Of a DNA stretch of 56,600 nucleotides, positions 1 to 56,600 are shown piece after piece. The position numbers and the translations under genes are program-made. How positions within the stretch are numbered: the stretch's first letter is position 1; each line of letters begins with the position of its first letter. Below the pieces are notes generated by a model, which worked only from the letters and a program-made list of their open reading frames with translations, had not been told where the DNA came from and did no database searches. Origin of the DNA: an uncultured Ignavibacteria bacterium (GTDB lineage: Bacteria > Bacteroidota > Ignavibacteria > SZUA-365); contig CAJXVM010000027.1 of NCBI GenBank assembly GCA_913061095.1, forward strand, positions 1 through 56,600, in the 5' to 3' direction.

Positions 1-290
1 TCTTCTCCTCAGCTTTGCATTCAAGTAACGAGATGTTTCTTCGAACCACCCCAGTACATGCATGAAGCGTGCCAAAGATTAGGTAAGGCTTGTGAGAAGA
101 CCGAACGGAGGGGAGGAAACTGCAGATTGCGGATTTCAGAGTACAGATAAATCGCTTTACTGCAACGGATTACGGCTTTCGAGCTGAAAAATCGCTTTCA
201 ATGTTTCGCGGCCGGCGAAAAAATGCGGCCGCGTGACGCCGTCACGGAATCTTACAAAATGTTCATGTTGGATTGTATACATCGAATTGC

Positions 291-334
291 GCAACTATGC
301 AATCGGTTGAATAGGGAATGAATTGCATAGTTGC
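291..334. repeat. Perfect 13-bp inverted repeat
   Basis: GCAACTATGCAAT at 291-303 is the exact reverse complement of ATTGCATAGTTGC at 322-334, with an 18-nt spacer. The stem is AT-rich and has no following T-run on either strand, so it does not look like a normal terminator. It could be a protein-binding dyad or a transcript-end hairpin. Confidence 0.6.
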
Positions 335-354
335 CGATGGGGGAAATGAAGGGG

Positions 355-385
355 AGAAAAATATCCGTCCGCCACCACAGGACGG
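355..385 (-). terminator. Intrinsic terminator of the two-component operon
   Basis: Read on the minus strand, CCGTCC (385-380) pairs with GGACGG (370-365) around a 9-nt loop and is followed directly by ATATTTTTCT. It lies about 135 nt past the stop codon of the histidine kinase gene, as expected for the end of that transcript. Confidence 0.6.
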
Positions 386-519
386 GCTCAGCAGGACGAA
401 TTTCGCGATGAAGCGCGACACGGATGCCACGGGAAACCGGAGGATTCACCGCACCGCCCGCCTTCCTCCTTTCCGGAATATTTCGGCGCAGCAGGCTGGC
501 GCGGCAGGCTGGTTCGACG

Positions 520-3500
520 CTACTGCTCCGTCCGGAATGTCAGCTCGAACGTGGCTCCCTTTTCCACGGTGGTGTCGAGCTCGATTTTGCCGTCGTGATC
601 CTGCATGATGAAATAGCAGAGCGTCAGACCGAGTCCGACGCCCTTGTCGGTCTTCGAGGTGGTGAAAAAGGGATCGAAAATGTTGTCGACGATGTCGTCG
701 GGAATGCCCGGACCGGTATCCGACACACGCACGAGCACGCGCTCCCCCTTCTGCTCACCTTCCACCCGCAGCGTCCCTGATCCCTCCATGGCGTTCAGCG
801 CGTTCATGAACAGATTGAAGAACAGCTGCACGAGCATCTCGCGGTTGCCCAGCACGAACAGCGGCTTGGATTTGAATCGCGAACTCCTTTTGACCGTCCC
901 CAGCAGCGGCTGCTCGTCGAGCATCGCAAAGGCCTCTTCCACCGCCTCGATCAGATCAATCTGCTTTTTCATCAGCTGTCCCTTGGGCTTGCCGATGAGC
1001 AGCAGGTTCTCGACGATCTTGTTCGCCTTCTCCACCCCGGTGTGGATGGCCGTGCTGTACTTGACCCGAAGCTCGTCGCTCATGTCCTTCTTCCGCAGCA
1101 GCATCTGCGCCGCGGAGGATGCGTATCCCAGCGGATTACGCAGCTCATGCGCAATGCCCTCCGAGAGGATGCCAAGCGAGGCGAGTTTCTGGGACTGCAG
1201 CAGCTCGCGCTCGAGCTTCTTCCGCTCGGTCATGTCAATGCCGATGCCGACGTACCCGGTAACCTTGTCTTCATGCCGGATCGCATTCCACATGGCGTAC
1301 ACCGCCAGACGGTCGCCGTCCTTGCGCACGCGCTCCAGCTCCCCCTCCCACGCGCCCTTCGCGCGCAGCGCGGGCATGATCACCTCGGCGAATTCCTTCC
1401 CGAAGGTCGGGATGTCGAAGATTTTCTTACCCTCCACCTCATCCGCGGTCCAGCCGTAGAGCGTCTCTGCAAAGGCGTTCCAGGAGGTAACATGGCCGAC
1501 GGGATCAATCGCCACCACGGAATTGCGCACAATGCTCAGAAGCGAGGCCTGGAAACGGATGTACTGTTCGGCGGCCTTGCGCGCGGTGATGTCGTTGAAG
1601 AAATTCAGCGTCGCCGGCTCCCCCTCCCAGTCGATCAGCACGTCACGCACCTCCATCCACTTGATCGTGCCGTTGGTATCGAACATCCGCACGTCGTAGC
1701 TCTCGGGCAGAAGCTGACCCGACACGCGCTTTTCATACTGCAGGCGCACCTCATCGTGGTCCTCGGGATGCACGAATTCGAGAATCGACAGCCCGACGAG
1801 ATCCTCCTCGGCGAGACCGGTGAGCTCGAGTACCTTGTAGTTGAAGAATTTCAGCCTGTTGTCCTGCAGCACCATGATGGCTTCGTTGGCGTTTTCGAGG
1901 ACGTTCCGGTACTTGGATTCCGAATCCTTGAGCGCGAGCTCGACCTGCTTGCGGCGCGTGATGTCGCGGGAGGTGGCGACGAGCAGCGTGCCGTCGCTGA
2001 TTTCGAAGGATCGCACGAAGACTTCGGCGGGAAAAATGTCCCCGTCCTTGCGGCGATGCTCGGTTTCAAACACCCCGAGCTCGGTGCGTCCGTCGCGCAC
2101 GTCCGCGTAAATGCCGAGCGTATCCTCCTTTCCGCTCCCGGCCTGAATGTCGGCGGGACCCATGGTGAGCAGTTCCTCGCGCGAATACCCGAGGGCGTGC
2201 ACGGCGCTGTCGTTGAGATCCAGGAACTTCATGGTCTTCGGATCAACGATGTAGATGTTGTCGGCAGCGCTGTCGAGCGCGAAGCGGAAGCGCTTGAGTC
2301 GTTCATTCGCCCGCTCCAGCTCGAGGGTGCGTGCCTCGACCAGTTCCTCGAGATGGTCGCGGTAGCGGTGCAGCTCCTTATCCGTACGGATACGCTCGGA
2401 AATGTCGACCGCCACACCGATGACCTGCATCACCGTGCCGCGCTCATCCTTCAGCGGAGAAAACCAGGTTTCGAAGAAATGATCGGCAATATGGATCACC
2501 GACACGAAGAAATCTCCTCGAAGGCTGCGCTCGATGTCCCTGATGATATCCGGATAGTCGGCGTAGACGCTGAAGATGGACTGCCCGACGACCTGTCCCG
2601 GACTGAGGGACAGCGCCTCGAGGCCTTTTCCCTCGGAAAGCGTGAAGATGCCCTCGGCATCAAAGGAAAACAGGATCACCGGAAGATTGATGATGATGGT
2701 GCGGAGGCGTTTCTCACTTTCGATCAGCGCCAGTTCGGCCATTTTCCGCTCGGTGATGTCGCGGCCGACGCCGATGATGGCTGAAATCTCGCCGTTCCCG
2801 TCGAGTTCGGCGGTGTCTGACCACGCGAGCCAGCGCCAGCCGTCTGCGGTCAGCGCCCTCTGCTCGATATGCGCCGTATGCGGCGGTTCGAACAGCGACT
2901 TCATCGCCCTGAGCGTGGAGGCGCGATCGTCTTCATGCACCATCGGATAGAATTCCGCTCCGAGAAGCTCCTCTTCGCTCTTTCCGAACATGCGGCAGTA
3001 GGAGGGACTCACGAACAGGAAATGTCCCTCGGTGTCTACACGCACGACCAGATCGGTCTGATTCTCCACGAGCAACCGGTACTTCTCCTCGCTGTCGGAA
3101 AGCGCGATCAGGGCCGTTTTGCGCCGGTGAATATCGCGCGTGTTGCCGTGAATGGTGAGCAGCCTGCCACTGCTGTCGACAACGGGCGTGGCCACGATCT
3201 CCACCCAGAGTGGATCGCCGTTCTTTTTTCTCACCTGGATTTCCAGGCGCAGACCGCGCTCGTGCTGCTCCTCGATGCCGCTGCCGTGAATCCTTGCGTG
3301 CAGCTCTTCGAGCAGCGACGATTTCCCGCTCTCATGCACAATCTCGGTGAAATCCGTGCCGATCAGCTCCTCCGGAGCGTAGCCGAGAATGTGCTTCGCC
3401 GAGGGACTGACGAAGGTCAGCTTGAATTCCGCATCGGCTGTCCAGATGATGTCGGTGGAATGCTCCGCGAGGAGACGGAATTTCTTTTCGCTGTCTTCGA

Positions 3501-5499
3501 GCGCAATTTCGGCATATTTCCGCTCGGTCAGATCGAGGAAGGTGCCGGCCACGCGCACGGGACTCCCCATCGAGTCGTACTCCACGACCTTTCCCCTCTC
3601 GAGAATCCATTTCCATTCACCGGATGCCGTAATCACCCAGTTTTCGTTCTGGTAAAACGGCGTCTCACCTGCAAGATGACGATCGAGCAGTTCCTTCACG
3701 CGCGGAATATCCTCTTCCGGAAGGGTCTGCTCTCGAAACGCGGCATACAGCGGCGGGTCATCAAGACTGTACCCGAACATCTCCGCCGAACGCTGATTCA
3801 ACAGCAGCGCATCGGACCTGAGATACCACTCCCAGGCACCCAGGTCGGCGCCCCACAGCGCCAGTTCGATCAGCTCACGCGACCCGCGGACCTCCTCTTC
3901 GATACGGCGCTGTTCGGTAACGTCTTCCCCGCTGCTGAGCACACCGGTCACCCGTCCGCGGGCATCGTTAAGCAGCGCGTTGTGCCAGCGCAGCTGCCGT
4001 TCTTCCCCCGCTGCGGTCAGAACGGGATTTTCATGAATATCGGGCTGCGTTTCCTCGCCGCGAACGATGCGCTCGAAAAAGTCGCGCATGGCCTCCCGCT
4101 GTTCTTCCGGGATGCAGACATCGAACCAGTTCCGTCCGATCAGATCCCGCTCCGCGTAGCCGAGGATTGTCGCGCCTTTCTTGTTGATGGTGAGGATGCG
4201 CCCGTCAAGACCGAGTGAGAGGATGGCGACTTCGGCGATGTCGAGATACTGCTGCGTCTGGTTCCGGATGTCACGCAGCGTCTCTTCCATGCGACGCTGG
4301 TCGGTGGTATCGGATATCACACCGGCGATTCCCTGCAGCGTGTCACCGATCATCTGGCGACGGCTGGTAAACCGCAGCGTGCGCTCCTCGCCCCCGCGTG
4401 TGAGGAAGGGAAATTCAGCCGTGGAGATCTTCCCCTCCAGCATGCCCGGGAACTGCTCCTTCCATTCCTCCCGCCGGTCGGGAGGGATGAATGACGCGCA
4501 GTGCTCACCCGTCAGTTCCCCGGGTTCGTATCCGAGAATGCCGCGGATCACGGGACTGACATAGCGAAAGCGCCCCTCGGGGTCGACTTCGTAGATGACG
4601 TCGTCAATGTTTCCGAGCAGCGTTTCGTACCGGCGCTGCGTCAGCGCGAGGGAGGATTCCGCGCGGCGGCGGCCGGTGATATCGACGACGTAGGCCTGCT
4701 GCGCCGTCACGCGTCCGTCGGCATCGCGCAGGAAGCGCGTGATTTCGTGCAGCCAGACGATCTCGCCGTGCGCGTCATGGATGCGGTATTCGATCTCCAG
4801 AACGTCACCGCCGGATTCTCGCCGCTCGTCCATCTCCCTGCGGAAGCGGGCGCGGTCGTCCTCGTGCACGAGGGTTTCGAATGGAGTGGATGCAGCAGTC
4901 AGTTCCGCGGGACGATATCCGAAGCGGGAGACATTCTGCGATACGAAGTCGATGGGAAAACCGTCCGCCGCGCCGCGCCGGAAGACGACGGTTGGACCGG
5001 CGACAAACATGTCGCGTTCGGTCTGCAGCTCCCGCCGGGCCTGTTCGAGCGCCGCGTTCTGCCGCTCCAGGTCGGTGTGTGCGGCATCGAGTTCGCGCAT
5101 GATGCGCTTGCGCTCAACGGCGTACTGCAGGCTGCGCGAAAACAGAGGCTCGCGAAGATCGCCCTTGAGCAGGTAATCCTGTGCACCGAGCCGCACTGCC
5201 TCGACGGCGAGCTGCTCGTCGCGGTTCCCGCTGAAAATGATGACGGGAATGTCATCCGCAGCGTCTTTCGCCTTCCGGAACGTCTCGAGTCCCGCACTGT
5301 CGGGAAGATGAAGGTCCAGCAGCAGCAGATCCGGCTGCAGCGCGCGAAGTGTCTCGAGTCCGGCGGTCAGGGTTTCCTCGGCATGGATTTCCCCGACCGC
5401 ACCCTCGCCCGGCCGCAGAATCGTGCGAACGAACTGAATCTGATCCCGATCATCCTCGATGAGCAGAATCGTGTAGCGCTTTTCCTCGGGAAGGTTCAT
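520..5499 (-). CDS. Receiver/multi-PAS hybrid sensor histidine kinase
   Basis: Cytosolic sensor kinase of 1659 residues, expected to phosphorylate a response regulator, most simply the NtrC-type protein encoded just upstream. An N-terminal receiver domain (about 8-130, LLLLDLHLPD around its phospho-acceptor Asp) is followed by a short coiled coil and, by my count, ten consecutive PAS/PAC modules. Most modules end in the PAC-type phrase DITxRKxAE. The C-terminus has a HisKA domain (H-box EGIAHELRNP, His 1451) and an HATPase domain (NALNAM, DTGPGIPD, GLGLTL). No transmembrane segment or signal peptide is visible, so the input is probably intracellular, such as redox, oxygen or a small ligand. 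The gene starts 15 bp after the regulator stop, so the two are co-transcribed. The ATG start has no clear Shine-Dalgarno. The N-terminal receiver is unusual in position and may take phosphate from another kinase. Confidence 0.93.
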   Translation of the reverse strand: MNLPEEKRYTILLIEDDRDQIQFVRTILRPGEGAVGEIHAEETLTAGLETLRALQPDLLLLDLHLPDSAGLETFRKAKDAADDIPVIIFSGNRDEQLAVEAVRLGAQDYLLKGDLREPLFSRSLQYAVERKRIMRELDAAHTDLERQNAALEQARRELQTERDMFVAGPTVVFRRGAADGFPIDFVSQNVSRFGYRPAELTAASTPFETLVHEDDRARFRREMDERRESGGDVLEIEYRIHDAHGEIVWLHEITRFLRDADGRVTAQQAYVVDITGRRRAESSLALTQRRYETLLGNIDDVIYEVDPEGRFRYVSPVIRGILGYEPGELTGEHCASFIPPDRREEWKEQFPGMLEGKISTAEFPFLTRGGEERTLRFTSRRQMIGDTLQGIAGVISDTTDQRRMEETLRDIRNQTQQYLDIAEVAILSLGLDGRILTINKKGATILGYAERDLIGRNWFDVCIPEEQREAMRDFFERIVRGEETQPDIHENPVLTAAGEERQLRWHNALLNDARGRVTGVLSSGEDVTEQRRIEEEVRGSRELIELALWGADLGAWEWYLRSDALLLNQRSAEMFGYSLDDPPLYAAFREQTLPEEDIPRVKELLDRHLAGETPFYQNENWVITASGEWKWILERGKVVEYDSMGSPVRVAGTFLDLTERKYAEIALEDSEKKFRLLAEHSTDIIWTADAEFKLTFVSPSAKHILGYAPEELIGTDFTEIVHESGKSSLLEELHARIHGSGIEEQHERGLRLEIQVRKKNGDPLWVEIVATPVVDSSGRLLTIHGNTRDIHRRKTALIALSDSEEKYRLLVENQTDLVVRVDTEGHFLFVSPSYCRMFGKSEEELLGAEFYPMVHEDDRASTLRAMKSLFEPPHTAHIEQRALTADGWRWLAWSDTAELDGNGEISAIIGVGRDITERKMAELALIESEKRLRTIIINLPVILFSFDAEGIFTLSEGKGLEALSLSPGQVVGQSIFSVYADYPDIIRDIERSLRGDFFVSVIHIADHFFETWFSPLKDERGTVMQVIGVAVDISERIRTDKELHRYRDHLEELVEARTLELERANERLKRFRFALDSAADNIYIVDPKTMKFLDLNDSAVHALGYSREELLTMGPADIQAGSGKEDTLGIYADVRDGRTELGVFETEHRRKDGDIFPAEVFVRSFEISDGTLLVATSRDITRRKQVELALKDSESKYRNVLENANEAIMVLQDNRLKFFNYKVLELTGLAEEDLVGLSILEFVHPEDHDEVRLQYEKRVSGQLLPESYDVRMFDTNGTIKWMEVRDVLIDWEGEPATLNFFNDITARKAAEQYIRFQASLLSIVRNSVVAIDPVGHVTSWNAFAETLYGWTADEVEGKKIFDIPTFGKEFAEVIMPALRAKGAWEGELERVRKDGDRLAVYAMWNAIRHEDKVTGYVGIGIDMTERKKLERELLQSQKLASLGILSEGIAHELRNPLGYASSAAQMLLRKKDMSDELRVKYSTAIHTGVEKANKIVENLLLIGKPKGQLMKKQIDLIEAVEEAFAMLDEQPLLGTVKRSSRFKSKPLFVLGNREMLVQLFFNLFMNALNAMEGSGTLRVEGEQKGERVLVRVSDTGPGIPDDIVDNIFDPFFTTSKTDKGVGLGLTLCYFIMQDHDGKIELDTTVEKGATFELTFRTEQ

Positions 5500-5514
5500 A
5501 GACGGAGGGCCGGG

Positions 5515-6915
5515 TCACCCGCTGGGATTCTGGAGGTCGTAGTCGTTTATTTTCGAGAGAAGCGTATTGTAGGCGATCTGCAGCACGCGTGCCGTCTTCG
5601 CCTTGTTCCAGTTGGTCGAGCGGAGGGTTTCGAGAATGATCTGCCGTTCGATCTGCGCGATATGTTTCTTCACATGATCCTTGAGCGGCTCGCCGTTCTC
5701 GATATGGACGGGCGGTGCCTCGCCGCCGGAGGACGCAGTGTCGCCAATATCAAGGAATTCCAGATGGTTGATATCCACGATATGCGTTGCCTGCAGTACA
5801 CCGCCGCGGATTGTCGAACGCAGCTGACGCACATTGCCCGGCCAGTCGTACATGATCAGCGCATCCATGGCGGAGGTCGTACAGCCCTGCACTTCCTTTC
5901 CCAGTTCCTCATTGGTCTGCTGGAGGAATCGGTCGACGAGGAAGGGGATGTCGCCCTTGCGCTCGCGGAGCGCCGGCACATGAATCGAGAATTCGCGCAG
6001 GCGGTAGAACAGGTCAGCGCGGAAGCGCTTTTCATCGATCAGTTCCTGGAACTCGTTGTTGCTCGCAGCGATGACGCGAACGTCGATGCTGATGGGCTTG
6101 CTGCCGCCGACACGGAAGATCGCACGGTCCTGCAGCGCGCGCAGCAGCTTCGCCTGCGACTGCCACGACATGTTCGGCACTTCGTCGAGAAAGATCGTGC
6201 CGCCGGTGGCCAGCTCGAATTTCCCCTTCTTCTGGCTTCTTGCATCCGTGAAAGCGCCCTCTTCGTGACCGAAAAGTTCGCTTTCAAGCAGGGCTTCAGG
6301 GATGGCGCCGCAGTCGACAGGAATGAACGGCTGATCCGAGCGGCCGCTCATCGAGTGGATTGCCCGGGCGATCAGTTCCTTGCCCACGCCGGTCTCACCG
6401 GTAATGAGAACATCGAAATTGCTTTTTGCGACCTTGCGTGTGCGCGCGGCCAGCTCGGTGATCACCGCGCTGGTACCCATGTTGTGCAGGATCGGATCGG
6501 TCTGCTCGGCCGGATCGCCCGCGGAGGCGATCGCACTGCGCGTTTTCCGGCGCTTCAGCGCCTCACCGACGAGCTTGAGAAGGTCCTCATTGTGAAATGG
6601 CTTGGCGATGTAGTCATACGCGCCGCTGCGCATGGCTTCGACGGCGCCGGAGATCCCCGCCATCGCGGTCATCAGAATCACCGGCAGCGTTTCATCGATG
6701 CTCGAGACGCGCCGCAGCACCTCCATGCCGCTCAGTCCGGGCATGATGATATCCATCAGAATCACATCGGGCAGCTTTTCGCCGACGAGCCGCAGGGCAT
6801 CCTCGCCGCTCGTCGCGGTACGCACCGTGTACCCCGCGTCCTCGAAGACACCTCCGAGCACCAGGCACATCATTTCTTCATCATCAACGATCAGAATATC
6901 ACACGAATCAGACAT
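5515..6915 (-). CDS. Sigma-54-dependent response regulator, NtrC family
   Basis: Response regulator of 466 residues with receiver (Asp55 in VILMDIIMPG), AAA+ sigma-54 activator domain and Fis-type helix-turn-helix (KAKTARVLQIAYNTLLSKI near the C-terminus). Walker A is GETGVGKE and Walker B is GGTIFLDEV. The sigma-54 contact loop reads GAFTDA instead of the consensus GAFTGA, which may change how it couples ATP hydrolysis to the polymerase. A GTG at 6930 is possible, but the ATG at 6915 is preceded by AAGGGG and gives the family's usual N-terminus. It is first in the operon with the PAS kinase. A promoter candidate lies about 70-95 bp upstream. Predicted job: sigma-54 promoter activation in response to the kinase; targets are unknown. 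Confidence 0.92.
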   Translation of the reverse strand: MSDSCDILIVDDEEMMCLVLGGVFEDAGYTVRTATSGEDALRLVGEKLPDVILMDIIMPGLSGMEVLRRVSSIDETLPVILMTAMAGISGAVEAMRSGAYDYIAKPFHNEDLLKLVGEALKRRKTRSAIASAGDPAEQTDPILHNMGTSAVITELAARTRKVAKSNFDVLITGETGVGKELIARAIHSMSGRSDQPFIPVDCGAIPEALLESELFGHEEGAFTDARSQKKGKFELATGGTIFLDEVPNMSWQSQAKLLRALQDRAIFRVGGSKPISIDVRVIAASNNEFQELIDEKRFRADLFYRLREFSIHVPALRERKGDIPFLVDRFLQQTNEELGKEVQGCTTSAMDALIMYDWPGNVRQLRSTIRGGVLQATHIVDINHLEFLDIGDTASSGGEAPPVHIENGEPLKDHVKKHIAQIERQIILETLRSTNWNKAKTARVLQIAYNTLLSKINDYDLQNPSG

Positions 6916-6983
6916 AAACCCCTTCCACACATGGACTTCGTGCTAATGTGAACCACACGGAAACCGGAATTTCTCCATTGCCG

Positions 6984-7012
6984 AGTTTATCGATTTCGGG
7001 GATGAATCGCAA
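6984..7012 (-). promoter_or_regulatory. Promoter candidate for the two-component operon
   Basis: Minus strand: TTGCGA (7012-7007), 17-bp spacer, TAAACT (6989-6984). This gives a transcript start near 6977 and a leader of about 60 nt to the ATG at 6915. It differs by one base from the TTG-N20-TANNTT pattern seen elsewhere in the window. Confidence 0.4.
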
Positions 7013-7080
7013 GCTCGCAGTTCGTATTATACAGCTGACAGGCAGCAATCATGAATCCGACAGCGGCGGAAAACAGGCAT

Positions 7081-7875
7081 ATGAATCTCAACGGCAGAAC
7101 AGCTCTCGTCACAGGCGCCTCGGAAGGCATCGGTCGCGCGACCGCGCTGCTTTTTGCGCGGCAGGGCTGCCGTATCGTCGCCTGTGCCCGGAACCGCGAG
7201 CGGCTCGAGGAACTGCGCGCGGAAATCAATGCGATGCCGGGGGGATTCTGCGACATCCTGCCGCTGGATGTCTCCGACAATCAGGCTGCGCTGCGGTCTC
7301 TGCGTGAGAGCGCGGAGGTGCATCGTATCGATATCGCGGTCGTCAATGCCGGCATCGGACAGTACGGCCGCTTCGCGGATTCCGACTGGCGGGATATCGC
7401 GCCGCTGCTGCGTACCAACATCGACGGAGCGCTGGCCACCGTCAGCGCCGTGCTGCCGCAGATGACCGGGCGGCGGACGGGAAGCGTAATTCTCATCTCC
7501 TCCGCGCTCGGCAAGCGGGCGGTGCCGTACAATGCCGCCTATTGCGCCAGCAAATACGCACTGCACGGTTTCGCCGATGCCCTGCGGCTCGAGGTGCGTC
7601 CTTTCGGCATCCATGTCGGCATTGTCTGTCCCTCACGCACCGAAACACATTTTTTCGACCGCATGACGTATTCGACACCGCAGCACACGCGCCGCGAGGT
7701 GCCGACCAGCAGTCCCGAGCAGGTCGCGGCAGCCGTGCTGCGCTGCGTGCGCCGACGGCGTCGCGAAATCGTGGTCAGTTCAGCAGGACGGCTGTTCGCG
7801 TTCGTCGGGTATCATTTCCCGCGTCTCACCGACTTCCTGCTGTATCATTCTGTTCCAAAACCCGCTGAACAATGA
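7081..7875 (+). CDS. Short-chain dehydrogenase/reductase
   Basis: Classical SDR-fold NAD(P)-dependent oxidoreductase of 264 residues; substrate not predictable. The cofactor motif is TGASEGIG near the start, the structural motif NAG appears in the middle, and the catalytic Ser and Tyr-x3-Lys are in ISSALGK and YCASK. The ATG at 7081 gives the standard N-terminus directly before the Rossmann fold; an ATG at 7051 would add ten residues with no role in the family. A basic C-terminal stretch (CVRRRRREI) precedes a hydrophobic tail, possibly a membrane-associating segment. The stop overlaps the next gene, a HAD phosphatase, by 4 bp, so the two are translationally coupled. Confidence 0.9.
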   Translation: MNLNGRTALVTGASEGIGRATALLFARQGCRIVACARNRERLEELRAEINAMPGGFCDILPLDVSDNQAALRSLRESAEVHRIDIAVVNAGIGQYGRFADSDWRDIAPLLRTNIDGALATVSAVLPQMTGRRTGSVILISSALGKRAVPYNAAYCASKYALHGFADALRLEVRPFGIHVGIVCPSRTETHFFDRMTYSTPQHTRREVPTSSPEQVAAAVLRCVRRRRREIVVSSAGRLFAFVGYHFPRLTDFLLYHSVPKPAEQ

Positions 7876-8573
7876 AAAGCTACCAGTATCTCCGGCTCAT
7901 TCTATTCGACATCGACGGGACGCTCATTTCGACGAACGGTCTCGCGCGTCAGGCATTCTCCGAGGCCATCGAAGAGGCACTGGGCCGCGAAAGCATCGCG
8001 AACACGTACGACTTCGCCGGGAAAACCGATCAGCAGATCTACACCGACATCCTGCGGGGATCAAAAGCGGGCGATGAGGACATCGAACGACTGAAAGACA
8101 CCGTATTCGCGGCGTTTTTCCGACGGCTGGAAGAGCGGCTGACTGCCGACAACGTCACGGTGCTCCCCGGCGTACGTGAACTGCTCGCCGCACTCGAGGT
8201 CGAACAGGCTGCCACCCTCGCCCTGCTGACCGGCAACATGATACAGGGCGCGCGCATCAAGCTCACGCCGCCGCAGCTGCTGCCGTATTTCGGCTTCGGC
8301 GCCTTCGGAAACGACGCCTTTCACCGGCACGAGCTGCCGCAGATCGCCGTGGAGCGTGCCTACGACCGCACGGGCGCCACGTTCAAGGCCAAGGACATCG
8401 TCATCATTGGAGACACACCGCATGACATCGACTGCGGACGGCATCTGAACGTACGCAGCATCGGCGTCGCCACTGGAGGGTACACCCATGACCAGCTCGC
8501 CGCACACAAGCCCGATTTCCTGTTCGAGGATCTCACCGACATCGACCGGCTGTTCACCGCGATATTCGACTGA
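7872..8573 (+). CDS. HAD-superfamily hydrolase (phosphoglycolate phosphatase-like)
   Basis: Cytosolic HAD hydrolase of 233 residues with all four motifs: nucleophile DIDGT near the N-terminus, LLTGN as motif II, a lysine in the TFKAKD region, and IIGDTPHDIDCG as the acidic motif. An alpha-helical cap lies between motifs I and II (subclass C1), as in phosphoglycolate phosphatase and beta-phosphoglucomutase. It is most likely a small-molecule phosphatase; the exact substrate is not predictable. It overlaps the upstream dehydrogenase by 4 bp. The only in-frame ATG of the following lectin gene lies 86 bp inside this gene's 3' end. Confidence 0.88.
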   Translation: MKSYQYLRLILFDIDGTLISTNGLARQAFSEAIEEALGRESIANTYDFAGKTDQQIYTDILRGSKAGDEDIERLKDTVFAAFFRRLEERLTADNVTVLPGVRELLAALEVEQAATLALLTGNMIQGARIKLTPPQLLPYFGFGAFGNDAFHRHELPQIAVERAYDRTGATFKAKDIVIIGDTPHDIDCGRHLNVRSIGVATGGYTHDQLAAHKPDFLFEDLTDIDRLFTAIFD

Positions 8574-10689
8574 ACCGCCGCACGTCGTCTCATCCTCCCT
8601 GGCCGCGCGCGTCCATCCTGCACGCGCCGCCTTCGCCATAGCGCATGCGAGACTGCTGCTCACTGGAGCGCTCCTGCTCAGTGCCGCGCTGCTTGCGGCC
8701 GTCCTCCTCCCTGCCCCGCTCTCCGCACAGCAGGAACTGCCCTGGCGCAGTGTCGTCTGGGAAGAGGATTTCAGCGCGTTCCAGTCCTCGACCTATTACC
8801 TCGGCACCGACACCCGCTATGACGCGGCGGCGGAGCAGCTCGTGCTGACGCCATACGAGCAGTCGCAATCGGGACGCATCTTCCTGCCCCGCCTTCTCAG
8901 CATGGAGTATTTCGACGTCTCCTTCCGCGGACGCTTCGGCTTCAATGGTTCCGCCAACAACAGCGGCGCGGACGGCATCGTTTTTGTCATGGGGGCGCTC
9001 TACGACTATCCCCCGAGCGGCGGCGGCGCGCTGGATTTCGACGGCTGCCTCGGCTATGGCATCGAATTCGATACCTACGACAACGACGACCGCAACGACC
9101 GCTCCCCCGAGCACATCGCCGTGATCAAGGATGAAAGCGGCAATCACCTGATCTCCGAGACGCTGGTGGTTCCCACGCTCGAGGACGACGCCTGGCATCG
9201 CATTCTCATTCGCTTCCGCGACGGGCGGGTGGAGGCGTTTCTCGACGGCGTCAGCCGGCTGACGTATGACATCCCCGCTTTTTCCGCCTATGATGGATTC
9301 TACGGCTTCAGCTCCGCCACGGGCTCCGCGTTCAACGAACACAGGATCGACGACATCCGCCTTGAACTCCCGACGCGTACCTCGATGGATTTCGGCGTGG
9401 TCAGCCTCTGCGATCCCGTGCGCATTGACACATCACTGCTTGTGCGCAACAACCATCCCGACGGCACGGCGATCACCATCACCGGCATCGAACTGCAGAC
9501 GTCCTCTCCCGATGTGTTCTCGCTGCCGCAGGTGACCGTGCCTTCGGTCGTGCCGCACGGCGGACGCGTGCGCATTCCCCTGCTCGTCACTCCCACGCGG
9601 GAAGGAACGTTCACCGCCATCCTGCAGCTTCGAGCGGACAACGGCGAGCGCGTCTTCGACACGCTGCGCATCACCGCGGAGCGTCCCCGCCTCGAGTGGG
9701 AGCCCGCCGGTCATGACTTCCCTGTCGTGCTCGTCGGGAACACGGCCACGACGACGCTGACGCTGCGCAACACCGCGCGCGTGCCCGGAACGGTGACAGC
9801 GTTGCGCTGGCGCAACGGCGGACAGGGCGTATTCAACGCGCAGGCCGTGCTGCCGAAGACACTGCAGCCCGGCGACACGCTGGGGGTGACGGTGCGCTTC
9901 GCGCCGACTGCCGATGCGAACTATGCGGACTCGTTGTTCGCGGATACCGACTGCGACGTCTCATCCGGAACGCGCTTTCGCGGCACGGGCATCAACGAGC
10001 GGATGGTGCTGTCCGTGCAGCCCCTGCTGCTTATCTCCCCGGGTGAGACCGATCAGCTCCAGATCCGCCTCGATTCGGTACCCACGCGCTTTGCGGTGAC
10101 GCATATTGTCGGCGAGCTCGTCATCGACCCGGCATTCGTGGAGTTCGCTGGTTACGAACGCAATGACGCGGTGCTGTCACCGGGAGCAAACCTCGCCGTG
10201 GCTTTCCTTGACGACAGGGTGGCATTCGAGATCGAGCGCGATACACCCTTTGATGTGCCCGGAGAGCTGTTCAGTGTCGGACTCACCGCCATGGCGCCGG
10301 GACCGGAATGCCGTCCGGTGCGGCTCACAGGCCTGCGCGTCATCGGGGGCGGCGGCATCAACGATTCCTCCCGTGGCCGGGTGTGCATCAATCCATCCTG
10401 CCGCCACCCGGACGGACTGTACGCGGCCGAGCGTCCCCTCCTGCGCGTCTATCCGCATCCCGTATCGGAAGGCAGTCACGTGCTGCTGCGCATGCCCGCG
10501 GAGCATGCCGTCGGTCTCACACTGGTCGATGTGCTCGGTGAGGAACGCCGCCGCATCGCTGAAGCGGTCCTCCCTGCGGGCGATCACATCTTCCCACTGC
10601 CCGTGGGCGGACTCCCCGCAGGGATGTACATGCTGCGCCTCAGCTGGGACGGCGGAATCGAGCATCACAGCGTGCTTATCCCGCGCTAA
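8488..10689 (+). CDS. L-type lectin domain protein with T9SS sorting domain
   Basis: Secreted or surface protein. After a leader whose hydrophobic core is around residues 55-75 and whose cleavage site is probably after LSAQ, there is a legume-lectin-like (concanavalin-fold) domain. It is marked by ADGIVFV and the metal-site-like EFDTYDNDDRND. One or two ASH/choice-of-anchor-D beta-sandwich repeats (FGVVSL, then DFPVVLVGN) follow, then a cohesin-like region. It ends in a type A sorting domain (LLRVYPHPVSEG ... GLPAGMYMLRL). A role in binding carbohydrate at the cell surface is inferred. The start is uncertain: the only ATG lies inside the upstream HAD gene and gives an odd 50-residue N-terminal extension. 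No ATG, GTG or TTG occurs in frame closer to the signal peptide. A CTG at 8599 would give a natural leader. Confidence 0.82.
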   Translation: MTSSPHTSPISCSRISPTSTGCSPRYSTEPPHVVSSSLAARVHPARAAFAIAHARLLLTGALLLSAALLAAVLLPAPLSAQQELPWRSVVWEEDFSAFQSSTYYLGTDTRYDAAAEQLVLTPYEQSQSGRIFLPRLLSMEYFDVSFRGRFGFNGSANNSGADGIVFVMGALYDYPPSGGGALDFDGCLGYGIEFDTYDNDDRNDRSPEHIAVIKDESGNHLISETLVVPTLEDDAWHRILIRFRDGRVEAFLDGVSRLTYDIPAFSAYDGFYGFSSATGSAFNEHRIDDIRLELPTRTSMDFGVVSLCDPVRIDTSLLVRNNHPDGTAITITGIELQTSSPDVFSLPQVTVPSVVPHGGRVRIPLLVTPTREGTFTAILQLRADNGERVFDTLRITAERPRLEWEPAGHDFPVVLVGNTATTTLTLRNTARVPGTVTALRWRNGGQGVFNAQAVLPKTLQPGDTLGVTVRFAPTADANYADSLFADTDCDVSSGTRFRGTGINERMVLSVQPLLLISPGETDQLQIRLDSVPTRFAVTHIVGELVIDPAFVEFAGYERNDAVLSPGANLAVAFLDDRVAFEIERDTPFDVPGELFSVGLTAMAPGPECRPVRLTGLRVIGGGGINDSSRGRVCINPSCRHPDGLYAAERPLLRVYPHPVSEGSHVLLRMPAEHAVGLTLVDVLGEERRRIAEAVLPAGDHIFPLPVGGLPAGMYMLRLSWDGGIEHHSVLIPR

Positions 10690-10705
10690 GAGCTCACTGA
10701 ACGCA

Positions 10706-10808
10706 TGTCACCACCTGGTGACACCCAAAACAGCCCGAGATCGCCAATGTCACCACCCGGTGACATCGATACCGGCATCGCAACCGCGCATGTCACCACC
10801 CGGTGACA
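10706..10808. repeat. Array of three near-identical 18-20-bp palindromes
   Basis: TGTCACCACCTGGTGACA at 10706-10723, and TGTCACCACCCGGTGACA at 10748-10765 and 10791-10808. The last two extend to 20 bp (ATGTCACCACCCGGTGACAT). Each is a dyad with 7-9-bp arms, and starts are 42 and 43 bp apart, about four DNA turns. The spacers are unrelated to each other. The array sits between the lectin gene stop (10689) and a promoter candidate at 10866-10894, so it could be a stack of operators on one face of the DNA or three consecutive RNA hairpins ending the lectin transcript. No further copy was noticed in the window, though I could not search exhaustively. Confidence 0.85.
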
Positions 10809-10865
10809 TCCATCCCGCCTTACAATATTTTCATGCCGGGGAGATGGAAAAATGCCCGATCCGGC

Positions 10866-10894
10866 TTGGAGAGCACGGATGAAACCCCTAGATT
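10866..10894 (+). promoter_or_regulatory. Promoter candidate for the TIGR03790-type gene
   Basis: TTGGAG (10866-10871), 17-bp spacer, TAGATT (10889-10894). The transcript would start near 10901, leaving an 85-nt leader before the ATG at 10986. The palindrome array ends 57 bp upstream of the -35 element, a position suited to an activator. Confidence 0.5.
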
Positions 10895-10985
10895 TCTGTA
10901 TCCTTCCTCGAAAGCGGACGCGGTCCGATTTCGCTCTCCGGCAGCCTGAGCCGGTCGATTCATCATGCTTTATGAAGGAGTGTCC

Positions 10986-13286
10986 ATGAAAACGCTGCTA
11001 CCACTGTTAGTTCTGTTCTGCTGCCTGCCGCTGGCGGCGTTCGCACAGGCGCCGGTGAACTACGACGACGTCGGCGTCATCATCAATACAAACGACACGA
11101 ACTCCGTGGCGATCGGCGAGTATTTCGCCAGCGAACGCGGGGTGCCGGCGCGGAATATCATCCGCATCGACGCGCCCCCGCAGGAGACGATCACCGGCGG
11201 ACAGTTCGACACCGTGCGCGCGGAGATCGAAGCGTATCTCGTCTCCACCGGACTGGTGGATTCGCTGAACTACCTCGTGACCACGAAGGGTGTGCCGCTG
11301 CGTGTGAATTACGGCGGAACGCTGATCCAGCCCGATGCGCGCAATGCCTCGTTCGACGCGGAGATCATGCTGATTCTCGGGGACAACGCGAGCCACATCG
11401 GGAGGAATACACTGATCATTCCGCCGAACAGCGTGCGGGCGCATCAGTATTTCATGAAAGACGAGCCGTTCAAGCGCTCCGGGATCATTCCGGGGACCAG
11501 TCCCCCGCGCACCTATGACATGTTTCTCACCACGCGCCTGACGGGACTGACACGCGAGGATGCGATCGCGCTGGTCGACCGCAGCGGTCCGTTCACCTTT
11601 GTCGACAAAGACAGCGCGATGTTTGTCTTCGACCGCGATCCGCGGCCGATTCAGCTCGTGCCGTACGATTCGAATCTTGCGGTGGCGGGCGCGATGGTCG
11701 GATCGCTCGGCTGGAACGTGCTGCTCAATGAGGATTCCGTGTTCGTCACCGATCAGCGCAATGTGATTGGCTATGCAAGCTGGGGAAGCAACGACCATTA
11801 CGATCATCACTACACGACGAAAGCGCGTCCCCGGAATCACTGGCTGCCGGGTTCGCTGGCGGAGACGTATGTGTCCACCTCGGCGCGGAATTTCACGCCC
11901 GGACAGACCGGCGGACAGTCGCGCATCGCCGACCTGATCGAGGAGGGCTGCACCGGTGCCAGCGGTTACGTGTTCGAGCCCTACTCGGTGGCGCTGACAT
12001 GGGTGAACATACTGTTCGACCGATACCTCCGTGGATACAACCTCGCGGAAAGCTATTACATGTCGAATCCCACCATCTCGTGGATGGCCGTTGTCGTCGG
12101 GGATCCCAAGTCATCGATCATCACGGAAATCCCGCCGCTGCCGGATCCGCGCATCGTCGCGCCGGCGACGGCCTGCGTCGGAGCATCGCTCGTTCTGCAG
12201 GCGGAAGATGTTGCGGAGGGATGGCAGCGCTGGTTCCTCGGCGATTCGCTGACCGTGATCAATTCCGGCGGACCCTATGACGACACGCATCCGCTGTGGG
12301 CGGGCGACGGGGCAACGCTCTCGACAATCCCCACCCAGACAGGCGAGGTGACATTCACATTCATGAATGAAAATTTCATCGGGCGCCGCTTCACGGAGTC
12401 GGCGGTGACGGTGCTGCCCGAGCTGGTCGTCTCGCTCACCATGTCGGCCGACACGGTGTACCTCGACGAGAATCCCGAGGTGCGGTTCGATGCCACTGCA
12501 CAGGGCGCCATCTCGTGGGAATGGACGTTCGGTGACGGAGCAAACGGCAGCACACAGTCGCCCACGCACACGTATTCGCGCGTCGGCACGTATCCGGTGT
12601 CCGTGCGCGTCTCCGACGGCACCTGCGAAACCACCGCGCGCGACACCGTGTACGTCCGCGATACGCGTCCGCGTGTCGTGCCCGATCCCGATGCGCTCGC
12701 CTTCGGTGACGTCAGGGTGTACGCGCAGATCGATCGGACTGTGAGTGTTCGGAACAACCTTCCGCTCGCGGTTGACCTGCAGTCCGTCTCGATCGAAGGC
12801 GATGACGCGGCGCTGTTTACGCTCGCCCCGCTGTCGCTGCCCGTATCCATCGACGGCGGAAGCAGTCTCGACCTGACGGTCACCTACGCGCCGCAGGATA
12901 CCGGCATGCACGCGGCGACGATGCAGATCATCGTCAGCAGTCAGGCCGCTCCCCTCATCGTGCAGCTGCGCGGACACGGAATTCCGACATCGACCGGCAT
13001 CGCAGATGACCCGCCGGCTGCCTCCGCGCCGACGCTCGGTCGGAACTATCCGAACCCCTTCGCCTCACGGACGGTCATCCCGTTCGTGCTGCCGGCGCGT
13101 GCGCATGTCCGTCTGAGCATCTACGACGCGCTCGGTCGCCGCATCGCGGTGATCGCGGACGGGATGATGGATGCGGGACCGCAGACGGCGCTCTGGAGTG
13201 CCGGAGAAACGATCAGCGGCAGCGTGCTCTGTGTGCTTGAAGCAAACGGACAGCGCGTAACGCGGCGCATGACGATCGTGCGATAG
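10986..13286 (+). CDS. TIGR03790-like surface protein with PKD and T9SS domains
   Basis: Secreted protein of 766 residues. A Sec signal peptide (cleavage after AFAQ) precedes a domain I recognise as the TIGR03790 family (YDDVGVIINTNDTNS, RGVPARNIIRID, YLVTTKGVPLRV), whose function is unknown. Next come an Ig-like stretch and a PKD domain (WTFGDGANGS ... HTYSRVGTYPVSV). An ASH/choice-of-anchor-D domain follows (DALAFGDVRV ... LRGHGIPTST). It ends in a type A sorting domain (LGRNYPNPFASRT) for export by the type IX system and probable surface anchoring. AAGGAG at 10975-10980 places the start at 10986 rather than at the ATG seven codons upstream. It forms its own transcription unit downstream of the palindrome array. 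Confidence 0.88.
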   Translation: MKTLLPLLVLFCCLPLAAFAQAPVNYDDVGVIINTNDTNSVAIGEYFASERGVPARNIIRIDAPPQETITGGQFDTVRAEIEAYLVSTGLVDSLNYLVTTKGVPLRVNYGGTLIQPDARNASFDAEIMLILGDNASHIGRNTLIIPPNSVRAHQYFMKDEPFKRSGIIPGTSPPRTYDMFLTTRLTGLTREDAIALVDRSGPFTFVDKDSAMFVFDRDPRPIQLVPYDSNLAVAGAMVGSLGWNVLLNEDSVFVTDQRNVIGYASWGSNDHYDHHYTTKARPRNHWLPGSLAETYVSTSARNFTPGQTGGQSRIADLIEEGCTGASGYVFEPYSVALTWVNILFDRYLRGYNLAESYYMSNPTISWMAVVVGDPKSSIITEIPPLPDPRIVAPATACVGASLVLQAEDVAEGWQRWFLGDSLTVINSGGPYDDTHPLWAGDGATLSTIPTQTGEVTFTFMNENFIGRRFTESAVTVLPELVVSLTMSADTVYLDENPEVRFDATAQGAISWEWTFGDGANGSTQSPTHTYSRVGTYPVSVRVSDGTCETTARDTVYVRDTRPRVVPDPDALAFGDVRVYAQIDRTVSVRNNLPLAVDLQSVSIEGDDAALFTLAPLSLPVSIDGGSSLDLTVTYAPQDTGMHAATMQIIVSSQAAPLIVQLRGHGIPTSTGIADDPPAASAPTLGRNYPNPFASRTVIPFVLPARAHVRLSIYDALGRRIAVIADGMMDAGPQTALWSAGETISGSVLCVLEANGQRVTRRMTIVR

Positions 13287-13338
13287 GCAATCCCTCGCAC
13301 ATCACGTTTCAGCGGCGGGATCCGGACGGATTCCTGTC

Positions 13339-13367
13339 TTGAACCCCGCCGCGAAATCATGTAGATT
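13339..13367 (+). promoter_or_regulatory. Promoter candidate for the TonB receptor operon
   Basis: TTGAAC (13339-13344), 17-bp spacer, TAGATT (13362-13367). The -10 element ends only 8 bp before the ATG at 13376, so the transcript would be leaderless or nearly so. The same segment can form a hairpin, GCGGCGGG (13312-13319) with CCCGCCGC (13345-13352), whose right arm lies in the promoter spacer. It may serve as a weak terminator for the upstream gene. Confidence 0.5.
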
Positions 13368-13375
13368 GGGCCGAC

Positions 13376-15643
13376 ATGCTCCGGATTTCATGGAATAGAA
13401 AACTCCTGCGCGTTCTGCGTGGGGCACCCCTGTTCATGCTGCTGTTCGGCAGCTCCCTCGTCGCTTCCGCCCAGTCTATGCTCCTCAGCGGCACCGTACG
13501 CGACCGGAATTCCTATCGTCCCATTCAGGATGTGAACATCACCGTCGAGGGCAGCACACTGGGCACCAGTACGGACGTAAGCGGCGCGTTCCGGCTGCGG
13601 CTGGACGGCATCGCGGGGGAACGATCCATCACATTCCGGCACATCTCTTACGAGACGCGAACGCTGACGGTGGACGAAGTGAAGCGCCGCGATGAAATCC
13701 TGCTGCAGCCGCGCGTCATTCCGCTGCAGTCCGCGGAAATCACCGAAACACGGCGCGAAGGTGTCGCGGCGCGCGATATTCCGCAGCGCGTGGTAACCAT
13801 TGAATCGCGTGAGTTCGAAGTGCGCGGATATGTCGACGCCGGGGACCTGCTGCGCACGGATCACAGCATCCAGGTGGACGAGGAGCTCAGCGGCCGGAAA
13901 AGTGTATCGATCCGCGGCGGAAATGCCGATGAAGTCATCGTGCTTTATAACGGCATTCGCCTGAACAGCTCCTTCTCCAATGAATTCGACCTCTCGCTGA
14001 TCGAGCTGTCCGACATCGAGCGCTTCGAGATCATCAAGGGCAGCAACACTTCTCTCTATGGTTCGGAAGCCTTCGCGGGAGTCATCAACATCGTGCCGAA
14101 GCGAGAGCGTGACTACACCGTCCGCGCACATCAGCAAATCGGTTCATACGACTCGGGGATCTGGGGTGTACAGCTGTTCCGCCGTTTCGGGAAGCTGACC
14201 GGCAGCTACAGCCTGCGCAGCGGGGGAATGACACGCGCCTTCGAGGATTTCCCCGATGACGCGCTGACCAACAGCAGCGTCCATCACGGCGCGCATTTCA
14301 ACTGGACGTTCGGAGATGCGGAGGACCACGGTCCTGATGGCATGCTCACCGCGCACTGGCGGCACGCATCGCAGGAGTACGTCAACGAGCGCGACAGCGA
14401 GCTGCTCGATGACCGCAACCACATCGGCGGACTGCAGTACAACGGACGCATCGGATCGATCGAGGATATCTCGCTCGCGACCTCCTACAGCCGCCTCGAC
14501 CAGGATGTGCAGCTGCGCAGCGGCGACATCACCATTCTCCGCGGGATCGATGAGCATGGCATCCAGGCCCATGTAGAAAAAGGACTCGGCCTCGGAGATG
14601 CAGACCTGCGTTTCGCATATCAGTTCGCCGGATCGTCGCTGGATTTTTCCGACACACGGCAGAATGTCCGCCAGCAGTCCATCGGCCTCGAATCGGCCCT
14701 GCTCTCGCGGACGCGGCATGGACTGGTCGCCATCGGGAAACTTCACGGTGAGACGGGATCGACGTTCCTGCGCACGTTTGATTTCGATGTCAGCCTGCGG
14801 CAGGATTTCGTACGGGATGCACAGGACGAAACCGTGCTGCGCACGCCGTCATCCGGGACCGGACTGTTCCAGGAGCATGACTGGAGTCACTCGCTGTTTA
14901 AATTCGCCGTCAACCTGAAGGGTGTGCAGGACGACCTGCTGCTCGATGTGTTCCTCAGTTACGGAGGGAATGTGAAGTATCCATCCCTCATGCAGCAGAT
15001 CAGCGCTCCGGTGCTGGTCTCCGCGGAGATGGCCACCCCGTCGCTCGAGCCCGAGACGAACCGCAGCGTGGAAATCGGCCTTACGCTGTTGCGTGAGATC
15101 ACCGGACAAACGGTCACCGGCTGGGAAATCACGGGCAGCTTTTTCCAGAACAGCTACACGAACAAGTTTCGCAGTTACAGCAGTGCAAGCATCCCGGTGC
15201 TGCTCTATGACAACGTCGACAATGCGCAGATCTCGGGATTCGAGGGCGGCGCGGGACTGTACATGTTCTCGAAAAAGGTGCTCGCCGAGATCGGGCTGTC
15301 GCGCTATTTCATTTCCGAACGTGCGGCATTTCCGTTCAAATCCGAGAGCAAACGCACGCTCAGTCTCCGCGTGGATCACGCGGGCTATTCCCTGCACGCG
15401 CTCTACTTCTTCGAAAGCGAGCAGATCGGTATGCTGCGACAGAGCAACGGTGATTTCACCGAAGTGGAGCTGCCGGAATTCAGCAATCTCGATCTGCATG
15501 CCAGCAGGTACATTCCCGTCGGCGGAGCGCGGCTGTTTCTCAACGTGAGTTTCCGCAACCTGCTCGGCGGGCAGGATGTCATGCTTTCAGGGCTGGCAAT
15601 TCGCGACCGCCGTTATTACATCACCGCCGGCATTCAATATTGA
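13376..15643 (+). CDS. TonB-dependent outer-membrane receptor with carboxypeptidase-like domain
   Basis: Outer-membrane transporter of 755 residues. A signal peptide (cleavage near VASAQ) is followed by a carboxypeptidase-regulatory-like domain (about 35-115, LLSGTVRDRNSYRP ... TSTDVSGAF), typical of Bacteroidota receptors. The plug domain follows (about 130-245, SVSIRGGNADEVIVLYNGIRL and GSNTSLYGSEAFAGVINIV), then a beta-barrel ending in an aromatic-rich strand (RRYYITAGIQY). It should use TonB energy to import a substrate too large for porins. Seven bases separate it from the next gene, a lipoprotein, and a secreted hydrolase and an amidohydrolase follow. That context suggests peptide or ester substrates, but it is not proof. 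No SusD-type partner is present. Confidence 0.9.
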   Translation: MLRISWNRKLLRVLRGAPLFMLLFGSSLVASAQSMLLSGTVRDRNSYRPIQDVNITVEGSTLGTSTDVSGAFRLRLDGIAGERSITFRHISYETRTLTVDEVKRRDEILLQPRVIPLQSAEITETRREGVAARDIPQRVVTIESREFEVRGYVDAGDLLRTDHSIQVDEELSGRKSVSIRGGNADEVIVLYNGIRLNSSFSNEFDLSLIELSDIERFEIIKGSNTSLYGSEAFAGVINIVPKRERDYTVRAHQQIGSYDSGIWGVQLFRRFGKLTGSYSLRSGGMTRAFEDFPDDALTNSSVHHGAHFNWTFGDAEDHGPDGMLTAHWRHASQEYVNERDSELLDDRNHIGGLQYNGRIGSIEDISLATSYSRLDQDVQLRSGDITILRGIDEHGIQAHVEKGLGLGDADLRFAYQFAGSSLDFSDTRQNVRQQSIGLESALLSRTRHGLVAIGKLHGETGSTFLRTFDFDVSLRQDFVRDAQDETVLRTPSSGTGLFQEHDWSHSLFKFAVNLKGVQDDLLLDVFLSYGGNVKYPSLMQQISAPVLVSAEMATPSLEPETNRSVEIGLTLLREITGQTVTGWEITGSFFQNSYTNKFRSYSSASIPVLLYDNVDNAQISGFEGGAGLYMFSKKVLAEIGLSRYFISERAAFPFKSESKRTLSLRVDHAGYSLHALYFFESEQIGMLRQSNGDFTEVELPEFSNLDLHASRYIPVGGARLFLNVSFRNLLGGQDVMLSGLAIRDRRYYITAGIQY

Positions 15644-15650
15644 CGCGCCC

Positions 15651-16544
15651 ATGAGTTCGACCGCATCTGCAAGTACAAAGCTCCCCCTGCTCACAGCGCT
15701 GCTGCTGACGGGTGTGCTGCTGGGTGGTGCGGCACTGCCCGGCTGCACCGACAATCCCTTCGAGAGCACACCGACCATCGAGGCATCCCAGCGCGAAATC
15801 CACGGCACGGTGCGCCTCAGTGACGGAGGAGATCCGTCGGGCATCTATGTCTGGATGCAGGGCTTTGATATTGCCACGACCACCGATCCCGACGGGAAAT
15901 TCACGGTCACCCTCCCGCCGCCTGAAGCGCAGGGTCCTGCCGGCGGAGCCGACGGCGTGTATTCCCTCTATACCTTCCTCGGGAATTATCGGCTGAGAAG
16001 CGTGCGCTCCGCCGTGCGTGACGGCGCATTCATCTTCCCCACCGATGACATCAACGAGCGCGGGGAAATCAACGAACAGCTGGTGATGCAGCAGCTGTTC
16101 TCCATCAGCACCAACCTCAGCCGCACGCATATCGAGGCCGACAGTCCGCGCACCATCGCCGTGCAGGTGGAGCTGCGCTCCGACGTTCCTCCGGTCGAGG
16201 TGTATTTTCCGAGCATGCTGCAGGGTATCGAGGGACCAGTGCTGCTGCACAATCTCGGCACGGGAGAAGTAGACATCTATCCCACTGTCGTCACGGGCGT
16301 TGAAATCCAGAATTACGTGCAGCTGGGTCCGATACCCTACACGCGCAGCCTCCTGCTGATCATCCCGAAATACAAACTGCAGGCCGGAACATACGAAGTC
16401 ATTCCTTACCTCCTGCCGCGCGTGCAGTCGATACCAATCCCCCTTCTCAACAGCCTCGGCAATGACGTCGCTGCCCTCAGCGAGAACTACGTGTACTATC
16501 CCTTCCGGCGGGACGGGGGGATACTGACGGTCATGCCGAATTGA
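15651..16544 (+). CDS. Lipoprotein with carboxypeptidase-like regulatory domain
   Basis: Predicted lipoprotein of 297 residues. The N-terminal hydrophobic stretch ends in a lipobox (ALPGC, then TDN), so the mature protein is lipid-anchored, probably in the outer membrane. Residues about 45-120 resemble a carboxypeptidase-regulatory-like beta-sandwich (IHGTVRLSDGGDPSGIYVW ... TTTDPDGKF). The rest is not recognised. The ATG at 15651 gives a clean signal; the upstream ATG at 15576 would overlap the receptor gene. It lies 7 bp downstream of the TonB receptor and is probably its surface or periplasmic partner in substrate capture. It is not a SusD homologue by any motif I can see. Confidence 0.8.
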   Translation: MSSTASASTKLPLLTALLLTGVLLGGAALPGCTDNPFESTPTIEASQREIHGTVRLSDGGDPSGIYVWMQGFDIATTTDPDGKFTVTLPPPEAQGPAGGADGVYSLYTFLGNYRLRSVRSAVRDGAFIFPTDDINERGEINEQLVMQQLFSISTNLSRTHIEADSPRTIAVQVELRSDVPPVEVYFPSMLQGIEGPVLLHNLGTGEVDIYPTVVTGVEIQNYVQLGPIPYTRSLLLIIPKYKLQAGTYEVIPYLLPRVQSIPIPLLNSLGNDVAALSENYVYYPFRRDGGILTVMPN

Positions 16545-16618
16545 GGGATCAAACCTTCTGCGTGTTCACTGGTCCAATACGGGACTGCCCCCATGATGCA
16601 CATCAATGAGGACGTTTC

Positions 16619-18580
16619 ATGATTCGAATCACGATCCGGCACATTCAGCGAATCTGCATTGCAGTACTCGTAACGATGTTCGCGGGCGGAACCGCGCGGG
16701 CTCAGCTGCCGTTCGAGGACGTCGGCATCCCCATGCGCGACGGCAAGTCGCTCGCGGCGGACATCTATCACAACGGTGGCATCGCGAGCAAACCGGTAAT
16801 CCTCATTCAGACGCCGTACAACCGTCTGCTGTACCGCGTGACGCTTACGCGGCCGGGATCCGCGTTTCCGCTCGACACCATGCGCTATCACTATGTGTTC
16901 GTGGACTGGCGCGGTTTCTTCGGTTCGTCCGACGCCACTGTGCCCGGCTATGATCGGGGACTCGACGGCTACGACGCGGTGGAGTGGATCGCCGCGCAGC
17001 CGTGGTGCAACGGAAAGGTCGCCACCTACGGCGGGTCGGCGCTCGGGAAGATTCAATTCCAGACGGCGCGCCATCAGCCGCCGCACCTCGTCTGCGCGAT
17101 GCCGATGATCATCGATTACCGCACCGAGTACTCAGACTACTATTACGGCGGTGTGCTCCGCAGGGAGCATGTGGAATCACTCGAGGGACTGGGATTCATG
17201 ACCGTCAATCAGATCACGGCTCAGCCCGTTGAGACAGTGTTCTGGGACGTCGTGAAAAGCAGCAGCGATTATCCCGAAGACATCGCCGTGCCGTTGCTGA
17301 TGGTGAGCGGCTGGTTCGACCACTATCCGACGGATGTGCTTCGCGCGTTCACCGATCTGCAGGACCGCAGCGATGCGTCGGTGCGGGAGGCACACCGGCT
17401 GATCATGGGTCCCTGGCTGCACGGCGGTGTGGACCGGGAAAAGCAGGGCGAGCTGACCTTCCCCGGGACGGCCATGGTAGCACGGGATGCAGCACTGCAG
17501 TTTTTCGATTATCATCTCAACGGGGCAAAGAATGGCTGGCCGCTGACGCCGAATATCCGCTTTTACCGAATGGGATTGAATCGATGGCTTGACATCGACA
17601 GATGGGGGATGTGGGACACGGGCCAGTTCACCCTGTATCTTCATAAGGATGGCGGGATCGCACCCGACCCGGAAGCGGGTCCGGCACAGGGACGTGCCGT
17701 CAGCTACAATCCGCGTGATCCCTCGCCCTCGCACGGTGGTGCGCGTTTCAATCCGTTTGATCCATCGCTGGAAGCCGGTCCCATCGACATCCGCGACGTG
17801 GTTGAGAGCCGTGATGACGTCCTTGTCTATACATCTGACACGCTGGAAGAAGCGATCCATTTTTTGGGCGGTCTGCGGCTCGAATGCAGCTTCAGTGCGG
17901 ACCGGACCGACACGGATATTGCCGTGCGCATCTGCGACGTCTACCCCGACGGTCGCTCGATCATCCTAACCGACGGCATCCACCGGGCGCGTTTCCGGAA
18001 TGGGACCGATCACGAGGAACTACTTACCCCCGGTGAGCCGGCGACATGCACCGTCGAGCTGCAGGAAATTTCGCATGAATTCATGCCCGGGCATCGCATC
18101 CGCGTGGTGATCAGCGGTTCGAACTATCCGCGCTTCGATCTCAATCCCAACAGCGGCGGAGCGCTGTACGAACCCGGCGATACGCTCATCGTGAACATCA
18201 CGATCTACAGCGGTGGGCAGGATGGTTCGCGACTCGTGTTCGACGGCTTCGTTCCGAGCGGAGTTCCCGGCCTGCCCGATGCATCCACCGCGCTGCATAT
18301 TCATTCCGTCAGTCCGCAGCCGTATCACGCCGCAGCGCCAACGGGTGTGACCGTGCGTTTCACCACCTCTCCCGCGGGGACCGATGACGCGGAAATCACC
18401 GTCATTGATCAGCTTGGACGCAGAATGCTGACACGGAGGTTGCCGCCACGCGACGGCATGCAGCAATGGACATGGAACGGACGCACACGGGACGGTCGGA
18501 TGACGTTGCCGGGCACGTATTTCGTGGTCCTGCGTCAGGGGGATTCCCGCACTGTACGCCCGGTCGTGCTCGTGCGCTGA
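16619..18580 (+). CDS. Secreted CocE/NonD-family hydrolase with sorting domain
   Basis: Alpha/beta-hydrolase of the X-Pro dipeptidyl-peptidase/CocE/NonD family, 653 residues. The signal peptide ends in TARAQ. The catalytic core has the nucleophile elbow YGGSALG (Ser140), the acid in LLMVSGWFDHYPTDVL and the His in RLIMGPWLHGG. A C-terminal jelly roll (PepX-C; EFMPGHRIRVVISGSNYPRF) follows. The last 85 residues form a FlgD-like/T9SS type A sorting domain (VIDQLGRRMLTRRL ... LPGTYFVVLRQG), so it is probably exported to the surface. The likely reaction is hydrolysis of acyl, ester or prolyl-peptide bonds; the substrate is unknown. Its place behind the TonB receptor and lipoprotein suggests it processes the imported material. 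Confidence 0.9.
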   Translation: MIRITIRHIQRICIAVLVTMFAGGTARAQLPFEDVGIPMRDGKSLAADIYHNGGIASKPVILIQTPYNRLLYRVTLTRPGSAFPLDTMRYHYVFVDWRGFFGSSDATVPGYDRGLDGYDAVEWIAAQPWCNGKVATYGGSALGKIQFQTARHQPPHLVCAMPMIIDYRTEYSDYYYGGVLRREHVESLEGLGFMTVNQITAQPVETVFWDVVKSSSDYPEDIAVPLLMVSGWFDHYPTDVLRAFTDLQDRSDASVREAHRLIMGPWLHGGVDREKQGELTFPGTAMVARDAALQFFDYHLNGAKNGWPLTPNIRFYRMGLNRWLDIDRWGMWDTGQFTLYLHKDGGIAPDPEAGPAQGRAVSYNPRDPSPSHGGARFNPFDPSLEAGPIDIRDVVESRDDVLVYTSDTLEEAIHFLGGLRLECSFSADRTDTDIAVRICDVYPDGRSIILTDGIHRARFRNGTDHEELLTPGEPATCTVELQEISHEFMPGHRIRVVISGSNYPRFDLNPNSGGALYEPGDTLIVNITIYSGGQDGSRLVFDGFVPSGVPGLPDASTALHIHSVSPQPYHAAAPTGVTVRFTTSPAGTDDAEITVIDQLGRRMLTRRLPPRDGMQQWTWNGRTRDGRMTLPGTYFVVLRQGDSRTVRPVVLVR

Positions 18581-18645
18581 TCCAACCGTCTCCGCACAGG
18601 GGAAAAATCGCGGAATCATCCCCCCGACGGCGGTGTTTTACATGC

Positions 18646-19260
18646 ATGGAAAAACTGACCGTCACAAAAGAAGATGCGCTGCGTGATCCGCTGATCGCGA
18701 ATCCGCCCGAGAAGACCGAGGGACCGTTCACGACTGTCGTCCGCCGCACGGTGAAGCGCGGCAAGGAAGAAGATTTCGAAGAATGGCTGAAGGGCATCAT
18801 GAAGGATGCCATGACGTTCGAGGGGCATCTGGGCGCGGGCATCATCCGTCCGTCGCGCAAATCGCGTCCCGAATACATCATTGTCTTCCGATTTGACACC
18901 TACGAGAACCTGATGGGCTGGGAGACATCTTCCGTACGCCGCGGATGGGTCGAACGCGTGCAGCCGCTGATCACCGGGGAAACGTCCGTGCAGCGTCACA
19001 CCGGTCTCGAGTACTGGTTCACCGTGCCCGATCACCCGGGCAGCACGCCACCGCGCATCAAGATGGCGTTCGTCACCTGGCTTGCGCTCTTTCCACTGGT
19101 GCTTGTCGTGCCGCCGATCCTGGTGACCTATCTGCAGCCGCTGCCGCAGTGGGGACAGATCATGATCATCGCCGCCGTGATGGTGCTGCTGATGACCTAC
19201 GTCGTCATGCCGCAGATGACGCGCCTGTTTTCCCGCTGGCTCTACCGCGGCCGCGACTGA
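18646..19260 (+). CDS. Antibiotic biosynthesis monooxygenase-domain membrane protein
   Basis: Protein of 204 residues. The N-terminal ferredoxin-like ABM domain (about 20-115, TTVVRRTVKRGKEEDFEEWL ... FDTYENLMGWETS) is followed by two transmembrane helices (about 145-165 and 172-192). This arrangement matches a family annotated as ABM-domain membrane proteins; despite the name, the activity is not established. The ATG at 18646 gives the natural N-terminus, and upstream in-frame starts lie inside the previous hydrolase gene. It is likely part of the plus-strand operon of receptor, lipoprotein, hydrolase and amidohydrolase. Confidence 0.82.
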   Translation: MEKLTVTKEDALRDPLIANPPEKTEGPFTTVVRRTVKRGKEEDFEEWLKGIMKDAMTFEGHLGAGIIRPSRKSRPEYIIVFRFDTYENLMGWETSSVRRGWVERVQPLITGETSVQRHTGLEYWFTVPDHPGSTPPRIKMAFVTWLALFPLVLVVPPILVTYLQPLPQWGQIMIIAAVMVLLMTYVVMPQMTRLFSRWLYRGRD

Positions 19261-19443
19261 CTGGCGTGATGACGCAGCGTATCGTATTTTTCCCGCGATA
19301 CCTGTATCCCTATCCTTTCATCCGTCATGACGCATTCATCCCGTAATACAACCATCGCTTCTGCGCCTGAAGCGCTTTCCACCCGATCCGGCGATTCCCT
19401 TTTTCCCGCCTGCGCCCGCAGCGCCTCGTTCAGCCGCTGTGCG

Positions 19444-21198
19444 ATGAACAAACAAGTCCGGCACGGCCCCGTCGCGCTCCTGCTCATGCTCCTGCTCCTG
19501 CTCCCATCCCATCCGGCCGTTTCACAGGAGCACGGCTGCGATGTCGCCATCACCGACTGCACCATCATTCATACGCATGAACGCAGCGTGCAGCACGACG
19601 CGACTGTGCTGATCGCCGGTGGGAAGATCGCATGGGTGGGACCGTCGGACGAGGCAGCGATCTCGGGCGACTGTCGCATGATCGACGGACGCGGGAAATA
19701 TCTCATCCCGGGACTCGTTGATGGACATATCCACTTCTTTCAGTCCGGCGGACTGTATACGCGTCCCGACGCGCTCGACCTCCGCGACCGCGTGGCGTAC
19801 ACCGACGAGCTTGCATGGATACGCGCGAATATTGATGACGTCCTGCGTCGCTACCTTCGCTGCGGCATCACGACCGTGGTGGACTGCGGCGGACCGATGT
19901 GGAATTTCGACGTTCGTGAGCAGGCGCGCAGCAACGCCATCGCACCGGACGTATTCCTGACCGGTCCGCTGATCGCATCGTATCAGCCCGACGCGCTGAC
20001 AACGGACGACCCGCCGATCATCCGCGTGAACTCGCCGGAGGAAGCGCGGGAGCTGGTGCGGAAGCAGGCGGCGAAGGATCCGGATTTCATCAAGGTGTGG
20101 TATGTGGTTTCGAAGCGGCTGTCACTGGGACGCGAGGAATTCTATCCCACCATGGAGGCGATCGTGGACGAGAGCCGCAAAGTGGGGCTCCCGGTCTGGG
20201 TGCATGCGACGGAGCTGGAGACCGCCCGCGCAGCGGTGCGCGCCGGCGCCGACGTGCTCGTGCATGACGTGACCGATGCGCCGGTGGATGAAGAATTCAT
20301 CGCGCTGGCACGTGAGAGCGGCGTCATACTCATTCCCACGCTATGGGTATTTCAATCGTACGCGCAGGTGTTCGCAACGCAGTTCGATCCCACACCGGCA
20401 GAACGTGCACTTGCGAATCCGCACGTACTCGGCAGCCTGTTCGAGATGCGGGAAATCCCGCAGGATGCATTGCCGGAGGGCATCCGGAAACTCCGCAATC
20501 GAACAGACCTGCAGGAGCCGAAGCCGGTGCTGCTCGATAATGTGCGCAGGCTGCATGAGGCGGGCGTGCGTATCGCGGCCGGCACGGATGCGGGAAACAT
20601 TGGCGTGCTGCATGGTCCCTCCCTGTTCCGCGAACTCGAGCTGATGCATGAAGCGGGAATGGACGCACACGACGTGCTCATCGCCGCAACGCTGAATGGC
20701 GCCGCGCTGCTCGGACGCGAAGACCGCGCGGGTTCGGTGGAGGAAGGGAAGGTAGCGAACCTGGTGCTGCTCGACAGCGATCCGCTCGCGGACATCGGCA
20801 ATGTCGAGGATATCGCGTTCGTGATGAAAGACGGCAACGTGTATAAGCCGGACGCGCTCATCCCTCCTTCCCCGGCGGACCTGGCGCAGATGCAACTCAA
20901 CGCATACAACCTGCGCGACCTGGAGGCGTTTCTTTCCGTGTACACTGTCGACGTGGAGGTGTACACCTTCCCCGACACACCGATTTATACCGGCATCGAC
21001 GAGATGCGCCAGGTGTACGCTGATTTCTTCGAATCCGCGCCGGGTCTGCACTGCCGTCTTGTCAACCGCATCGACTACGAGAACATGGTCGTGGATCGGG
21101 AAATCGTCACCGGCGTGCCGGGGCACGAAACGGTGGAGGCCGTGGCCATCTACGAGGTGCAGGACGGCCTGATCCGCAGAGTCTGGTTCATCCAGTAA
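19444..21198 (+). CDS. Secreted amidohydrolase fused to a SnoaL-like domain
   Basis: Metal-dependent amidohydrolase, 584 residues, with a signal peptide ending near AVSQ. The metal-binding set is visible: HIH (His95 and His97) in LVDGHIHFF, the Lys in DFIKVWYV, His in WVHATELE, His in LVHDVTD and Asp in AAGTDAGN. This is the pattern of imidazolonepropionase/prolidase-like enzymes. After about residue 475 comes an NTF2/SnoaL-like domain (MQLNAYNLRDLEAFLSVYT ... AIYEVQDGLIRRVWFIQ), an unusual fusion. The ATG at 19444 directly precedes the signal peptide and the ATG at 19327 is less likely. The substrate is probably a cyclic amide, peptide or similar, acting in the periplasm or outside. It is the last gene of the plus-strand block and converges with the alpha/beta hydrolase. 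Confidence 0.88.
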   Translation: MNKQVRHGPVALLLMLLLLLPSHPAVSQEHGCDVAITDCTIIHTHERSVQHDATVLIAGGKIAWVGPSDEAAISGDCRMIDGRGKYLIPGLVDGHIHFFQSGGLYTRPDALDLRDRVAYTDELAWIRANIDDVLRRYLRCGITTVVDCGGPMWNFDVREQARSNAIAPDVFLTGPLIASYQPDALTTDDPPIIRVNSPEEARELVRKQAAKDPDFIKVWYVVSKRLSLGREEFYPTMEAIVDESRKVGLPVWVHATELETARAAVRAGADVLVHDVTDAPVDEEFIALARESGVILIPTLWVFQSYAQVFATQFDPTPAERALANPHVLGSLFEMREIPQDALPEGIRKLRNRTDLQEPKPVLLDNVRRLHEAGVRIAAGTDAGNIGVLHGPSLFRELELMHEAGMDAHDVLIAATLNGAALLGREDRAGSVEEGKVANLVLLDSDPLADIGNVEDIAFVMKDGNVYKPDALIPPSPADLAQMQLNAYNLRDLEAFLSVYTVDVEVYTFPDTPIYTGIDEMRQVYADFFESAPGLHCRLVNRIDYENMVVDREIVTGVPGHETVEAVAIYEVQDGLIRRVWFIQ

Positions 21199-21225
21199 CA
21201 GTCGTTCTATCGCTGGATGCCTTCA

Positions 21226-21242
21226 GGGAGCTGATACCTCCC
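21226..21242. terminator. Possible weak bidirectional terminator
   Basis: GGGAG (21226-21230) pairs with CTCCC (21238-21242) around a 7-nt loop, in the 48-bp gap between two convergent genes. On the plus strand it is followed by GCTGTTATTT. The stem is short. Confidence 0.35.
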
Positions 21243-21246
21243 GCTG

Positions 21247-22206
21247 TTATTTCCGCTCGAGAAAATCGAGGATGAGCCGGTTCACCTTCTCAGGCCGTTC
21301 GATCTGCAGCATGTGTCCGGTATTCGGAAGCATGTGCAATTCGGCGTTGGGCATCTCCTCCGCTCCGCGCCGCATGATCGGCTCCGTGAACCCGCCGTGC
21401 AGGTATGGATTGGGGATCAGGTTGTCGTTCGCGCCGCCCACGATCATGACCGGCACGGTAATCTTTTCGAGATCCATCCAGACCGGTTCGTCGATCATGG
21501 CGGCAACGGATTGCGAAACGGCGTAGGCGAACCCGCGGAACTCAGGCGTTTTGGCCATGCGTGCGCGCTCTTCCACCATCCATTCGAGCTCGTCGCGCCA
21601 GCAGTAGAAATTCGCCGCGAGGTTCGCGCGGATGTGCTCTTCCGGCGTGTTGATCACGAACTCCGGCGTCACGGATTTCTTCAGCCATTCGCCTTCACCC
21701 TGCTTGAAGCGTTCGATGCCCGCGGGTGAAAGCAGCACCAGTCCCTTGACGCGCGGACATTCCTGCAGCACGAGCGTCAGAGCGATCTGCGCGCCCATGG
21801 AATGACCGATGACGGTAACGGAACTGATGTCGAGATGCTCGAGCAGCGCCTCGAGCGTCCTGGCATAGAATCCCAGTCCGTACGGGATGTCATAGGATTT
21901 TCCGGATTTTCCGTACCCGGGCAGATCCACTGCAATGACACGGAGACCGGCGGCCCGGAGATCCGGCACATTGTATCGCCAGAAGCCCGCGTTACTCGCG
22001 AGTCCGTGCACAAAGAGTACGACCTCACCGTATCCGCCGCTGTCATACCAGGCGAGAGGCACACCGTTTATTTCCCCTGTCTGCATCGAGAAGGTGTAAT
22101 CGATTTCCGAAAACGGCAGCGGAGGCGCGTTGTGATAAAAGCGAGCGGAGGTACAGCCGGATATCATGGCGGCGGTCACGAGGAGAATGATGGAATAGTG
22201 CTTCAT
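21247..22206 (-). CDS. Alpha/beta-fold hydrolase, lipoprotein
   Basis: Hydrolase of 319 residues. The N-terminus ends in a lipobox (MISGC), so it is lipid-anchored. The alpha/beta-hydrolase fold has an oxyanion-side HG (FVHGLASN), the nucleophile elbow GHSMG, the acid in GGANDNLIP and the catalytic His in PNTGHML. It probably acts on an ester or similar small substrate in the periplasm; the substrate is unknown. The ATG at 22206 gives the lipoprotein signal. An upstream in-frame ATG at 22242 lies 2 bp from the preceding stop and would add twelve residues. It is the downstream partner of the outer-membrane protein gene. Confidence 0.87.
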   Translation of the reverse strand: MKHYSIILLVTAAMISGCTSARFYHNAPPLPFSEIDYTFSMQTGEINGVPLAWYDSGGYGEVVLFVHGLASNAGFWRYNVPDLRAAGLRVIAVDLPGYGKSGKSYDIPYGLGFYARTLEALLEHLDISSVTVIGHSMGAQIALTLVLQECPRVKGLVLLSPAGIERFKQGEGEWLKKSVTPEFVINTPEEHIRANLAANFYCWRDELEWMVEERARMAKTPEFRGFAYAVSQSVAAMIDEPVWMDLEKITVPVMIVGGANDNLIPNPYLHGGFTEPIMRRGAEEMPNAELHMLPNTGHMLQIERPEKVNRLILDFLERK

Positions 22207-22244
22207 CGAAAATACCCTGCAGGGAAATGGCACAGTGAACATCG

Positions 22245-23813
22245 TCAGAACATCAGCCAGGCGATACTGGCGAACACCACCCAGGGATCGTCCGGCCGCT
22301 GCTGTGTATTGGTGACGAACGGACTGTCATAAAAGTCACCCGGAACCATGTACGCCATATGAAGGCCGAAGGTCAGGAATACGGCGTAATTGTATTTCAG
22401 TTCGGCATTCACCTCGTATCCCATGAAATCACCGCCGAGCTGGGGACTCTCATTCGCCAGCGCGGCCGCGGCACCAAGCTTGAGCGCAAACTTGTTGGGC
22501 ACCAGGTCGTTGTAATAGTTGAGGAACAGCGCCGACGTCCCGTACCCGAGATTGGAGATATCGTGCACCGCGGAATAGTAGCGGTTGATCACCTGAGCAT
22601 CGGGAAAGAGCAGAAATGCGCGGTGCGAACTGTAGATGCCGACAGGTGATCCCCAGGTATTCCCCGTCACGACGCCGGAGTATTCTCCGTCTGCCGCGTT
22701 ATCCGGATCACCGGTGGTATACAGCGCTTCAACGGCGAGACGGTCATTCATCGTCTGACCGTACTTGTACGAAAGCGAGGCATGCGCGGTGAGTCCCATG
22801 ATGTCGACCGATTCGCTTTCCTGATCGCCCTGCGGCACCGTCTCGATACTGCCGAAATTCAGCATGCCGAGCGCACTGCCCCACCATCGTCCCGCACGGA
22901 AATCACGGTTCCATGCGGTATTCGCGCCGAGCCAGAAGACGTCGGCGGTGTAGCGGGGGCTCGGCAGCAGCAAACGCGCGGCACCGTTGTAATCCGCCAG
23001 CGTGGAATTGAAACCCTGTCCCAATACCGACACCCCGCCGCTTCCGGCGCCGCGGTCACGCACGTACCACGCACTTCCGCCGAGTTCCCAGCGTGGAGCG
23101 AGTTCCGTTTCAAGATCGGCCATCCACAACACAACATCGTCGTCAAGCTGCACCCTGTTTTCATAGAGCTGATAATACGCCAGACGGGCGTCCGTGACAG
23201 GCGACAGATGCATGAAGCTGCTGACGCCCACGGCCTGCGTGCCCCAGAACATCAGCCGGTTGCTGCTGGTCTGATTGGTGAGCAGCGTATTGACATTCGG
23301 ATCCCGCACGTTGTCGAACAGTCGCTGCAGTCCGACCACGACATTCCAGTTCTCAGCCGGACGAAGCTCAAGATTCGCCATGAGCGTCTGGATGTTTACC
23401 GTTCCGCCACTGATGGCGCCGCCGGCATTGTTGCCGACGCCGTAGTTTACATCCCCCCAGGTCATGTCGACCTTGAACAGTCCACGAAATACCGCCGATC
23501 CGTCGAGAATGGAAGGCCGGTAGACGAAGAGCGGCACGAAGCGCGTCGCACCGTACGCGGCCGTCTGCGGAACGGTCGTCGTCGTGTTCGCTCCGAACAG
23601 GCGCCCGATGATCTGTCCGCGGAGAAACTCATTGGTCGGCGCCACGTTCGAGGTCGCGAAACGATTGAACATGTATCCGATGAACTGCAGTTCGGATTTC
23701 GGCTGATCGGGCATGCCGTGCTCGTAATCCTCATCGACCGGATAGTCCGGCATCTGCGCGAGAGCCGGCATGCTGACCAGAAACAGGGAGAGCAGAATGA
23801 TCGTGCGTCGCAT
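22245..23813 (-). CDS. Predicted outer-membrane beta-barrel protein
   Basis: Protein of 522 residues, not assigned to a named family. A signal peptide (cleavage after ALAQ) is followed by long alternating stretches rich in aromatic and polar residues, with repeated patterns such as FRGLFKVDMTWGDVNYGVG and AELKYNYAVFLTFGLHMAY. These are typical of porin-like barrels with many strands. Motifs such as LELRPAENWNVVVGLQRLFDN suggest a family of alginate-export-like or porin-like barrels, but the match is weak. The gene starts shortly after the terminator of the IPT/TIG lipoprotein and probably pairs with the downstream hydrolase. AGGTGG lies before the ATG. Confidence 0.7.
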   Translation of the reverse strand: MRRTIILLSLFLVSMPALAQMPDYPVDEDYEHGMPDQPKSELQFIGYMFNRFATSNVAPTNEFLRGQIIGRLFGANTTTTVPQTAAYGATRFVPLFVYRPSILDGSAVFRGLFKVDMTWGDVNYGVGNNAGGAISGGTVNIQTLMANLELRPAENWNVVVGLQRLFDNVRDPNVNTLLTNQTSSNRLMFWGTQAVGVSSFMHLSPVTDARLAYYQLYENRVQLDDDVVLWMADLETELAPRWELGGSAWYVRDRGAGSGGVSVLGQGFNSTLADYNGAARLLLPSPRYTADVFWLGANTAWNRDFRAGRWWGSALGMLNFGSIETVPQGDQESESVDIMGLTAHASLSYKYGQTMNDRLAVEALYTTGDPDNAADGEYSGVVTGNTWGSPVGIYSSHRAFLLFPDAQVINRYYSAVHDISNLGYGTSALFLNYYNDLVPNKFALKLGAAAALANESPQLGGDFMGYEVNAELKYNYAVFLTFGLHMAYMVPGDFYDSPFVTNTQQRPDDPWVVFASIAWLMF

Positions 23814-23845
23814 CAGACCACCTGTAGAAAAATGGGGAAAGGAAA

Positions 23846-23879
23846 CGGGGCCAAGACCGCCGCTGCGGTCTCAGCCCCG
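23846..23879 (-). terminator. Intrinsic terminator after the IPT/TIG lipoprotein gene
   Basis: A two-part stem: CGGGGC (23846-23851) with GCCCCG (23874-23879), and an inner AGACCGC/GCGGTCT around a 4-nt CGCT loop. On the minus strand it is followed by a T-rich stretch. It begins 14 bp past the stop codon at 23893. Confidence 0.75.
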
Positions 23880-23892
23880 CATCGGATTTGTG

Positions 23893-24672
23893 CTAATCGA
23901 TTTTGACGTAGTTCTGAACATTCGCCGTGCCGATGGCGCCGTTGGCCGTGCTGCCGAAGCCGCCCTCCGGAGTCGGCTTCGTCACGCCGATGTCCGGCTG
24001 TGTCTGCGCAATTTCGTATTGCATTGTCACTTCAGACGCACCTACAGTCACCTCGTAGATGCCCTCGGCGGTAATCGATGCCGGGGATCCCTGGTTCACG
24101 GTGACCATGCGGATGCCGTCGTTGGGCGCCGCCGCACCGCCGTCGGCCGTGACATAGCTGCCGGTCAGCGTGCTGCTCACATCGCTTGAATCCGTCTGCA
24201 CCACGATGTAGGAGCCGTCGGATTTGAACGTCGCTTCGATGCTGCGAATGTTGAACGGCGGATTGTACAGCAGGGGTGCGACGTCAGTGCCTTCCGACAG
24301 CCACTTGCCGACAATGGGATCCTCGACGGTGAACTGCAGTGTCACGATCTTTCCCGTCTGCCGCTGGACGAGGATCGAGGTCGTGCCGATGGGCAGATCG
24401 GCCGGGACACGGATGGTAATTTCAGTATCGGTCATGGATACCGGCGTCACGGCGATACCGCCGAAGGTGATGTTCATCTCGGCGGGATCCGTGCCGAAGT
24501 TGCTGCCCTTGATTCGCACATCGGAGCCGATGGGACCGGAAATGGGCACCATGTCGCTGACCACGATGTCGTAATCCGGTGTCACCGGACCGTTGTCGTC
24601 ATCGTCATCGGAACACGCGACGAACACTGTCATCGCCGCGATCAGGAAAAAAGGAAGAAGACGGAATTTCAT
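23893..24672 (-). CDS. IPT/TIG-domain lipoprotein
   Basis: Lipoprotein of 259 residues. Its signal ends in VFVAC followed by an acidic run (SDDDDD); acidic residues after the lipid-bearing Cys are typical of surface-exported lipoproteins in Bacteroidota. Residues about 35-117 form an IPT/TIG Ig-like domain (ISGPIGSDVRIKGSNFG ... TSILVQRQTGK). The C-terminal half looks like a lipocalin-type barrel (IVGKWLSEGT, then ATFKSDGSYIVVQTD), perhaps binding a small hydrophobic ligand. GAAGGAG precedes the ATG, and a promoter candidate sits just upstream, overlapping the end of the maoC-like gene. The gene is followed by its own terminator, so it is monocistronic. Confidence 0.82.
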   Translation of the reverse strand: MKFRLLPFFLIAAMTVFVACSDDDDDNGPVTPDYDIVVSDMVPISGPIGSDVRIKGSNFGTDPAEMNITFGGIAVTPVSMTDTEITIRVPADLPIGTTSILVQRQTGKIVTLQFTVEDPIVGKWLSEGTDVAPLLYNPPFNIRSIEATFKSDGSYIVVQTDSSDVSSTLTGSYVTADGGAAAPNDGIRMVTVNQGSPASITAEGIYEVTVGASEVTMQYEIAQTQPDIGVTKPTPEGGFGSTANGAIGTANVQNYVKID

Positions 24673-24713
24673 TGCGATACTCCTTCGCGTATGAATGAAG
24701 TTGAGAGTGAATT

Positions 24714-24742
24714 AATCTACACAGGGGAATCCGGCGAGGCAA
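24714..24742 (-). promoter_or_regulatory. Promoter candidate for the IPT/TIG lipoprotein gene
   Basis: Minus strand: TTGCCT (24742-24737), 17-bp spacer, TAGATT (24719-24714). The transcript would start near 24707 with a leader of about 35 nt. The -35 element abuts the stop codon of the upstream maoC-like gene. Confidence 0.5.
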
Positions 24743-25162
24743 CTATGCGCGCCGGGGCATCAGCACGGACTCGCCTTCCGCGACGACGGCACCGTCCTGA
24801 TTCCTGCAGCGGGTGGCGAAACGCACGCGATTTTTATCCTCGTCGCGATGCGCCACTTCCACCTCGGCTGTGATCGTGTCTCCGATATACACGGGTTTGA
24901 GAAAACGAAGCTGCTGTGAAACGTATATCGCACCGGGACCAGGCAGCTGCGTGCCGAGCACCGCAGAAATGAATCCGGCGTAAAGCATACCATGCGCGAT
25001 GCGCTTGTTGAAAATCGTGTTCGCCGCATATACCGCGTTGACGTGCACGGGATTGAAATCACCGGTGATGCCCGCATAGGCATAGACATCATGTTCGCTG
25101 ATGGTCTTGGCAACTGATGCAATGTCGCCGACCTTCATGTCGTAAATGCTCTTACCTTCCAT
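24743..25162 (-). CDS. MaoC-family (R)-specific enoyl-CoA hydratase-like protein
   Basis: Hot-dog-fold protein of 139 residues, the length of PhaJ/MaoC hydratases. The hydratase-2 signature is intact: GDFNPVHVN carries the catalytic Asp35 and His40, followed by AHGMLYAGFIS. The expected reaction is hydration or dehydration of an enoyl-CoA or 3-hydroxyacyl-CoA thioester in the cytosol. It overlaps the acyl-CoA ligase gene by 11 bp and is the last gene of the operon with the KAS III-like enzyme and the symporter. The context points to metabolism of an activated acid, either degradation or as a building-block supply step. Confidence 0.9.
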   Translation of the reverse strand: MEGKSIYDMKVGDIASVAKTISEHDVYAYAGITGDFNPVHVNAVYAANTIFNKRIAHGMLYAGFISAVLGTQLPGPGAIYVSQQLRFLKPVYIGDTITAEVEVAHRDEDKNRVRFATRCRNQDGAVVAEGESVLMPRRA

Positions 25163-26675
25163 CCTGCTTCTGCCTGAGTTGTTTCTTGAGAATTTTTCCG
25201 CTGTCGCTCACGGGCAGCGCGTCCACGAATTCCACGTATTTCGGGATTTTGAACTTCGCGAGATTGCCGCGGCAGTACGCGAGAATGTCGTCGGCACCTG
25301 CCGACGCCCCATCCGAGAGAACGATGTACGCCTTCCCTACTTCGCCCCAGGTGTCATCCGGAACGCCGATTACCGCCGCGTTCTCCACCTCCGGGTGTGT
25401 GCGCAGGAAGTGCTCGATTTCCGCGGGATACACGTTCTCCGCGCCGCTGATGAACATGTCTTTCTTGCGGTCGACCACGTAGAAATATCCCTCCTCGTCG
25501 CGGCGTACTAGGTCACCGGTATGCAGCCACCCGTCACGAATCGTTTCTGCAGTCGCATCCGGATTGTTCCAGTACCCCGGTGTGCAGACAGGACCGCGCA
25601 GGAGCAGTTCTCCGACTTCCCCGCTCGGAAGATCGTTGTCCGCGTCATCCACGACGCGCGTATCAATATAGAAATTCGGGAAGCCAATCGACCCGATTTT
25701 CCGCACCGCATCCTCCTCGTTGAGGGAAAAGACATTCGGCCCGAACTCTGTGAGTCCGTATCCCTGCCGGATGGGAACGCCCTTCTCCTGCCATGCCCGG
25801 ATCAGTGCGACAGGCATCGGCTCACCACCGACGATGGCGTAGCGGACGCTGTCGAGCGTGACCTCCGCGAAGGCAGGGGTGCGGTACATCATGTCCATCA
25901 TCGTGGGCACACCGAAGAGAACGCTGACGTGGAGTGCATCACAGAGACGCAGCACCTGATCGGGATCGAATTTTTTGAGAAGGACAATGTGCGCGCCGCG
26001 ATGCAGGAAGGGCGTCGTGAGGACGTTCCAGCCGCCGGTATGGAAAAACGGCGCGAATGTGAGCGTGACATCCCACTGCACGATGTTGAGCCGCATGCTC
26101 GTGTTGACGGAATTCCAGAACATCATCCCGTGCGTGATGAGCGCACCCTTCGGTGCTCCGGTTGTGCCGGAGGTGTAGAGAATCATGCACGGCGTGTCGA
26201 AATCCGCCTCCTGCGGAACATGCGCATCGTCGAGCTGTTCGTTAAACATCCTGCTGACGAGGCTGTCGGCACCGTCGAAATACAGCAGGCGTGCATCCGT
26301 CTGCGTCGCCGCCTGTCGCTGCGCATCCAGCGCGGCATCCCCGAAATCCCGCTGCACGATAAACAGCCGTGGCGAGCAGTCCTGCAGGATGTGCGCCACC
26401 TCACGCGGAGCGAGACGGTAATTGACCGGCACCATGATGGCGCCCGTTTTCTGGAGGGCGAAAAACAGGAAGATGTATTCCACCTCGTTCGTGGCCAGCA
26501 CCGCGACGCGTTCGCCGCGTTTGAGGGTGAATTCGTCAATGAACACGCGGGCAAGGCGGTTGATGATGCGGTTGGCCGCCTCCCAGGTGAACGTCCTGCC
26601 GGATTCATGATCGGTGATTGCCGGACGATCCGGGGAATACAGTGCCCAGCGCTCGAACCAGTCGGTGCGGATCAT
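25152..26675 (-). CDS. Acyl-CoA synthetase (AMP-binding)
   Basis: ANL-superfamily ligase of 507 residues activating a carboxylic acid through an acyl-AMP to a CoA thioester. Motifs are complete: MILYTSGTTGAPKG (about 165-177), GYGLTEFGP, HTGDLVRRDEEGYFYVVDRKKDMF, GENVYPAEIE-type A8 and a C-terminal SDSGKILKK with the catalytic Lys. The family covers medium-chain, long-chain and aryl (coumarate-type) ligases; motif reading alone does not decide. It overlaps the symporter gene by 4 bp upstream and the MaoC gene by 11 bp downstream, so the set is translationally coupled. The divergent ammonia-lyase makes an aryl-acrylate substrate worth considering. Confidence 0.92.
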   Translation of the reverse strand: MIRTDWFERWALYSPDRPAITDHESGRTFTWEAANRIINRLARVFIDEFTLKRGERVAVLATNEVEYIFLFFALQKTGAIMVPVNYRLAPREVAHILQDCSPRLFIVQRDFGDAALDAQRQAATQTDARLLYFDGADSLVSRMFNEQLDDAHVPQEADFDTPCMILYTSGTTGAPKGALITHGMMFWNSVNTSMRLNIVQWDVTLTFAPFFHTGGWNVLTTPFLHRGAHIVLLKKFDPDQVLRLCDALHVSVLFGVPTMMDMMYRTPAFAEVTLDSVRYAIVGGEPMPVALIRAWQEKGVPIRQGYGLTEFGPNVFSLNEEDAVRKIGSIGFPNFYIDTRVVDDADNDLPSGEVGELLLRGPVCTPGYWNNPDATAETIRDGWLHTGDLVRRDEEGYFYVVDRKKDMFISGAENVYPAEIEHFLRTHPEVENAAVIGVPDDTWGEVGKAYIVLSDGASAGADDILAYCRGNLAKFKIPKYVEFVDALPVSDSGKILKKQLRQKQDGR

Positions 26676-28156
26676 GTTTCAGCCTCCGTGACGGATCGCC
26701 GCAGGGCGCGTCCACCGAGCATCACGAGCATGCTCGCGATGAGCGCACATGCCGCGGTGACCCCGGGATTGTTGTGATACATGGTTATCTCTCCGTAATA
26801 CATGCCGAAGTGCACGATCAGCGCGGTCAGCGACGCGGTGAAGACGAGCCTGGTCTCGGTGCGCTCGCTGAATATGCCGTAGAGCACGGGAACGAACGTG
26901 GCCGCGAAGAGTCCGTAGACGCCGTTCTGCGCGAAAATCGCCACCGAAAGAGAGGGATTCAGGATCTGCTCCCATGACAGCAGCAGCGTTACGGGAGCGA
27001 GCGCGATGAGGAAGAATTTCGCGTAGCGCAGCGACCTGAGCTTCCACTGCTCCGAAGCGGTGACGCGCTCGGGGAGAATGCCCCGCAGGAAATCATTCGC
27101 AAAGATGGAAGACAGCGCGACCAGAATGCCCTCGAGCGTGGAAAAGCCCGCCGAGAGGATGCCGAGACCGATGACGGCGCGGAGGAATGGGGGGAATTCA
27201 TGGACGATATACGTCGCGACCACGACATCGGGTTCAAGCACTTCGCCACCGAGGGACAGACGTGCGAATATCCCGGTCATGAGGACGGCGAAAAACAGGG
27301 TTGCCACGACGATGGCAGTGCCCAGATACCGGTTGACATCTTTCTCCGTGCGCAGGTAGAGGGACTTGGAGATGATATGCGGCTGCAGGATGATTGCGAT
27401 GCCGATGATGAAATTGGCGGCGAAGACTTCGAACCAGTCCCGGAAAAGCAGGCTGTCGGGATTGACGACCGCACCGTAATGCGGACCGACGGCGGACAGC
27501 CGTTCAAAGAAGCCACCGATACCGTCCGTGAAGTACTCCAGGCCGGAGGCGAGAAAGATGACCGCCACCACGATCATGATGAATGCCTGTATGGTGTTGG
27601 TCATGATATGCGCACTCGCGCCGCCGAGCAGGATATAGCCGAAGGTGAAACCGACCACGACCATGAGGGCTGTTTCGATGCTGAGGCCGAGCGTGCTGCG
27701 GAGGACCATCGAGAGTCCGACGACGATGAGCACGAGAAAGGTAATCTGCAGCAGCGCGAGCAGCGAGAAATACACCTTGAGCATCGGGGCGCCGAAACGG
27801 TCACCGATCCACTGCGGAACGGTGATCACGCGCGTCCGGTCGCCGATGCTGCGGAACTTCTTGCTGAACACGACAAGCGCGATGTATATGCCGAGCGGTG
27901 TGGCCACCGCGTACCCGAGCATACCAGACCAGCCATAGAGATAGATGAGGCCCGGATTGATGACAAACGTCGCGGCACTGGTAAGATTCGCGGCGAGCGA
28001 CAGTCCGACGAAGTACGGACTGACGGTGCGCGTGCCGACCGAGAATGACTCCATCGAACGTGCGCGCGTTCTGCTCCAGATCGCCACACCCGCGATGGCC
28101 GCGGCATAGGCGGAAAAGAATATCCATGCATAGAGAGAACCGTCGGGCATCGTCAC
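26672..28156 (-). CDS. Sodium:solute symporter (SSS family)
   Basis: Integral inner-membrane transporter of 494 residues with about 13 hydrophobic segments. It has SSS-family features: a YFVGLSLAANLTSAATFVINPG region in the first helices and GLGILSAGFSTLEGILVALSSIFANDF in the later core. It should couple sodium entry to solute uptake; family substrates include amino acids, carboxylates and sugars. The coupling with an acyl-CoA ligase (4-bp overlap) favours an organic acid. It lies 7 bp downstream of the KAS III-like gene. A GTG or ATG start a few codons either way would not change the call. Confidence 0.9.
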   Translation of the reverse strand: MTMPDGSLYAWIFFSAYAAAIAGVAIWSRTRARSMESFSVGTRTVSPYFVGLSLAANLTSAATFVINPGLIYLYGWSGMLGYAVATPLGIYIALVVFSKKFRSIGDRTRVITVPQWIGDRFGAPMLKVYFSLLALLQITFLVLIVVGLSMVLRSTLGLSIETALMVVVGFTFGYILLGGASAHIMTNTIQAFIMIVVAVIFLASGLEYFTDGIGGFFERLSAVGPHYGAVVNPDSLLFRDWFEVFAANFIIGIAIILQPHIISKSLYLRTEKDVNRYLGTAIVVATLFFAVLMTGIFARLSLGGEVLEPDVVVATYIVHEFPPFLRAVIGLGILSAGFSTLEGILVALSSIFANDFLRGILPERVTASEQWKLRSLRYAKFFLIALAPVTLLLSWEQILNPSLSVAIFAQNGVYGLFAATFVPVLYGIFSERTETRLVFTASLTALIVHFGMYYGEITMYHNNPGVTAACALIASMLVMLGGRALRRSVTEAET

Positions 28157-28163
28157 TCCGTGA

Positions 28164-29162
28164 TCAGGTGTCGTATGACCATCGCAGCGCCATCGCTGCC
28201 ATCGAAATTCCTCCCCCGGATCCGACGAGCATCACCAGGTCTCCCTTCCGGAGTACATGCGCATCGGCCGCATCCGCGATCGCCATCGGGATGCATGCGC
28301 TGCCGGTGTACGCGTAGCTGTCCATGATATTGTGCGCTCGGTCGGCGGGAACGCCCAGCTCTTCGAGGGTCTGGTTGATGCTGTTGATATTGATCTGCGT
28401 AAAAAAGTACCGTCGCACATCGCCGGGCGAGTGGCCGGTGCGCTCGAGGACGGTGCGGACGAGCCGCGGCCAGTGCTGTGGATTCGTCTCCGGCGGAATT
28501 TTCTTCGCGAAACGCAGCAGCGTGTCCCTGCGATCCACGGCCTCATGCGTCGCCGGCATGTATGTGCCGCCGGCGTAGATGCCCATGTAATCGTGGAAGC
28601 TGCCGTCACCGTAGAGCGTGGAAGCGAGGATGCCCTGTTCGTCTCCGACAGCGCTCACCACGGCGGCACCCGCGCCGTCTGCGAACAGTGTCGCGATTTT
28701 GTAGTCGTCGAAGTCCAGATACTTGCTCATGCCGTAAGCTCCGGCGACAAGGATATGCCGGTACTGCTCATCGGCACGAAGGAACTTCCCTGCGGTATCG
28801 AGTGCCATGACAAACCCCGCACAGGCCGTATTGAGATCAAAGAATCCCGCGTTGTGCGCTCCGAGTTTGTGCTGCACGACAGCCGCGGTAGCCGGAGAGA
28901 TATAATCCGGCGTGTCGGTGGCGACGATGATCAGATCGATGTCCCCCACCCCGATGCCCGCCTCGGCGATGGCATCCAGAGCCGCCGGCACCACGAGATC
29001 GGACGTCGCCTGATCTTCGTCCATGAAATACCGCTGCCGAATATTGCGGTTTTCGCGCAGAAAGTCATCGATATTCTCGCCGTGGCGTTCATCGAAAACC
29101 CTGTTTGGGATCGGCTCCCCCGGCGCGAAGAGCCCGGTTCCCGTAATGGCGGCAGATCTCAT
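28164..29162 (-). CDS. 3-oxoacyl-ACP synthase III-like thiolase-fold enzyme
   Basis: FabH/KAS III-like protein of 332 residues. The active-site Cys114 is in the family motif (NTACAGF), and the thiolase C-terminal GSGGGIS loop is present. Aligned by eye with E. coli FabH, the catalytic His motif (PHQAN) reads FTQIN, so His is Thr255. The GNTSAAS motif reads AYTGSAC, so Asn is Tyr285. A decarboxylating Claisen synthase normally needs both residues, so this may instead be an acyltransferase or catalyse another thioester reaction. The gene overlaps the regulator by 4 bp and precedes the symporter, ligase and hydratase, which points to acyl-CoA or acyl-ACP chemistry. Confidence 0.88.
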   Translation of the reverse strand: MRSAAITGTGLFAPGEPIPNRVFDERHGENIDDFLRENRNIRQRYFMDEDQATSDLVVPAALDAIAEAGIGVGDIDLIIVATDTPDYISPATAAVVQHKLGAHNAGFFDLNTACAGFVMALDTAGKFLRADEQYRHILVAGAYGMSKYLDFDDYKIATLFADGAGAAVVSAVGDEQGILASTLYGDGSFHDYMGIYAGGTYMPATHEAVDRRDTLLRFAKKIPPETNPQHWPRLVRTVLERTGHSPGDVRRYFFTQININSINQTLEELGVPADRAHNIMDSYAYTGSACIPMAIADAADAHVLRKGDLVMLVGSGGGISMAAMALRWSYDT

Positions 29163-29677
29163 CCGTTCTCCTTCCTGTTTGTCAGAATGCTTTCTCCATC
29201 GTCATCCCGGGCGGGACCCGCGAGCCAGCGCGCGGAAAACGCACTGAAGAAAGACTCCATCAGTGTATAAAAGCTGTGCATCGTGCGCAGATGCTCACGC
29301 ATGCCATCCAGTCCCTCGCTCTCCGCGGTCATCTGCAGATACTGCTCGGCGATGGCGCGATTCTTCCGCACGGTCTGCATGTTGCGCAGGTGATTGTGAA
29401 AGAAAACATCCGGATCGACGGCATAATAGTTGCGGCGGTGCTCCTCCCCGCCGACCTTGTGAATCAGTCCCTGATCAGAGAGATGCCGCACGGTTTCAGA
29501 GATGGGACCTTTGCTGCGATCGAGGTCCGCGCAGATGTCGTCAAGCGAGAGCGTCTCCGCGCGCGCGAGCAGCAGTCCGAGAATGAGTCCGTCAAGCCGC
29601 TTCCAGCCATACGAAGCATAGAGATTTCCGAACGCCTCGATGAAATCCCTCTGCACTGGAGCAAGTGGCTGAACCAT
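29159..29677 (-). CDS. GbsR/MarR-family transcriptional regulator
   Basis: Winged-helix DNA-binding protein of 172 residues. The N-terminal part matches GbsR-type MarR relatives (AFGNLYASYGWKRLDGLILGLLL), with the helix-turn-helix at about 40-75 (SLDDICADLDRSKGPISETVRHL) and the wing near LIHKVGGEEHRRNYY. The helical C-terminus would dimerise. It is the first gene of the five-gene minus-strand operon and is divergent from the ammonia-lyase gene. A consensus-like promoter and a dyad at the expected start site lie just upstream, fitting autoregulation. The inducer could be the transported acid or a CoA thioester, by analogy only. Confidence 0.9.
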   Translation of the reverse strand: MVQPLAPVQRDFIEAFGNLYASYGWKRLDGLILGLLLARAETLSLDDICADLDRSKGPISETVRHLSDQGLIHKVGGEEHRRNYYAVDPDVFFHNHLRNMQTVRKNRAIAEQYLQMTAESEGLDGMREHLRTMHSFYTLMESFFSAFSARWLAGPARDDDGESILTNRKENG

Positions 29678-29690
29678 ATTTGTTTTATTT

Positions 29691-29709
29691 GGAATATTGC
29701 AAATTTTCC
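29691..29709 (-). promoter_or_regulatory. Dyad operator candidate for the GbsR-like regulator
   Basis: Minus strand: GGAAAATTTGCAATATTCC. The halves GGAA-N-ATT and AAT-N-TTCC match around a 3-bp centre. It lies just downstream of the -10 element at 29713-29718 and spans the expected transcription start, a typical place for repressor binding. Confidence 0.45.
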
Positions 29710-29712
29710 GAA

Positions 29713-29741
29713 AAAATACATGTTTTTGTGATGCCTGTCAA
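29713..29741 (-). promoter_or_regulatory. Promoter of the regulator/KAS III/symporter operon
   Basis: Minus strand: a perfect TTGACA (29741-29736), 17-bp spacer, TATTTT (29718-29713). The transcript start would be near 29705, leaving a leader of about 28 nt before the regulator ATG at 29677. Confidence 0.65.
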
Positions 29742-29762
29742 GCTCACCGGAGGGAGGCGTTG

Positions 29763-29791
29763 TTGCAAAACGGCTGGGTCAATCGTAGCTT
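29763..29791 (+). promoter_or_regulatory. Promoter candidate for the ammonia-lyase gene
   Basis: TTGCAA (29763-29768), 17-bp spacer, TAGCTT (29786-29791). A start near 29798 gives a leader of about 32 nt before the ATG at 29830. This argues against the upstream in-frame start at 29665 and makes the ATG at 29797 possible only as a leaderless start. Confidence 0.5.
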
Positions 29792-29829
29792 ACAGGATGG
29801 ATTTTTCTGCACCACTCCCTGAAGGAACA

Positions 29830-31365
29830 ATGGAAACGCTCTATCTCGATGGAAACTCACTGACACTGGACGACGTGATGGCCGTGACCGAAGGCAGCGT
29901 GCAGGTGCAGCTGGCGGAAGCGGCACTGCCCCGCATGCAGGCATCCCGCGATCTCGTGGAGGAATGGGTCCGTGACAACAAGGTCATGTACGGCATCACT
30001 ACCGGTTTCGGTGAGTTCAGCAACGTGCACATCGGTGCCGATAAACTCGAACAGCTGCAGCACAATCTGATCGTCAGTCACGCCGTGGGCTGCGGCGATC
30101 CCATCCCCCCCGCCATTACGCGTATCCTGATGCTGCTGCGGGCGAATGCGCTCGCGAAAGGACATTCCGGCATCCGCATCGCCACCGTGCAGCAGCTCCT
30201 CGATATGCTCAACCGTGACATCGTCCCGGTCATCCCCTCGCAGGGATCGGTGGGATCGAGCGGAGACCTGGTGCAGCTGGCGCATCTCGTCTGCGGAATG
30301 ATGGGACTCGAGGAATGCTGGACGGCGGAAGGCGGACGGCGGCCGAGCGCCGAGGCACTGCGCGAGGCAGGACTCGAGCCAGTGCGCCTGAGCGCCAAGG
30401 AGGGGCTGGCACTGATCAACGGCACGCAGATGATGACGGCGTACCTGAGCTACACCGTCGTGCGCGCCCGCGCCCTCTCGCGGCAGGCTGACATCGCGGG
30501 CGCCATGACACTGGAGGGATTGCTCGGAACGACCAATGCATGCGATCCGCAGCTGCATGCCGTGCGGCCACATCCCGGACAGCAGTCGGTCGCACGCAAC
30601 ATCCTGCGCCTGCTCGAAGACAGTGAGATCCGTGAATCCCACCGCGAGGGTCATGACGCGGTGCAGGACGCCTACTCGCTGCGCTGCATCCCCCAGGTCC
30701 ACGGCGCATCGCGCGATGCGATCAGCTATGTCGAAGACGTGCTGCTCCGGGAGATCAACGCGGCGACCGACAATCCGCTGATTTTCCCCGAGACGCGGCA
30801 ACTCATCGAGGGCGGCAATTTCCACGGGCAGCCCGTCGCGCTCGCCGCCGATTTTCTCGGGATCGCCATGGCCGAGCTGGCCAACATCGCGGAGCGCCGG
30901 GTCGAACGCATGGTAAACGGCAAGCTCAGCGGACTGCCCCGTTTCCTGACCGAGAAGGGCGGTCTGAACAGCGGACTTATGATCGCCCAGTACACCGCGG
31001 CATCCCTGGTCTCGGAAAACAAGGTGCTCGCGCATCCCGCAAGTGTGGACTCCATTCCCACCTCCGCCAATCAGGAGGATCACAACAGCATGGGATCCAT
31101 CGGTGCGCGCAAGGCCTGGCAGATCATGCGCAATCTCGAAAACGTGATCGCCGTGGAGTTCATGACGGCCGCGCAGGCGCTGGATTTTCATGGTGACATG
31201 GGCAAGGGCCGCGGGACGGGCATCGCGTACCGGATGATCCGTGACGAGGTCGCGCATCTCGACGCCGACCGGCTACTGCACGACGATCTCCGCAGAATTG
31301 CGCGTCTCGTTGAGAAAAATGCTATCTTGGTATCCATTGAACGTTCCATCGGATCTCTGGAATAA
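29830..31365 (+). CDS. Histidine/aromatic amino acid ammonia-lyase
   Basis: MIO-dependent ammonia-lyase of 511 residues, releasing ammonia from histidine or an aromatic amino acid to give urocanate or a cinnamate-type acid. Visible motifs are YGITTGFG (catalytic Tyr54), NGTQMMTAYLS, AYSLRCIPQVHGA, NPLIF, GGNFHGQPVALAAD and SIPTSANQEDHNSMG. The MIO cofactor tripeptide, usually Ala-Ser-Gly, reads Ser-Ser-Gly (143-145, GSVGSSGDLVQLAH). The selectivity region LIVSHAVG has Ser-His, as in histidine ammonia-lyases, but the Glu of HutH's FHAEP is Gln here. Substrate is therefore uncertain (His, or Tyr/Phe). The start at 29830 follows GAAGGA and gives the family N-terminus. It is divergent from the regulator operon and 28 bp from the CBS gene. 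No other hut genes are present in the window. Confidence 0.88.
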   Translation: METLYLDGNSLTLDDVMAVTEGSVQVQLAEAALPRMQASRDLVEEWVRDNKVMYGITTGFGEFSNVHIGADKLEQLQHNLIVSHAVGCGDPIPPAITRILMLLRANALAKGHSGIRIATVQQLLDMLNRDIVPVIPSQGSVGSSGDLVQLAHLVCGMMGLEECWTAEGGRRPSAEALREAGLEPVRLSAKEGLALINGTQMMTAYLSYTVVRARALSRQADIAGAMTLEGLLGTTNACDPQLHAVRPHPGQQSVARNILRLLEDSEIRESHREGHDAVQDAYSLRCIPQVHGASRDAISYVEDVLLREINAATDNPLIFPETRQLIEGGNFHGQPVALAADFLGIAMAELANIAERRVERMVNGKLSGLPRFLTEKGGLNSGLMIAQYTAASLVSENKVLAHPASVDSIPTSANQEDHNSMGSIGARKAWQIMRNLENVIAVEFMTAAQALDFHGDMGKGRGTGIAYRMIRDEVAHLDADRLLHDDLRRIARLVEKNAILVSIERSIGSLE

Positions 31366-31393
31366 ATTTTCCATCAGCAGGAAAGCGCATGCC

Positions 31394-31975
31394 ATGAGCA
31401 CGGATTCTCCTCACGATATGGCGCTCGATCCAGGCGACGAGCAGAATATTATGGCCCTCGAAGTTTCCGACCTGCGCAGGTCGCTTCGCACACTGATGAA
31501 GCCCGCGATCACGGTCGATATTGACACACCCATCCGCGACGCGGTGCACCTGATGCAGACGAAGCGCATCGGCTGCGTGCTCGTCACCAGCCACCGAAAG
31601 CTGCTCGGCATATTCACGGAACGGGATGTGCTGAAGAAAATACTCGGCAGTTCTTTCGATCTGCGCACGACTCCCACCTCGGAGGTCATGACGATAAATC
31701 CACAGGCGCTCAACGAGAGCGATACCATCGCCTATGCCCTGAACTTCATGGACCTCGGCGGGTACCGGCATATCCCCATCGTCAACGAACTGTTCGAGCC
31801 CGTGGGACTTGTCTCCGTCAAGGATATCGTCTCGTATCTCGTACAGCATTTCGCCGACGAGGTGCTCAACCTTCCGCCCCACCCTCTCACGATCTCAGGT
31901 GAGGACGAAGATATTCCCGTGCCCGAAGACGGGCTCTCGGATGAGGGGCTGGATCACGAGGAAGAGGAAGGCTGA
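31394..31975 (+). CDS. CBS-domain protein
   Basis: Protein of 193 residues with two tandem CBS domains (about 45-100, DAVHLMQTKRIGCVLVTS; and about 110-165, DTIAYALNFMDLGGYRHIPIV) and an acidic C-terminal tail. CBS pairs bind adenosyl ligands (AMP, ATP, SAM) and regulate partner proteins; it has no catalytic domain of its own. The start at 31394 follows AGGAAAG. It is probably co-transcribed with the ammonia-lyase, 28 bp upstream. The partner is not evident. Confidence 0.85.
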   Translation: MSTDSPHDMALDPGDEQNIMALEVSDLRRSLRTLMKPAITVDIDTPIRDAVHLMQTKRIGCVLVTSHRKLLGIFTERDVLKKILGSSFDLRTTPTSEVMTINPQALNESDTIAYALNFMDLGGYRHIPIVNELFEPVGLVSVKDIVSYLVQHFADEVLNLPPHPLTISGEDEDIPVPEDGLSDEGLDHEEEEG

Positions 31976-32013
31976 CAGAACCAGGTAAACACCGTACGGC
32001 ATACTGGCTGTGC

Positions 32014-32036
32014 AGTGCGCACGAATCATGCGCATT
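32014..32036. terminator. Possible bidirectional terminator between convergent genes
   Basis: AGTGCGCA (32014-32021) pairs with TGCGCATT (32029-32036), with one G-T wobble and a 7-nt loop. It lies in the 60-bp gap between the CBS gene and the convergent glycosyltransferase, touching the latter's stop codon. Confidence 0.35.
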
Positions 32037-33898
32037 CAGGGAGATTGCCGCTGGAGTTCTCTTATCCGCATGATATCACGTTCGATCTCACGGCGTTTCG
32101 CCTGATCACGCTCGAGATCGGCATACGTTTCCAGATGCTGCAATGCTTCCTGCAGGCGTCCGGCACGGAATAGCAGCAGTCCAAGATTCCGATGCGCGGC
32201 GGCGAGCCGCGGCTGCAGTTCCAGCGCTTTTTTCCATGCCCCATATGCATACTGCGGTTTCCCTGTCTGCATCAGGAGATTCCCGTAATTGAACCATGCG
32301 AGCGGAGCGGTCGAATCCTGTGCGAGTGCCGCCCGATAGGCATCTGTTGCGCCGGAAGCCTGCCGCTGTGCCGCGAGCGCGTTCCCCAGATTCGTCAGCC
32401 CGTCGACGGTACGTTCTTCCTCGACCGAGGAGCGGAAATGTGTTTCTGCCTCCGGGAAATCGCCTCGATCAAACGCCAGCTGTCCGAGCTTCAGGTATTC
32501 CTGCGCGAAACTTTGCTGCACGGAAGGCTGAAAGAGCAGAATGGCCACCGCGATCACGGCACCCGCGAACAGTGGAACAGACACCTGCCTTGCCTCCGCC
32601 TGTTTGCGAAGGATTCCCCATATCTGCAGGATGGCATGCGATACGGCGATCATCATGAGCGGCATAATGGGCAGGCGCAGTCTTCCGCTTACAAAAAACA
32701 GGGCGTTAGCTGCAACGAAAACAAGCAGAAAAAGCAGCAGGATGCGACCTTGCCGGTTTCCGCGCAGCATCGCGGCGAAGCCGGCGCATGCGAGGATGAG
32801 CAGTACCGGAAACACCGCGGGAGGGAGCCCTTTCACCGCTCCATACTGCTCGGTGAAGAACTCCATGCTCATCCCGAGCTGGTCGATTTCCTCGGGATGG
32901 AAAAACAACAGGAGCTTCTGACCGAACAGTGTCACCGCCTTTCCGGGATGTTCTTCCATCCATGACAGGGCACGGTCGCGCCACCATGCCGAGACCTCGG
33001 CGGAGTTCATTTCCTTCCCCGCTTGCTGTTCCACCCATGCTTCCCCGTTGGGATCAGCGTAAAGATCCACCGGTTCCGGCATGGTGTAGAATCCGTCAGC
33101 CTTCGCGTTGTTCCCCGCATAAAGGTTGTATCCGAACGAGGATGTCACGGGAATGAACACCCCCTCCTCCATTGCGTTGTGGACGGCGGTGGGAGCGAGT
33201 GTCAGGAGTGCGGCGAGTGCGTAGGCAGCGATCTGCCCCTTCCGGACAGCGGAACGCATCCACGTCGTGACCATCCATGCGAGGATGAAGACGGGGAGAA
33301 AGAGCAGCACATTCGCGCGCGTAACGGCTGCGAGACCGAGAAGGAAGCCCGCCGCCATCCACCATCCCGTCTGGTTGCGCTTCAGGGCGAGCAGCAAAAG
33401 GAGCATGTGCGCCGTCAGCAGCATCGTCTGCATCGATTCCGTGAGTAAAAGTCCGTCGTAGTAGACAAGCGGAGCATAGAGAGCGGTGAGCAGCCCCGCC
33501 AGCAACCCGGTCCCCATGTCAAAGAGACGACGGGCAATCAACAGTGTGAGAAGCGCAGTGGCCGCTCCGAAGACGACCTGCAGGACGCGCATCCACAGTT
33601 CCGGATTACCCGTGATCTTCCAGACGACAGCAACGAGATACGGATACAGTGGCGACATGAAAAAGGCGCGCTGGACGCCGTCACCGAATGCGATCTCCCG
33701 GGCGAGCTGCATATACAGACGCGTATCGGAAAAATGCCCGATGAAGAAGGGTGTTTCCTTCAACTGGAAGAGAAAAAGTATCCGCACAATGATTGCAATA
33801 CAGGTTACCGATCCCACGGCAAGCGCAAATGTGCGTCCCGTATCACGCGCGATCTGTCTGTCTCCCTTTTTTCCGTGTCCTGAAACGCGGTTCTTCAT
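32036..33898 (-). CDS. GT39-type membrane glycosyltransferase fused to TPR repeats
   Basis: Protein of 620 residues. The N-terminal two thirds is a polytopic membrane domain with about 10-11 hydrophobic segments. It resembles the PMT/ArnT (GT39) family: a DTRLYMQLAREIAFGDGVQR loop after the first helix, followed by MSPLYPYLVAVV. Such enzymes use lipid-linked sugars to glycosylate lipids or proteins in the periplasm. After about residue 465 come three or four TPR units (LGQLAFDRGDFPEAETHF, NLGNALAAQRQASGATDAY, NYGNLLMQTGKPQYAYGAW, NLGLLLFRAGRLQEAL), for protein binding. It starts 9 bp after the stop of the T9SS gene upstream, so the two are probably co-transcribed. It may modify exported proteins; this is inference. 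Confidence 0.85.
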   Translation of the reverse strand: MKNRVSGHGKKGDRQIARDTGRTFALAVGSVTCIAIIVRILFLFQLKETPFFIGHFSDTRLYMQLAREIAFGDGVQRAFFMSPLYPYLVAVVWKITGNPELWMRVLQVVFGAATALLTLLIARRLFDMGTGLLAGLLTALYAPLVYYDGLLLTESMQTMLLTAHMLLLLLALKRNQTGWWMAAGFLLGLAAVTRANVLLFLPVFILAWMVTTWMRSAVRKGQIAAYALAALLTLAPTAVHNAMEEGVFIPVTSSFGYNLYAGNNAKADGFYTMPEPVDLYADPNGEAWVEQQAGKEMNSAEVSAWWRDRALSWMEEHPGKAVTLFGQKLLLFFHPEEIDQLGMSMEFFTEQYGAVKGLPPAVFPVLLILACAGFAAMLRGNRQGRILLLFLLVFVAANALFFVSGRLRLPIMPLMMIAVSHAILQIWGILRKQAEARQVSVPLFAGAVIAVAILLFQPSVQQSFAQEYLKLGQLAFDRGDFPEAETHFRSSVEEERTVDGLTNLGNALAAQRQASGATDAYRAALAQDSTAPLAWFNYGNLLMQTGKPQYAYGAWKKALELQPRLAAAHRNLGLLLFRAGRLQEALQHLETYADLERDQAKRREIERDIMRIRELQRQSP

Positions 33899-33907
33899 GT
33901 CAATGGA

Positions 33908-35137
33908 TTATTCCACGACAGACATGCGTCGAACGATGCTGCGTTCTCCGGCGATCAGGCGGTAAAAATACATTCCGGGACGAAGACCATCGAGTGTGAT
34001 TTCCTCGACATGGCTGCCTGCGGAGAAACGTCCTTCCGCGACCGTCCTGACAACACGACCGAGGGCATCATGCAATGCGATGCTGATATCCGCCTCCTCG
34101 GGGAGATGAAAACTGACGGCGGTCCGGCCGGTCGAGATCGGAGCGGGATTCGGATAGTTCTGCTCAAGACGGAAACCGCTTCGAAGCGGTACGCGAACTT
34201 CAACTACGGGATACATCGTCGATCCTCCGTCGTAGTCGATCTGGCGAAGCCGGTATCGCACCACTCCCATGGGCTGCAGGCCCTCAGCGGGATCCGTATC
34301 CGCAAATCCATAGGTCTGTGCGCGCGTGGTGGTTCCGTTGCCTTCGACAAAACCGATGCGTTGCCAGAGCCTGGCAGAGGCAGCTTTCCCGGCGGGTACC
34401 TGCCGCAGAATTTCGAAACCCATGTTGTTTTCTTCGGTGGCGGTTCGCCACTCTATCGTCGTCATCCCATCCCGATACACCGCGGTAAAAGATTCGAGCT
34501 CCACCGGCGGCCAGAACGGATAACAGACCCGAGCCTCCGCCCAGAGATCGACGGAATCATCGCGACCGAGTCCGAGTTGCATTTTCACGACATCCGTGAC
34601 CAGCGTGGTATCGCCAGTCGCACCGATTGTCACCGAGCGCCGCGGATGCTGTGCAGGTTCCTTGAGACGGATTCGCGCCCGATCACCGGCAGGACCACGA
34701 AGCCGCCATGACAGCCAGAAATCCGCCACAGGATCGATGCGGGCGACGGGAGAAACGAATGCGAATTCAGCGACGTAGTAACTGTCCGGCACCTTCCCCT
34801 GGATATTCGGCGGAATGATGAGTGTCATCTCGTCGAGAATGATCTGCTGAGGGAGTTTGTCCTTGAGCACCCGGATATCAAGCGTATCCGGTGTTGCACC
34901 GCTGCTCGACGCACGGTCTACCCCGAACGCGAAATAGGCACTGTCAACATCGGCGATCGCCTCAGGACTCATGCGTACGGCGAACCATGGTGTCGGCATT
35001 GAGGTATTGTACACAAGCTCTGTCCCACTTGCGTTGAAATATCTCAGTGGTTTGCAGACCTTCGTTGTCTGTGCCTCCGCCCTGGCAGTGAGGAAAAATG
35101 CAGCAGCGAGTACAGCAGAAATCACTCGAAATCGCAT
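33908..35137 (-). CDS. Secreted T9SS type A sorting-domain protein
   Basis: Protein of 409 residues; its function is not recognised. A signal peptide (cleavage after AEAQ) is followed by beta-rich regions with repeated phrases on relations between variables (SYYVAEFAFVSPVARI, DVVKMQLGLGRDDSVDLWAE). A fibronectin-like stretch (ESFTAVYRDGMTTIEWRTAT) precedes the C-terminal sorting domain (RLEQNYPNPAPISTGRT ... GLRPGMYFYRLIAG). It should be secreted through the type IX system and either released or attached to the surface. The ATG at 35137 follows AAAGGAT and directly precedes the signal peptide; starts upstream to 35275 would add a non-homologous leader. A terminator and a dyad-rich stretch separate it from the 1256-residue gene upstream. 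Confidence 0.85.
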   Translation of the reverse strand: MRFRVISAVLAAAFFLTARAEAQTTKVCKPLRYFNASGTELVYNTSMPTPWFAVRMSPEAIADVDSAYFAFGVDRASSSGATPDTLDIRVLKDKLPQQIILDEMTLIIPPNIQGKVPDSYYVAEFAFVSPVARIDPVADFWLSWRLRGPAGDRARIRLKEPAQHPRRSVTIGATGDTTLVTDVVKMQLGLGRDDSVDLWAEARVCYPFWPPVELESFTAVYRDGMTTIEWRTATEENNMGFEILRQVPAGKAASARLWQRIGFVEGNGTTTRAQTYGFADTDPAEGLQPMGVVRYRLRQIDYDGGSTMYPVVEVRVPLRSGFRLEQNYPNPAPISTGRTAVSFHLPEEADISIALHDALGRVVRTVAEGRFSAGSHVEEITLDGLRPGMYFYRLIAGERSIVRRMSVVE

Positions 35138-35283
35138 ATGCTTCGATCCTTTGAACATGATATTCTTTCGAAGGTAAGAAGTTTGCATCAAACAACCTAC
35201 CGAGGGAGACGCTGTCGCTGGATGCAGAAACCGCAACACGTACGCCAACACGTTTCTCTGTCGAAACGCCCCCACGGATGATC

Positions 35284-35320
35284 GGCTGATCAGTTCGATA
35301 TCGACATGTCGGCATCAGCC
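35284..35320. promoter_or_regulatory. Dyad-rich stretch upstream of a T9SS cargo gene
   Basis: GGCTGAT (35284-35290) is inverted at 35314-35320 (ATCAGCC). The 23-bp interval contains a perfect 10-bp palindrome TCGATATCGA (35295-35304) overlapping an 8-bp palindrome GACATGTC (35303-35310). This could be a binding site for the downstream gene (start 35137) or structure in the upstream transcript's end. Confidence 0.35.
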
Positions 35321-35330
35321 TCAACAAAGC

Positions 35331-35365
35331 AGGCGTCCCGACCCGCTGAGCGGATCGGGACGCCT
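35331..35365 (-). terminator. Strong intrinsic terminator of the 1256-residue T9SS gene
   Basis: AGGCGTCCCGA (35331-35341) is the perfect reverse complement of TCGGGACGCCT (35355-35365). The inner CCGCT/AGCGG also pairs, giving a nearly continuous 16-bp stem. On the minus strand it is followed by GCTTTGTTG. It lies about 40 bp after the stop at 35406. Confidence 0.8.
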
Positions 35366-35405
35366 GAATGGTTTAGCAGTGTCCGTAATTGGCGGAACCC
35401 GCCGC

Positions 35406-38400
35406 TTACTTGGACATCAGCATCTTCTTCGTGCTCGTGAAGGCTGCGGCACCGTTGGTCGGCACTGCATCGAGACGATAGAAGTAGGTACCGGACGGAA
35501 CATCGATGCCGTTCATGTCCACGCCCTTCCAGTTGATCGAGTAGCTGCCGGCATCCTGCGTCTGGTTGACCAGCATGGCGACCTCACGGCCGAGCACGTC
35601 GGTGATACGCAGCGTGACGACACTGTTCTCGGACAGCGTGTAGGAAATCGTCGTGGAGGGGTTGAACGGATTCGGATAGTTCTGCTCGAGCACAAAGGCA
35701 GCCGGGGCGGCTTCGTCGACGACGACACGGCCAGGCTTGCGCATACTCGGCACCGTGTAAATGATACCAAGCGAGCCCTTGCTCTCGCTCAGGAAGCGGA
35801 TGTCTCCGTATTCACTGCCCACAGCGATCGGGAGAACGTTCGCGAACGAGGCACCCGAAGATTTGCTCTTCTTCGCGGCCTTCGTCGGGGCAGAGACCTT
35901 CAGATTGGCATCGCTCAGATACTTGAGCAGATCTTCCTTCGACTCGACGGGCGGAATGACAACGGGATCGACCGTTTTCACCGTAGTCGTGGGATCCACA
36001 TTGATGTCGGGAGCGATGTCCGCGGTGGCGTAGTTGACGTCCGCCGCACGTTCGATACCGTAGAGCTGATCGATCTTCTGCACGGTCGGTCCGAGCTTGC
36101 TGTCTTTCTCGTACACGAACGCAACATCGTTGCCTCTGGCAATGGCGGCGCTCAGTTCGCTCTGAACCGACGCATTCATCGAGCCGAAGAAATAGATGGT
36201 GCTGTTGTCGAACGAGGAAAGATCGCTGTTTGCGACATTGACGAGAACCGGATCCTGGCCACGGTCACGAATCACGTCGCGAAGCTCGTTGAGCCTGCCG
36301 AGATCGGCATTGTCGTCATACGCGATGATCGGAGCGGCCTCGACATAGAGTTTGTACTCGATCATGTCGTTGACCGGGTTCTGATCATCCGGATTCCGCG
36401 TGAAGAAGGCCTTCACTTTGTAGATACCGCCGTTCTGCGGCGTCCACTCTTTCAGGTTGATCGAGATCGTTTCGTAGCCGGCGATGCCGTTGATCGGGGC
36501 ATTCGACGCATTCACCTGGTCGCTGTAGATGAGGTTGTTGCCCGCATCATAGATACCGAGATAAATGTTGAAGCCCTTGGTCTGACTGTTCTGCGTGGAA
36601 TTGGCCGTGATGTTCACGGTCGGAGTCACGCCGATTCCAACACCAATGGCCTCGGTCGGTGAATTCTGGCTTGAGAAACGCACGTAGTTGACGGAGAAGT
36701 CATTCTTTTCAGTCATGTTCACGCGCATGGGAAGCACGTGGTTGCTGTACGCCTGCGCATCGGCAACGTTTTCCCAGCCAAACTGCGGCGGTGCCGTGTT
36801 GTCCGTGCTGAAGTACATCATGCGGGTGCCGAGAACGTCATACGGACCGAGCGGACCAAACGTATCGCCAAAGAGATAATCCCAGTACCGGTCCTGAAGG
36901 GCCGGAATCGCACCAAAGGTGTAGGGATAGATCCACAGGTCGTCATTGCCGACGTTGTCGAGCATGATGATGTACGTCCCCTGCGGCAGATTCACCGAAC
37001 CGCCGGCGTTGAGATCGGGATTCCCGTTTCCGTCGACCGGATAGATCGGGAACGTGCGCCAGTTGCCCTCGATGTAGGCATCCATATTGACCGTCGTAGA
37101 ACGCGCGACGAGAGTCTGCGGTCCGCCGGTCAGGCCGTTGGAGGCTGACCAGATGCTGATGCGGCAGTCACTGCGCGGCGTCACGATGTTGGCTTCATCG
37201 AATTTGTAGTCGATGCTGGTCAGTGTCGTGTACGGATTGCGGAAGAGCGTAAAGCTGACACCGTAGCCGCGGCCGGCAAGCATGGGAACACTCGTCGGAT
37301 AGAACGGCTGATCCGGATCGACGTACTTGCTCCAGGTGACGACTTTGTCGCCGTGATAGGACATCGAGGTCGGAGTGACATGATATTCAGGCGACTCGAA
37401 CTCGTTGTCGGCAAGATCATCGTCGTAGCGTGCCTGCATGAGGTTCACGCGGAAGTTATAGGTCCCCTCCGGCACGAGGCTCACCCATGCGTTGACGAAG
37501 TTGCCCGCTTCCGTGGGATCCTCGTCCAGCGCACCGGGATAGGCATACGGACCGTGGTAGCTGATATCGTGGTAGTTGTTGTTCTGATCCACGGCCATGA
37601 AACGCTCGGTGCCGACGGCATCGCGCGGATACATCTTCTGCGTGTTCCAGAACACCAGGATCGGATCCTGCGCCTTGGCATGCTCCATGTACGGCGGCAC
37701 TGCGCCGATCACGTCAGTGAGATACCCAAACGGCGTTCCTTCGATGACACCCGGGACGGGCACACCGTGGAGCGGACCGACAAATCCCTGATGACGATCG
37801 GGATCGGGCACTTCGCCGCCACCGACGATGTACTCGACCTGCAGATAGGTCACACGAATATGGCCGTAAAAGTCCGGGGGATTGGTGTTGTCGTTGAATG
37901 CATCATAGACCGTCACATACCAGAGTCCGTCGACGGGCAGACCGTCAAGGGAGCTGAGCGGCTGCATCGGCTGGAACGGACCGGTAAAGATCGGCGGCTG
38001 CGCGGGTGCGGGAGGCACGCCGACGCCGTTGTCGATCTGCGTGAACGCGAAGTCGTCGAAGACCACGCGATCATATCCTGTCGCGTCGGAAATCGTCGGG
38101 GAGATGCATGCCGCGAGCCGGACACCACCGAAGGCACCGGACGGTCCCTGTAGTGAGGAAGCGACAGCATTATTCTGACCGGAGGGCCAGCCGCCGATGT
38201 ACTGCTGCGCCTTGTAACCGGCGTCACCCGGGGAAGGAGGCGGCGGCAGCGGGAGATTCAGGTCCGCATCGGGAACGCGGCCGAAGTAAATCGCGATATC
38301 CTCGGTCAGACCGGCAACAGGCGACGCGGGATAGGTCGGCTCGACCGTAATGGTGATGCGGAAGCGGCCGGCGGGATACCCGTTGGCATCCTGACCGACA

Positions 38401-39176
38401 ACTGCGCCGGGATGACCGCTGACCAGGATCGGGAAGCAGTCGCCGTTCTCACCGACGAGCACGGACGGATCGTTCGGGTAGTTGCACTGGCTGCCCGGGT
38501 TCTGGGCGGTGCCGTCATTCGGGATCTGAGCAAGATTCTGCGGATCGCCGAACTGTGCCGAAACACCGTTGATCTGACCGAAGAGGCTGCCACCACCCGG
38601 CCAGAGAGCATTGATCGGCGGACTAAACGGCTGAATCGGCTCGACGACCTGCTCGTTGAAATTCAGCGTCCACGCCTCGAGGAAACCGTCCTGGGGGATG
38701 GCATTGACGTTGGTGTTCCGCTCGTCCTTGATCTCGAGCTGCCACCACCCCTGAGAGAGGACGCCGTTGAGCTGGGCCAACGGAGAGACCGGCGAAACGA
38801 CCTGGTCGTTCGGCTGGTCCGCAAGCGCGTTTCCGTTATCCCGGAAAAGAATGTGGGAACGTGCACTACCGAGTGAGCCGTAGAGCGGATTCCCACCGGG
38901 ATTACCAGTTTCTTCTTTCAGCAGTACTGTCACACCCTTCGGTGACCGCAGTGTGATGCGGAGAGAACCGTACATGATGACCTTCGCGTGAAGCGAAACG
39001 CGGACATCATTGACCGGCACATTGACGGGAACGTAAATCGCGTCAATGGTGGTCTGGGCGCTCTGAATCCGGACGTGCGGTTTGCTCGCGTACCTGTAGG
39101 TACCGTTCGCAAATCCCACCTCCGTCAGCAGTATGCCAAGAAGAAGAACTGCAGAAAGAAGAGTCAACTTCCTCAT
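35406..39176 (-). CDS. Large P-domain protein with T9SS sorting domain
   Basis: Secreted protein of 1256 residues. After a signal peptide (cleavage near GFANG) comes a proprotein-convertase P-domain-like jelly roll (about 35-175, VRVSLHAKVIMYGSLRITLRSP ... WQLEIKDERN). A second, shorter P-domain-like region follows at about 425-470 (GLWYVTVYDAFNDN). The middle contains jelly-roll and Ig-like stretches, plus a region at about 945-1030 resembling a Rossmann-like binding fold (IIAYDDNADLGRLNELRD). It ends in a classical type A sorting domain (FVLEQNYPNPFNPSTTISY ... GTYFYRLDAV). No catalytic triad is visible, so it looks structural or adhesive rather than enzymatic. A strong Shine-Dalgarno (AGGAGG) precedes the ATG, a consensus-like promoter lies about 200 bp upstream and a strong terminator follows: a monocistronic, probably highly expressed gene. 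Confidence 0.87.
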   Translation of the reverse strand: MRKLTLLSAVLLLGILLTEVGFANGTYRYASKPHVRIQSAQTTIDAIYVPVNVPVNDVRVSLHAKVIMYGSLRITLRSPKGVTVLLKEETGNPGGNPLYGSLGSARSHILFRDNGNALADQPNDQVVSPVSPLAQLNGVLSQGWWQLEIKDERNTNVNAIPQDGFLEAWTLNFNEQVVEPIQPFSPPINALWPGGGSLFGQINGVSAQFGDPQNLAQIPNDGTAQNPGSQCNYPNDPSVLVGENGDCFPILVSGHPGAVVGQDANGYPAGRFRITITVEPTYPASPVAGLTEDIAIYFGRVPDADLNLPLPPPPSPGDAGYKAQQYIGGWPSGQNNAVASSLQGPSGAFGGVRLAACISPTISDATGYDRVVFDDFAFTQIDNGVGVPPAPAQPPIFTGPFQPMQPLSSLDGLPVDGLWYVTVYDAFNDNTNPPDFYGHIRVTYLQVEYIVGGGEVPDPDRHQGFVGPLHGVPVPGVIEGTPFGYLTDVIGAVPPYMEHAKAQDPILVFWNTQKMYPRDAVGTERFMAVDQNNNYHDISYHGPYAYPGALDEDPTEAGNFVNAWVSLVPEGTYNFRVNLMQARYDDDLADNEFESPEYHVTPTSMSYHGDKVVTWSKYVDPDQPFYPTSVPMLAGRGYGVSFTLFRNPYTTLTSIDYKFDEANIVTPRSDCRISIWSASNGLTGGPQTLVARSTTVNMDAYIEGNWRTFPIYPVDGNGNPDLNAGGSVNLPQGTYIIMLDNVGNDDLWIYPYTFGAIPALQDRYWDYLFGDTFGPLGPYDVLGTRMMYFSTDNTAPPQFGWENVADAQAYSNHVLPMRVNMTEKNDFSVNYVRFSSQNSPTEAIGVGIGVTPTVNITANSTQNSQTKGFNIYLGIYDAGNNLIYSDQVNASNAPINGIAGYETISINLKEWTPQNGGIYKVKAFFTRNPDDQNPVNDMIEYKLYVEAAPIIAYDDNADLGRLNELRDVIRDRGQDPVLVNVANSDLSSFDNSTIYFFGSMNASVQSELSAAIARGNDVAFVYEKDSKLGPTVQKIDQLYGIERAADVNYATADIAPDINVDPTTTVKTVDPVVIPPVESKEDLLKYLSDANLKVSAPTKAAKKSKSSGASFANVLPIAVGSEYGDIRFLSESKGSLGIIYTVPSMRKPGRVVVDEAAPAAFVLEQNYPNPFNPSTTISYTLSENSVVTLRITDVLGREVAMLVNQTQDAGSYSINWKGVDMNGIDVPSGTYFYRLDAVPTNGAAAFTSTKKMLMSK

Positions 39177-39476
39177 GAAATACCTCCTAGCAGTTGGGGA
39201 TAATTGAGCTGTTATGGTTCATGAACTTCAGAAATCTCTATCTCGAGTGGTCAGTTGAAAAAGTCACACCCCAAGGGAATACGGCAGAGCTCGGGTGCGT
39301 AAATCGTGGTAGTTCTCCGTGTGCTCCAGGGTGTTGCCGTACGAATTGATTCACAATGAGAATAGAATGTGAACAAGTTAACCAAGGGTTGTACGAATGT
39401 CAAGCTATTCAGGCGTTGTTTTTCAGGGCAAACTCCTGCTTTCCGAGCACCCGGAATGCCGTTCCCCAGCCTGAAT
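39177..39476 (-). other. Intergenic region and long 5' leader of the P-domain gene
   Basis: This 300-bp gap has no convincing gene; a 78-codon minus-strand frame across it has no family resemblance. It carries the promoter at 39375-39403 and, downstream of it, about 190 nt of leader RNA to the ATG at 39176. Just after the expected start, TTCACA and TGTGAA form an inverted pair 12 bp apart, a possible operator. No known riboswitch was recognised. Confidence 0.5.
39375..39403 (-). promoter_or_regulatory. Promoter of the large P-domain T9SS gene
   Basis: Minus strand: TTGACA (39403-39398), 17-bp spacer, TAACTT (39380-39375), the best-matching promoter in the window together with 29741-29713. 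The expected start is near 39368, about 190 nt before the coding start. Confidence 0.65.
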
Positions 39477-41252
39477 TCAGTGTGCAAGATACATTTTTTT
39501 TGTCAGAGAACCAGCACCGGTTTTCATTTTGTAAAAATACATTCCGCCCGGAAGATCCGCTGCTTCGAAACGCACCGCGTAATCCCCGGGATCCTGCCGC
39601 TCATTGACGAGCTCCGCCACCTCCCTGCCCGACAGGTCATAGACGATCAGCTCAACACGGGTGCGCTTCGTGAGCGTATAGCGAATCTCCGTCGACGCCG
39701 TAAACGGGTTGGGCACATTGTCCTCCAGCACAAAATTGAGAATGGCTTCGAGGCCAATGGGGACTTCCTCGGAAAACAGCACGGTACCGTCGGTCGTCAC
39801 TTTGCGAAGCCGGTAGTACACGACCTCCCGGCCGCTCCAGTCGTCGGTCACGAGATATTCCTGATGCCGATCCGCCGCGCGCAGCGGCTCGATTTCGCGA
39901 TACACCCGGTAGCGGCCGGATTCCGTGCGCTTCTCGACTTCATACACCTTCACACGAGTCTCGTCGAAGGTCTCCCAGTTCATCCGCACGGTGTCGTCGA
40001 CAAGGTGCGCGTTGAAGGCCAGGAGTTCGATCCGCAGCGGCGCGGTCGAGACGACAAGACGCGGATGGTTGTATGCCAGCAGGGAGAGACTGTCTCCCTG
40101 TGCGTTCCCCGGTATGCGCCCCTCTCTGCCCGAGTCGAACGAGAACAGGACCGAGAGAGAAGTTTCGTAACCGCTGAGCGCGAGATCCCTGTAATAGGCA
40201 ATCTCCTGTTCGTTGCGGCAGGTCTCCCAGAAGCGGAGTTCGTCAAACTCGGCGCGGGCAAAGCGCGTTCGCGCGAGATTACTCCCAAGAAGCAGCTGCT
40301 TCGCAGTGACCCCGCGCATGGTCGGGGGAAGCGACAGTGTGTCTGTCGCTCGACCGTCAATGCACAGTGTGAAACGGAGACTGTCACGGCAGAAACTGAC
40401 TGCCAGATGATGCCAGCAGCCATCGGCGATGAACGGGGACTGATCACTGCGGTATACTTCCCTGCCATCCGCACAGAGAATCTCTGCCTCCCCGCGCGCG
40501 GAGATCTGCAGCTCCAGCGGAAAGGCGGTCGTAAAGTCATCCGGCCGCGTGCTCAGCAGCGGAAAATCCGTTCCATGCGTCCGGCACCAGGTCTCAACCG
40601 TGAAATCCCGCTGCATATCGATTGCAGTCAGCTCGGCATCCGGAAACAGGAGGTACTGACGCTGTCCGGCAAGAGAGAGTGCCCCCGTTCCGTTGCGCTC
40701 GGGATGAACCACCCGCACCGGGAAGGCCCGGTCGGTGCTGTCAATCGCTGCGAAGTCCCGCGCATCCGCGGGATCAGTGCTTTTCCAGTGCAATCGTCCG
40801 TTGCGCTCTTCCGCAACGCCGGAAACGAACATGCAGGTGAACTGCCCGGTCTCCCGTGGCGTGAACCGGAGGAGCACACGGACGGGAGCATCCGTCTCGC
40901 GGCTGAAGCGGATGCTGTCGGTGACGGCATACACGCGATGCCCCGGCAGAGCGCTGTACCGGCTCGCGACACCGGCACTGCGCTGCAACACACGGCGGGC
41001 ATTCGAGGCCACGAGTGTGGCACTCTCGAGCTCGAAGGATTCCGGAACGTGCAGCACCAGACCGGCCATGCCCCCGCCGTGACCGATGACCGATCCGTCC
41101 ACGGCAATCGTGAACGTCTCGTCCACCACGACGTTTTCGGGCACGTGTACCGTATCGATGAGCGTCAGGCAGGAGGGGAAAAGGAGTATCGCCCCGATCA
41201 GGGGCGATACACACAGAAACAGTCGTATTGTCGAAAATCGGGCGGGCGCCAT
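39477..41252 (-). CDS. LamG-domain lipoprotein with T9SS sorting domain
   Basis: Protein of 591 residues, function unknown. The N-terminal hydrophobic segment ends in a possible lipobox (LLFPSC). A beta-rich region is followed by a concanavalin-like LamG domain (about 210-370, WCRTHGTDFPLLSTRP ... DGCWHHLAVSFCRDSLRFTLCIDG ... FDELRFWETC). A fibronectin-like region follows (MNWETFDETRVKVYEVEKR), then the sorting domain (VPNPFTASTEIRYTL ... PGGMYFYKMKTG). Having both a lipobox and a sorting domain is unusual, so one of the two may not be functional. The ATG at 41252 lies 7 bp after the nuoI stop; upstream in-frame starts lie within nuoI. It therefore sits at the end of the complex I transcript, where nuoJ would be expected. 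Confidence 0.8.
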   Translation of the reverse strand: MAPARFSTIRLFLCVSPLIGAILLFPSCLTLIDTVHVPENVVVDETFTIAVDGSVIGHGGGMAGLVLHVPESFELESATLVASNARRVLQRSAGVASRYSALPGHRVYAVTDSIRFSRETDAPVRVLLRFTPRETGQFTCMFVSGVAEERNGRLHWKSTDPADARDFAAIDSTDRAFPVRVVHPERNGTGALSLAGQRQYLLFPDAELTAIDMQRDFTVETWCRTHGTDFPLLSTRPDDFTTAFPLELQISARGEAEILCADGREVYRSDQSPFIADGCWHHLAVSFCRDSLRFTLCIDGRATDTLSLPPTMRGVTAKQLLLGSNLARTRFARAEFDELRFWETCRNEQEIAYYRDLALSGYETSLSVLFSFDSGREGRIPGNAQGDSLSLLAYNHPRLVVSTAPLRIELLAFNAHLVDDTVRMNWETFDETRVKVYEVEKRTESGRYRVYREIEPLRAADRHQEYLVTDDWSGREVVYYRLRKVTTDGTVLFSEEVPIGLEAILNFVLEDNVPNPFTASTEIRYTLTKRTRVELIVYDLSGREVAELVNERQDPGDYAVRFEAADLPGGMYFYKMKTGAGSLTKKMYLAH

Positions 41253-41259
41253 GATCGCA

Positions 41260-41757
41260 TCAGCGATGGGCGTGCAGATACTCGAGCCGCGGACGCAGCT
41301 CTTCGACCGGCGTGAGCAGCTTTTCCTTGTCGAAAATCGCATCCTCGTAGCGCGTGAACGCGAGCTCGTAGGTGGGACTCATGACGATGGCTTCCTCGGG
41401 ACATACTTCCTCACAGAAGCCGCAGAAAATGCAGCGCAGCATGTTGATCTCAAACAGCACCGGGTAGCGTTCCTTCTCGTCCTCGGTTTCGGATGCCTGC
41501 ACCTCGATGGCCAGCGCGGGACAGACGCGCGAACACAGCCCGCAGGCCACGCAGCGCTCCACCCCGTTTTCCTCCTGCACCAGCACCGGCGCTCCGCGAT
41601 ACGAGGGAGGTGGCACCCATTTCTCCTCAGGGTACTCCCGCGTCTCCTTTTTCTTGAGCATCTGCTCGAGTGTCAGACGCATCCCCTTGAGGATCTCGGG
41701 GATGTATATCTTCTCCCAGAATGTCAGCTTGTATTTGTGTTCTTCCTTGGTATGCAT
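41260..41757 (-). CDS. nuoI: NADH-quinone oxidoreductase subunit I
   Basis: Complex I subunit of 165 residues on the cytoplasmic face of the membrane arm junction. Two 8-Fe ferredoxin motifs bind clusters N6a and N6b: CVACGLCSRVCP (about 72-83) and CIFCGFCEEVCP (about 112-123). It passes electrons from subunit G toward the quinone site formed with subunits B, D and H. It is 28 bp downstream of nuoH in the same operon. The usual nuoJ is not next; a T9SS lipoprotein gene follows instead. Confidence 0.95.
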   Translation of the reverse strand: MHTKEEHKYKLTFWEKIYIPEILKGMRLTLEQMLKKKETREYPEEKWVPPPSYRGAPVLVQEENGVERCVACGLCSRVCPALAIEVQASETEDEKERYPVLFEINMLRCIFCGFCEEVCPEEAIVMSPTYELAFTRYEDAIFDKEKLLTPVEELRPRLEYLHAHR

Positions 41758-41785
41758 ACGGTTATCCTTTCCTGGACATTGCGAC

Positions 41786-42811
41786 TTAGAGCAACAACAT
41801 CACAATTCCTGTGACAATGACATTCGCGAGCGCGATGGGCAGCATCACCTTCCAGCCCAGGTTCATGAGCTGGTCGTAGCGGAAACGCGGCACACTCCAG
41901 CGCACCCACTGGAATACAAACAACATGAAGGCAACTTTCAACATAAAAGCGAGTATCTGCAGCGCGATGGTCACACCGACGGGGAGGTTCAGCAGCTCGA
42001 GGTACGGGACCTGCCAGCCGCCGAGGTACAGCGTCACGATGACCGCACTCGCCGTAATCATGTTCGCATATTCCGCCAGGAAAAACAGCGCGAATTTGAA
42101 ACTGCTGTACTCGGTGTGATACCCGCCGACGAGTTCCGGCTCGGCCTCGGGAAGATCGAACGGCGCACGGTTGGTCTCTGCGAAGGCAGCCACGACAAAG
42201 GTGACGAAGCCGACCGGCTGCAGGATCATGTTCCACATCCAGCCCGACTGATGTGCGACCACGTCGGTCAGGCGAAGCGAGCCGGTAACCATGATCACGC
42301 CGATCACGCTCAATCCCATGGCTAGCTCGTAGGAAATCATCTGCGCGGACGACCGCAGACCGCCAAGAAGGGAATACTTGTTGTTCGATGACCAGCCGCT
42401 CAGCGTGAGGCCGTACACGCCCATCGACGTCAGCGCGAGGATGTACAGGACGCCGATGTTCACATCCGCGATCACCATCTGCACTTCCCGCCCGAACAGG
42501 CGGATGGTCTCACCCGCGATCGGGACCACGGCCAGCGTGCTGAACGCAACGGCAATGGATATCACGGGCGCGAGCGTATGGATGAAACGGTTCGCCGCCG
42601 TCGGCACAATGTCTTCTTTGAGCAGCAGCTTGAGCACGTCGGCATAGGGCTGCAGCAGACCTTTCCATCCAACGCGGTTGGGACCGAGACGGTTCTGGAT
42701 GAATGCGCTGATCCGCCGTTCCGTGTAGACCAGTTCCGCGACGGTCAGCAGCACGACGCCGAACATGACCACAATTTTTATGAGGGATATGAGTATGTCG
42801 GTGAAATCCAT
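41786..42811 (-). CDS. nuoH: NADH-quinone oxidoreductase subunit H
   Basis: Membrane subunit of complex I with 341 residues and about eight transmembrane helices, forming part of the quinone chamber. The NuoH signature RRISAFIQNRLGPNRVGWKG is near the N-terminus (about 31-50), and FAETNRAPFDLPEAEPELVGGYHTEY-type loop residues carry the conserved acidic cluster (about 210-235). It lies 14 bp downstream of nuoG and 28 bp upstream of nuoI. Confidence 0.95.
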   Translation of the reverse strand: MDFTDILISLIKIVVMFGVVLLTVAELVYTERRISAFIQNRLGPNRVGWKGLLQPYADVLKLLLKEDIVPTAANRFIHTLAPVISIAVAFSTLAVVPIAGETIRLFGREVQMVIADVNIGVLYILALTSMGVYGLTLSGWSSNNKYSLLGGLRSSAQMISYELAMGLSVIGVIMVTGSLRLTDVVAHQSGWMWNMILQPVGFVTFVVAAFAETNRAPFDLPEAEPELVGGYHTEYSSFKFALFFLAEYANMITASAVIVTLYLGGWQVPYLELLNLPVGVTIALQILAFMLKVAFMLFVFQWVRWSVPRFRYDQLMNLGWKVMLPIALANVIVTGIVMLLL

Positions 42812-42825
42812 GGTCTCAGTCTGGC

Positions 42826-44529
42826 TTATGGACGAACATCGCTGTAAACATAGGGGAGAAGATGATCAGGAGTTTCGCCGCTCAGACGCACGCCCCAGCG
42901 GCCGATTTTCTCGTAGTCGAGATCCCTGAGCATATCGATTTTCTTCGCCATCTCTTCGAAGATATCCTCGGGCTGGCGGAAGCGCCACGACGCGCCCATC
43001 AGTCCGGCGAGATCCGCGAAGATCTGTCCCGTGCTGCGCGCGTCATATTTTTTCATGCGGCCCCAGCGGTCGAATTCGCTGGCGAATTTGTCGAGCCGGC
43101 TCATCGCATAGGTGCCCATCCAGCGCTCGTTTTCCGCCGTCACGATGGAGGGACGCAGCAGCTGCAGCTGCTTCTCGAAGTTCAGCATCGTACCGAGTTT
43201 CTCGGCGAAGGTGGCGGCCGCAAGCACCGCGTCGGCCTTCTCTGTCAGCGCGGAAGTGTTGCTGACGACGGCGACCGCGTACTGAGCTTTCTCCACCGCC
43301 TCGATGAGGGCGGGATGCTCGGCCGCGCGGTAATCCGTGACAATGAGTGCCTTGATCCGTCCCTCACGCACACCGTCGAGGATGGCTGCAAGCGCGTGCG
43401 ATTCATCCGCGGGCAGTATCCCCGCCATGCGCGCGCCGGCAGTGTTGGGCGTTTTATCCTCCCGGATGAGAAATTCATCCTGGTCGCCCGGCACGACATG
43501 CGAGAGCAGATCGACAAAACCGGTCTTGAGCACCTCGTGCGCGAAACGGCCCGCCGCGTAATTGTCCTCACACGTGTCGAATCCGGATCCGATCAGCGCG
43601 ACCTGCTCACCCTTGAACGTCTTCAGCTCCGACGCCACCGAGGCGAGCGCCTCATCCCATTCGACGGGCTGCAGCGCGCCCTCCTTGCGCAGCATCGGCT
43701 GTTCAACGCGGGTTTCACTGTTGACATGCTTCCAGCTTTCCAGACGCCCCTTGTCACACATCCAGAAGTCGTTCACTTCCTGATTCTCGCGCGGGGTCAG
43801 GCGGAGAATGGCGTTCTGCCGCACCCAGACATCGGTGTTGCAGCCCCGGGCGCAGCCGGTGCAGATGCCCGGCGTTTCCGACATGTCCCATGCGCGCGCC
43901 TGGAAGCGGAATTCCCTGCTGGTCAGTGCGCCGACCGGACAGATGTCAATCACATTCATCGAGTAGGGATTGTCGAGCTTGCGGCCCGGGAAGGTCTCGA
44001 TCGTGACCTTGTCGCCGCGCTCGACGAAGGTCAGCTGAGGATAGCCGACGATATCCTCACAGAAACGGATACAGCGTGAGCAGGAGATGCAGCGCTCCGC
44101 GTCGAACATGACATGCGGTCCGAGCTCGTCGCGCTTGCGCTTGTGCTCCTTTTCCTCGTCGAAGCGGCTCTCGCCGACACTGTAGCGGTAGGCGTAATCC
44201 TGCAGCTTGCACTCCCCCGCCTCGTCACAGATCGGACAGTCGAGGGGGTGGTTGATCAGGATGAATTCCATGACGGCTTCGCGCGCCTGAATGGCGTTTT
44301 CGGAGTTCACATGCACCACCATGCCATCCATGCAGCGCGTCGAGCAGGCGATCACCTGCTTGGGCATTTTCTCCACCTCCACGAGGCACATGCGGCAATT
44401 GCCCGAAATCGAGAGCCCGGGATGCCAGCAGAAGTGCGGCACATAAATGCCGTTTTCAAAGGCGGCTTCGATGATGGTCTTCGAGGGATCAGTCTGAATT
44501 TCCTTGCCGTCGATCGTTACGGTTATCAT
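42826..44529 (-). CDS. nuoG: NADH-quinone oxidoreductase subunit G
   Basis: Iron-sulfur subunit of the complex I peripheral arm, 567 residues. A plant-type 2Fe-2S domain carries N1b (HFCWHPG ... GNCRMCLVEVE). HPLDCPICDEAGECKLQ gives the N5 ligands with its His, and CISCSRCIRFC gives N4. The C-x2-C-x3-C-x27-C pattern (CTGCARGC ... WMCDKGR) matches the site of the off-path cluster N7, which many bacteria lack. The molybdopterin-oxidoreductase-like C-terminal domain is shortened compared with the E. coli protein of about 900 residues. It is 9 bp downstream of an aminotransferase gene and heads the complex I genes here; nuoE and nuoF are not in the window. Confidence 0.93.
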   Translation of the reverse strand: MITVTIDGKEIQTDPSKTIIEAAFENGIYVPHFCWHPGLSISGNCRMCLVEVEKMPKQVIACSTRCMDGMVVHVNSENAIQAREAVMEFILINHPLDCPICDEAGECKLQDYAYRYSVGESRFDEEKEHKRKRDELGPHVMFDAERCISCSRCIRFCEDIVGYPQLTFVERGDKVTIETFPGRKLDNPYSMNVIDICPVGALTSREFRFQARAWDMSETPGICTGCARGCNTDVWVRQNAILRLTPRENQEVNDFWMCDKGRLESWKHVNSETRVEQPMLRKEGALQPVEWDEALASVASELKTFKGEQVALIGSGFDTCEDNYAAGRFAHEVLKTGFVDLLSHVVPGDQDEFLIREDKTPNTAGARMAGILPADESHALAAILDGVREGRIKALIVTDYRAAEHPALIEAVEKAQYAVAVVSNTSALTEKADAVLAAATFAEKLGTMLNFEKQLQLLRPSIVTAENERWMGTYAMSRLDKFASEFDRWGRMKKYDARSTGQIFADLAGLMGASWRFRQPEDIFEEMAKKIDMLRDLDYEKIGRWGVRLSGETPDHLLPYVYSDVRP

Positions 44530-44538
44530 GGAGGATCA

Positions 44539-45750
44539 CTACCCCTTTCTTTTCATACTGTTGTACTGCTCGATGCCGTGGGCGACGAGTTCCACAGCGC
44601 GGCGGCATTCGGGTGCGTTGAGCACATAGGCGAGACGTGCTTCATTGTTCCCGCGGCCGCGCGTGGCATAAAAACCGGGACCGGGCGCAAGCATGGTCGT
44701 TTCATCATTCTCACTGAAATCGCTGAGCATCCAGGCTGAGAAATCCTCGATGTCATCGACCGGAAACTGCGCCATGATATAGAACGCACCGTTCGGTTTC
44801 CGGCACAACATGCCGGGGATCTTCTGCAGTTCCTCGAACGTCGCGTCACGGCGCATGCGGTATTCCGCAATCATGGGGTCGAAATACTTCGCCCCTTCAG
44901 CAACGAGCGCCGCGGCACCGACCTGCTCGAGTGTCGCCGCGCAGAGCCGGGCCTGACCGAAACGCAGCATGACATCCATGAAGCGGCGGTTGCGGCTGAT
45001 CACGGCGCCCATGCGTCCGCCGCAGAGGCTGTAGCGCTTCGACAGGCTGTCCATGACGACGCCGTGCTCCTCAAGCCCTTCGATTTCCAGAACGCTGCGG
45101 GTCTTGCCCTCGTAAACGAATTCCCGGTACACCTCGTCCGAAAGCACATAGAGGTTGTGTTTCAGCGCGAGATCGCGGACCACCTGCAGCTCGTCTTCGC
45201 GCAGCACGGTGCCGGTGGGATTATTGGGATTGCAGATGATGACGCCGCGCGTGCGCGGAGTGATGTATTCCTCGATTTCCTCCATGGAGGGAAGATGGAA
45301 TCCGTCCTCCGCCTGCGTGGCGATCGGCACCAGCCGCACGCCCGCCATGATCGCGAATCCATTGTAATTCGTGTAGAAGGGTTCGAATACAAGAAGTTCA
45401 TCGCCCGGCTCGGCCACGGCCATCATGGAAAACAGGATCGCTTCCGAGCCGCCCGTGGTAATGACGATGTCATCGTAGTTCAGGGGAATATCGAGGGAGT
45501 CATAGTACTGCTGCAGGCTTTCGACGAAGACACGAATGCCCTGCGAGTTTCCGTACGCGATTACTTTTTCCCTGTAGGTGCGCACGGCATCCAGAAATTC
45601 CGGCGGCGTTTCGATATCCGGCTGCCCGATGTTGAGATGGTACACATGCGTGCCGCGCGCCTTCGCGGCGTCGCCGAGAGGCACAAGCTTGCGGATGGGA
45701 GATGCCGGCATGATCGAAGCGCGGTGGGAGAGCTGAGGTGCGGATATCAT
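44539..45750 (-). CDS. Class I/II PLP-dependent aminotransferase
   Basis: Fold-type I aminotransferase of 403 residues, transferring an amino group between an amino acid and an oxo acid in the cytosol. The substrate-loop NIGQPDIETPP, the cofactor-contact region NPNNPTGTVL and the PLP lysine region VMDSLSKRYSLCGGRMG are clear. The substrate could be aspartate, alanine or aromatic acids. The ATG at 45750 is preferred over an in-frame TTG at 45774. The gene is 9 bp before nuoG and a consensus promoter lies about 100 bp upstream, so it is the first gene of the complex I transcript. That is an unexpected but not impossible partner. Confidence 0.92.
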   Translation of the reverse strand: MISAPQLSHRASIMPASPIRKLVPLGDAAKARGTHVYHLNIGQPDIETPPEFLDAVRTYREKVIAYGNSQGIRVFVESLQQYYDSLDIPLNYDDIVITTGGSEAILFSMMAVAEPGDELLVFEPFYTNYNGFAIMAGVRLVPIATQAEDGFHLPSMEEIEEYITPRTRGVIICNPNNPTGTVLREDELQVVRDLALKHNLYVLSDEVYREFVYEGKTRSVLEIEGLEEHGVVMDSLSKRYSLCGGRMGAVISRNRRFMDVMLRFGQARLCAATLEQVGAAALVAEGAKYFDPMIAEYRMRRDATFEELQKIPGMLCRKPNGAFYIMAQFPVDDIEDFSAWMLSDFSENDETTMLAPGPGFYATRGRGNNEARLAYVLNAPECRRAVELVAHGIEQYNSMKRKG

Positions 45751-45797
45751 GGTGTGCTGCGTTGAAGAAAACAACCGGAAATATGCTGTATGTCGAT

Positions 45798-45824
45798 CCG
45801 TTCCGGGTCGGAGTGGAGGAACGG
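45798..45824 (-). promoter_or_regulatory. Hairpin in the leader of the aminotransferase-nuo transcript
   Basis: CCGTTCC (45798-45804) pairs with GGAACGG (45818-45824) around a 13-nt loop. It lies between the promoter at 45851-45881 and the aminotransferase ATG, so it would be in the roughly 95-nt leader RNA. No following T-run, so not a terminator as read. Confidence 0.4.
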
Positions 45825-45850
45825 GACGTTTGAGATCCGTGTAATCCTAA

Positions 45851-45881
45851 CAAATGTAGCGAGAGAAGCAGGAATTACCAA
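45851..45881 (-). promoter_or_regulatory. Promoter of the aminotransferase-nuoGHI operon
   Basis: Minus strand: TTTTGGTA (-35 region, TTGGTA at 45881-45876), 17-bp spacer, TACATTTG (45858-45851). This matches the Bacteroidota consensus TTTG-N19-TANNTTTG in full, the only site in the window to do so. It lies directly after the M16 peptidase stop. Confidence 0.65.
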
Positions 45882-45892
45882 AAGGAGACGCA

Positions 45893-47188
45893 TTACGGCC
45901 CCGTCTCGAGCCGCAGCTCGGAAAGCCGTGAAGGATCGAACAGTTCGGCAGCAAGAACGCGGAGATCCTCGGGATTGACAGCCTGGATGTCCTCGACGAT
46001 GCGCGCCACGGGGATATCCCTCCCGAACACCATCGCATCCCGCGCGATGCGCGTCATGCGGTTGGTCATGCTCTCCAGCCCCATGAGAAGGCCACCGATG
46101 ACCTGTTCCTTCGCCCTGTTGAGTTCACGCATCGACACCCTGCGATCGACCAGTGTATCCAGCTCCCGAAGAATCAGTTCACGCGCACGGGTGCAATGCG
46201 CAGGTTCGAGCCCGGCATACACGCCGAACGTCGAGACATCTCCGTACATGCTGAGGAAGGAATAGATGTTGTACCCAAAGCCGTAACGCTCGCGCACCCG
46301 CTGGAAAAGCCGCGAACTCATCCCGTCACCGAGCAGGGCGTTGAGCACTGTCAGGGTATGCCGTTCTCGTCCATGATATCCGGATGTCACGCTTCCGAGC
46401 AGAAGATGTGTCTGCTGCACCGGACGCCGACGCACATCCGAGCGTGCGCCGCTTCGACGCGGCTTCCGTCGCCGGGGCCGCGGGCCGCGCGGCAGCGCAG
46501 AGAGTTCCTCCTCGCACAGTTCGACGAGCCGATCATGATCAACCGCGCCGGCGGCCGCCACAGTGATGTTTTCCGCCGTGTAGTGCCTGCGGATAAAGGA
46601 CTGCAGATCATCACGGGTAAACGAACGGATCACATCTTCACGACCGAGGATGGGACGCCCGAGAGGGTGCTTCCCATAAAGAAGCTCCTCGAAGAATTCG
46701 TGTGAGAGTTCCTCCGGGTCATCCTCCGACCCGCGGAGCTCGTCGACGATGACCTGCTTTTCCTTTTCAATCTCCTTTTGCGGGAAGGACGGATTCTGCA
46801 CGAGATCGGCAAGCAGGTGCACGGCGCGCGGCAGGTGCGGTCGGAGCACGCGCGCATAATAACAGGTTGCGTCCTTCGACGTGAATGCATTGATGTATCC
46901 GCCGACGGCCTCGAGGAACTGGGCAATATGATGTGTGCGGCGACGCGCCGTGCCCTTGAACACCGAATGCTCGATGAAATGCGCCATGCCGCTGCTGTCC
47001 ACCGTCTCATCCCGGCTGCCCGCATTGATCCAGATGCCGACGGCGAGTGAGTGCACGGACGGCACCTGCTCGGTGACGATGCGCAGACCCGATGGCAGGA
47101 GGGTTTCCCGAAACGGCGTTTCGCTGCGGGCCAGGCTGTGCGTCAGTGCGCTGTGACTGTGTGATTTCATTCTGTATCTGGAATCCAT
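45893..47188 (-). CDS. M16-family zinc metallopeptidase
   Basis: Pitrilysin-type peptidase of 431 residues. The inverted zinc motif HFIEH is near residue 75 (GMAHFIEHSVFKGT), and the third ligand Glu is in the ELRGSEDDPEELSHE region. The length and single catalytic domain match the bacterial processing-peptidase-like family (YmxG/PqqL-like N-terminal half plus the inactive half). It probably degrades peptides in the cytosol, or in the periplasm if exported, but no signal peptide is visible. The ATG at 47188 follows GAGGA; the TTG at 47203 and a later ATG are alternatives. It starts 7 bp after the carotene hydroxylase stop. Confidence 0.9.
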   Translation of the reverse strand: MDSRYRMKSHSHSALTHSLARSETPFRETLLPSGLRIVTEQVPSVHSLAVGIWINAGSRDETVDSSGMAHFIEHSVFKGTARRRTHHIAQFLEAVGGYINAFTSKDATCYYARVLRPHLPRAVHLLADLVQNPSFPQKEIEKEKQVIVDELRGSEDDPEELSHEFFEELLYGKHPLGRPILGREDVIRSFTRDDLQSFIRRHYTAENITVAAAGAVDHDRLVELCEEELSALPRGPRPRRRKPRRSGARSDVRRRPVQQTHLLLGSVTSGYHGRERHTLTVLNALLGDGMSSRLFQRVRERYGFGYNIYSFLSMYGDVSTFGVYAGLEPAHCTRARELILRELDTLVDRRVSMRELNRAKEQVIGGLLMGLESMTNRMTRIARDAMVFGRDIPVARIVEDIQAVNPEDLRVLAAELFDPSRLSELRLETGP

Positions 47189-47195
47189 CAAGTCC

Positions 47196-47669
47196 TCATT
47201 CAACGTTCACGCGTCGACGGAAGCGGCTTCCGGTTCCAGCCGGCTTCCGGTTCCAGAAGAACAGGCCAAAGTGCGCATGTGGATCTCCGGTGTGATGGTA
47301 CAGATGATCATCACGGATCCGGCGGAACAGCGCGAACCTGTCGAAAACGCGCAGCGGCAGCCGCTGATGAATATACCCGTCGTGAATCAGCGCGTACAGT
47401 AGCCCGTACACGCTGACACCCGCTCCGGCAGCGGTGAGCCAGTCCACACCGGCGGCAAGCCCGGTGAACAGGATCGCCATCGCTCCGGCTGCATGAAGCA
47501 GCACGAAAATATCGTTTGTTTCGAACAGTCCATCACGCCGCTTTCGATGATGTGATCGGTGAATGAACCACAGTCTGCCATGGTACACGTTGCGATGCAC
47601 AAACGCCGCCCAGAACTCCATGAGGACGAGTGCCAGGACAAATGCGAGAACCGTGGTGGGAGCCATCAC
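47196..47669 (-). CDS. crtZ: Beta-carotene hydroxylase, CrtZ-type
   Basis: Integral-membrane diiron hydroxylase of 157 residues that hydroxylates beta-ionone rings of carotenoids to make zeaxanthin or related xanthophylls. The four histidine boxes of the family are visible: HRNVYH, HRSHH, HDGYIH and HLYHH. Four hydrophobic segments place them on the cytoplasmic face. It precedes the M16 peptidase gene with a 7-bp gap. No other carotenoid genes (crtB, crtI, crtY) are in the window, so the rest of the pathway must be elsewhere. Confidence 0.9.
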   Translation of the reverse strand: MMAPTTVLAFVLALVLMEFWAAFVHRNVYHGRLWFIHRSHHRKRRDGLFETNDIFVLLHAAGAMAILFTGLAAGVDWLTAAGAGVSVYGLLYALIHDGYIHQRLPLRVFDRFALFRRIRDDHLYHHTGDPHAHFGLFFWNRKPAGTGSRFRRRVNVE

Positions 47670-47700
47670 TGCTGAAAAATGGTCTGGTCAGTGGATGTGA

Positions 47701-48552
47701 TTATTCGGCCGGACGAAGAAGAAACGTTATCTGATGCAGTTCCTGCTGGTGATTGCAGAGGTTGATCAGGATCACGTTCATGCGCTGCGCGTCGCCATCG
47801 CGGTGCCGCAGCGACGCGACGGTCGTGGTCTTATCACCGCATTGGGCCGAAGCGGAGAGCTGCATGAATTGTTCCGACAGCTCTTCCCCGAACAGCGCCG
47901 CGACGGGCTGACCGATGGCATCGGTCTTTTCCCATCCGAGAAGATGCATCGCACCGGTATTCCAGGACTTGAGCGTGCCGTCCGGTGTGAGAGAAAAAAT
48001 GCCGACCTCGGTCAGTTCATCCGCAATGGTCAGTGAAAGCTCTTCATACGCGCGGGAGAAATACTGGCACTGCTTGAACTCGGTGATATCGCGGAGGCTG
48101 ATCCGAATGCCGATATGCTTCCCTTTGCGGGTCGTGACAGGGTACCAGTGCGCTTCTACGTAACGCGGATCACCCTCCCGCGTACGGATGCGATACTCAA
48201 CGTTTCCCCCGCTGGTTCCGTCAAGTGCCGCTGCACGGTCCTGGCGGAACTGATCGATATATTCGTCATGCACCAGCTGTTCGAGACGGAGATCACCGCG
48301 CGTGAACGCCTCCGGCGCGTACCCCAGAACGGATTCGCTGGATTGGCTCACGTACTCGTAATTCCCATTGACATTGTACCAGAATTCCAGACTGGCGGTC
48401 ATGTCGGCAATGATGTGCAGGCGCTCATGCGTTTCGTGCAGAAGCTTTTTGTATTTGTTCTTCTGCGCGGAAAGGATTCGCGTCACCGCGATCTTCTGCG
48501 GATTGGTAAGATTGAGATTATCTATGGATTGGCTTCGTTTTTTCTTCATCAT
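47701..48552 (-). CDS. PAS-domain protein without output domain
   Basis: Protein of 283 residues with two PAS domains (about 50-165, GNYEYVSQSSESVLGY ... ISLRDITEFK; and about 170-275, VGIFSLTPDGTLKSWNTGAMHLLGW) and no kinase, cyclase or DNA-binding domain. It may be a sensory adaptor binding a small ligand or a partner protein. A basic N-terminal segment (KKKRSQ, then a helical region through KNKYKKLLHETHERL) precedes the first PAS. The ATG at 48552 is favoured over the TTG at 48588. It lies between recD2 and crtZ on the same strand. Confidence 0.82.
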   Translation of the reverse strand: MMKKKRSQSIDNLNLTNPQKIAVTRILSAQKNKYKKLLHETHERLHIIADMTASLEFWYNVNGNYEYVSQSSESVLGYAPEAFTRGDLRLEQLVHDEYIDQFRQDRAAALDGTSGGNVEYRIRTREGDPRYVEAHWYPVTTRKGKHIGIRISLRDITEFKQCQYFSRAYEELSLTIADELTEVGIFSLTPDGTLKSWNTGAMHLLGWEKTDAIGQPVAALFGEELSEQFMQLSASAQCGDKTTTVASLRHRDGDAQRMNVILINLCNHQQELHQITFLLRPAE

Positions 48553-48679
48553 GCCGCGATGATCCCGTTGGCAGAATTCAAACAACAAATCCTGAATGTT
48601 GTAGACATGAGCGCGCGAATGACTGATATGAAAGGTATGAAATTCGGCGGTTGAAACCTACAGCGGATGACGACTGCAT

Positions 48680-50890
48680 TCAGGACAGTCGCTCGCTGAG
48701 CCGCTCACGCAGGCGCCCGTGACGCCTGTTTTCGTAAGGTGAATTGACAGCCGTCGCAATGGCTGCGCGGGCGCCGAGCAGGATGATCATGTCTCGCGCG
48801 CGCGTCATGGCGGTGTAAAGCAATGTTCTCCGCAGCATGATGCGATGCTGCAGCACGAGCGGGACGATCACGATGGGATATTCGCTGCCCTGGCTCTTGT
48901 GAATGGTGATTGCATACGCCAGCACGAGGCTCTCCAGATCGTCGGGAGCGTACCGCACACGCCTTCCGTCGAAATCGACGAGCAGCTGTCCCTCATCCTC
49001 ATCGTACCCGTGCACATAACCGATGTCACCATTGTACACATCGCGTTCATAATCGTTGCGGATCTGCATGACCTTGTCGCCGTTTCGGAACAGCCTGTCT
49101 CCGCGCTGGACTGCGACGCGGCTGCCGCCGTTGACGGACTGCTGCAGAACGCGGTTGAGGTGTGTCACTCCCGCCGGAGTGGCATGCATCGGTGAGAGCA
49201 CCTGGATGTCACGCACCGGGTCACAGCCGAGCTGCGTCGGGAGACGCGTCACGATCAGATCGCGGATCAGTTCCGCGATGCTCTCCCCCTGCTCGACCGC
49301 GCGGAAAAATGTTTCTCCGCCATCGGACAGACGCGTGTCGAACACCGGCATGAATCCCTGCCGCACACGGTGGGCATTGGTCACGATACTGCTCTGCGCC
49401 GACTGGCGCAGGACGAGCGTCAGCACAACGGTTTCAATGTTCCTGCTGCTGATCAGATCCCTCAGCACCGCTCCCGGCCCCACCGGCGGCAGCTGATCCG
49501 CATCCCCGACGAGTACGATGCGGCAGCCGGAAGCCCGTGCACGAAGAAGCGCCGCCATCAGCGGCAGGTCAACCATCGACATTTCATCGACCACGAGAAG
49601 ATCGGCCTCCACCGGCCGGTCGTCGCTGCGCTGAAACACCCCGGAGACGGGATCAAACTCAAGCAGACGGTGAATCGTGCGCGCTTCGAAACCGGTAACC
49701 TCGGAAATGCGCTTCGCGGCACGTCCCGTCGGTGCGCAGATGGCCGTCTTCCAGCCCATCTCTTTCGCGATCTCGAGAATGCCGATGAGTGTGGTTGTCT
49801 TCCCGGTGCCGGGCCCCCCGGTCAGAATGCAGATCGGACCAGCCAGGCACTTGTGCACCGCCTCGACCTGCTGGGCGTTGAACTGCAGGCCGGTGCGCTC
49901 CTCGGCGGCGCTGAGCTGCTCATTGAGCTGCAGATGATCCAGATCGTTCCAGTGTTCGCCGAATGCTTCTGCGATAGCTTCCGTCACGGCATGTTCCGCG
50001 TGATAGAGCTCCGGGAGAAACAGCATGTCGTCGTCTTCGATAACGCGTGCGTGCGCCATCGCATCCCGCAGTCCGTCAAGCACCGACTCCTCACTGGCTT
50101 CAAGCACCGCGGCCGCGTGGTGCAGAAATTCTTCCCGGGGCACGCAGCAGTGTCCGTCACGCCGGGCTGCCTCTCGCAATGCGTAGCCGATCCCCGCGCG
50201 CACACGCAGCGGATCCTCCACCGTGACGCCGAGTGAACGCGCGATGCCATCGGCGATGACGAATCCGATTCCCTCGATGTCGTCGACCAGCCGATACGGA
50301 TCCTCCTGCATGACATGGATGGAGTCTGCGCCGTAGGTACGATAGATGCGCACTGCCCAGGTCGTACTGATGTCATGGGACTTGAGGAACAGCATGACGT
50401 TCTGAACGCCGCGCTGCTTCTCCCACGAGGCACGGATTTTCTCGAGCGTTTTGGGACCGATGCCTTCCACTTCCGCCAGCCGGTCAATGCGCGTGTTCAT
50501 GATATCGAGCGTATCGCTGCCGAACTGCGCGACGATTTTCCCCGCGGTACTGCGCCCGATCCCCTGGATCAGTCCGGAAGCGAGATAGCGTGCGATGCCT
50601 TCGGGCGTGGTCGGATACTCCACCTCGTACGCGGTGAAGCGAAACTGCCTCCCGTATTTCGGATGCTCATCCCAGCTGCCTTCGAGCACGTACCGATCCC
50701 CGACCGCGGGGGATACGATTTCCCCGACCGCGGGGATGGGAAAGAGCTCACCCTCCACGCGGAACTGCGCCACGATAAAGCCACTGTCGGGCGCCGACCA
50801 GATCACGCGTTCCAGCGTGCCTTTCAGAGTTTCGCGCGGTTGCGTTTCATCACCGTCGCGGCTATCATGTCGGGAAGAACGCGGATTCAT
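48680..50890 (-). CDS. recD2: RecD2-family ATP-dependent helicase
   Basis: Superfamily 1B helicase of 736 residues, unwinding DNA 5' to 3' in repair or recombination. It has the N-terminal OB-like and helix-hairpin-helix region of RecD2 (about 20-210, with AEVEGIGPKTLEKI), Walker A GGPGTGKTTT (358-367), Walker B LLVVDEMSMVDLP and the C-terminal YAITIHKSQGSEYP motif. No recB or recC is nearby, consistent with RecD2 rather than RecBCD. Its ATG is only 11 bp from the divergent yjbQ-like gene, so the two control regions must overlap or lie inside the neighbouring genes. Confidence 0.93.
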   Translation of the reverse strand: MNPRSSRHDSRDGDETQPRETLKGTLERVIWSAPDSGFIVAQFRVEGELFPIPAVGEIVSPAVGDRYVLEGSWDEHPKYGRQFRFTAYEVEYPTTPEGIARYLASGLIQGIGRSTAGKIVAQFGSDTLDIMNTRIDRLAEVEGIGPKTLEKIRASWEKQRGVQNVMLFLKSHDISTTWAVRIYRTYGADSIHVMQEDPYRLVDDIEGIGFVIADGIARSLGVTVEDPLRVRAGIGYALREAARRDGHCCVPREEFLHHAAAVLEASEESVLDGLRDAMAHARVIEDDDMLFLPELYHAEHAVTEAIAEAFGEHWNDLDHLQLNEQLSAAEERTGLQFNAQQVEAVHKCLAGPICILTGGPGTGKTTTLIGILEIAKEMGWKTAICAPTGRAAKRISEVTGFEARTIHRLLEFDPVSGVFQRSDDRPVEADLLVVDEMSMVDLPLMAALLRARASGCRIVLVGDADQLPPVGPGAVLRDLISSRNIETVVLTLVLRQSAQSSIVTNAHRVRQGFMPVFDTRLSDGGETFFRAVEQGESIAELIRDLIVTRLPTQLGCDPVRDIQVLSPMHATPAGVTHLNRVLQQSVNGGSRVAVQRGDRLFRNGDKVMQIRNDYERDVYNGDIGYVHGYDEDEGQLLVDFDGRRVRYAPDDLESLVLAYAITIHKSQGSEYPIVIVPLVLQHRIMLRRTLLYTAMTRARDMIILLGARAAIATAVNSPYENRRHGRLRERLSERLS

Positions 50891-50901
50891 GACAATGGAG
50901 G

Positions 50902-51321
50902 ATGAACGTGAAATTTCACACCGAATACCTGTGGTTCAATACCCGCGCGAAGAGGGAATATATCAACATCACCACCGACGTGGAGGGAATTCTGCAGAAA
51001 AGCGGCATCCGCGAAGGCATGATTCTCGTCTCTGCGATGCATATCACGGCTGGAGTCTGGGTGAATGACGCTGAATCGGGATTGCTGCAGGACATCGACG
51101 ACTGGCTTGAAGACCTGGCCCCCTACCGCGACGACTACCGCCATCACCGCACCGGGGAAACGAACGGCGACGCGCATCTGAAAAATCTCATCGTGCATCA
51201 TCAGGTTGTCGTGCCGGTCACCGACGGTGCCCTGGACTTCGGACCCTGGCAGCAGATTTACTACGCAGAGTTTGACGGCCAGCGACGGAAACGGCTGATC
51301 GTCAAGGTCATGGGAGAATGA
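50902..51321 (+). CDS. YjbQ/UPF0047-family protein
   Basis: Protein of 139 residues matching the YjbQ/UPF0047 family: a signature block near the N-terminus ([20 protein letters not shown]), the histidine-rich [19 protein letters not shown] and the C-terminal [18 protein letters not shown]. coli YjbQ has been reported to have weak thiamine-phosphate synthase activity in vitro, so the name secondary thiamine-phosphate synthase is sometimes used. The real role is unclear. An ATG at 50902 is marked, but GGAGG lies right beside it, and a GTG at 50908 has better spacing and gives the family N-terminus. It is divergent from recD2. Confidence 0.93.
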
Positions 51322-51345
51322 TGCGAATGGCGTATTCCCATCCGG

Positions 51346-52689
51346 TTATTTCTTCGTAATCACGATTTCCGTCCGGCGGTTCAACCGGCGGCCGAGTTCA
51401 GTATCATTGGGCGCGATGGGCTGTGATTTGCCCATGCCGCGCGTAGTGATGCGATCGGCTTCGATGCCGCGGCTGACGAGGTAATTCTTAACCGCCCGGG
51501 CGCGGGCATCCGACAGAGCGATATTGTATTCGTCGCTGCCAATGAAATCGGTATGCCCGCGGATCTCAATGTGGATGTTCTCATACTTCCGCAGCATTGC
51601 AAGGATATTTCGCAGTTCGTCAGTGTAGGCCATGTCGAAGGTGGCCCGGTTGAAATCGAACAGGATGTTCTCGAGCACGAATTTCTTGTCGACGTCGAGA
51701 ACCGTCACCTCCTCGCGCAACACCACTTCGTCCTGCGTATTGCGAATCTCCAGATCCATCGTCTCCGGTGGGATTTCCTCGCTGATGCGGTATTTCACCG
51801 CGTAGAGATTTGTGAGCGACTCACTGAAGTCATCGAGAATGGAGCTGAAATCCTCAATGATATCGAAGCGTTTGCCGCGCGTCGCTTCCGTCAGCTGCAC
51901 GTAGTCAGGGATCTGCGGAGGTGTGATGGCGAACAGCTTGATGTTTTGCTTGAGCAGGAAGTCCTCCATGGAGTCGGTCGTGAACTCCGTCTTCCCATCG
52001 CCGCGATCGCCCTTCTGATGAAACATTGCGTCGGTTATGAGAATGAAGATGCGCTGGGCGCTCTGGCGGAACTTGAATGAACTCGCTTCAAAGAGTCCTT
52101 CCAGCGCATTTTCATTGTCATCACCCCCGCCGCTGATTTTCAGCCCGTCGATCCAGCTGATGAATGTCTTGACGTCCTCGGTAAAATCCTTGTAGCGTTC
52201 GATGCGGTCGCTGAATGTAATCAGCGCCAGACGGTAATCCACGCCGCGGGAAGCCAGGCGCCGCGTGAAGTCGATGATGTTGCTCTTGACCTCGTACACC
52301 TCCTGCTTCATGCTTCCCGTCTGGTCAATGATGAACGCGATATCCACGGGGAAGGAATTCGAGGCGGAGATCCGGTCCAGTGCGGTCACATCCACCGGTG
52401 CGCCGTCCTGGTAGATGACCATGTCATCCTGCTTCAGGTGGGGATAGTGGTTCCCCAGAGAATCGCGCGCATCGAGAATGACGCTGACCTCGGGATACCG
52501 GCTGATATCCACCGCGCGGACGGAAACGGTGACCTGCTCCGGATGTCTGCTGTGTGCGGAGATGATGGTCGGTTTGCGCAGGCTGTCATCCGGTGCGACA
52601 TGTACGCCGACAGGCACTGCGTCCGCAGGGGCAAAGCGAAGCAGGAGAAGCGGGAAACAGATGGCCGTGATGAAGTGGTATCGGTGCAT
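51346..52689 (-). CDS. VWA-domain protein with OmpA-type peptidoglycan-binding C-terminus
   Basis: Protein of 447 residues with a hydrophobic N-terminal leader. The von Willebrand A domain (about 100-290) starts with AFIIDQTGSMKQEV; its metal-site motif has the DxTxS form instead of the usual DxSxS. The C-terminal OmpA domain (about 335-447) has the diaminopimelate-contacting region of IEIRGHTDFIGSDEYN and LSDARARAVKNYLVSRGI. It is likely anchored to peptidoglycan with the VWA domain presenting a ligand or partner. The ATG at 52689 gives the leader; a 150-residue extension upstream to 53139 is basic, low-complexity and lies over the next gene, so it is rejected. A terminator separates it from the upstream outer-membrane gene. 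Confidence 0.88.
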   Translation of the reverse strand: MHRYHFITAICFPLLLLRFAPADAVPVGVHVAPDDSLRKPTIISAHSRHPEQVTVSVRAVDISRYPEVSVILDARDSLGNHYPHLKQDDMVIYQDGAPVDVTALDRISASNSFPVDIAFIIDQTGSMKQEVYEVKSNIIDFTRRLASRGVDYRLALITFSDRIERYKDFTEDVKTFISWIDGLKISGGGDDNENALEGLFEASSFKFRQSAQRIFILITDAMFHQKGDRGDGKTEFTTDSMEDFLLKQNIKLFAITPPQIPDYVQLTEATRGKRFDIIEDFSSILDDFSESLTNLYAVKYRISEEIPPETMDLEIRNTQDEVVLREEVTVLDVDKKFVLENILFDFNRATFDMAYTDELRNILAMLRKYENIHIEIRGHTDFIGSDEYNIALSDARARAVKNYLVSRGIEADRITTRGMGKSQPIAPNDTELGRRLNRRTEIVITKK

Positions 52690-52773
52690 ATACTCGTTGT
52701 CTGGCGGACCAGTACTTGTGACACGAGAGCAGGGACGCAATTGTTCCGCCGGAATCAGGCGCTGGCGGGAAAC

Positions 52774-52810
52774 ATATGCAGGCGATGACCAGAGATCATC
52801 GCCTGCATAT
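52774..52810 (-). terminator. Terminator after the 575-residue outer-membrane gene
   Basis: ATATGCAGGCGATGA (52774-52788) is the perfect reverse complement of TCATCGCCTGCATAT (52796-52810), a 15-bp stem with a 7-nt loop. It begins 28 bp past the stop at 52839, followed on the minus strand by a short GTTTCCC. It has only a weak T-run. Confidence 0.7.
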
Positions 52811-52838
52811 TCCCGTTCAGTGCTTGCGCTCGGAAGCG

Positions 52839-54563
52839 CTAGAATGCAAATCCGAAGCGGAGGCCGGGCACGATCATTTCTTCGTGCTCCCATTTCTCCG
52901 CATCGCGGAAGACGAGACGCGAATACTTCACCTCGGCACGCAGCCAGCTGAAGATATTCAGGTACACCTCGCCCATCATGCCGCCGTTGAAGTACTGCAC
53001 GGCGACTCCGTACGTCGTTTTTCCGACATGGTCGTACGACAGACGCGCCCAGAGATCGAGCGTGCTGTGATCCGATACGGTCTTCACGCTGTCGAGGAAT
53101 ACATAGGGATCGACGCTCGGCAGGCGAACATCTTCCCACTCGTTCTTCCGCGCGGCTTCGATGACCTTCTGGTAACCGAAACCGGCGTGGATGCGCAGTC
53201 CGTCAAGCATGAAACCGAGGTCGCGCCAGTAGTAGGCGACGGCGGAGGAAGCCACGTAATAGAAGCGCGAGGTCACGAATTCACGATCCTCGGGATTGGT
53301 CGGACTGAGATCCGGCGCTTCGTCACCGTTGAGGATTCGACCGTTGACGTCGGTGATCTTCTTGTTGCCCAGCTTGTTGAGGCCGAACGACACGAAGGCC
53401 GCGGCACCGATACCATCGGCGTCGGAGCCCGGTGCGCCGGAGATGTTGGACAGCTGCTTGTAATACTCACCGCTGGCGCCCCACGTACCGTTGAGCGTGC
53501 GATTCTTGAAGATTGCGAACTCGTCCTGGATGCTCTGATCGCCCCAGGTGAACGGAATGGACGGTCCGATCTTGATGCGCTCGGTATTCGACGGTTCGTA
53601 GACGAACATCGTATTCCACTGCGCCCCGTACAGGAACGGCAGATTGATCCAGTCGTTTCCGATTTTCAGTTCAAAGCCGGCGCGGATGCGGGACGGCTGC
53701 AGTGCGACGCCGTCAGAAGCGCGCTCCGGCGAGTCGAGGGTCCACATGAAACCGCCGCCGAACGGCACGCTGATATTGGCTTCGGCCACGTAGGGCTGCG
53801 GCTTCAGCGCACCCGTCTCATCGAGACTGGCATACTGTTGACGGTCGACAACCGCGTCATAGAGATCCGGAGTGAGAATCTCACGAAGATTGCGGCGTCC
53901 GACGATGCGGTAATCATCGAAATCAGGATTGTCATCATTCTCGATGAATCCCGCGGACAGGTCATCGGGGTCATGCGGACGCGCCTTTTCGATGATGATG
54001 GCGATGAGGTTGCGGTCGTCCTTCGGACTCTGGATAACGCGCATGCGCGCCTTGCCGGTAAGCACGCGCTCGGCGATGTCCACCGCCTGTGCGTCGAGCA
54101 GGTCGTCGCGGTTGTCGCGGACTTTGCGCATCACCTCGAGAATCATCGGCTCATCCTGGATGATCCACTGCGGGAAGTACTTGTCCACGAGCGGATCGAG
54201 CGTGGTGAGCGCGCGCAGGAGGATACGCAGACGGTCGTTTTCGTCCTTGTAATGTTCGATCGCAATGTCGAGGAGGCGGAGATAGTTCAGGCGGTCGTCC
54301 TCGGAGGGACGAAAGCCGACCATCCCGTTGACGAGCTGGTCTCCCCAGGCCATGCGGCGGAGGAGGTCGTCCTCGGAATAATTGGCGCTTTTCATGTATC
54401 GCATGATCTGCTCAACATTCGTCAGCGCATCGTCCGAGCTCTGTGCCTGCAGCACCGAAGGAGCCGCCGGCACAATGAAGACCAGTGCGACGATAATCGT
54501 GAGAAGTCGGTATTTCATCTGCATGCTGAGTGTTTCCGTGCTTGGTAATGTGAATTTCTTCAT
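52839..54563 (-). CDS. Predicted outer-membrane protein, paralogue of the next gene
   Basis: Protein of 574 residues without a named family. A hydrophobic leader ends in VLQAQ. A helical, acidic N-terminal region (about 45-225) precedes barrel-like alternating stretches. The last 60 residues match those of the neighbouring upstream protein: TTYGVAVQYFNGGMMGEVYL, SWLRAEVKYS, and a C-terminal GLRFGFAF ending in aromatic Phe, as in outer-membrane barrels. It therefore probably sits in the outer membrane with a paired partner. The ATG at 54563 follows GGGAGG. The gene is 14 bp after the upstream gene's stop, so it is co-transcribed. Function unknown; the neighbouring OmpA-type protein may be a partner. 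Confidence 0.75.
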   Translation of the reverse strand: MKKFTLPSTETLSMQMKYRLLTIIVALVFIVPAAPSVLQAQSSDDALTNVEQIMRYMKSANYSEDDLLRRMAWGDQLVNGMVGFRPSEDDRLNYLRLLDIAIEHYKDENDRLRILLRALTTLDPLVDKYFPQWIIQDEPMILEVMRKVRDNRDDLLDAQAVDIAERVLTGKARMRVIQSPKDDRNLIAIIIEKARPHDPDDLSAGFIENDDNPDFDDYRIVGRRNLREILTPDLYDAVVDRQQYASLDETGALKPQPYVAEANISVPFGGGFMWTLDSPERASDGVALQPSRIRAGFELKIGNDWINLPFLYGAQWNTMFVYEPSNTERIKIGPSIPFTWGDQSIQDEFAIFKNRTLNGTWGASGEYYKQLSNISGAPGSDADGIGAAAFVSFGLNKLGNKKITDVNGRILNGDEAPDLSPTNPEDREFVTSRFYYVASSAVAYYWRDLGFMLDGLRIHAGFGYQKVIEAARKNEWEDVRLPSVDPYVFLDSVKTVSDHSTLDLWARLSYDHVGKTTYGVAVQYFNGGMMGEVYLNIFSWLRAEVKYSRLVFRDAEKWEHEEMIVPGLRFGFAF

Positions 54564-54577
54564 GATGCTGCCTCCCG

Positions 54578-56600
54578 TCAATTAAAGATTGAAGGAAGCC
54601 CGATACGCAGGCGCGGGGTGATCAGGAAATAATTCGATTCGCTCTCCCAGATCTCCTGGTCGCGCAGGAGGAAGGAATACTTCGCCTCGACGCGGAGCCA
54701 GCTGGTCAGCTCGAGAAAAGCATCCGCCATCATGCGGCCGGAGAAATACTGGACACCCATGCCGTATCGGTTGCTGGCACGGAGGTTGATGAAGGACATG
54801 CGGACGTAGATGTCGACGATATCCTTCTCCTTACCCAACGTCACCATGGTACCCACCTCGTTCTCGGTAAACTCGCGTCCGAGCTTCGGCGCAAGCAGGT
54901 CGCTCTGCTGTACGAGATGGTCGCGCTTGACCTGCATGAATGCACCACCGAGGTTCAGGCGGAATGCGAGCGTGGGATTCGTGTTGTTATCCTTGAACAT
55001 GATCGGATAGTACACCTGGGCGATGGTGGAGATATGGAAAAAGTCATTCTCATAATTCTCATCGCCGATCCCGGTGCTCGACTTGATCACCTTCAGATGA
55101 TCATAGGGATCGTCCGCCTCGAAATCATTGATAACGGTCAGATTACCGCCGATCGAGAACGGGAAACCGAAGGTGAAGTCGAAGTTCACGTCATAACCGC
55201 CTGCCGAAGAAAGCAGGCCCTTGTCGAAGGCCAGCGGCGACGGCAGATCGGGTGCCGACATGTTCATCGGCAGCACGATACCGACACTCATCTGGTTCTT
55301 GTATCCAACGCTGAGGGAGGAAATTCCCGTGGCCCAGCGCGGCATGCCGATCTCGTCGTTTCCGAGCGTATAGGCGAGCTTCCAGTCCGGCGCAAAGCTG
55401 GAACGGGAAGGCGAGCGCAGCTCGATACGGTCGAGCGAGGCATCGACAGTAACAAAGTCGGCAGGATAGAGCCCCGGATTCGCAATGATGTCGACCATCT
55501 GCGACATGTTCGCATCCTTTGCCTCGATCATGAGCTGACCGCGGACTTCGTAGGGCGATTCGCCGATGTATTCGAAGTTAACATCGAGATCGTCCTCTAA
55601 GCCACCCTTCGGGTCTAATACCTTCGGCAACTTTACCCTTACCGCAAATTTGTCGGCATTAGCTCCGACAAATGCCGCATTTGTGATTTTCAGTTGTGTG
55701 TTTCGTTCGGGATTACGCACACGGACAGTCTTATTCACATCAGAATAGAACTTCGGTACTCTACCAGAATAGAGCGGTCCAGCCGCGTCGAACTGAGGGA
55801 TTTCAACAGCGCTTTCAAGCGTATCGCGCTTGTTCCAGAAATCGTTGAACCGGCTCGTCATGGTCTCCAGCTCACGCTGTGTCATGACGATGAACGGTCC
55901 GACCTTTCCGGGCATCCAGTCTCCGCGTTCCGGAAGCTCGATGCTCGTCGACTGTGCGCGCTTCGAGAGGATGTCTTCGTAAAGGTTTTCGTCGACCATG
56001 TCCATGATGCTGACGAGATCCGAACCGGACAGGGAAAATCCCTTCGCGATCGGTTCAGTCGATCCGCCCATCTGGAACATGAGTGATCCTTCATCACCGG
56101 TCTCACTGGCTTCTTCCGGCGGGAGTGTTTCGAGCTTCTCGACGTAGACTTCGATGAGATGGAACGGGTCGACACCGTACAGCTCCTGCTCATCGGGTCT
56201 CGCCTCGACATAATACACCTCCACGCGGCGCATCTGCGAACTGCCCTGGCCCTTGCGGCCGGGGACGGGGAAGGTTCCGTCTTCACGGTACTCTTCCTCG
56301 AACATGCCGAGTTCATTGGCACGCGCAAAGACATTGTCGATGCGCTCGTAGTACTGACGAAGGAGGTAACCCTTCACCTGGGTGTAATCATACCCCGTGG
56401 TTTTGGCCCGACGACTACGACCAGTAGTGGGGGTTGGCTTATCCTCCGCTGCCGATTCAATGATGAGATTCTTCTCCTGGGCGTTGTTGTACTCCTCCTT
56501 CAGGTTCCCCTGCTTCTCCTTGACCTGACGGTCCGTCTGGGCGGAGAGCTGGGGCAGGAGGCCTGCAACGAGCGCCACAACGAGGAAGGCACGTAAAATG
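54578..56600 (-). CDS. Predicted outer-membrane protein (5' end beyond window)
   Basis: At least 674 residues are visible; the reading frame runs to the window edge, with the signal peptide (FLVVALVAGLLPQLSAQ) cut at its N-terminus, so the true start is just outside. A charged linker (about 20-45 in the visible part) is followed by a mixed region of unknown fold. An ASH-like beta-sandwich (about 275-360) precedes alternating barrel-like stretches ending in SWLRVEAKYS and PRLRIGLPSIFN. The last 100 residues match the downstream gene's C-terminus, so the two are tandem paralogues. Bases 55590-55790 in the ASH-like region have unusual codon use (AGA, TTA and CAA, rare in the neighbours). Function unknown. 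Confidence 0.75.
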   Translation of the reverse strand, partial: ILRAFLVVALVAGLLPQLSAQTDRQVKEKQGNLKEEYNNAQEKNLIIESAAEDKPTPTTGRSRRAKTTGYDYTQVKGYLLRQYYERIDNVFARANELGMFEEEYREDGTFPVPGRKGQGSSQMRRVEVYYVEARPDEQELYGVDPFHLIEVYVEKLETLPPEEASETGDEGSLMFQMGGSTEPIAKGFSLSGSDLVSIMDMVDENLYEDILSKRAQSTSIELPERGDWMPGKVGPFIVMTQRELETMTSRFNDFWNKRDTLESAVEIPQFDAAGPLYSGRVPKFYSDVNKTVRVRNPERNTQLKITNAAFVGANADKFAVRVKLPKVLDPKGGLEDDLDVNFEYIGESPYEVRGQLMIEAKDANMSQMVDIIANPGLYPADFVTVDASLDRIELRSPSRSSFAPDWKLAYTLGNDEIGMPRWATGISSLSVGYKNQMSVGIVLPMNMSAPDLPSPLAFDKGLLSSAGGYDVNFDFTFGFPFSIGGNLTVINDFEADDPYDHLKVIKSSTGIGDENYENDFFHISTIAQVYYPIMFKDNNTNPTLAFRLNLGGAFMQVKRDHLVQQSDLLAPKLGREFTENEVGTMVTLGKEKDIVDIYVRMSFINLRASNRYGMGVQYFSGRMMADAFLELTSWLRVEAKYSFLLRDQEIWESESNYFLITPRLRIGLPSIFN

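Follow-up and report, generated by a model that had tools for sequence, protein, structure and literature searches.

A candidate carboxylic-acid uptake and CoA-dependent catabolic operon with an atypical KAS III-fold enzyme, beside a HutH-like lyase in an uncultured Ignavibacteria bacterium

An ammonia-lyase gene facing a cluster of acid-processing genes across a short divergent intergenic region raises the question of whether the two sides belong to one pathway. The locus lies in the window, the whole 56,600-nucleotide stretch of DNA from an uncultured Ignavibacteria bacterium that was analysed here, and an earlier note on this DNA had proposed that the lyase feeds the operon under a shared regulator.

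Organization of the operon

The operon comprises eight genes on the minus strand, extending from window position 29677 down to 21247 and starting at REG, which is followed in order by KAS3, SSS, LIG, MaoC, a TIG lipoprotein, OMP and an alpha/beta-hydrolase lipoprotein. REG and KAS3 overlap by 4 bp, and overlaps also occur at the SSS/LIG and LIG/MaoC junctions. All six genes of the earlier note, five in the operon plus the lyase, were recovered in the same order and orientation, while the operon itself is longer than the five genes then proposed, with TIG, OMP and the hydrolase following MaoC. The gap between the regulator ATG at 29677 and the likely lyase ATG at 29824 is 146 bp rather than the 152 bp first given.

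REG (29159–29677) is a GbsR/MarR-like winged-helix regulator (Pfam HTH_27, 2.4e-7; MarR_2), which scores 33.9 bits against the NCBIfam CudC model of the GbsR family (cut-off 218) and is hence termed only GbsR-like. SSS (26672–28156) is a sodium:solute symporter (PF00474, 2.9e-38) whose nearest named models, PanF and PutP, score below their cut-offs (TIGR02119, 103 bits versus 328). LIG (25152–26675) is an AMP-forming acyl-CoA ligase (PF00501, 9.5e-86) with feruloyl-CoA synthetase 8wev as its best solved relative (2e-110), and MaoC (24743–25162) is a hotdog enoyl-CoA hydratase of the PhaJ type carrying a GDFNPVH motif (PF01575, 1.7e-25).

The three distal genes encode predicted envelope components. 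The TIG-domain lipoprotein (23893–24672; PF01833, 2.5e-10; lipobox VACS) ends in a small C-terminal beta domain and is conserved in position. OMP (22245–23813) is, by alignment, model and Foldseek, a predicted AlgE/Occ-like outer-membrane barrel; its alignment A2 has a mean column identity of 64%, and a structure model of modest confidence (pLDDT 63) predicts 18 strands and matches AlgE best (3e-15), followed by Occ channels, at 10% identity. The predicted likeness of OMP to AlgE and carboxylate channels was counted in favour of acid uptake. The alpha/beta-hydrolase lipoprotein (21247–22242; PF00561, 1.6e-30) bears a lipobox ISGC and a GHSMG nucleophile elbow, probably starts at the ATG at 22206, and gave no match over cut-off to a PHA-depolymerase model in the profile search.

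KAS3 retains the KAS III fold with altered catalytic residues

KAS3 (28164–29162, minus strand) was characterized by profile, alignment, model and tree. It keeps the catalytic cysteine (Cys114) and carries Thr255 and Tyr285 where FabH has His and Asn, such that two of the three catalytic residues are lost. This Cys-Thr-Tyr arrangement is present in all 116 KAS3-clade rows in which the three positions are aligned, whereas FabH rows read Cys-His-Asn, and the tree places KAS3 and FabH in separate clades with a support of 100/100. The structure model (pLDDT 85) matches the FabH fold with a Z of 45 at 30% identity, which assigns KAS3 to the KAS III fold, while Cys-Thr-Tyr sets it apart from FabH and the decarboxylating KAS III enzymes. 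The earlier reading of a KAS III-like enzyme holds for the fold and the cysteine, with the correction that the FabH His and Asn are lacking.

The same genomes carry a gene for a genuine FabH at another site, and no ACP was seen. One annotated KAS3 record names the protein "ketoacyl-ACP synthase III", a name that is probably wrong because the residues required for that reaction are absent. More tentatively, and with the chances leaning against it, KAS3 might found a new functional class of Cys-Thr-Tyr KAS III-fold enzymes whose Claisen or retro-Claisen (thiolase-like) reactions with CoA esters would proceed without decarboxylation and would serve a widespread pathway for acid degradation, common to bacterial predators and at least six further phyla. 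We know of no precedent for a KAS III-fold thiolase lacking the His and Asn, and this, like the lack of a classical thiolase beside KAS3 in most loci, counts against the catabolic model proposed below.

Distribution of the cluster and exchange of its components

The KAS3 cluster was found in at least seven phyla, including Bdellovibrionota, Ignavibacteriota, Chlorobiota and Calditrichota. Among the 64 KAS3 loci flanked on each side by 4 kb or more, LIG is present in 60, the hydrolase in 58 and an SDR in 57, with an SSS or MFS importer in 31 and OMP in 27. MaoC (5 loci) and the SDR (57 loci) do not occur together in any of them. No orthologue of the cluster SDR is present in the window family, whose best match (47%) adjoins fabH, and the substitution of MaoC for SDR was probably a single evolutionary event, because the window family and L110 form one clade.

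The order KAS3-SSS-LIG-MaoC-TIG-OMP-hydrolase recurs on a Gemmatimonadota contig as well as in the window family and, judged by this shared gene order, did not arise merely by chance; the order TIG, OMP, hydrolase downstream of MaoC is retained in other phyla. This recurrence bears out the earlier view of the regulator-KAS III-symporter-ligase-MaoC set as a real conserved acid-processing operon. It also stands that no polyketide ketosynthase set is present and that no named pathway fits the operon.

In other lineages SSS is replaced by an MHS-type MFS, another MFS or a LIV-type ABC importer, the last accompanied by a binding protein, and in Chloroflexota a CoA transferase takes the place of the ligase; these interchangeable parts fit the import and activation of an acid. 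In most Bdellovibrionota loci no adjacent transporter or OMP was found, and the core can therefore do without linked import. A thiolase lies beside KAS3 in some loci, with most having no classical thiolase there. Among open-licence papers, searches on the KAS III variant, on Bdellovibrio acid clusters and on an Ignavibacteria operon gave no description of this cluster, and the bacterial module is apparently undescribed.

A predicted operator on the regulator side of the intergenic region

The predicted REG operator is the palindrome ATTTGGAATATTGCAAAT (29687–29704), whose core is invariant in 8 genomes. It belongs to a motif type, TTTGAA-N4-TTCAAA, located just upstream of gene starts and found near REG, SDR or THL starts in 32 of the 43 REG-bearing loci, the window included. 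The GbsR operator of B. subtilis is an A/T-rich inverted repeat near the transcription start with half-sites 4 bp apart (PMC7396694), and the predicted REG operator fits this A/T-rich, 4-bp-spaced form.

A promoter-like site for the operon, TTGACA-17-TATTTT (29713–29741, minus strand), has 10 of 12 matches, in a scan that as a whole yields no more sites than shuffles. The predicted operator sits between this site and the REG ATG, an arrangement that also occurs in loci without the lyase. A separate promoter-like site for the lyase, TTGCAA-17-TAGCTT (29763–29791, plus strand), was read by eye from the alignment, lies about 60 bp from the predicted operator, and has a similar counterpart, TTGGAA-17-TAGNTT, in G001, G002 and G003. 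The shared regulator proposed earlier thus finds no support in the placement of these elements.

Across the 4.6-Mb window genome, two operator-motif sites occur at no more than one mismatch, namely the REG site and C2:321183. At two mismatches the motif is no commoner than a reversed-pattern control, and a second regulon gene predicted from the motif was set aside on this genome-wide count.

Proposed function of the operon and alternative readings

The balance of probability tips slightly towards the operon being a local, substrate-inducible module for carboxylic-acid uptake and CoA-dependent catabolism, with the HutH-like lyase as an unrelated neighbour. The exported hydrolase lipoprotein would release an acid from an ester or lactone, the AlgE/Occ-like barrel, aided by the TIG lipoprotein, would move it across the outer membrane, and the Na+ symporter would bring it into the cell, where the AMP-ligase would convert it to its CoA ester. 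This ester would be treated as an (R)-3-hydroxyacyl-CoA, the enzyme being MaoC in the present operon and a FabG-like SDR in almost every other lineage, and KAS3, with its Cys but without the His/Asn pair, would perform a non-decarboxylating acyl-transfer or thiolase-like step. The GbsR-like regulator would repress the operon from the palindrome that immediately precedes its own gene. The sequence itself shows the gene content, its conservation, the residues and the palindrome; from there we infer that the operon is catabolic, that the acid comes from an ester or lactone, that the chemistry is of the (R)-3-hydroxy type, which kind of reaction KAS3 performs, and that REG represses. The acids handled are possibly (R)-3-hydroxy acids. 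The cluster is probably catabolic in Bdellovibrionota, Ignavibacteriota, Chlorobiota, Calditrichota and others, and learning what it takes up would uncover a carbon source common to predators and uncultured Ignavibacteria, and possibly also a reaction not yet known from the thiolase superfamily.

A biosynthetic operon is unlikely, although the KAS III fold, the FabG-like SDR of most lineages, the exporter AlgE as closest fold match and the frequent absence of a transporter from Bdellovibrionota clusters would suit one. Here the ligase, the SDR or MaoC, and KAS3 would build an acyl product (a lipid, ester or signal) that leaves through the AlgE-like barrel and is handled outside by the lipoproteins. 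Such a scheme conflicts with the loss of the decarboxylation residues throughout the KAS3 clade, with the lack of a visible ACP, and with the mutual replacement of four kinds of importer, including an ABC system with a binding protein.

The catabolic model also has a narrower form, which we regard as decidedly unlikely, in which the module is dedicated to breaking down polyhydroxyalkanoate or further (R)-3-hydroxyacid esters obtained from other organisms. The FabG/PhaB-like SDR, the PhaJ-type MaoC, the occasional thiolase, the exported hydrolase and the Chloroflexota CoA transferase are compatible with this chemistry, as is a PHB-depolymerase-family gene adjoining KAS3 and LIG in L104; however, a PHB depolymerase adjoins the cluster in one of 50 genomes, on which count a PHB/PHA depolymerase was rejected as a cluster component, and the cluster hydrolase lacks a PHA-depolymerase match over cut-off.

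The divergent lyase is HutH-like and probably unrelated

The lyase (29824–31365, plus strand) is assigned as a histidine-ammonia-lyase-like (HutH) protein from TIGR01225, HAL residues and synteny. Its score of 678 bits exceeds the curated hutH cut-off of 539, whereas with FlxA, the flexirubin tyrosine ammonia-lyase, it reaches 353 bits against a cut-off of 700. The Ser-His switch and Tyr53, Asn195, Gln277, Tyr280, Arg283, Phe329 and Glu414 (P. putida numbering) are all identical, their roles being taken from the G. kaustophilus HutH study (PMC11432326). The tripeptide reads Ser-Ser-Gly in all orthologues examined, not the MIO-forming Ala-Ser-Gly given in the earlier note; the central Ser and Gly are retained and MIO could still form, hence the designation HutH-like only. 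The hut genes are present and scattered, with hutU on contig C37, hutI on C3 and ftcD on C15. A second paralogue, lyase B, also lies on C37; it has Asn-His in place of Ser-His, falls under the hutH cut-off, and was rejected on these grounds as the only HutH of the genome.

The lyase adjoins the operon only in the window genome and in seven genomes closely related to it, from genera g1 and g3, and in 4 of the 64 counted loci, all from the window family; outside that family, no locus has a lyase beside the operon. Two relatives, G004 and G008, have lost most of the operon and lack KAS3, yet retain the lyase together with a TIG gene divergent from it. The earlier note had named two refuting conditions that sequence could address, loss of the adjacency in relatives and a His-type lyase with hut genes elsewhere, and both outcomes lean against the lyase as part of the pathway. 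A CBS-domain protein (31394–31975, plus strand; profile match, synteny) accompanies the lyase, not the operon.

A single linked pathway, in which an aryl acrylate or urocanate formed by the lyase is activated, hydrated and transferred by the operon enzymes, is very improbable: the adjacency kept in eight genomes, the TIG-lyase remnants, which suggest that it is old in the family, and the ligase's feruloyl-CoA synthetase relative are outweighed by its absence elsewhere, the survival of the lyase without the operon, the HAL residues, the low FlxA score, the hut genes and the operator on the REG side. A role as flexirubin or aryl-acrylate starter enzyme was likewise rejected, the grounds being synteny, the HAL residues, the hut genes and where the operator lies. 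The lyase is thus probably an unrelated neighbour outside the operon pathway, and the lyase-to-ligase story drawn from adjacency, plausible but misleading, is hereby corrected.

Comparison with known systems

The lyase agrees with HutH of P. putida (1gkm) and G. kaustophilus (PMC11432326) at every substrate-binding residue compared and in the Ser-His switch, and differs in the Ser-Ser-Gly of its whole orthologue group. KAS3 shares with FabH (beta-ketoacyl-ACP synthase III) the fold and the catalytic Cys, with His replaced by Thr and Asn by Tyr throughout its clade. CerJ, ChlB3 and DpsC are KAS III-like acyltransferases that retain the catalytic His (PMC9573744). They likewise represent a KAS III fold diverted from decarboxylative condensation, whereas in the KAS3 clade Thr stands for the FabH His and Tyr for the Asn, and antibiotic genes do not adjoin.

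The olefin/beta-lactone system OleABCD is superficially similar in combining a thiolase fold, an alpha/beta hydrolase, an ANL ligase and an SDR. OleA, however, retains Cys-His-Asn, which the KAS3 residues do not match, and the present cluster has an exported lipoprotein as its hydrolase and a FabG-like SDR; an OleABCD identity was rejected on the residues.

Acinetobacter hca is a hydroxycinnamate acid-uptake catabolic operon. The Acinetobacter dca locus serves dicarboxylates and includes DcaP porins (PMC12338516). Both resemble the present operon, with its predicted AlgE/Occ-like barrel, in uniting a MarR-type regulator, an exported esterase, a carboxylate porin, an inner-membrane transporter and a CoA ligase in one locus. 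The operon described here differs in having no acyl-CoA dehydrogenase or hydratase/lyase, in its occurrence in other phyla, and in its varying transporter types, with the KAS III-fold enzyme as the constant partner.

Organisation of the operon

The interest of this region lies in a widespread operon and the unusual KAS III enzyme that it encodes. The genes named in the earlier note, read from the sequence, are present in the order and on the strands claimed, and domain searches identify a GbsR/MarR-like regulator (REG), a KAS III-like enzyme (KAS3), a sodium:solute symporter, an AMP-forming ligase and a MaoC hydratase, whose genes overlap or almost touch, together with a divergent aromatic amino acid lyase (plus strand, 29824–31365). 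The operon (minus strand, 29677 to 21247) is longer than that note held, with three further genes beyond MaoC. In the window and its relatives these encode a TIG lipoprotein, then a conserved outer-membrane protein, then an alpha/beta-hydrolase lipoprotein, an order that recurs in Ignavibacteriota, Chlorobiota, Calditrichota, KSB1 and Gemmatimonadota. Structure prediction gives the outer-membrane protein an 18-stranded barrel, with AlgE and then the Occ carboxylate channels as top structural matches to a model of moderate confidence (pLDDT 63). The gap separating the TIG lipoprotein gene from the outer-membrane gene contains a strong 16-pair hairpin (23845–23880), a possible attenuator or RNA-stability element. 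Convergent with the operon lies the gene of an exported amidohydrolase whose C-terminus includes a SnoaL-like stretch recognised by eye (19327–21198; same place in the related genome G001), and a large secreted protein at 35406–39176 carries an NYPNPFNP-type sorting motif at its C-terminus.

The surroundings of KAS3 were counted in 64 loci flanked by 4 kb or more on each side. The ligase accompanies KAS3 in 60/64, an alpha/beta hydrolase in 58/64 and a FabG-like SDR in 57/64, followed by a sodium symporter or MFS importer (31/64), an outer-membrane barrel (27/64), REG (27/64) and MaoC (5/64). MaoC and the SDR occur together in none of the 64, and no orthologue of the cluster SDR is found anywhere in the window family, the best match (47%) lying beside fabH. 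The five MaoC loci form one clade in the tree, comprising the window family and one Gemmatimonadota contig; the exchange with the SDR was therefore probably a single event. The symporter is replaced by an MHS-type MFS protein in genome G053 and by a different MFS protein in Chlorobiota and some Ignavibacteria. A Chloroflexota plasmid (CP069395.1, 38569–59519; locus L178) carries an ABC importer in place of the symporter and a CoA transferase in place of the ligase, and also encodes an SCP2-type thiolase with its OB-fold partner, in the arrangement SDR–KAS3–CoA transferase–SCP2 thiolase–DUF35/OB-fold protein–hydrolase–LIV-type ABC importer. Exchange of importers and activators that are unrelated but functionally equivalent, with the KAS3/SDR/hydrolase core staying constant, is the pattern that would be expected of an acid-utilisation module. 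At one locus a TonB-dependent-receptor-like gene between the SDR and KAS3 (L163:6243–8366) is possibly a further outer-membrane import route, and on a Bdellovibrionales contig an exported PHB-depolymerase-family esterase (L104:14015–15025) and a symporter adjoin KAS3 and the ligase.

The predicted regulatory site and the divergent lyase

The lyase likely starts at ATG 29824, since orthologues align from residues 2–6 of that frame, leaving 146 bp to the REG start at 29677. Across eight genomes this intergenic region holds one invariant palindrome, ATTTGGAATATTTCAAAT-like (29687–29704), between the operon-facing promoter-like site and the REG ATG; Ignavibacteria have a fuller version of the motif, AACGTTTGAAATTTTTCAAACGTT. 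The motif lies near REG, SDR or thiolase starts in 32/43 REG-bearing loci, giving 69 site-to-start assignments where the background density is 0.11 sites per kb, and the loci without it belong mainly to an MFS-type subgroup in which REG has diverged. This operator, predicted here from sequence, resembles in placement that of B. subtilis GbsR, which has inverted repeats 4 bp apart (PMC7396694). A regulator shared by operon and lyase, as the earlier note supposed, is not indicated, because the palindrome keeps its position in loci without the lyase and a distinct promoter-like site precedes the lyase.

The lyase scores 678 bits, above the hutH cut-off of 539, and 353 bits against the flexirubin TAL model, below its cut-off of 700. 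Every compared residue of P. putida HAL is present, the Ser-His switch known from HALs among them; the one deviation, Ser-Ser-Gly for Ala-Ser-Gly, extends to the whole orthologue group. The window genome also contains hutU, hutI and ftcD, and in a class-level relative (G108) the lyase orthologue adjoins ftcD. A second paralogue on the hutU contig (C37:5587–7086; locus L033), 40% identical, has Asn-His at the switch and Ala-Ser-Gly, with Ala-Cys-Gly in many relatives, and may be a different MIO enzyme. Within the family the lyase is accompanied by genes for a CBS-domain protein and a TPR protein, and its place next to the operon is confined to the window genome and seven relatives, from two genera (g1 and g3). 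G004 and G008 lack the operon apart from a lone TIG lipoprotein gene facing the lyase (L035:3072–3854 and L082:7478–8284, respectively). That gene is probably left over from a deletion, and the arrangement suggests loss of the operon with retention of the lyase. The proposed acid pathway is upheld in part: the genes form a conserved operon, probably for acid utilisation, whose link to the lyase is not supported.

The KAS III-like enzyme and the proposed route

The modelled fold of KAS3 is that of FabH (Z 45, 30% identity), with Cys114 retained and with Thr255 and Tyr285 replacing the His and Asn of FabH. Cys-Thr-Tyr is found in 116/116 KAS3-clade rows with all three positions aligned, rows being loci and a number of genomes counting more than once; the genuine FabH sequences recovered in that search carry Cys-His-Asn. 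A 98-protein tree separates the KAS3 clade from FabH with support of 100/100, and FabH is additionally encoded in the genomes searched. Searching one genome per species yields at least 547 relatives, the best 80 of which are mostly from Bdellovibrionota and lineages related to Ignavibacteriota. Two orthologues from MAGs labelled Pseudomonadota (L150 and L159) lack every usual neighbour and fall inside Bdellovibrionota in the KAS3 tree, through either transfer or contamination.

The operon would work by induction of a hydrolase–porin–symporter–ligase route yielding an acyl-CoA, which would be processed as (R)-3-hydroxyacyl-CoA by MaoC in the window and by the SDR elsewhere. This intermediate is a guess, made because PhaJ-type MaoC and FabG/PhaB-like SDR enzymes both act on (R)-3-hydroxyacyl-CoA. 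A module specific for PHA finds one locus in its favour and little else. In the acid-utilisation route proposed here, the KAS3 step would require the Cys but not decarboxylation, and would be that of a thiolase-like enzyme or an acyltransferase; known KAS III-like acyltransferases retain a His (PMC9573744), whereas KAS3 places Thr255 at the FabH His position.
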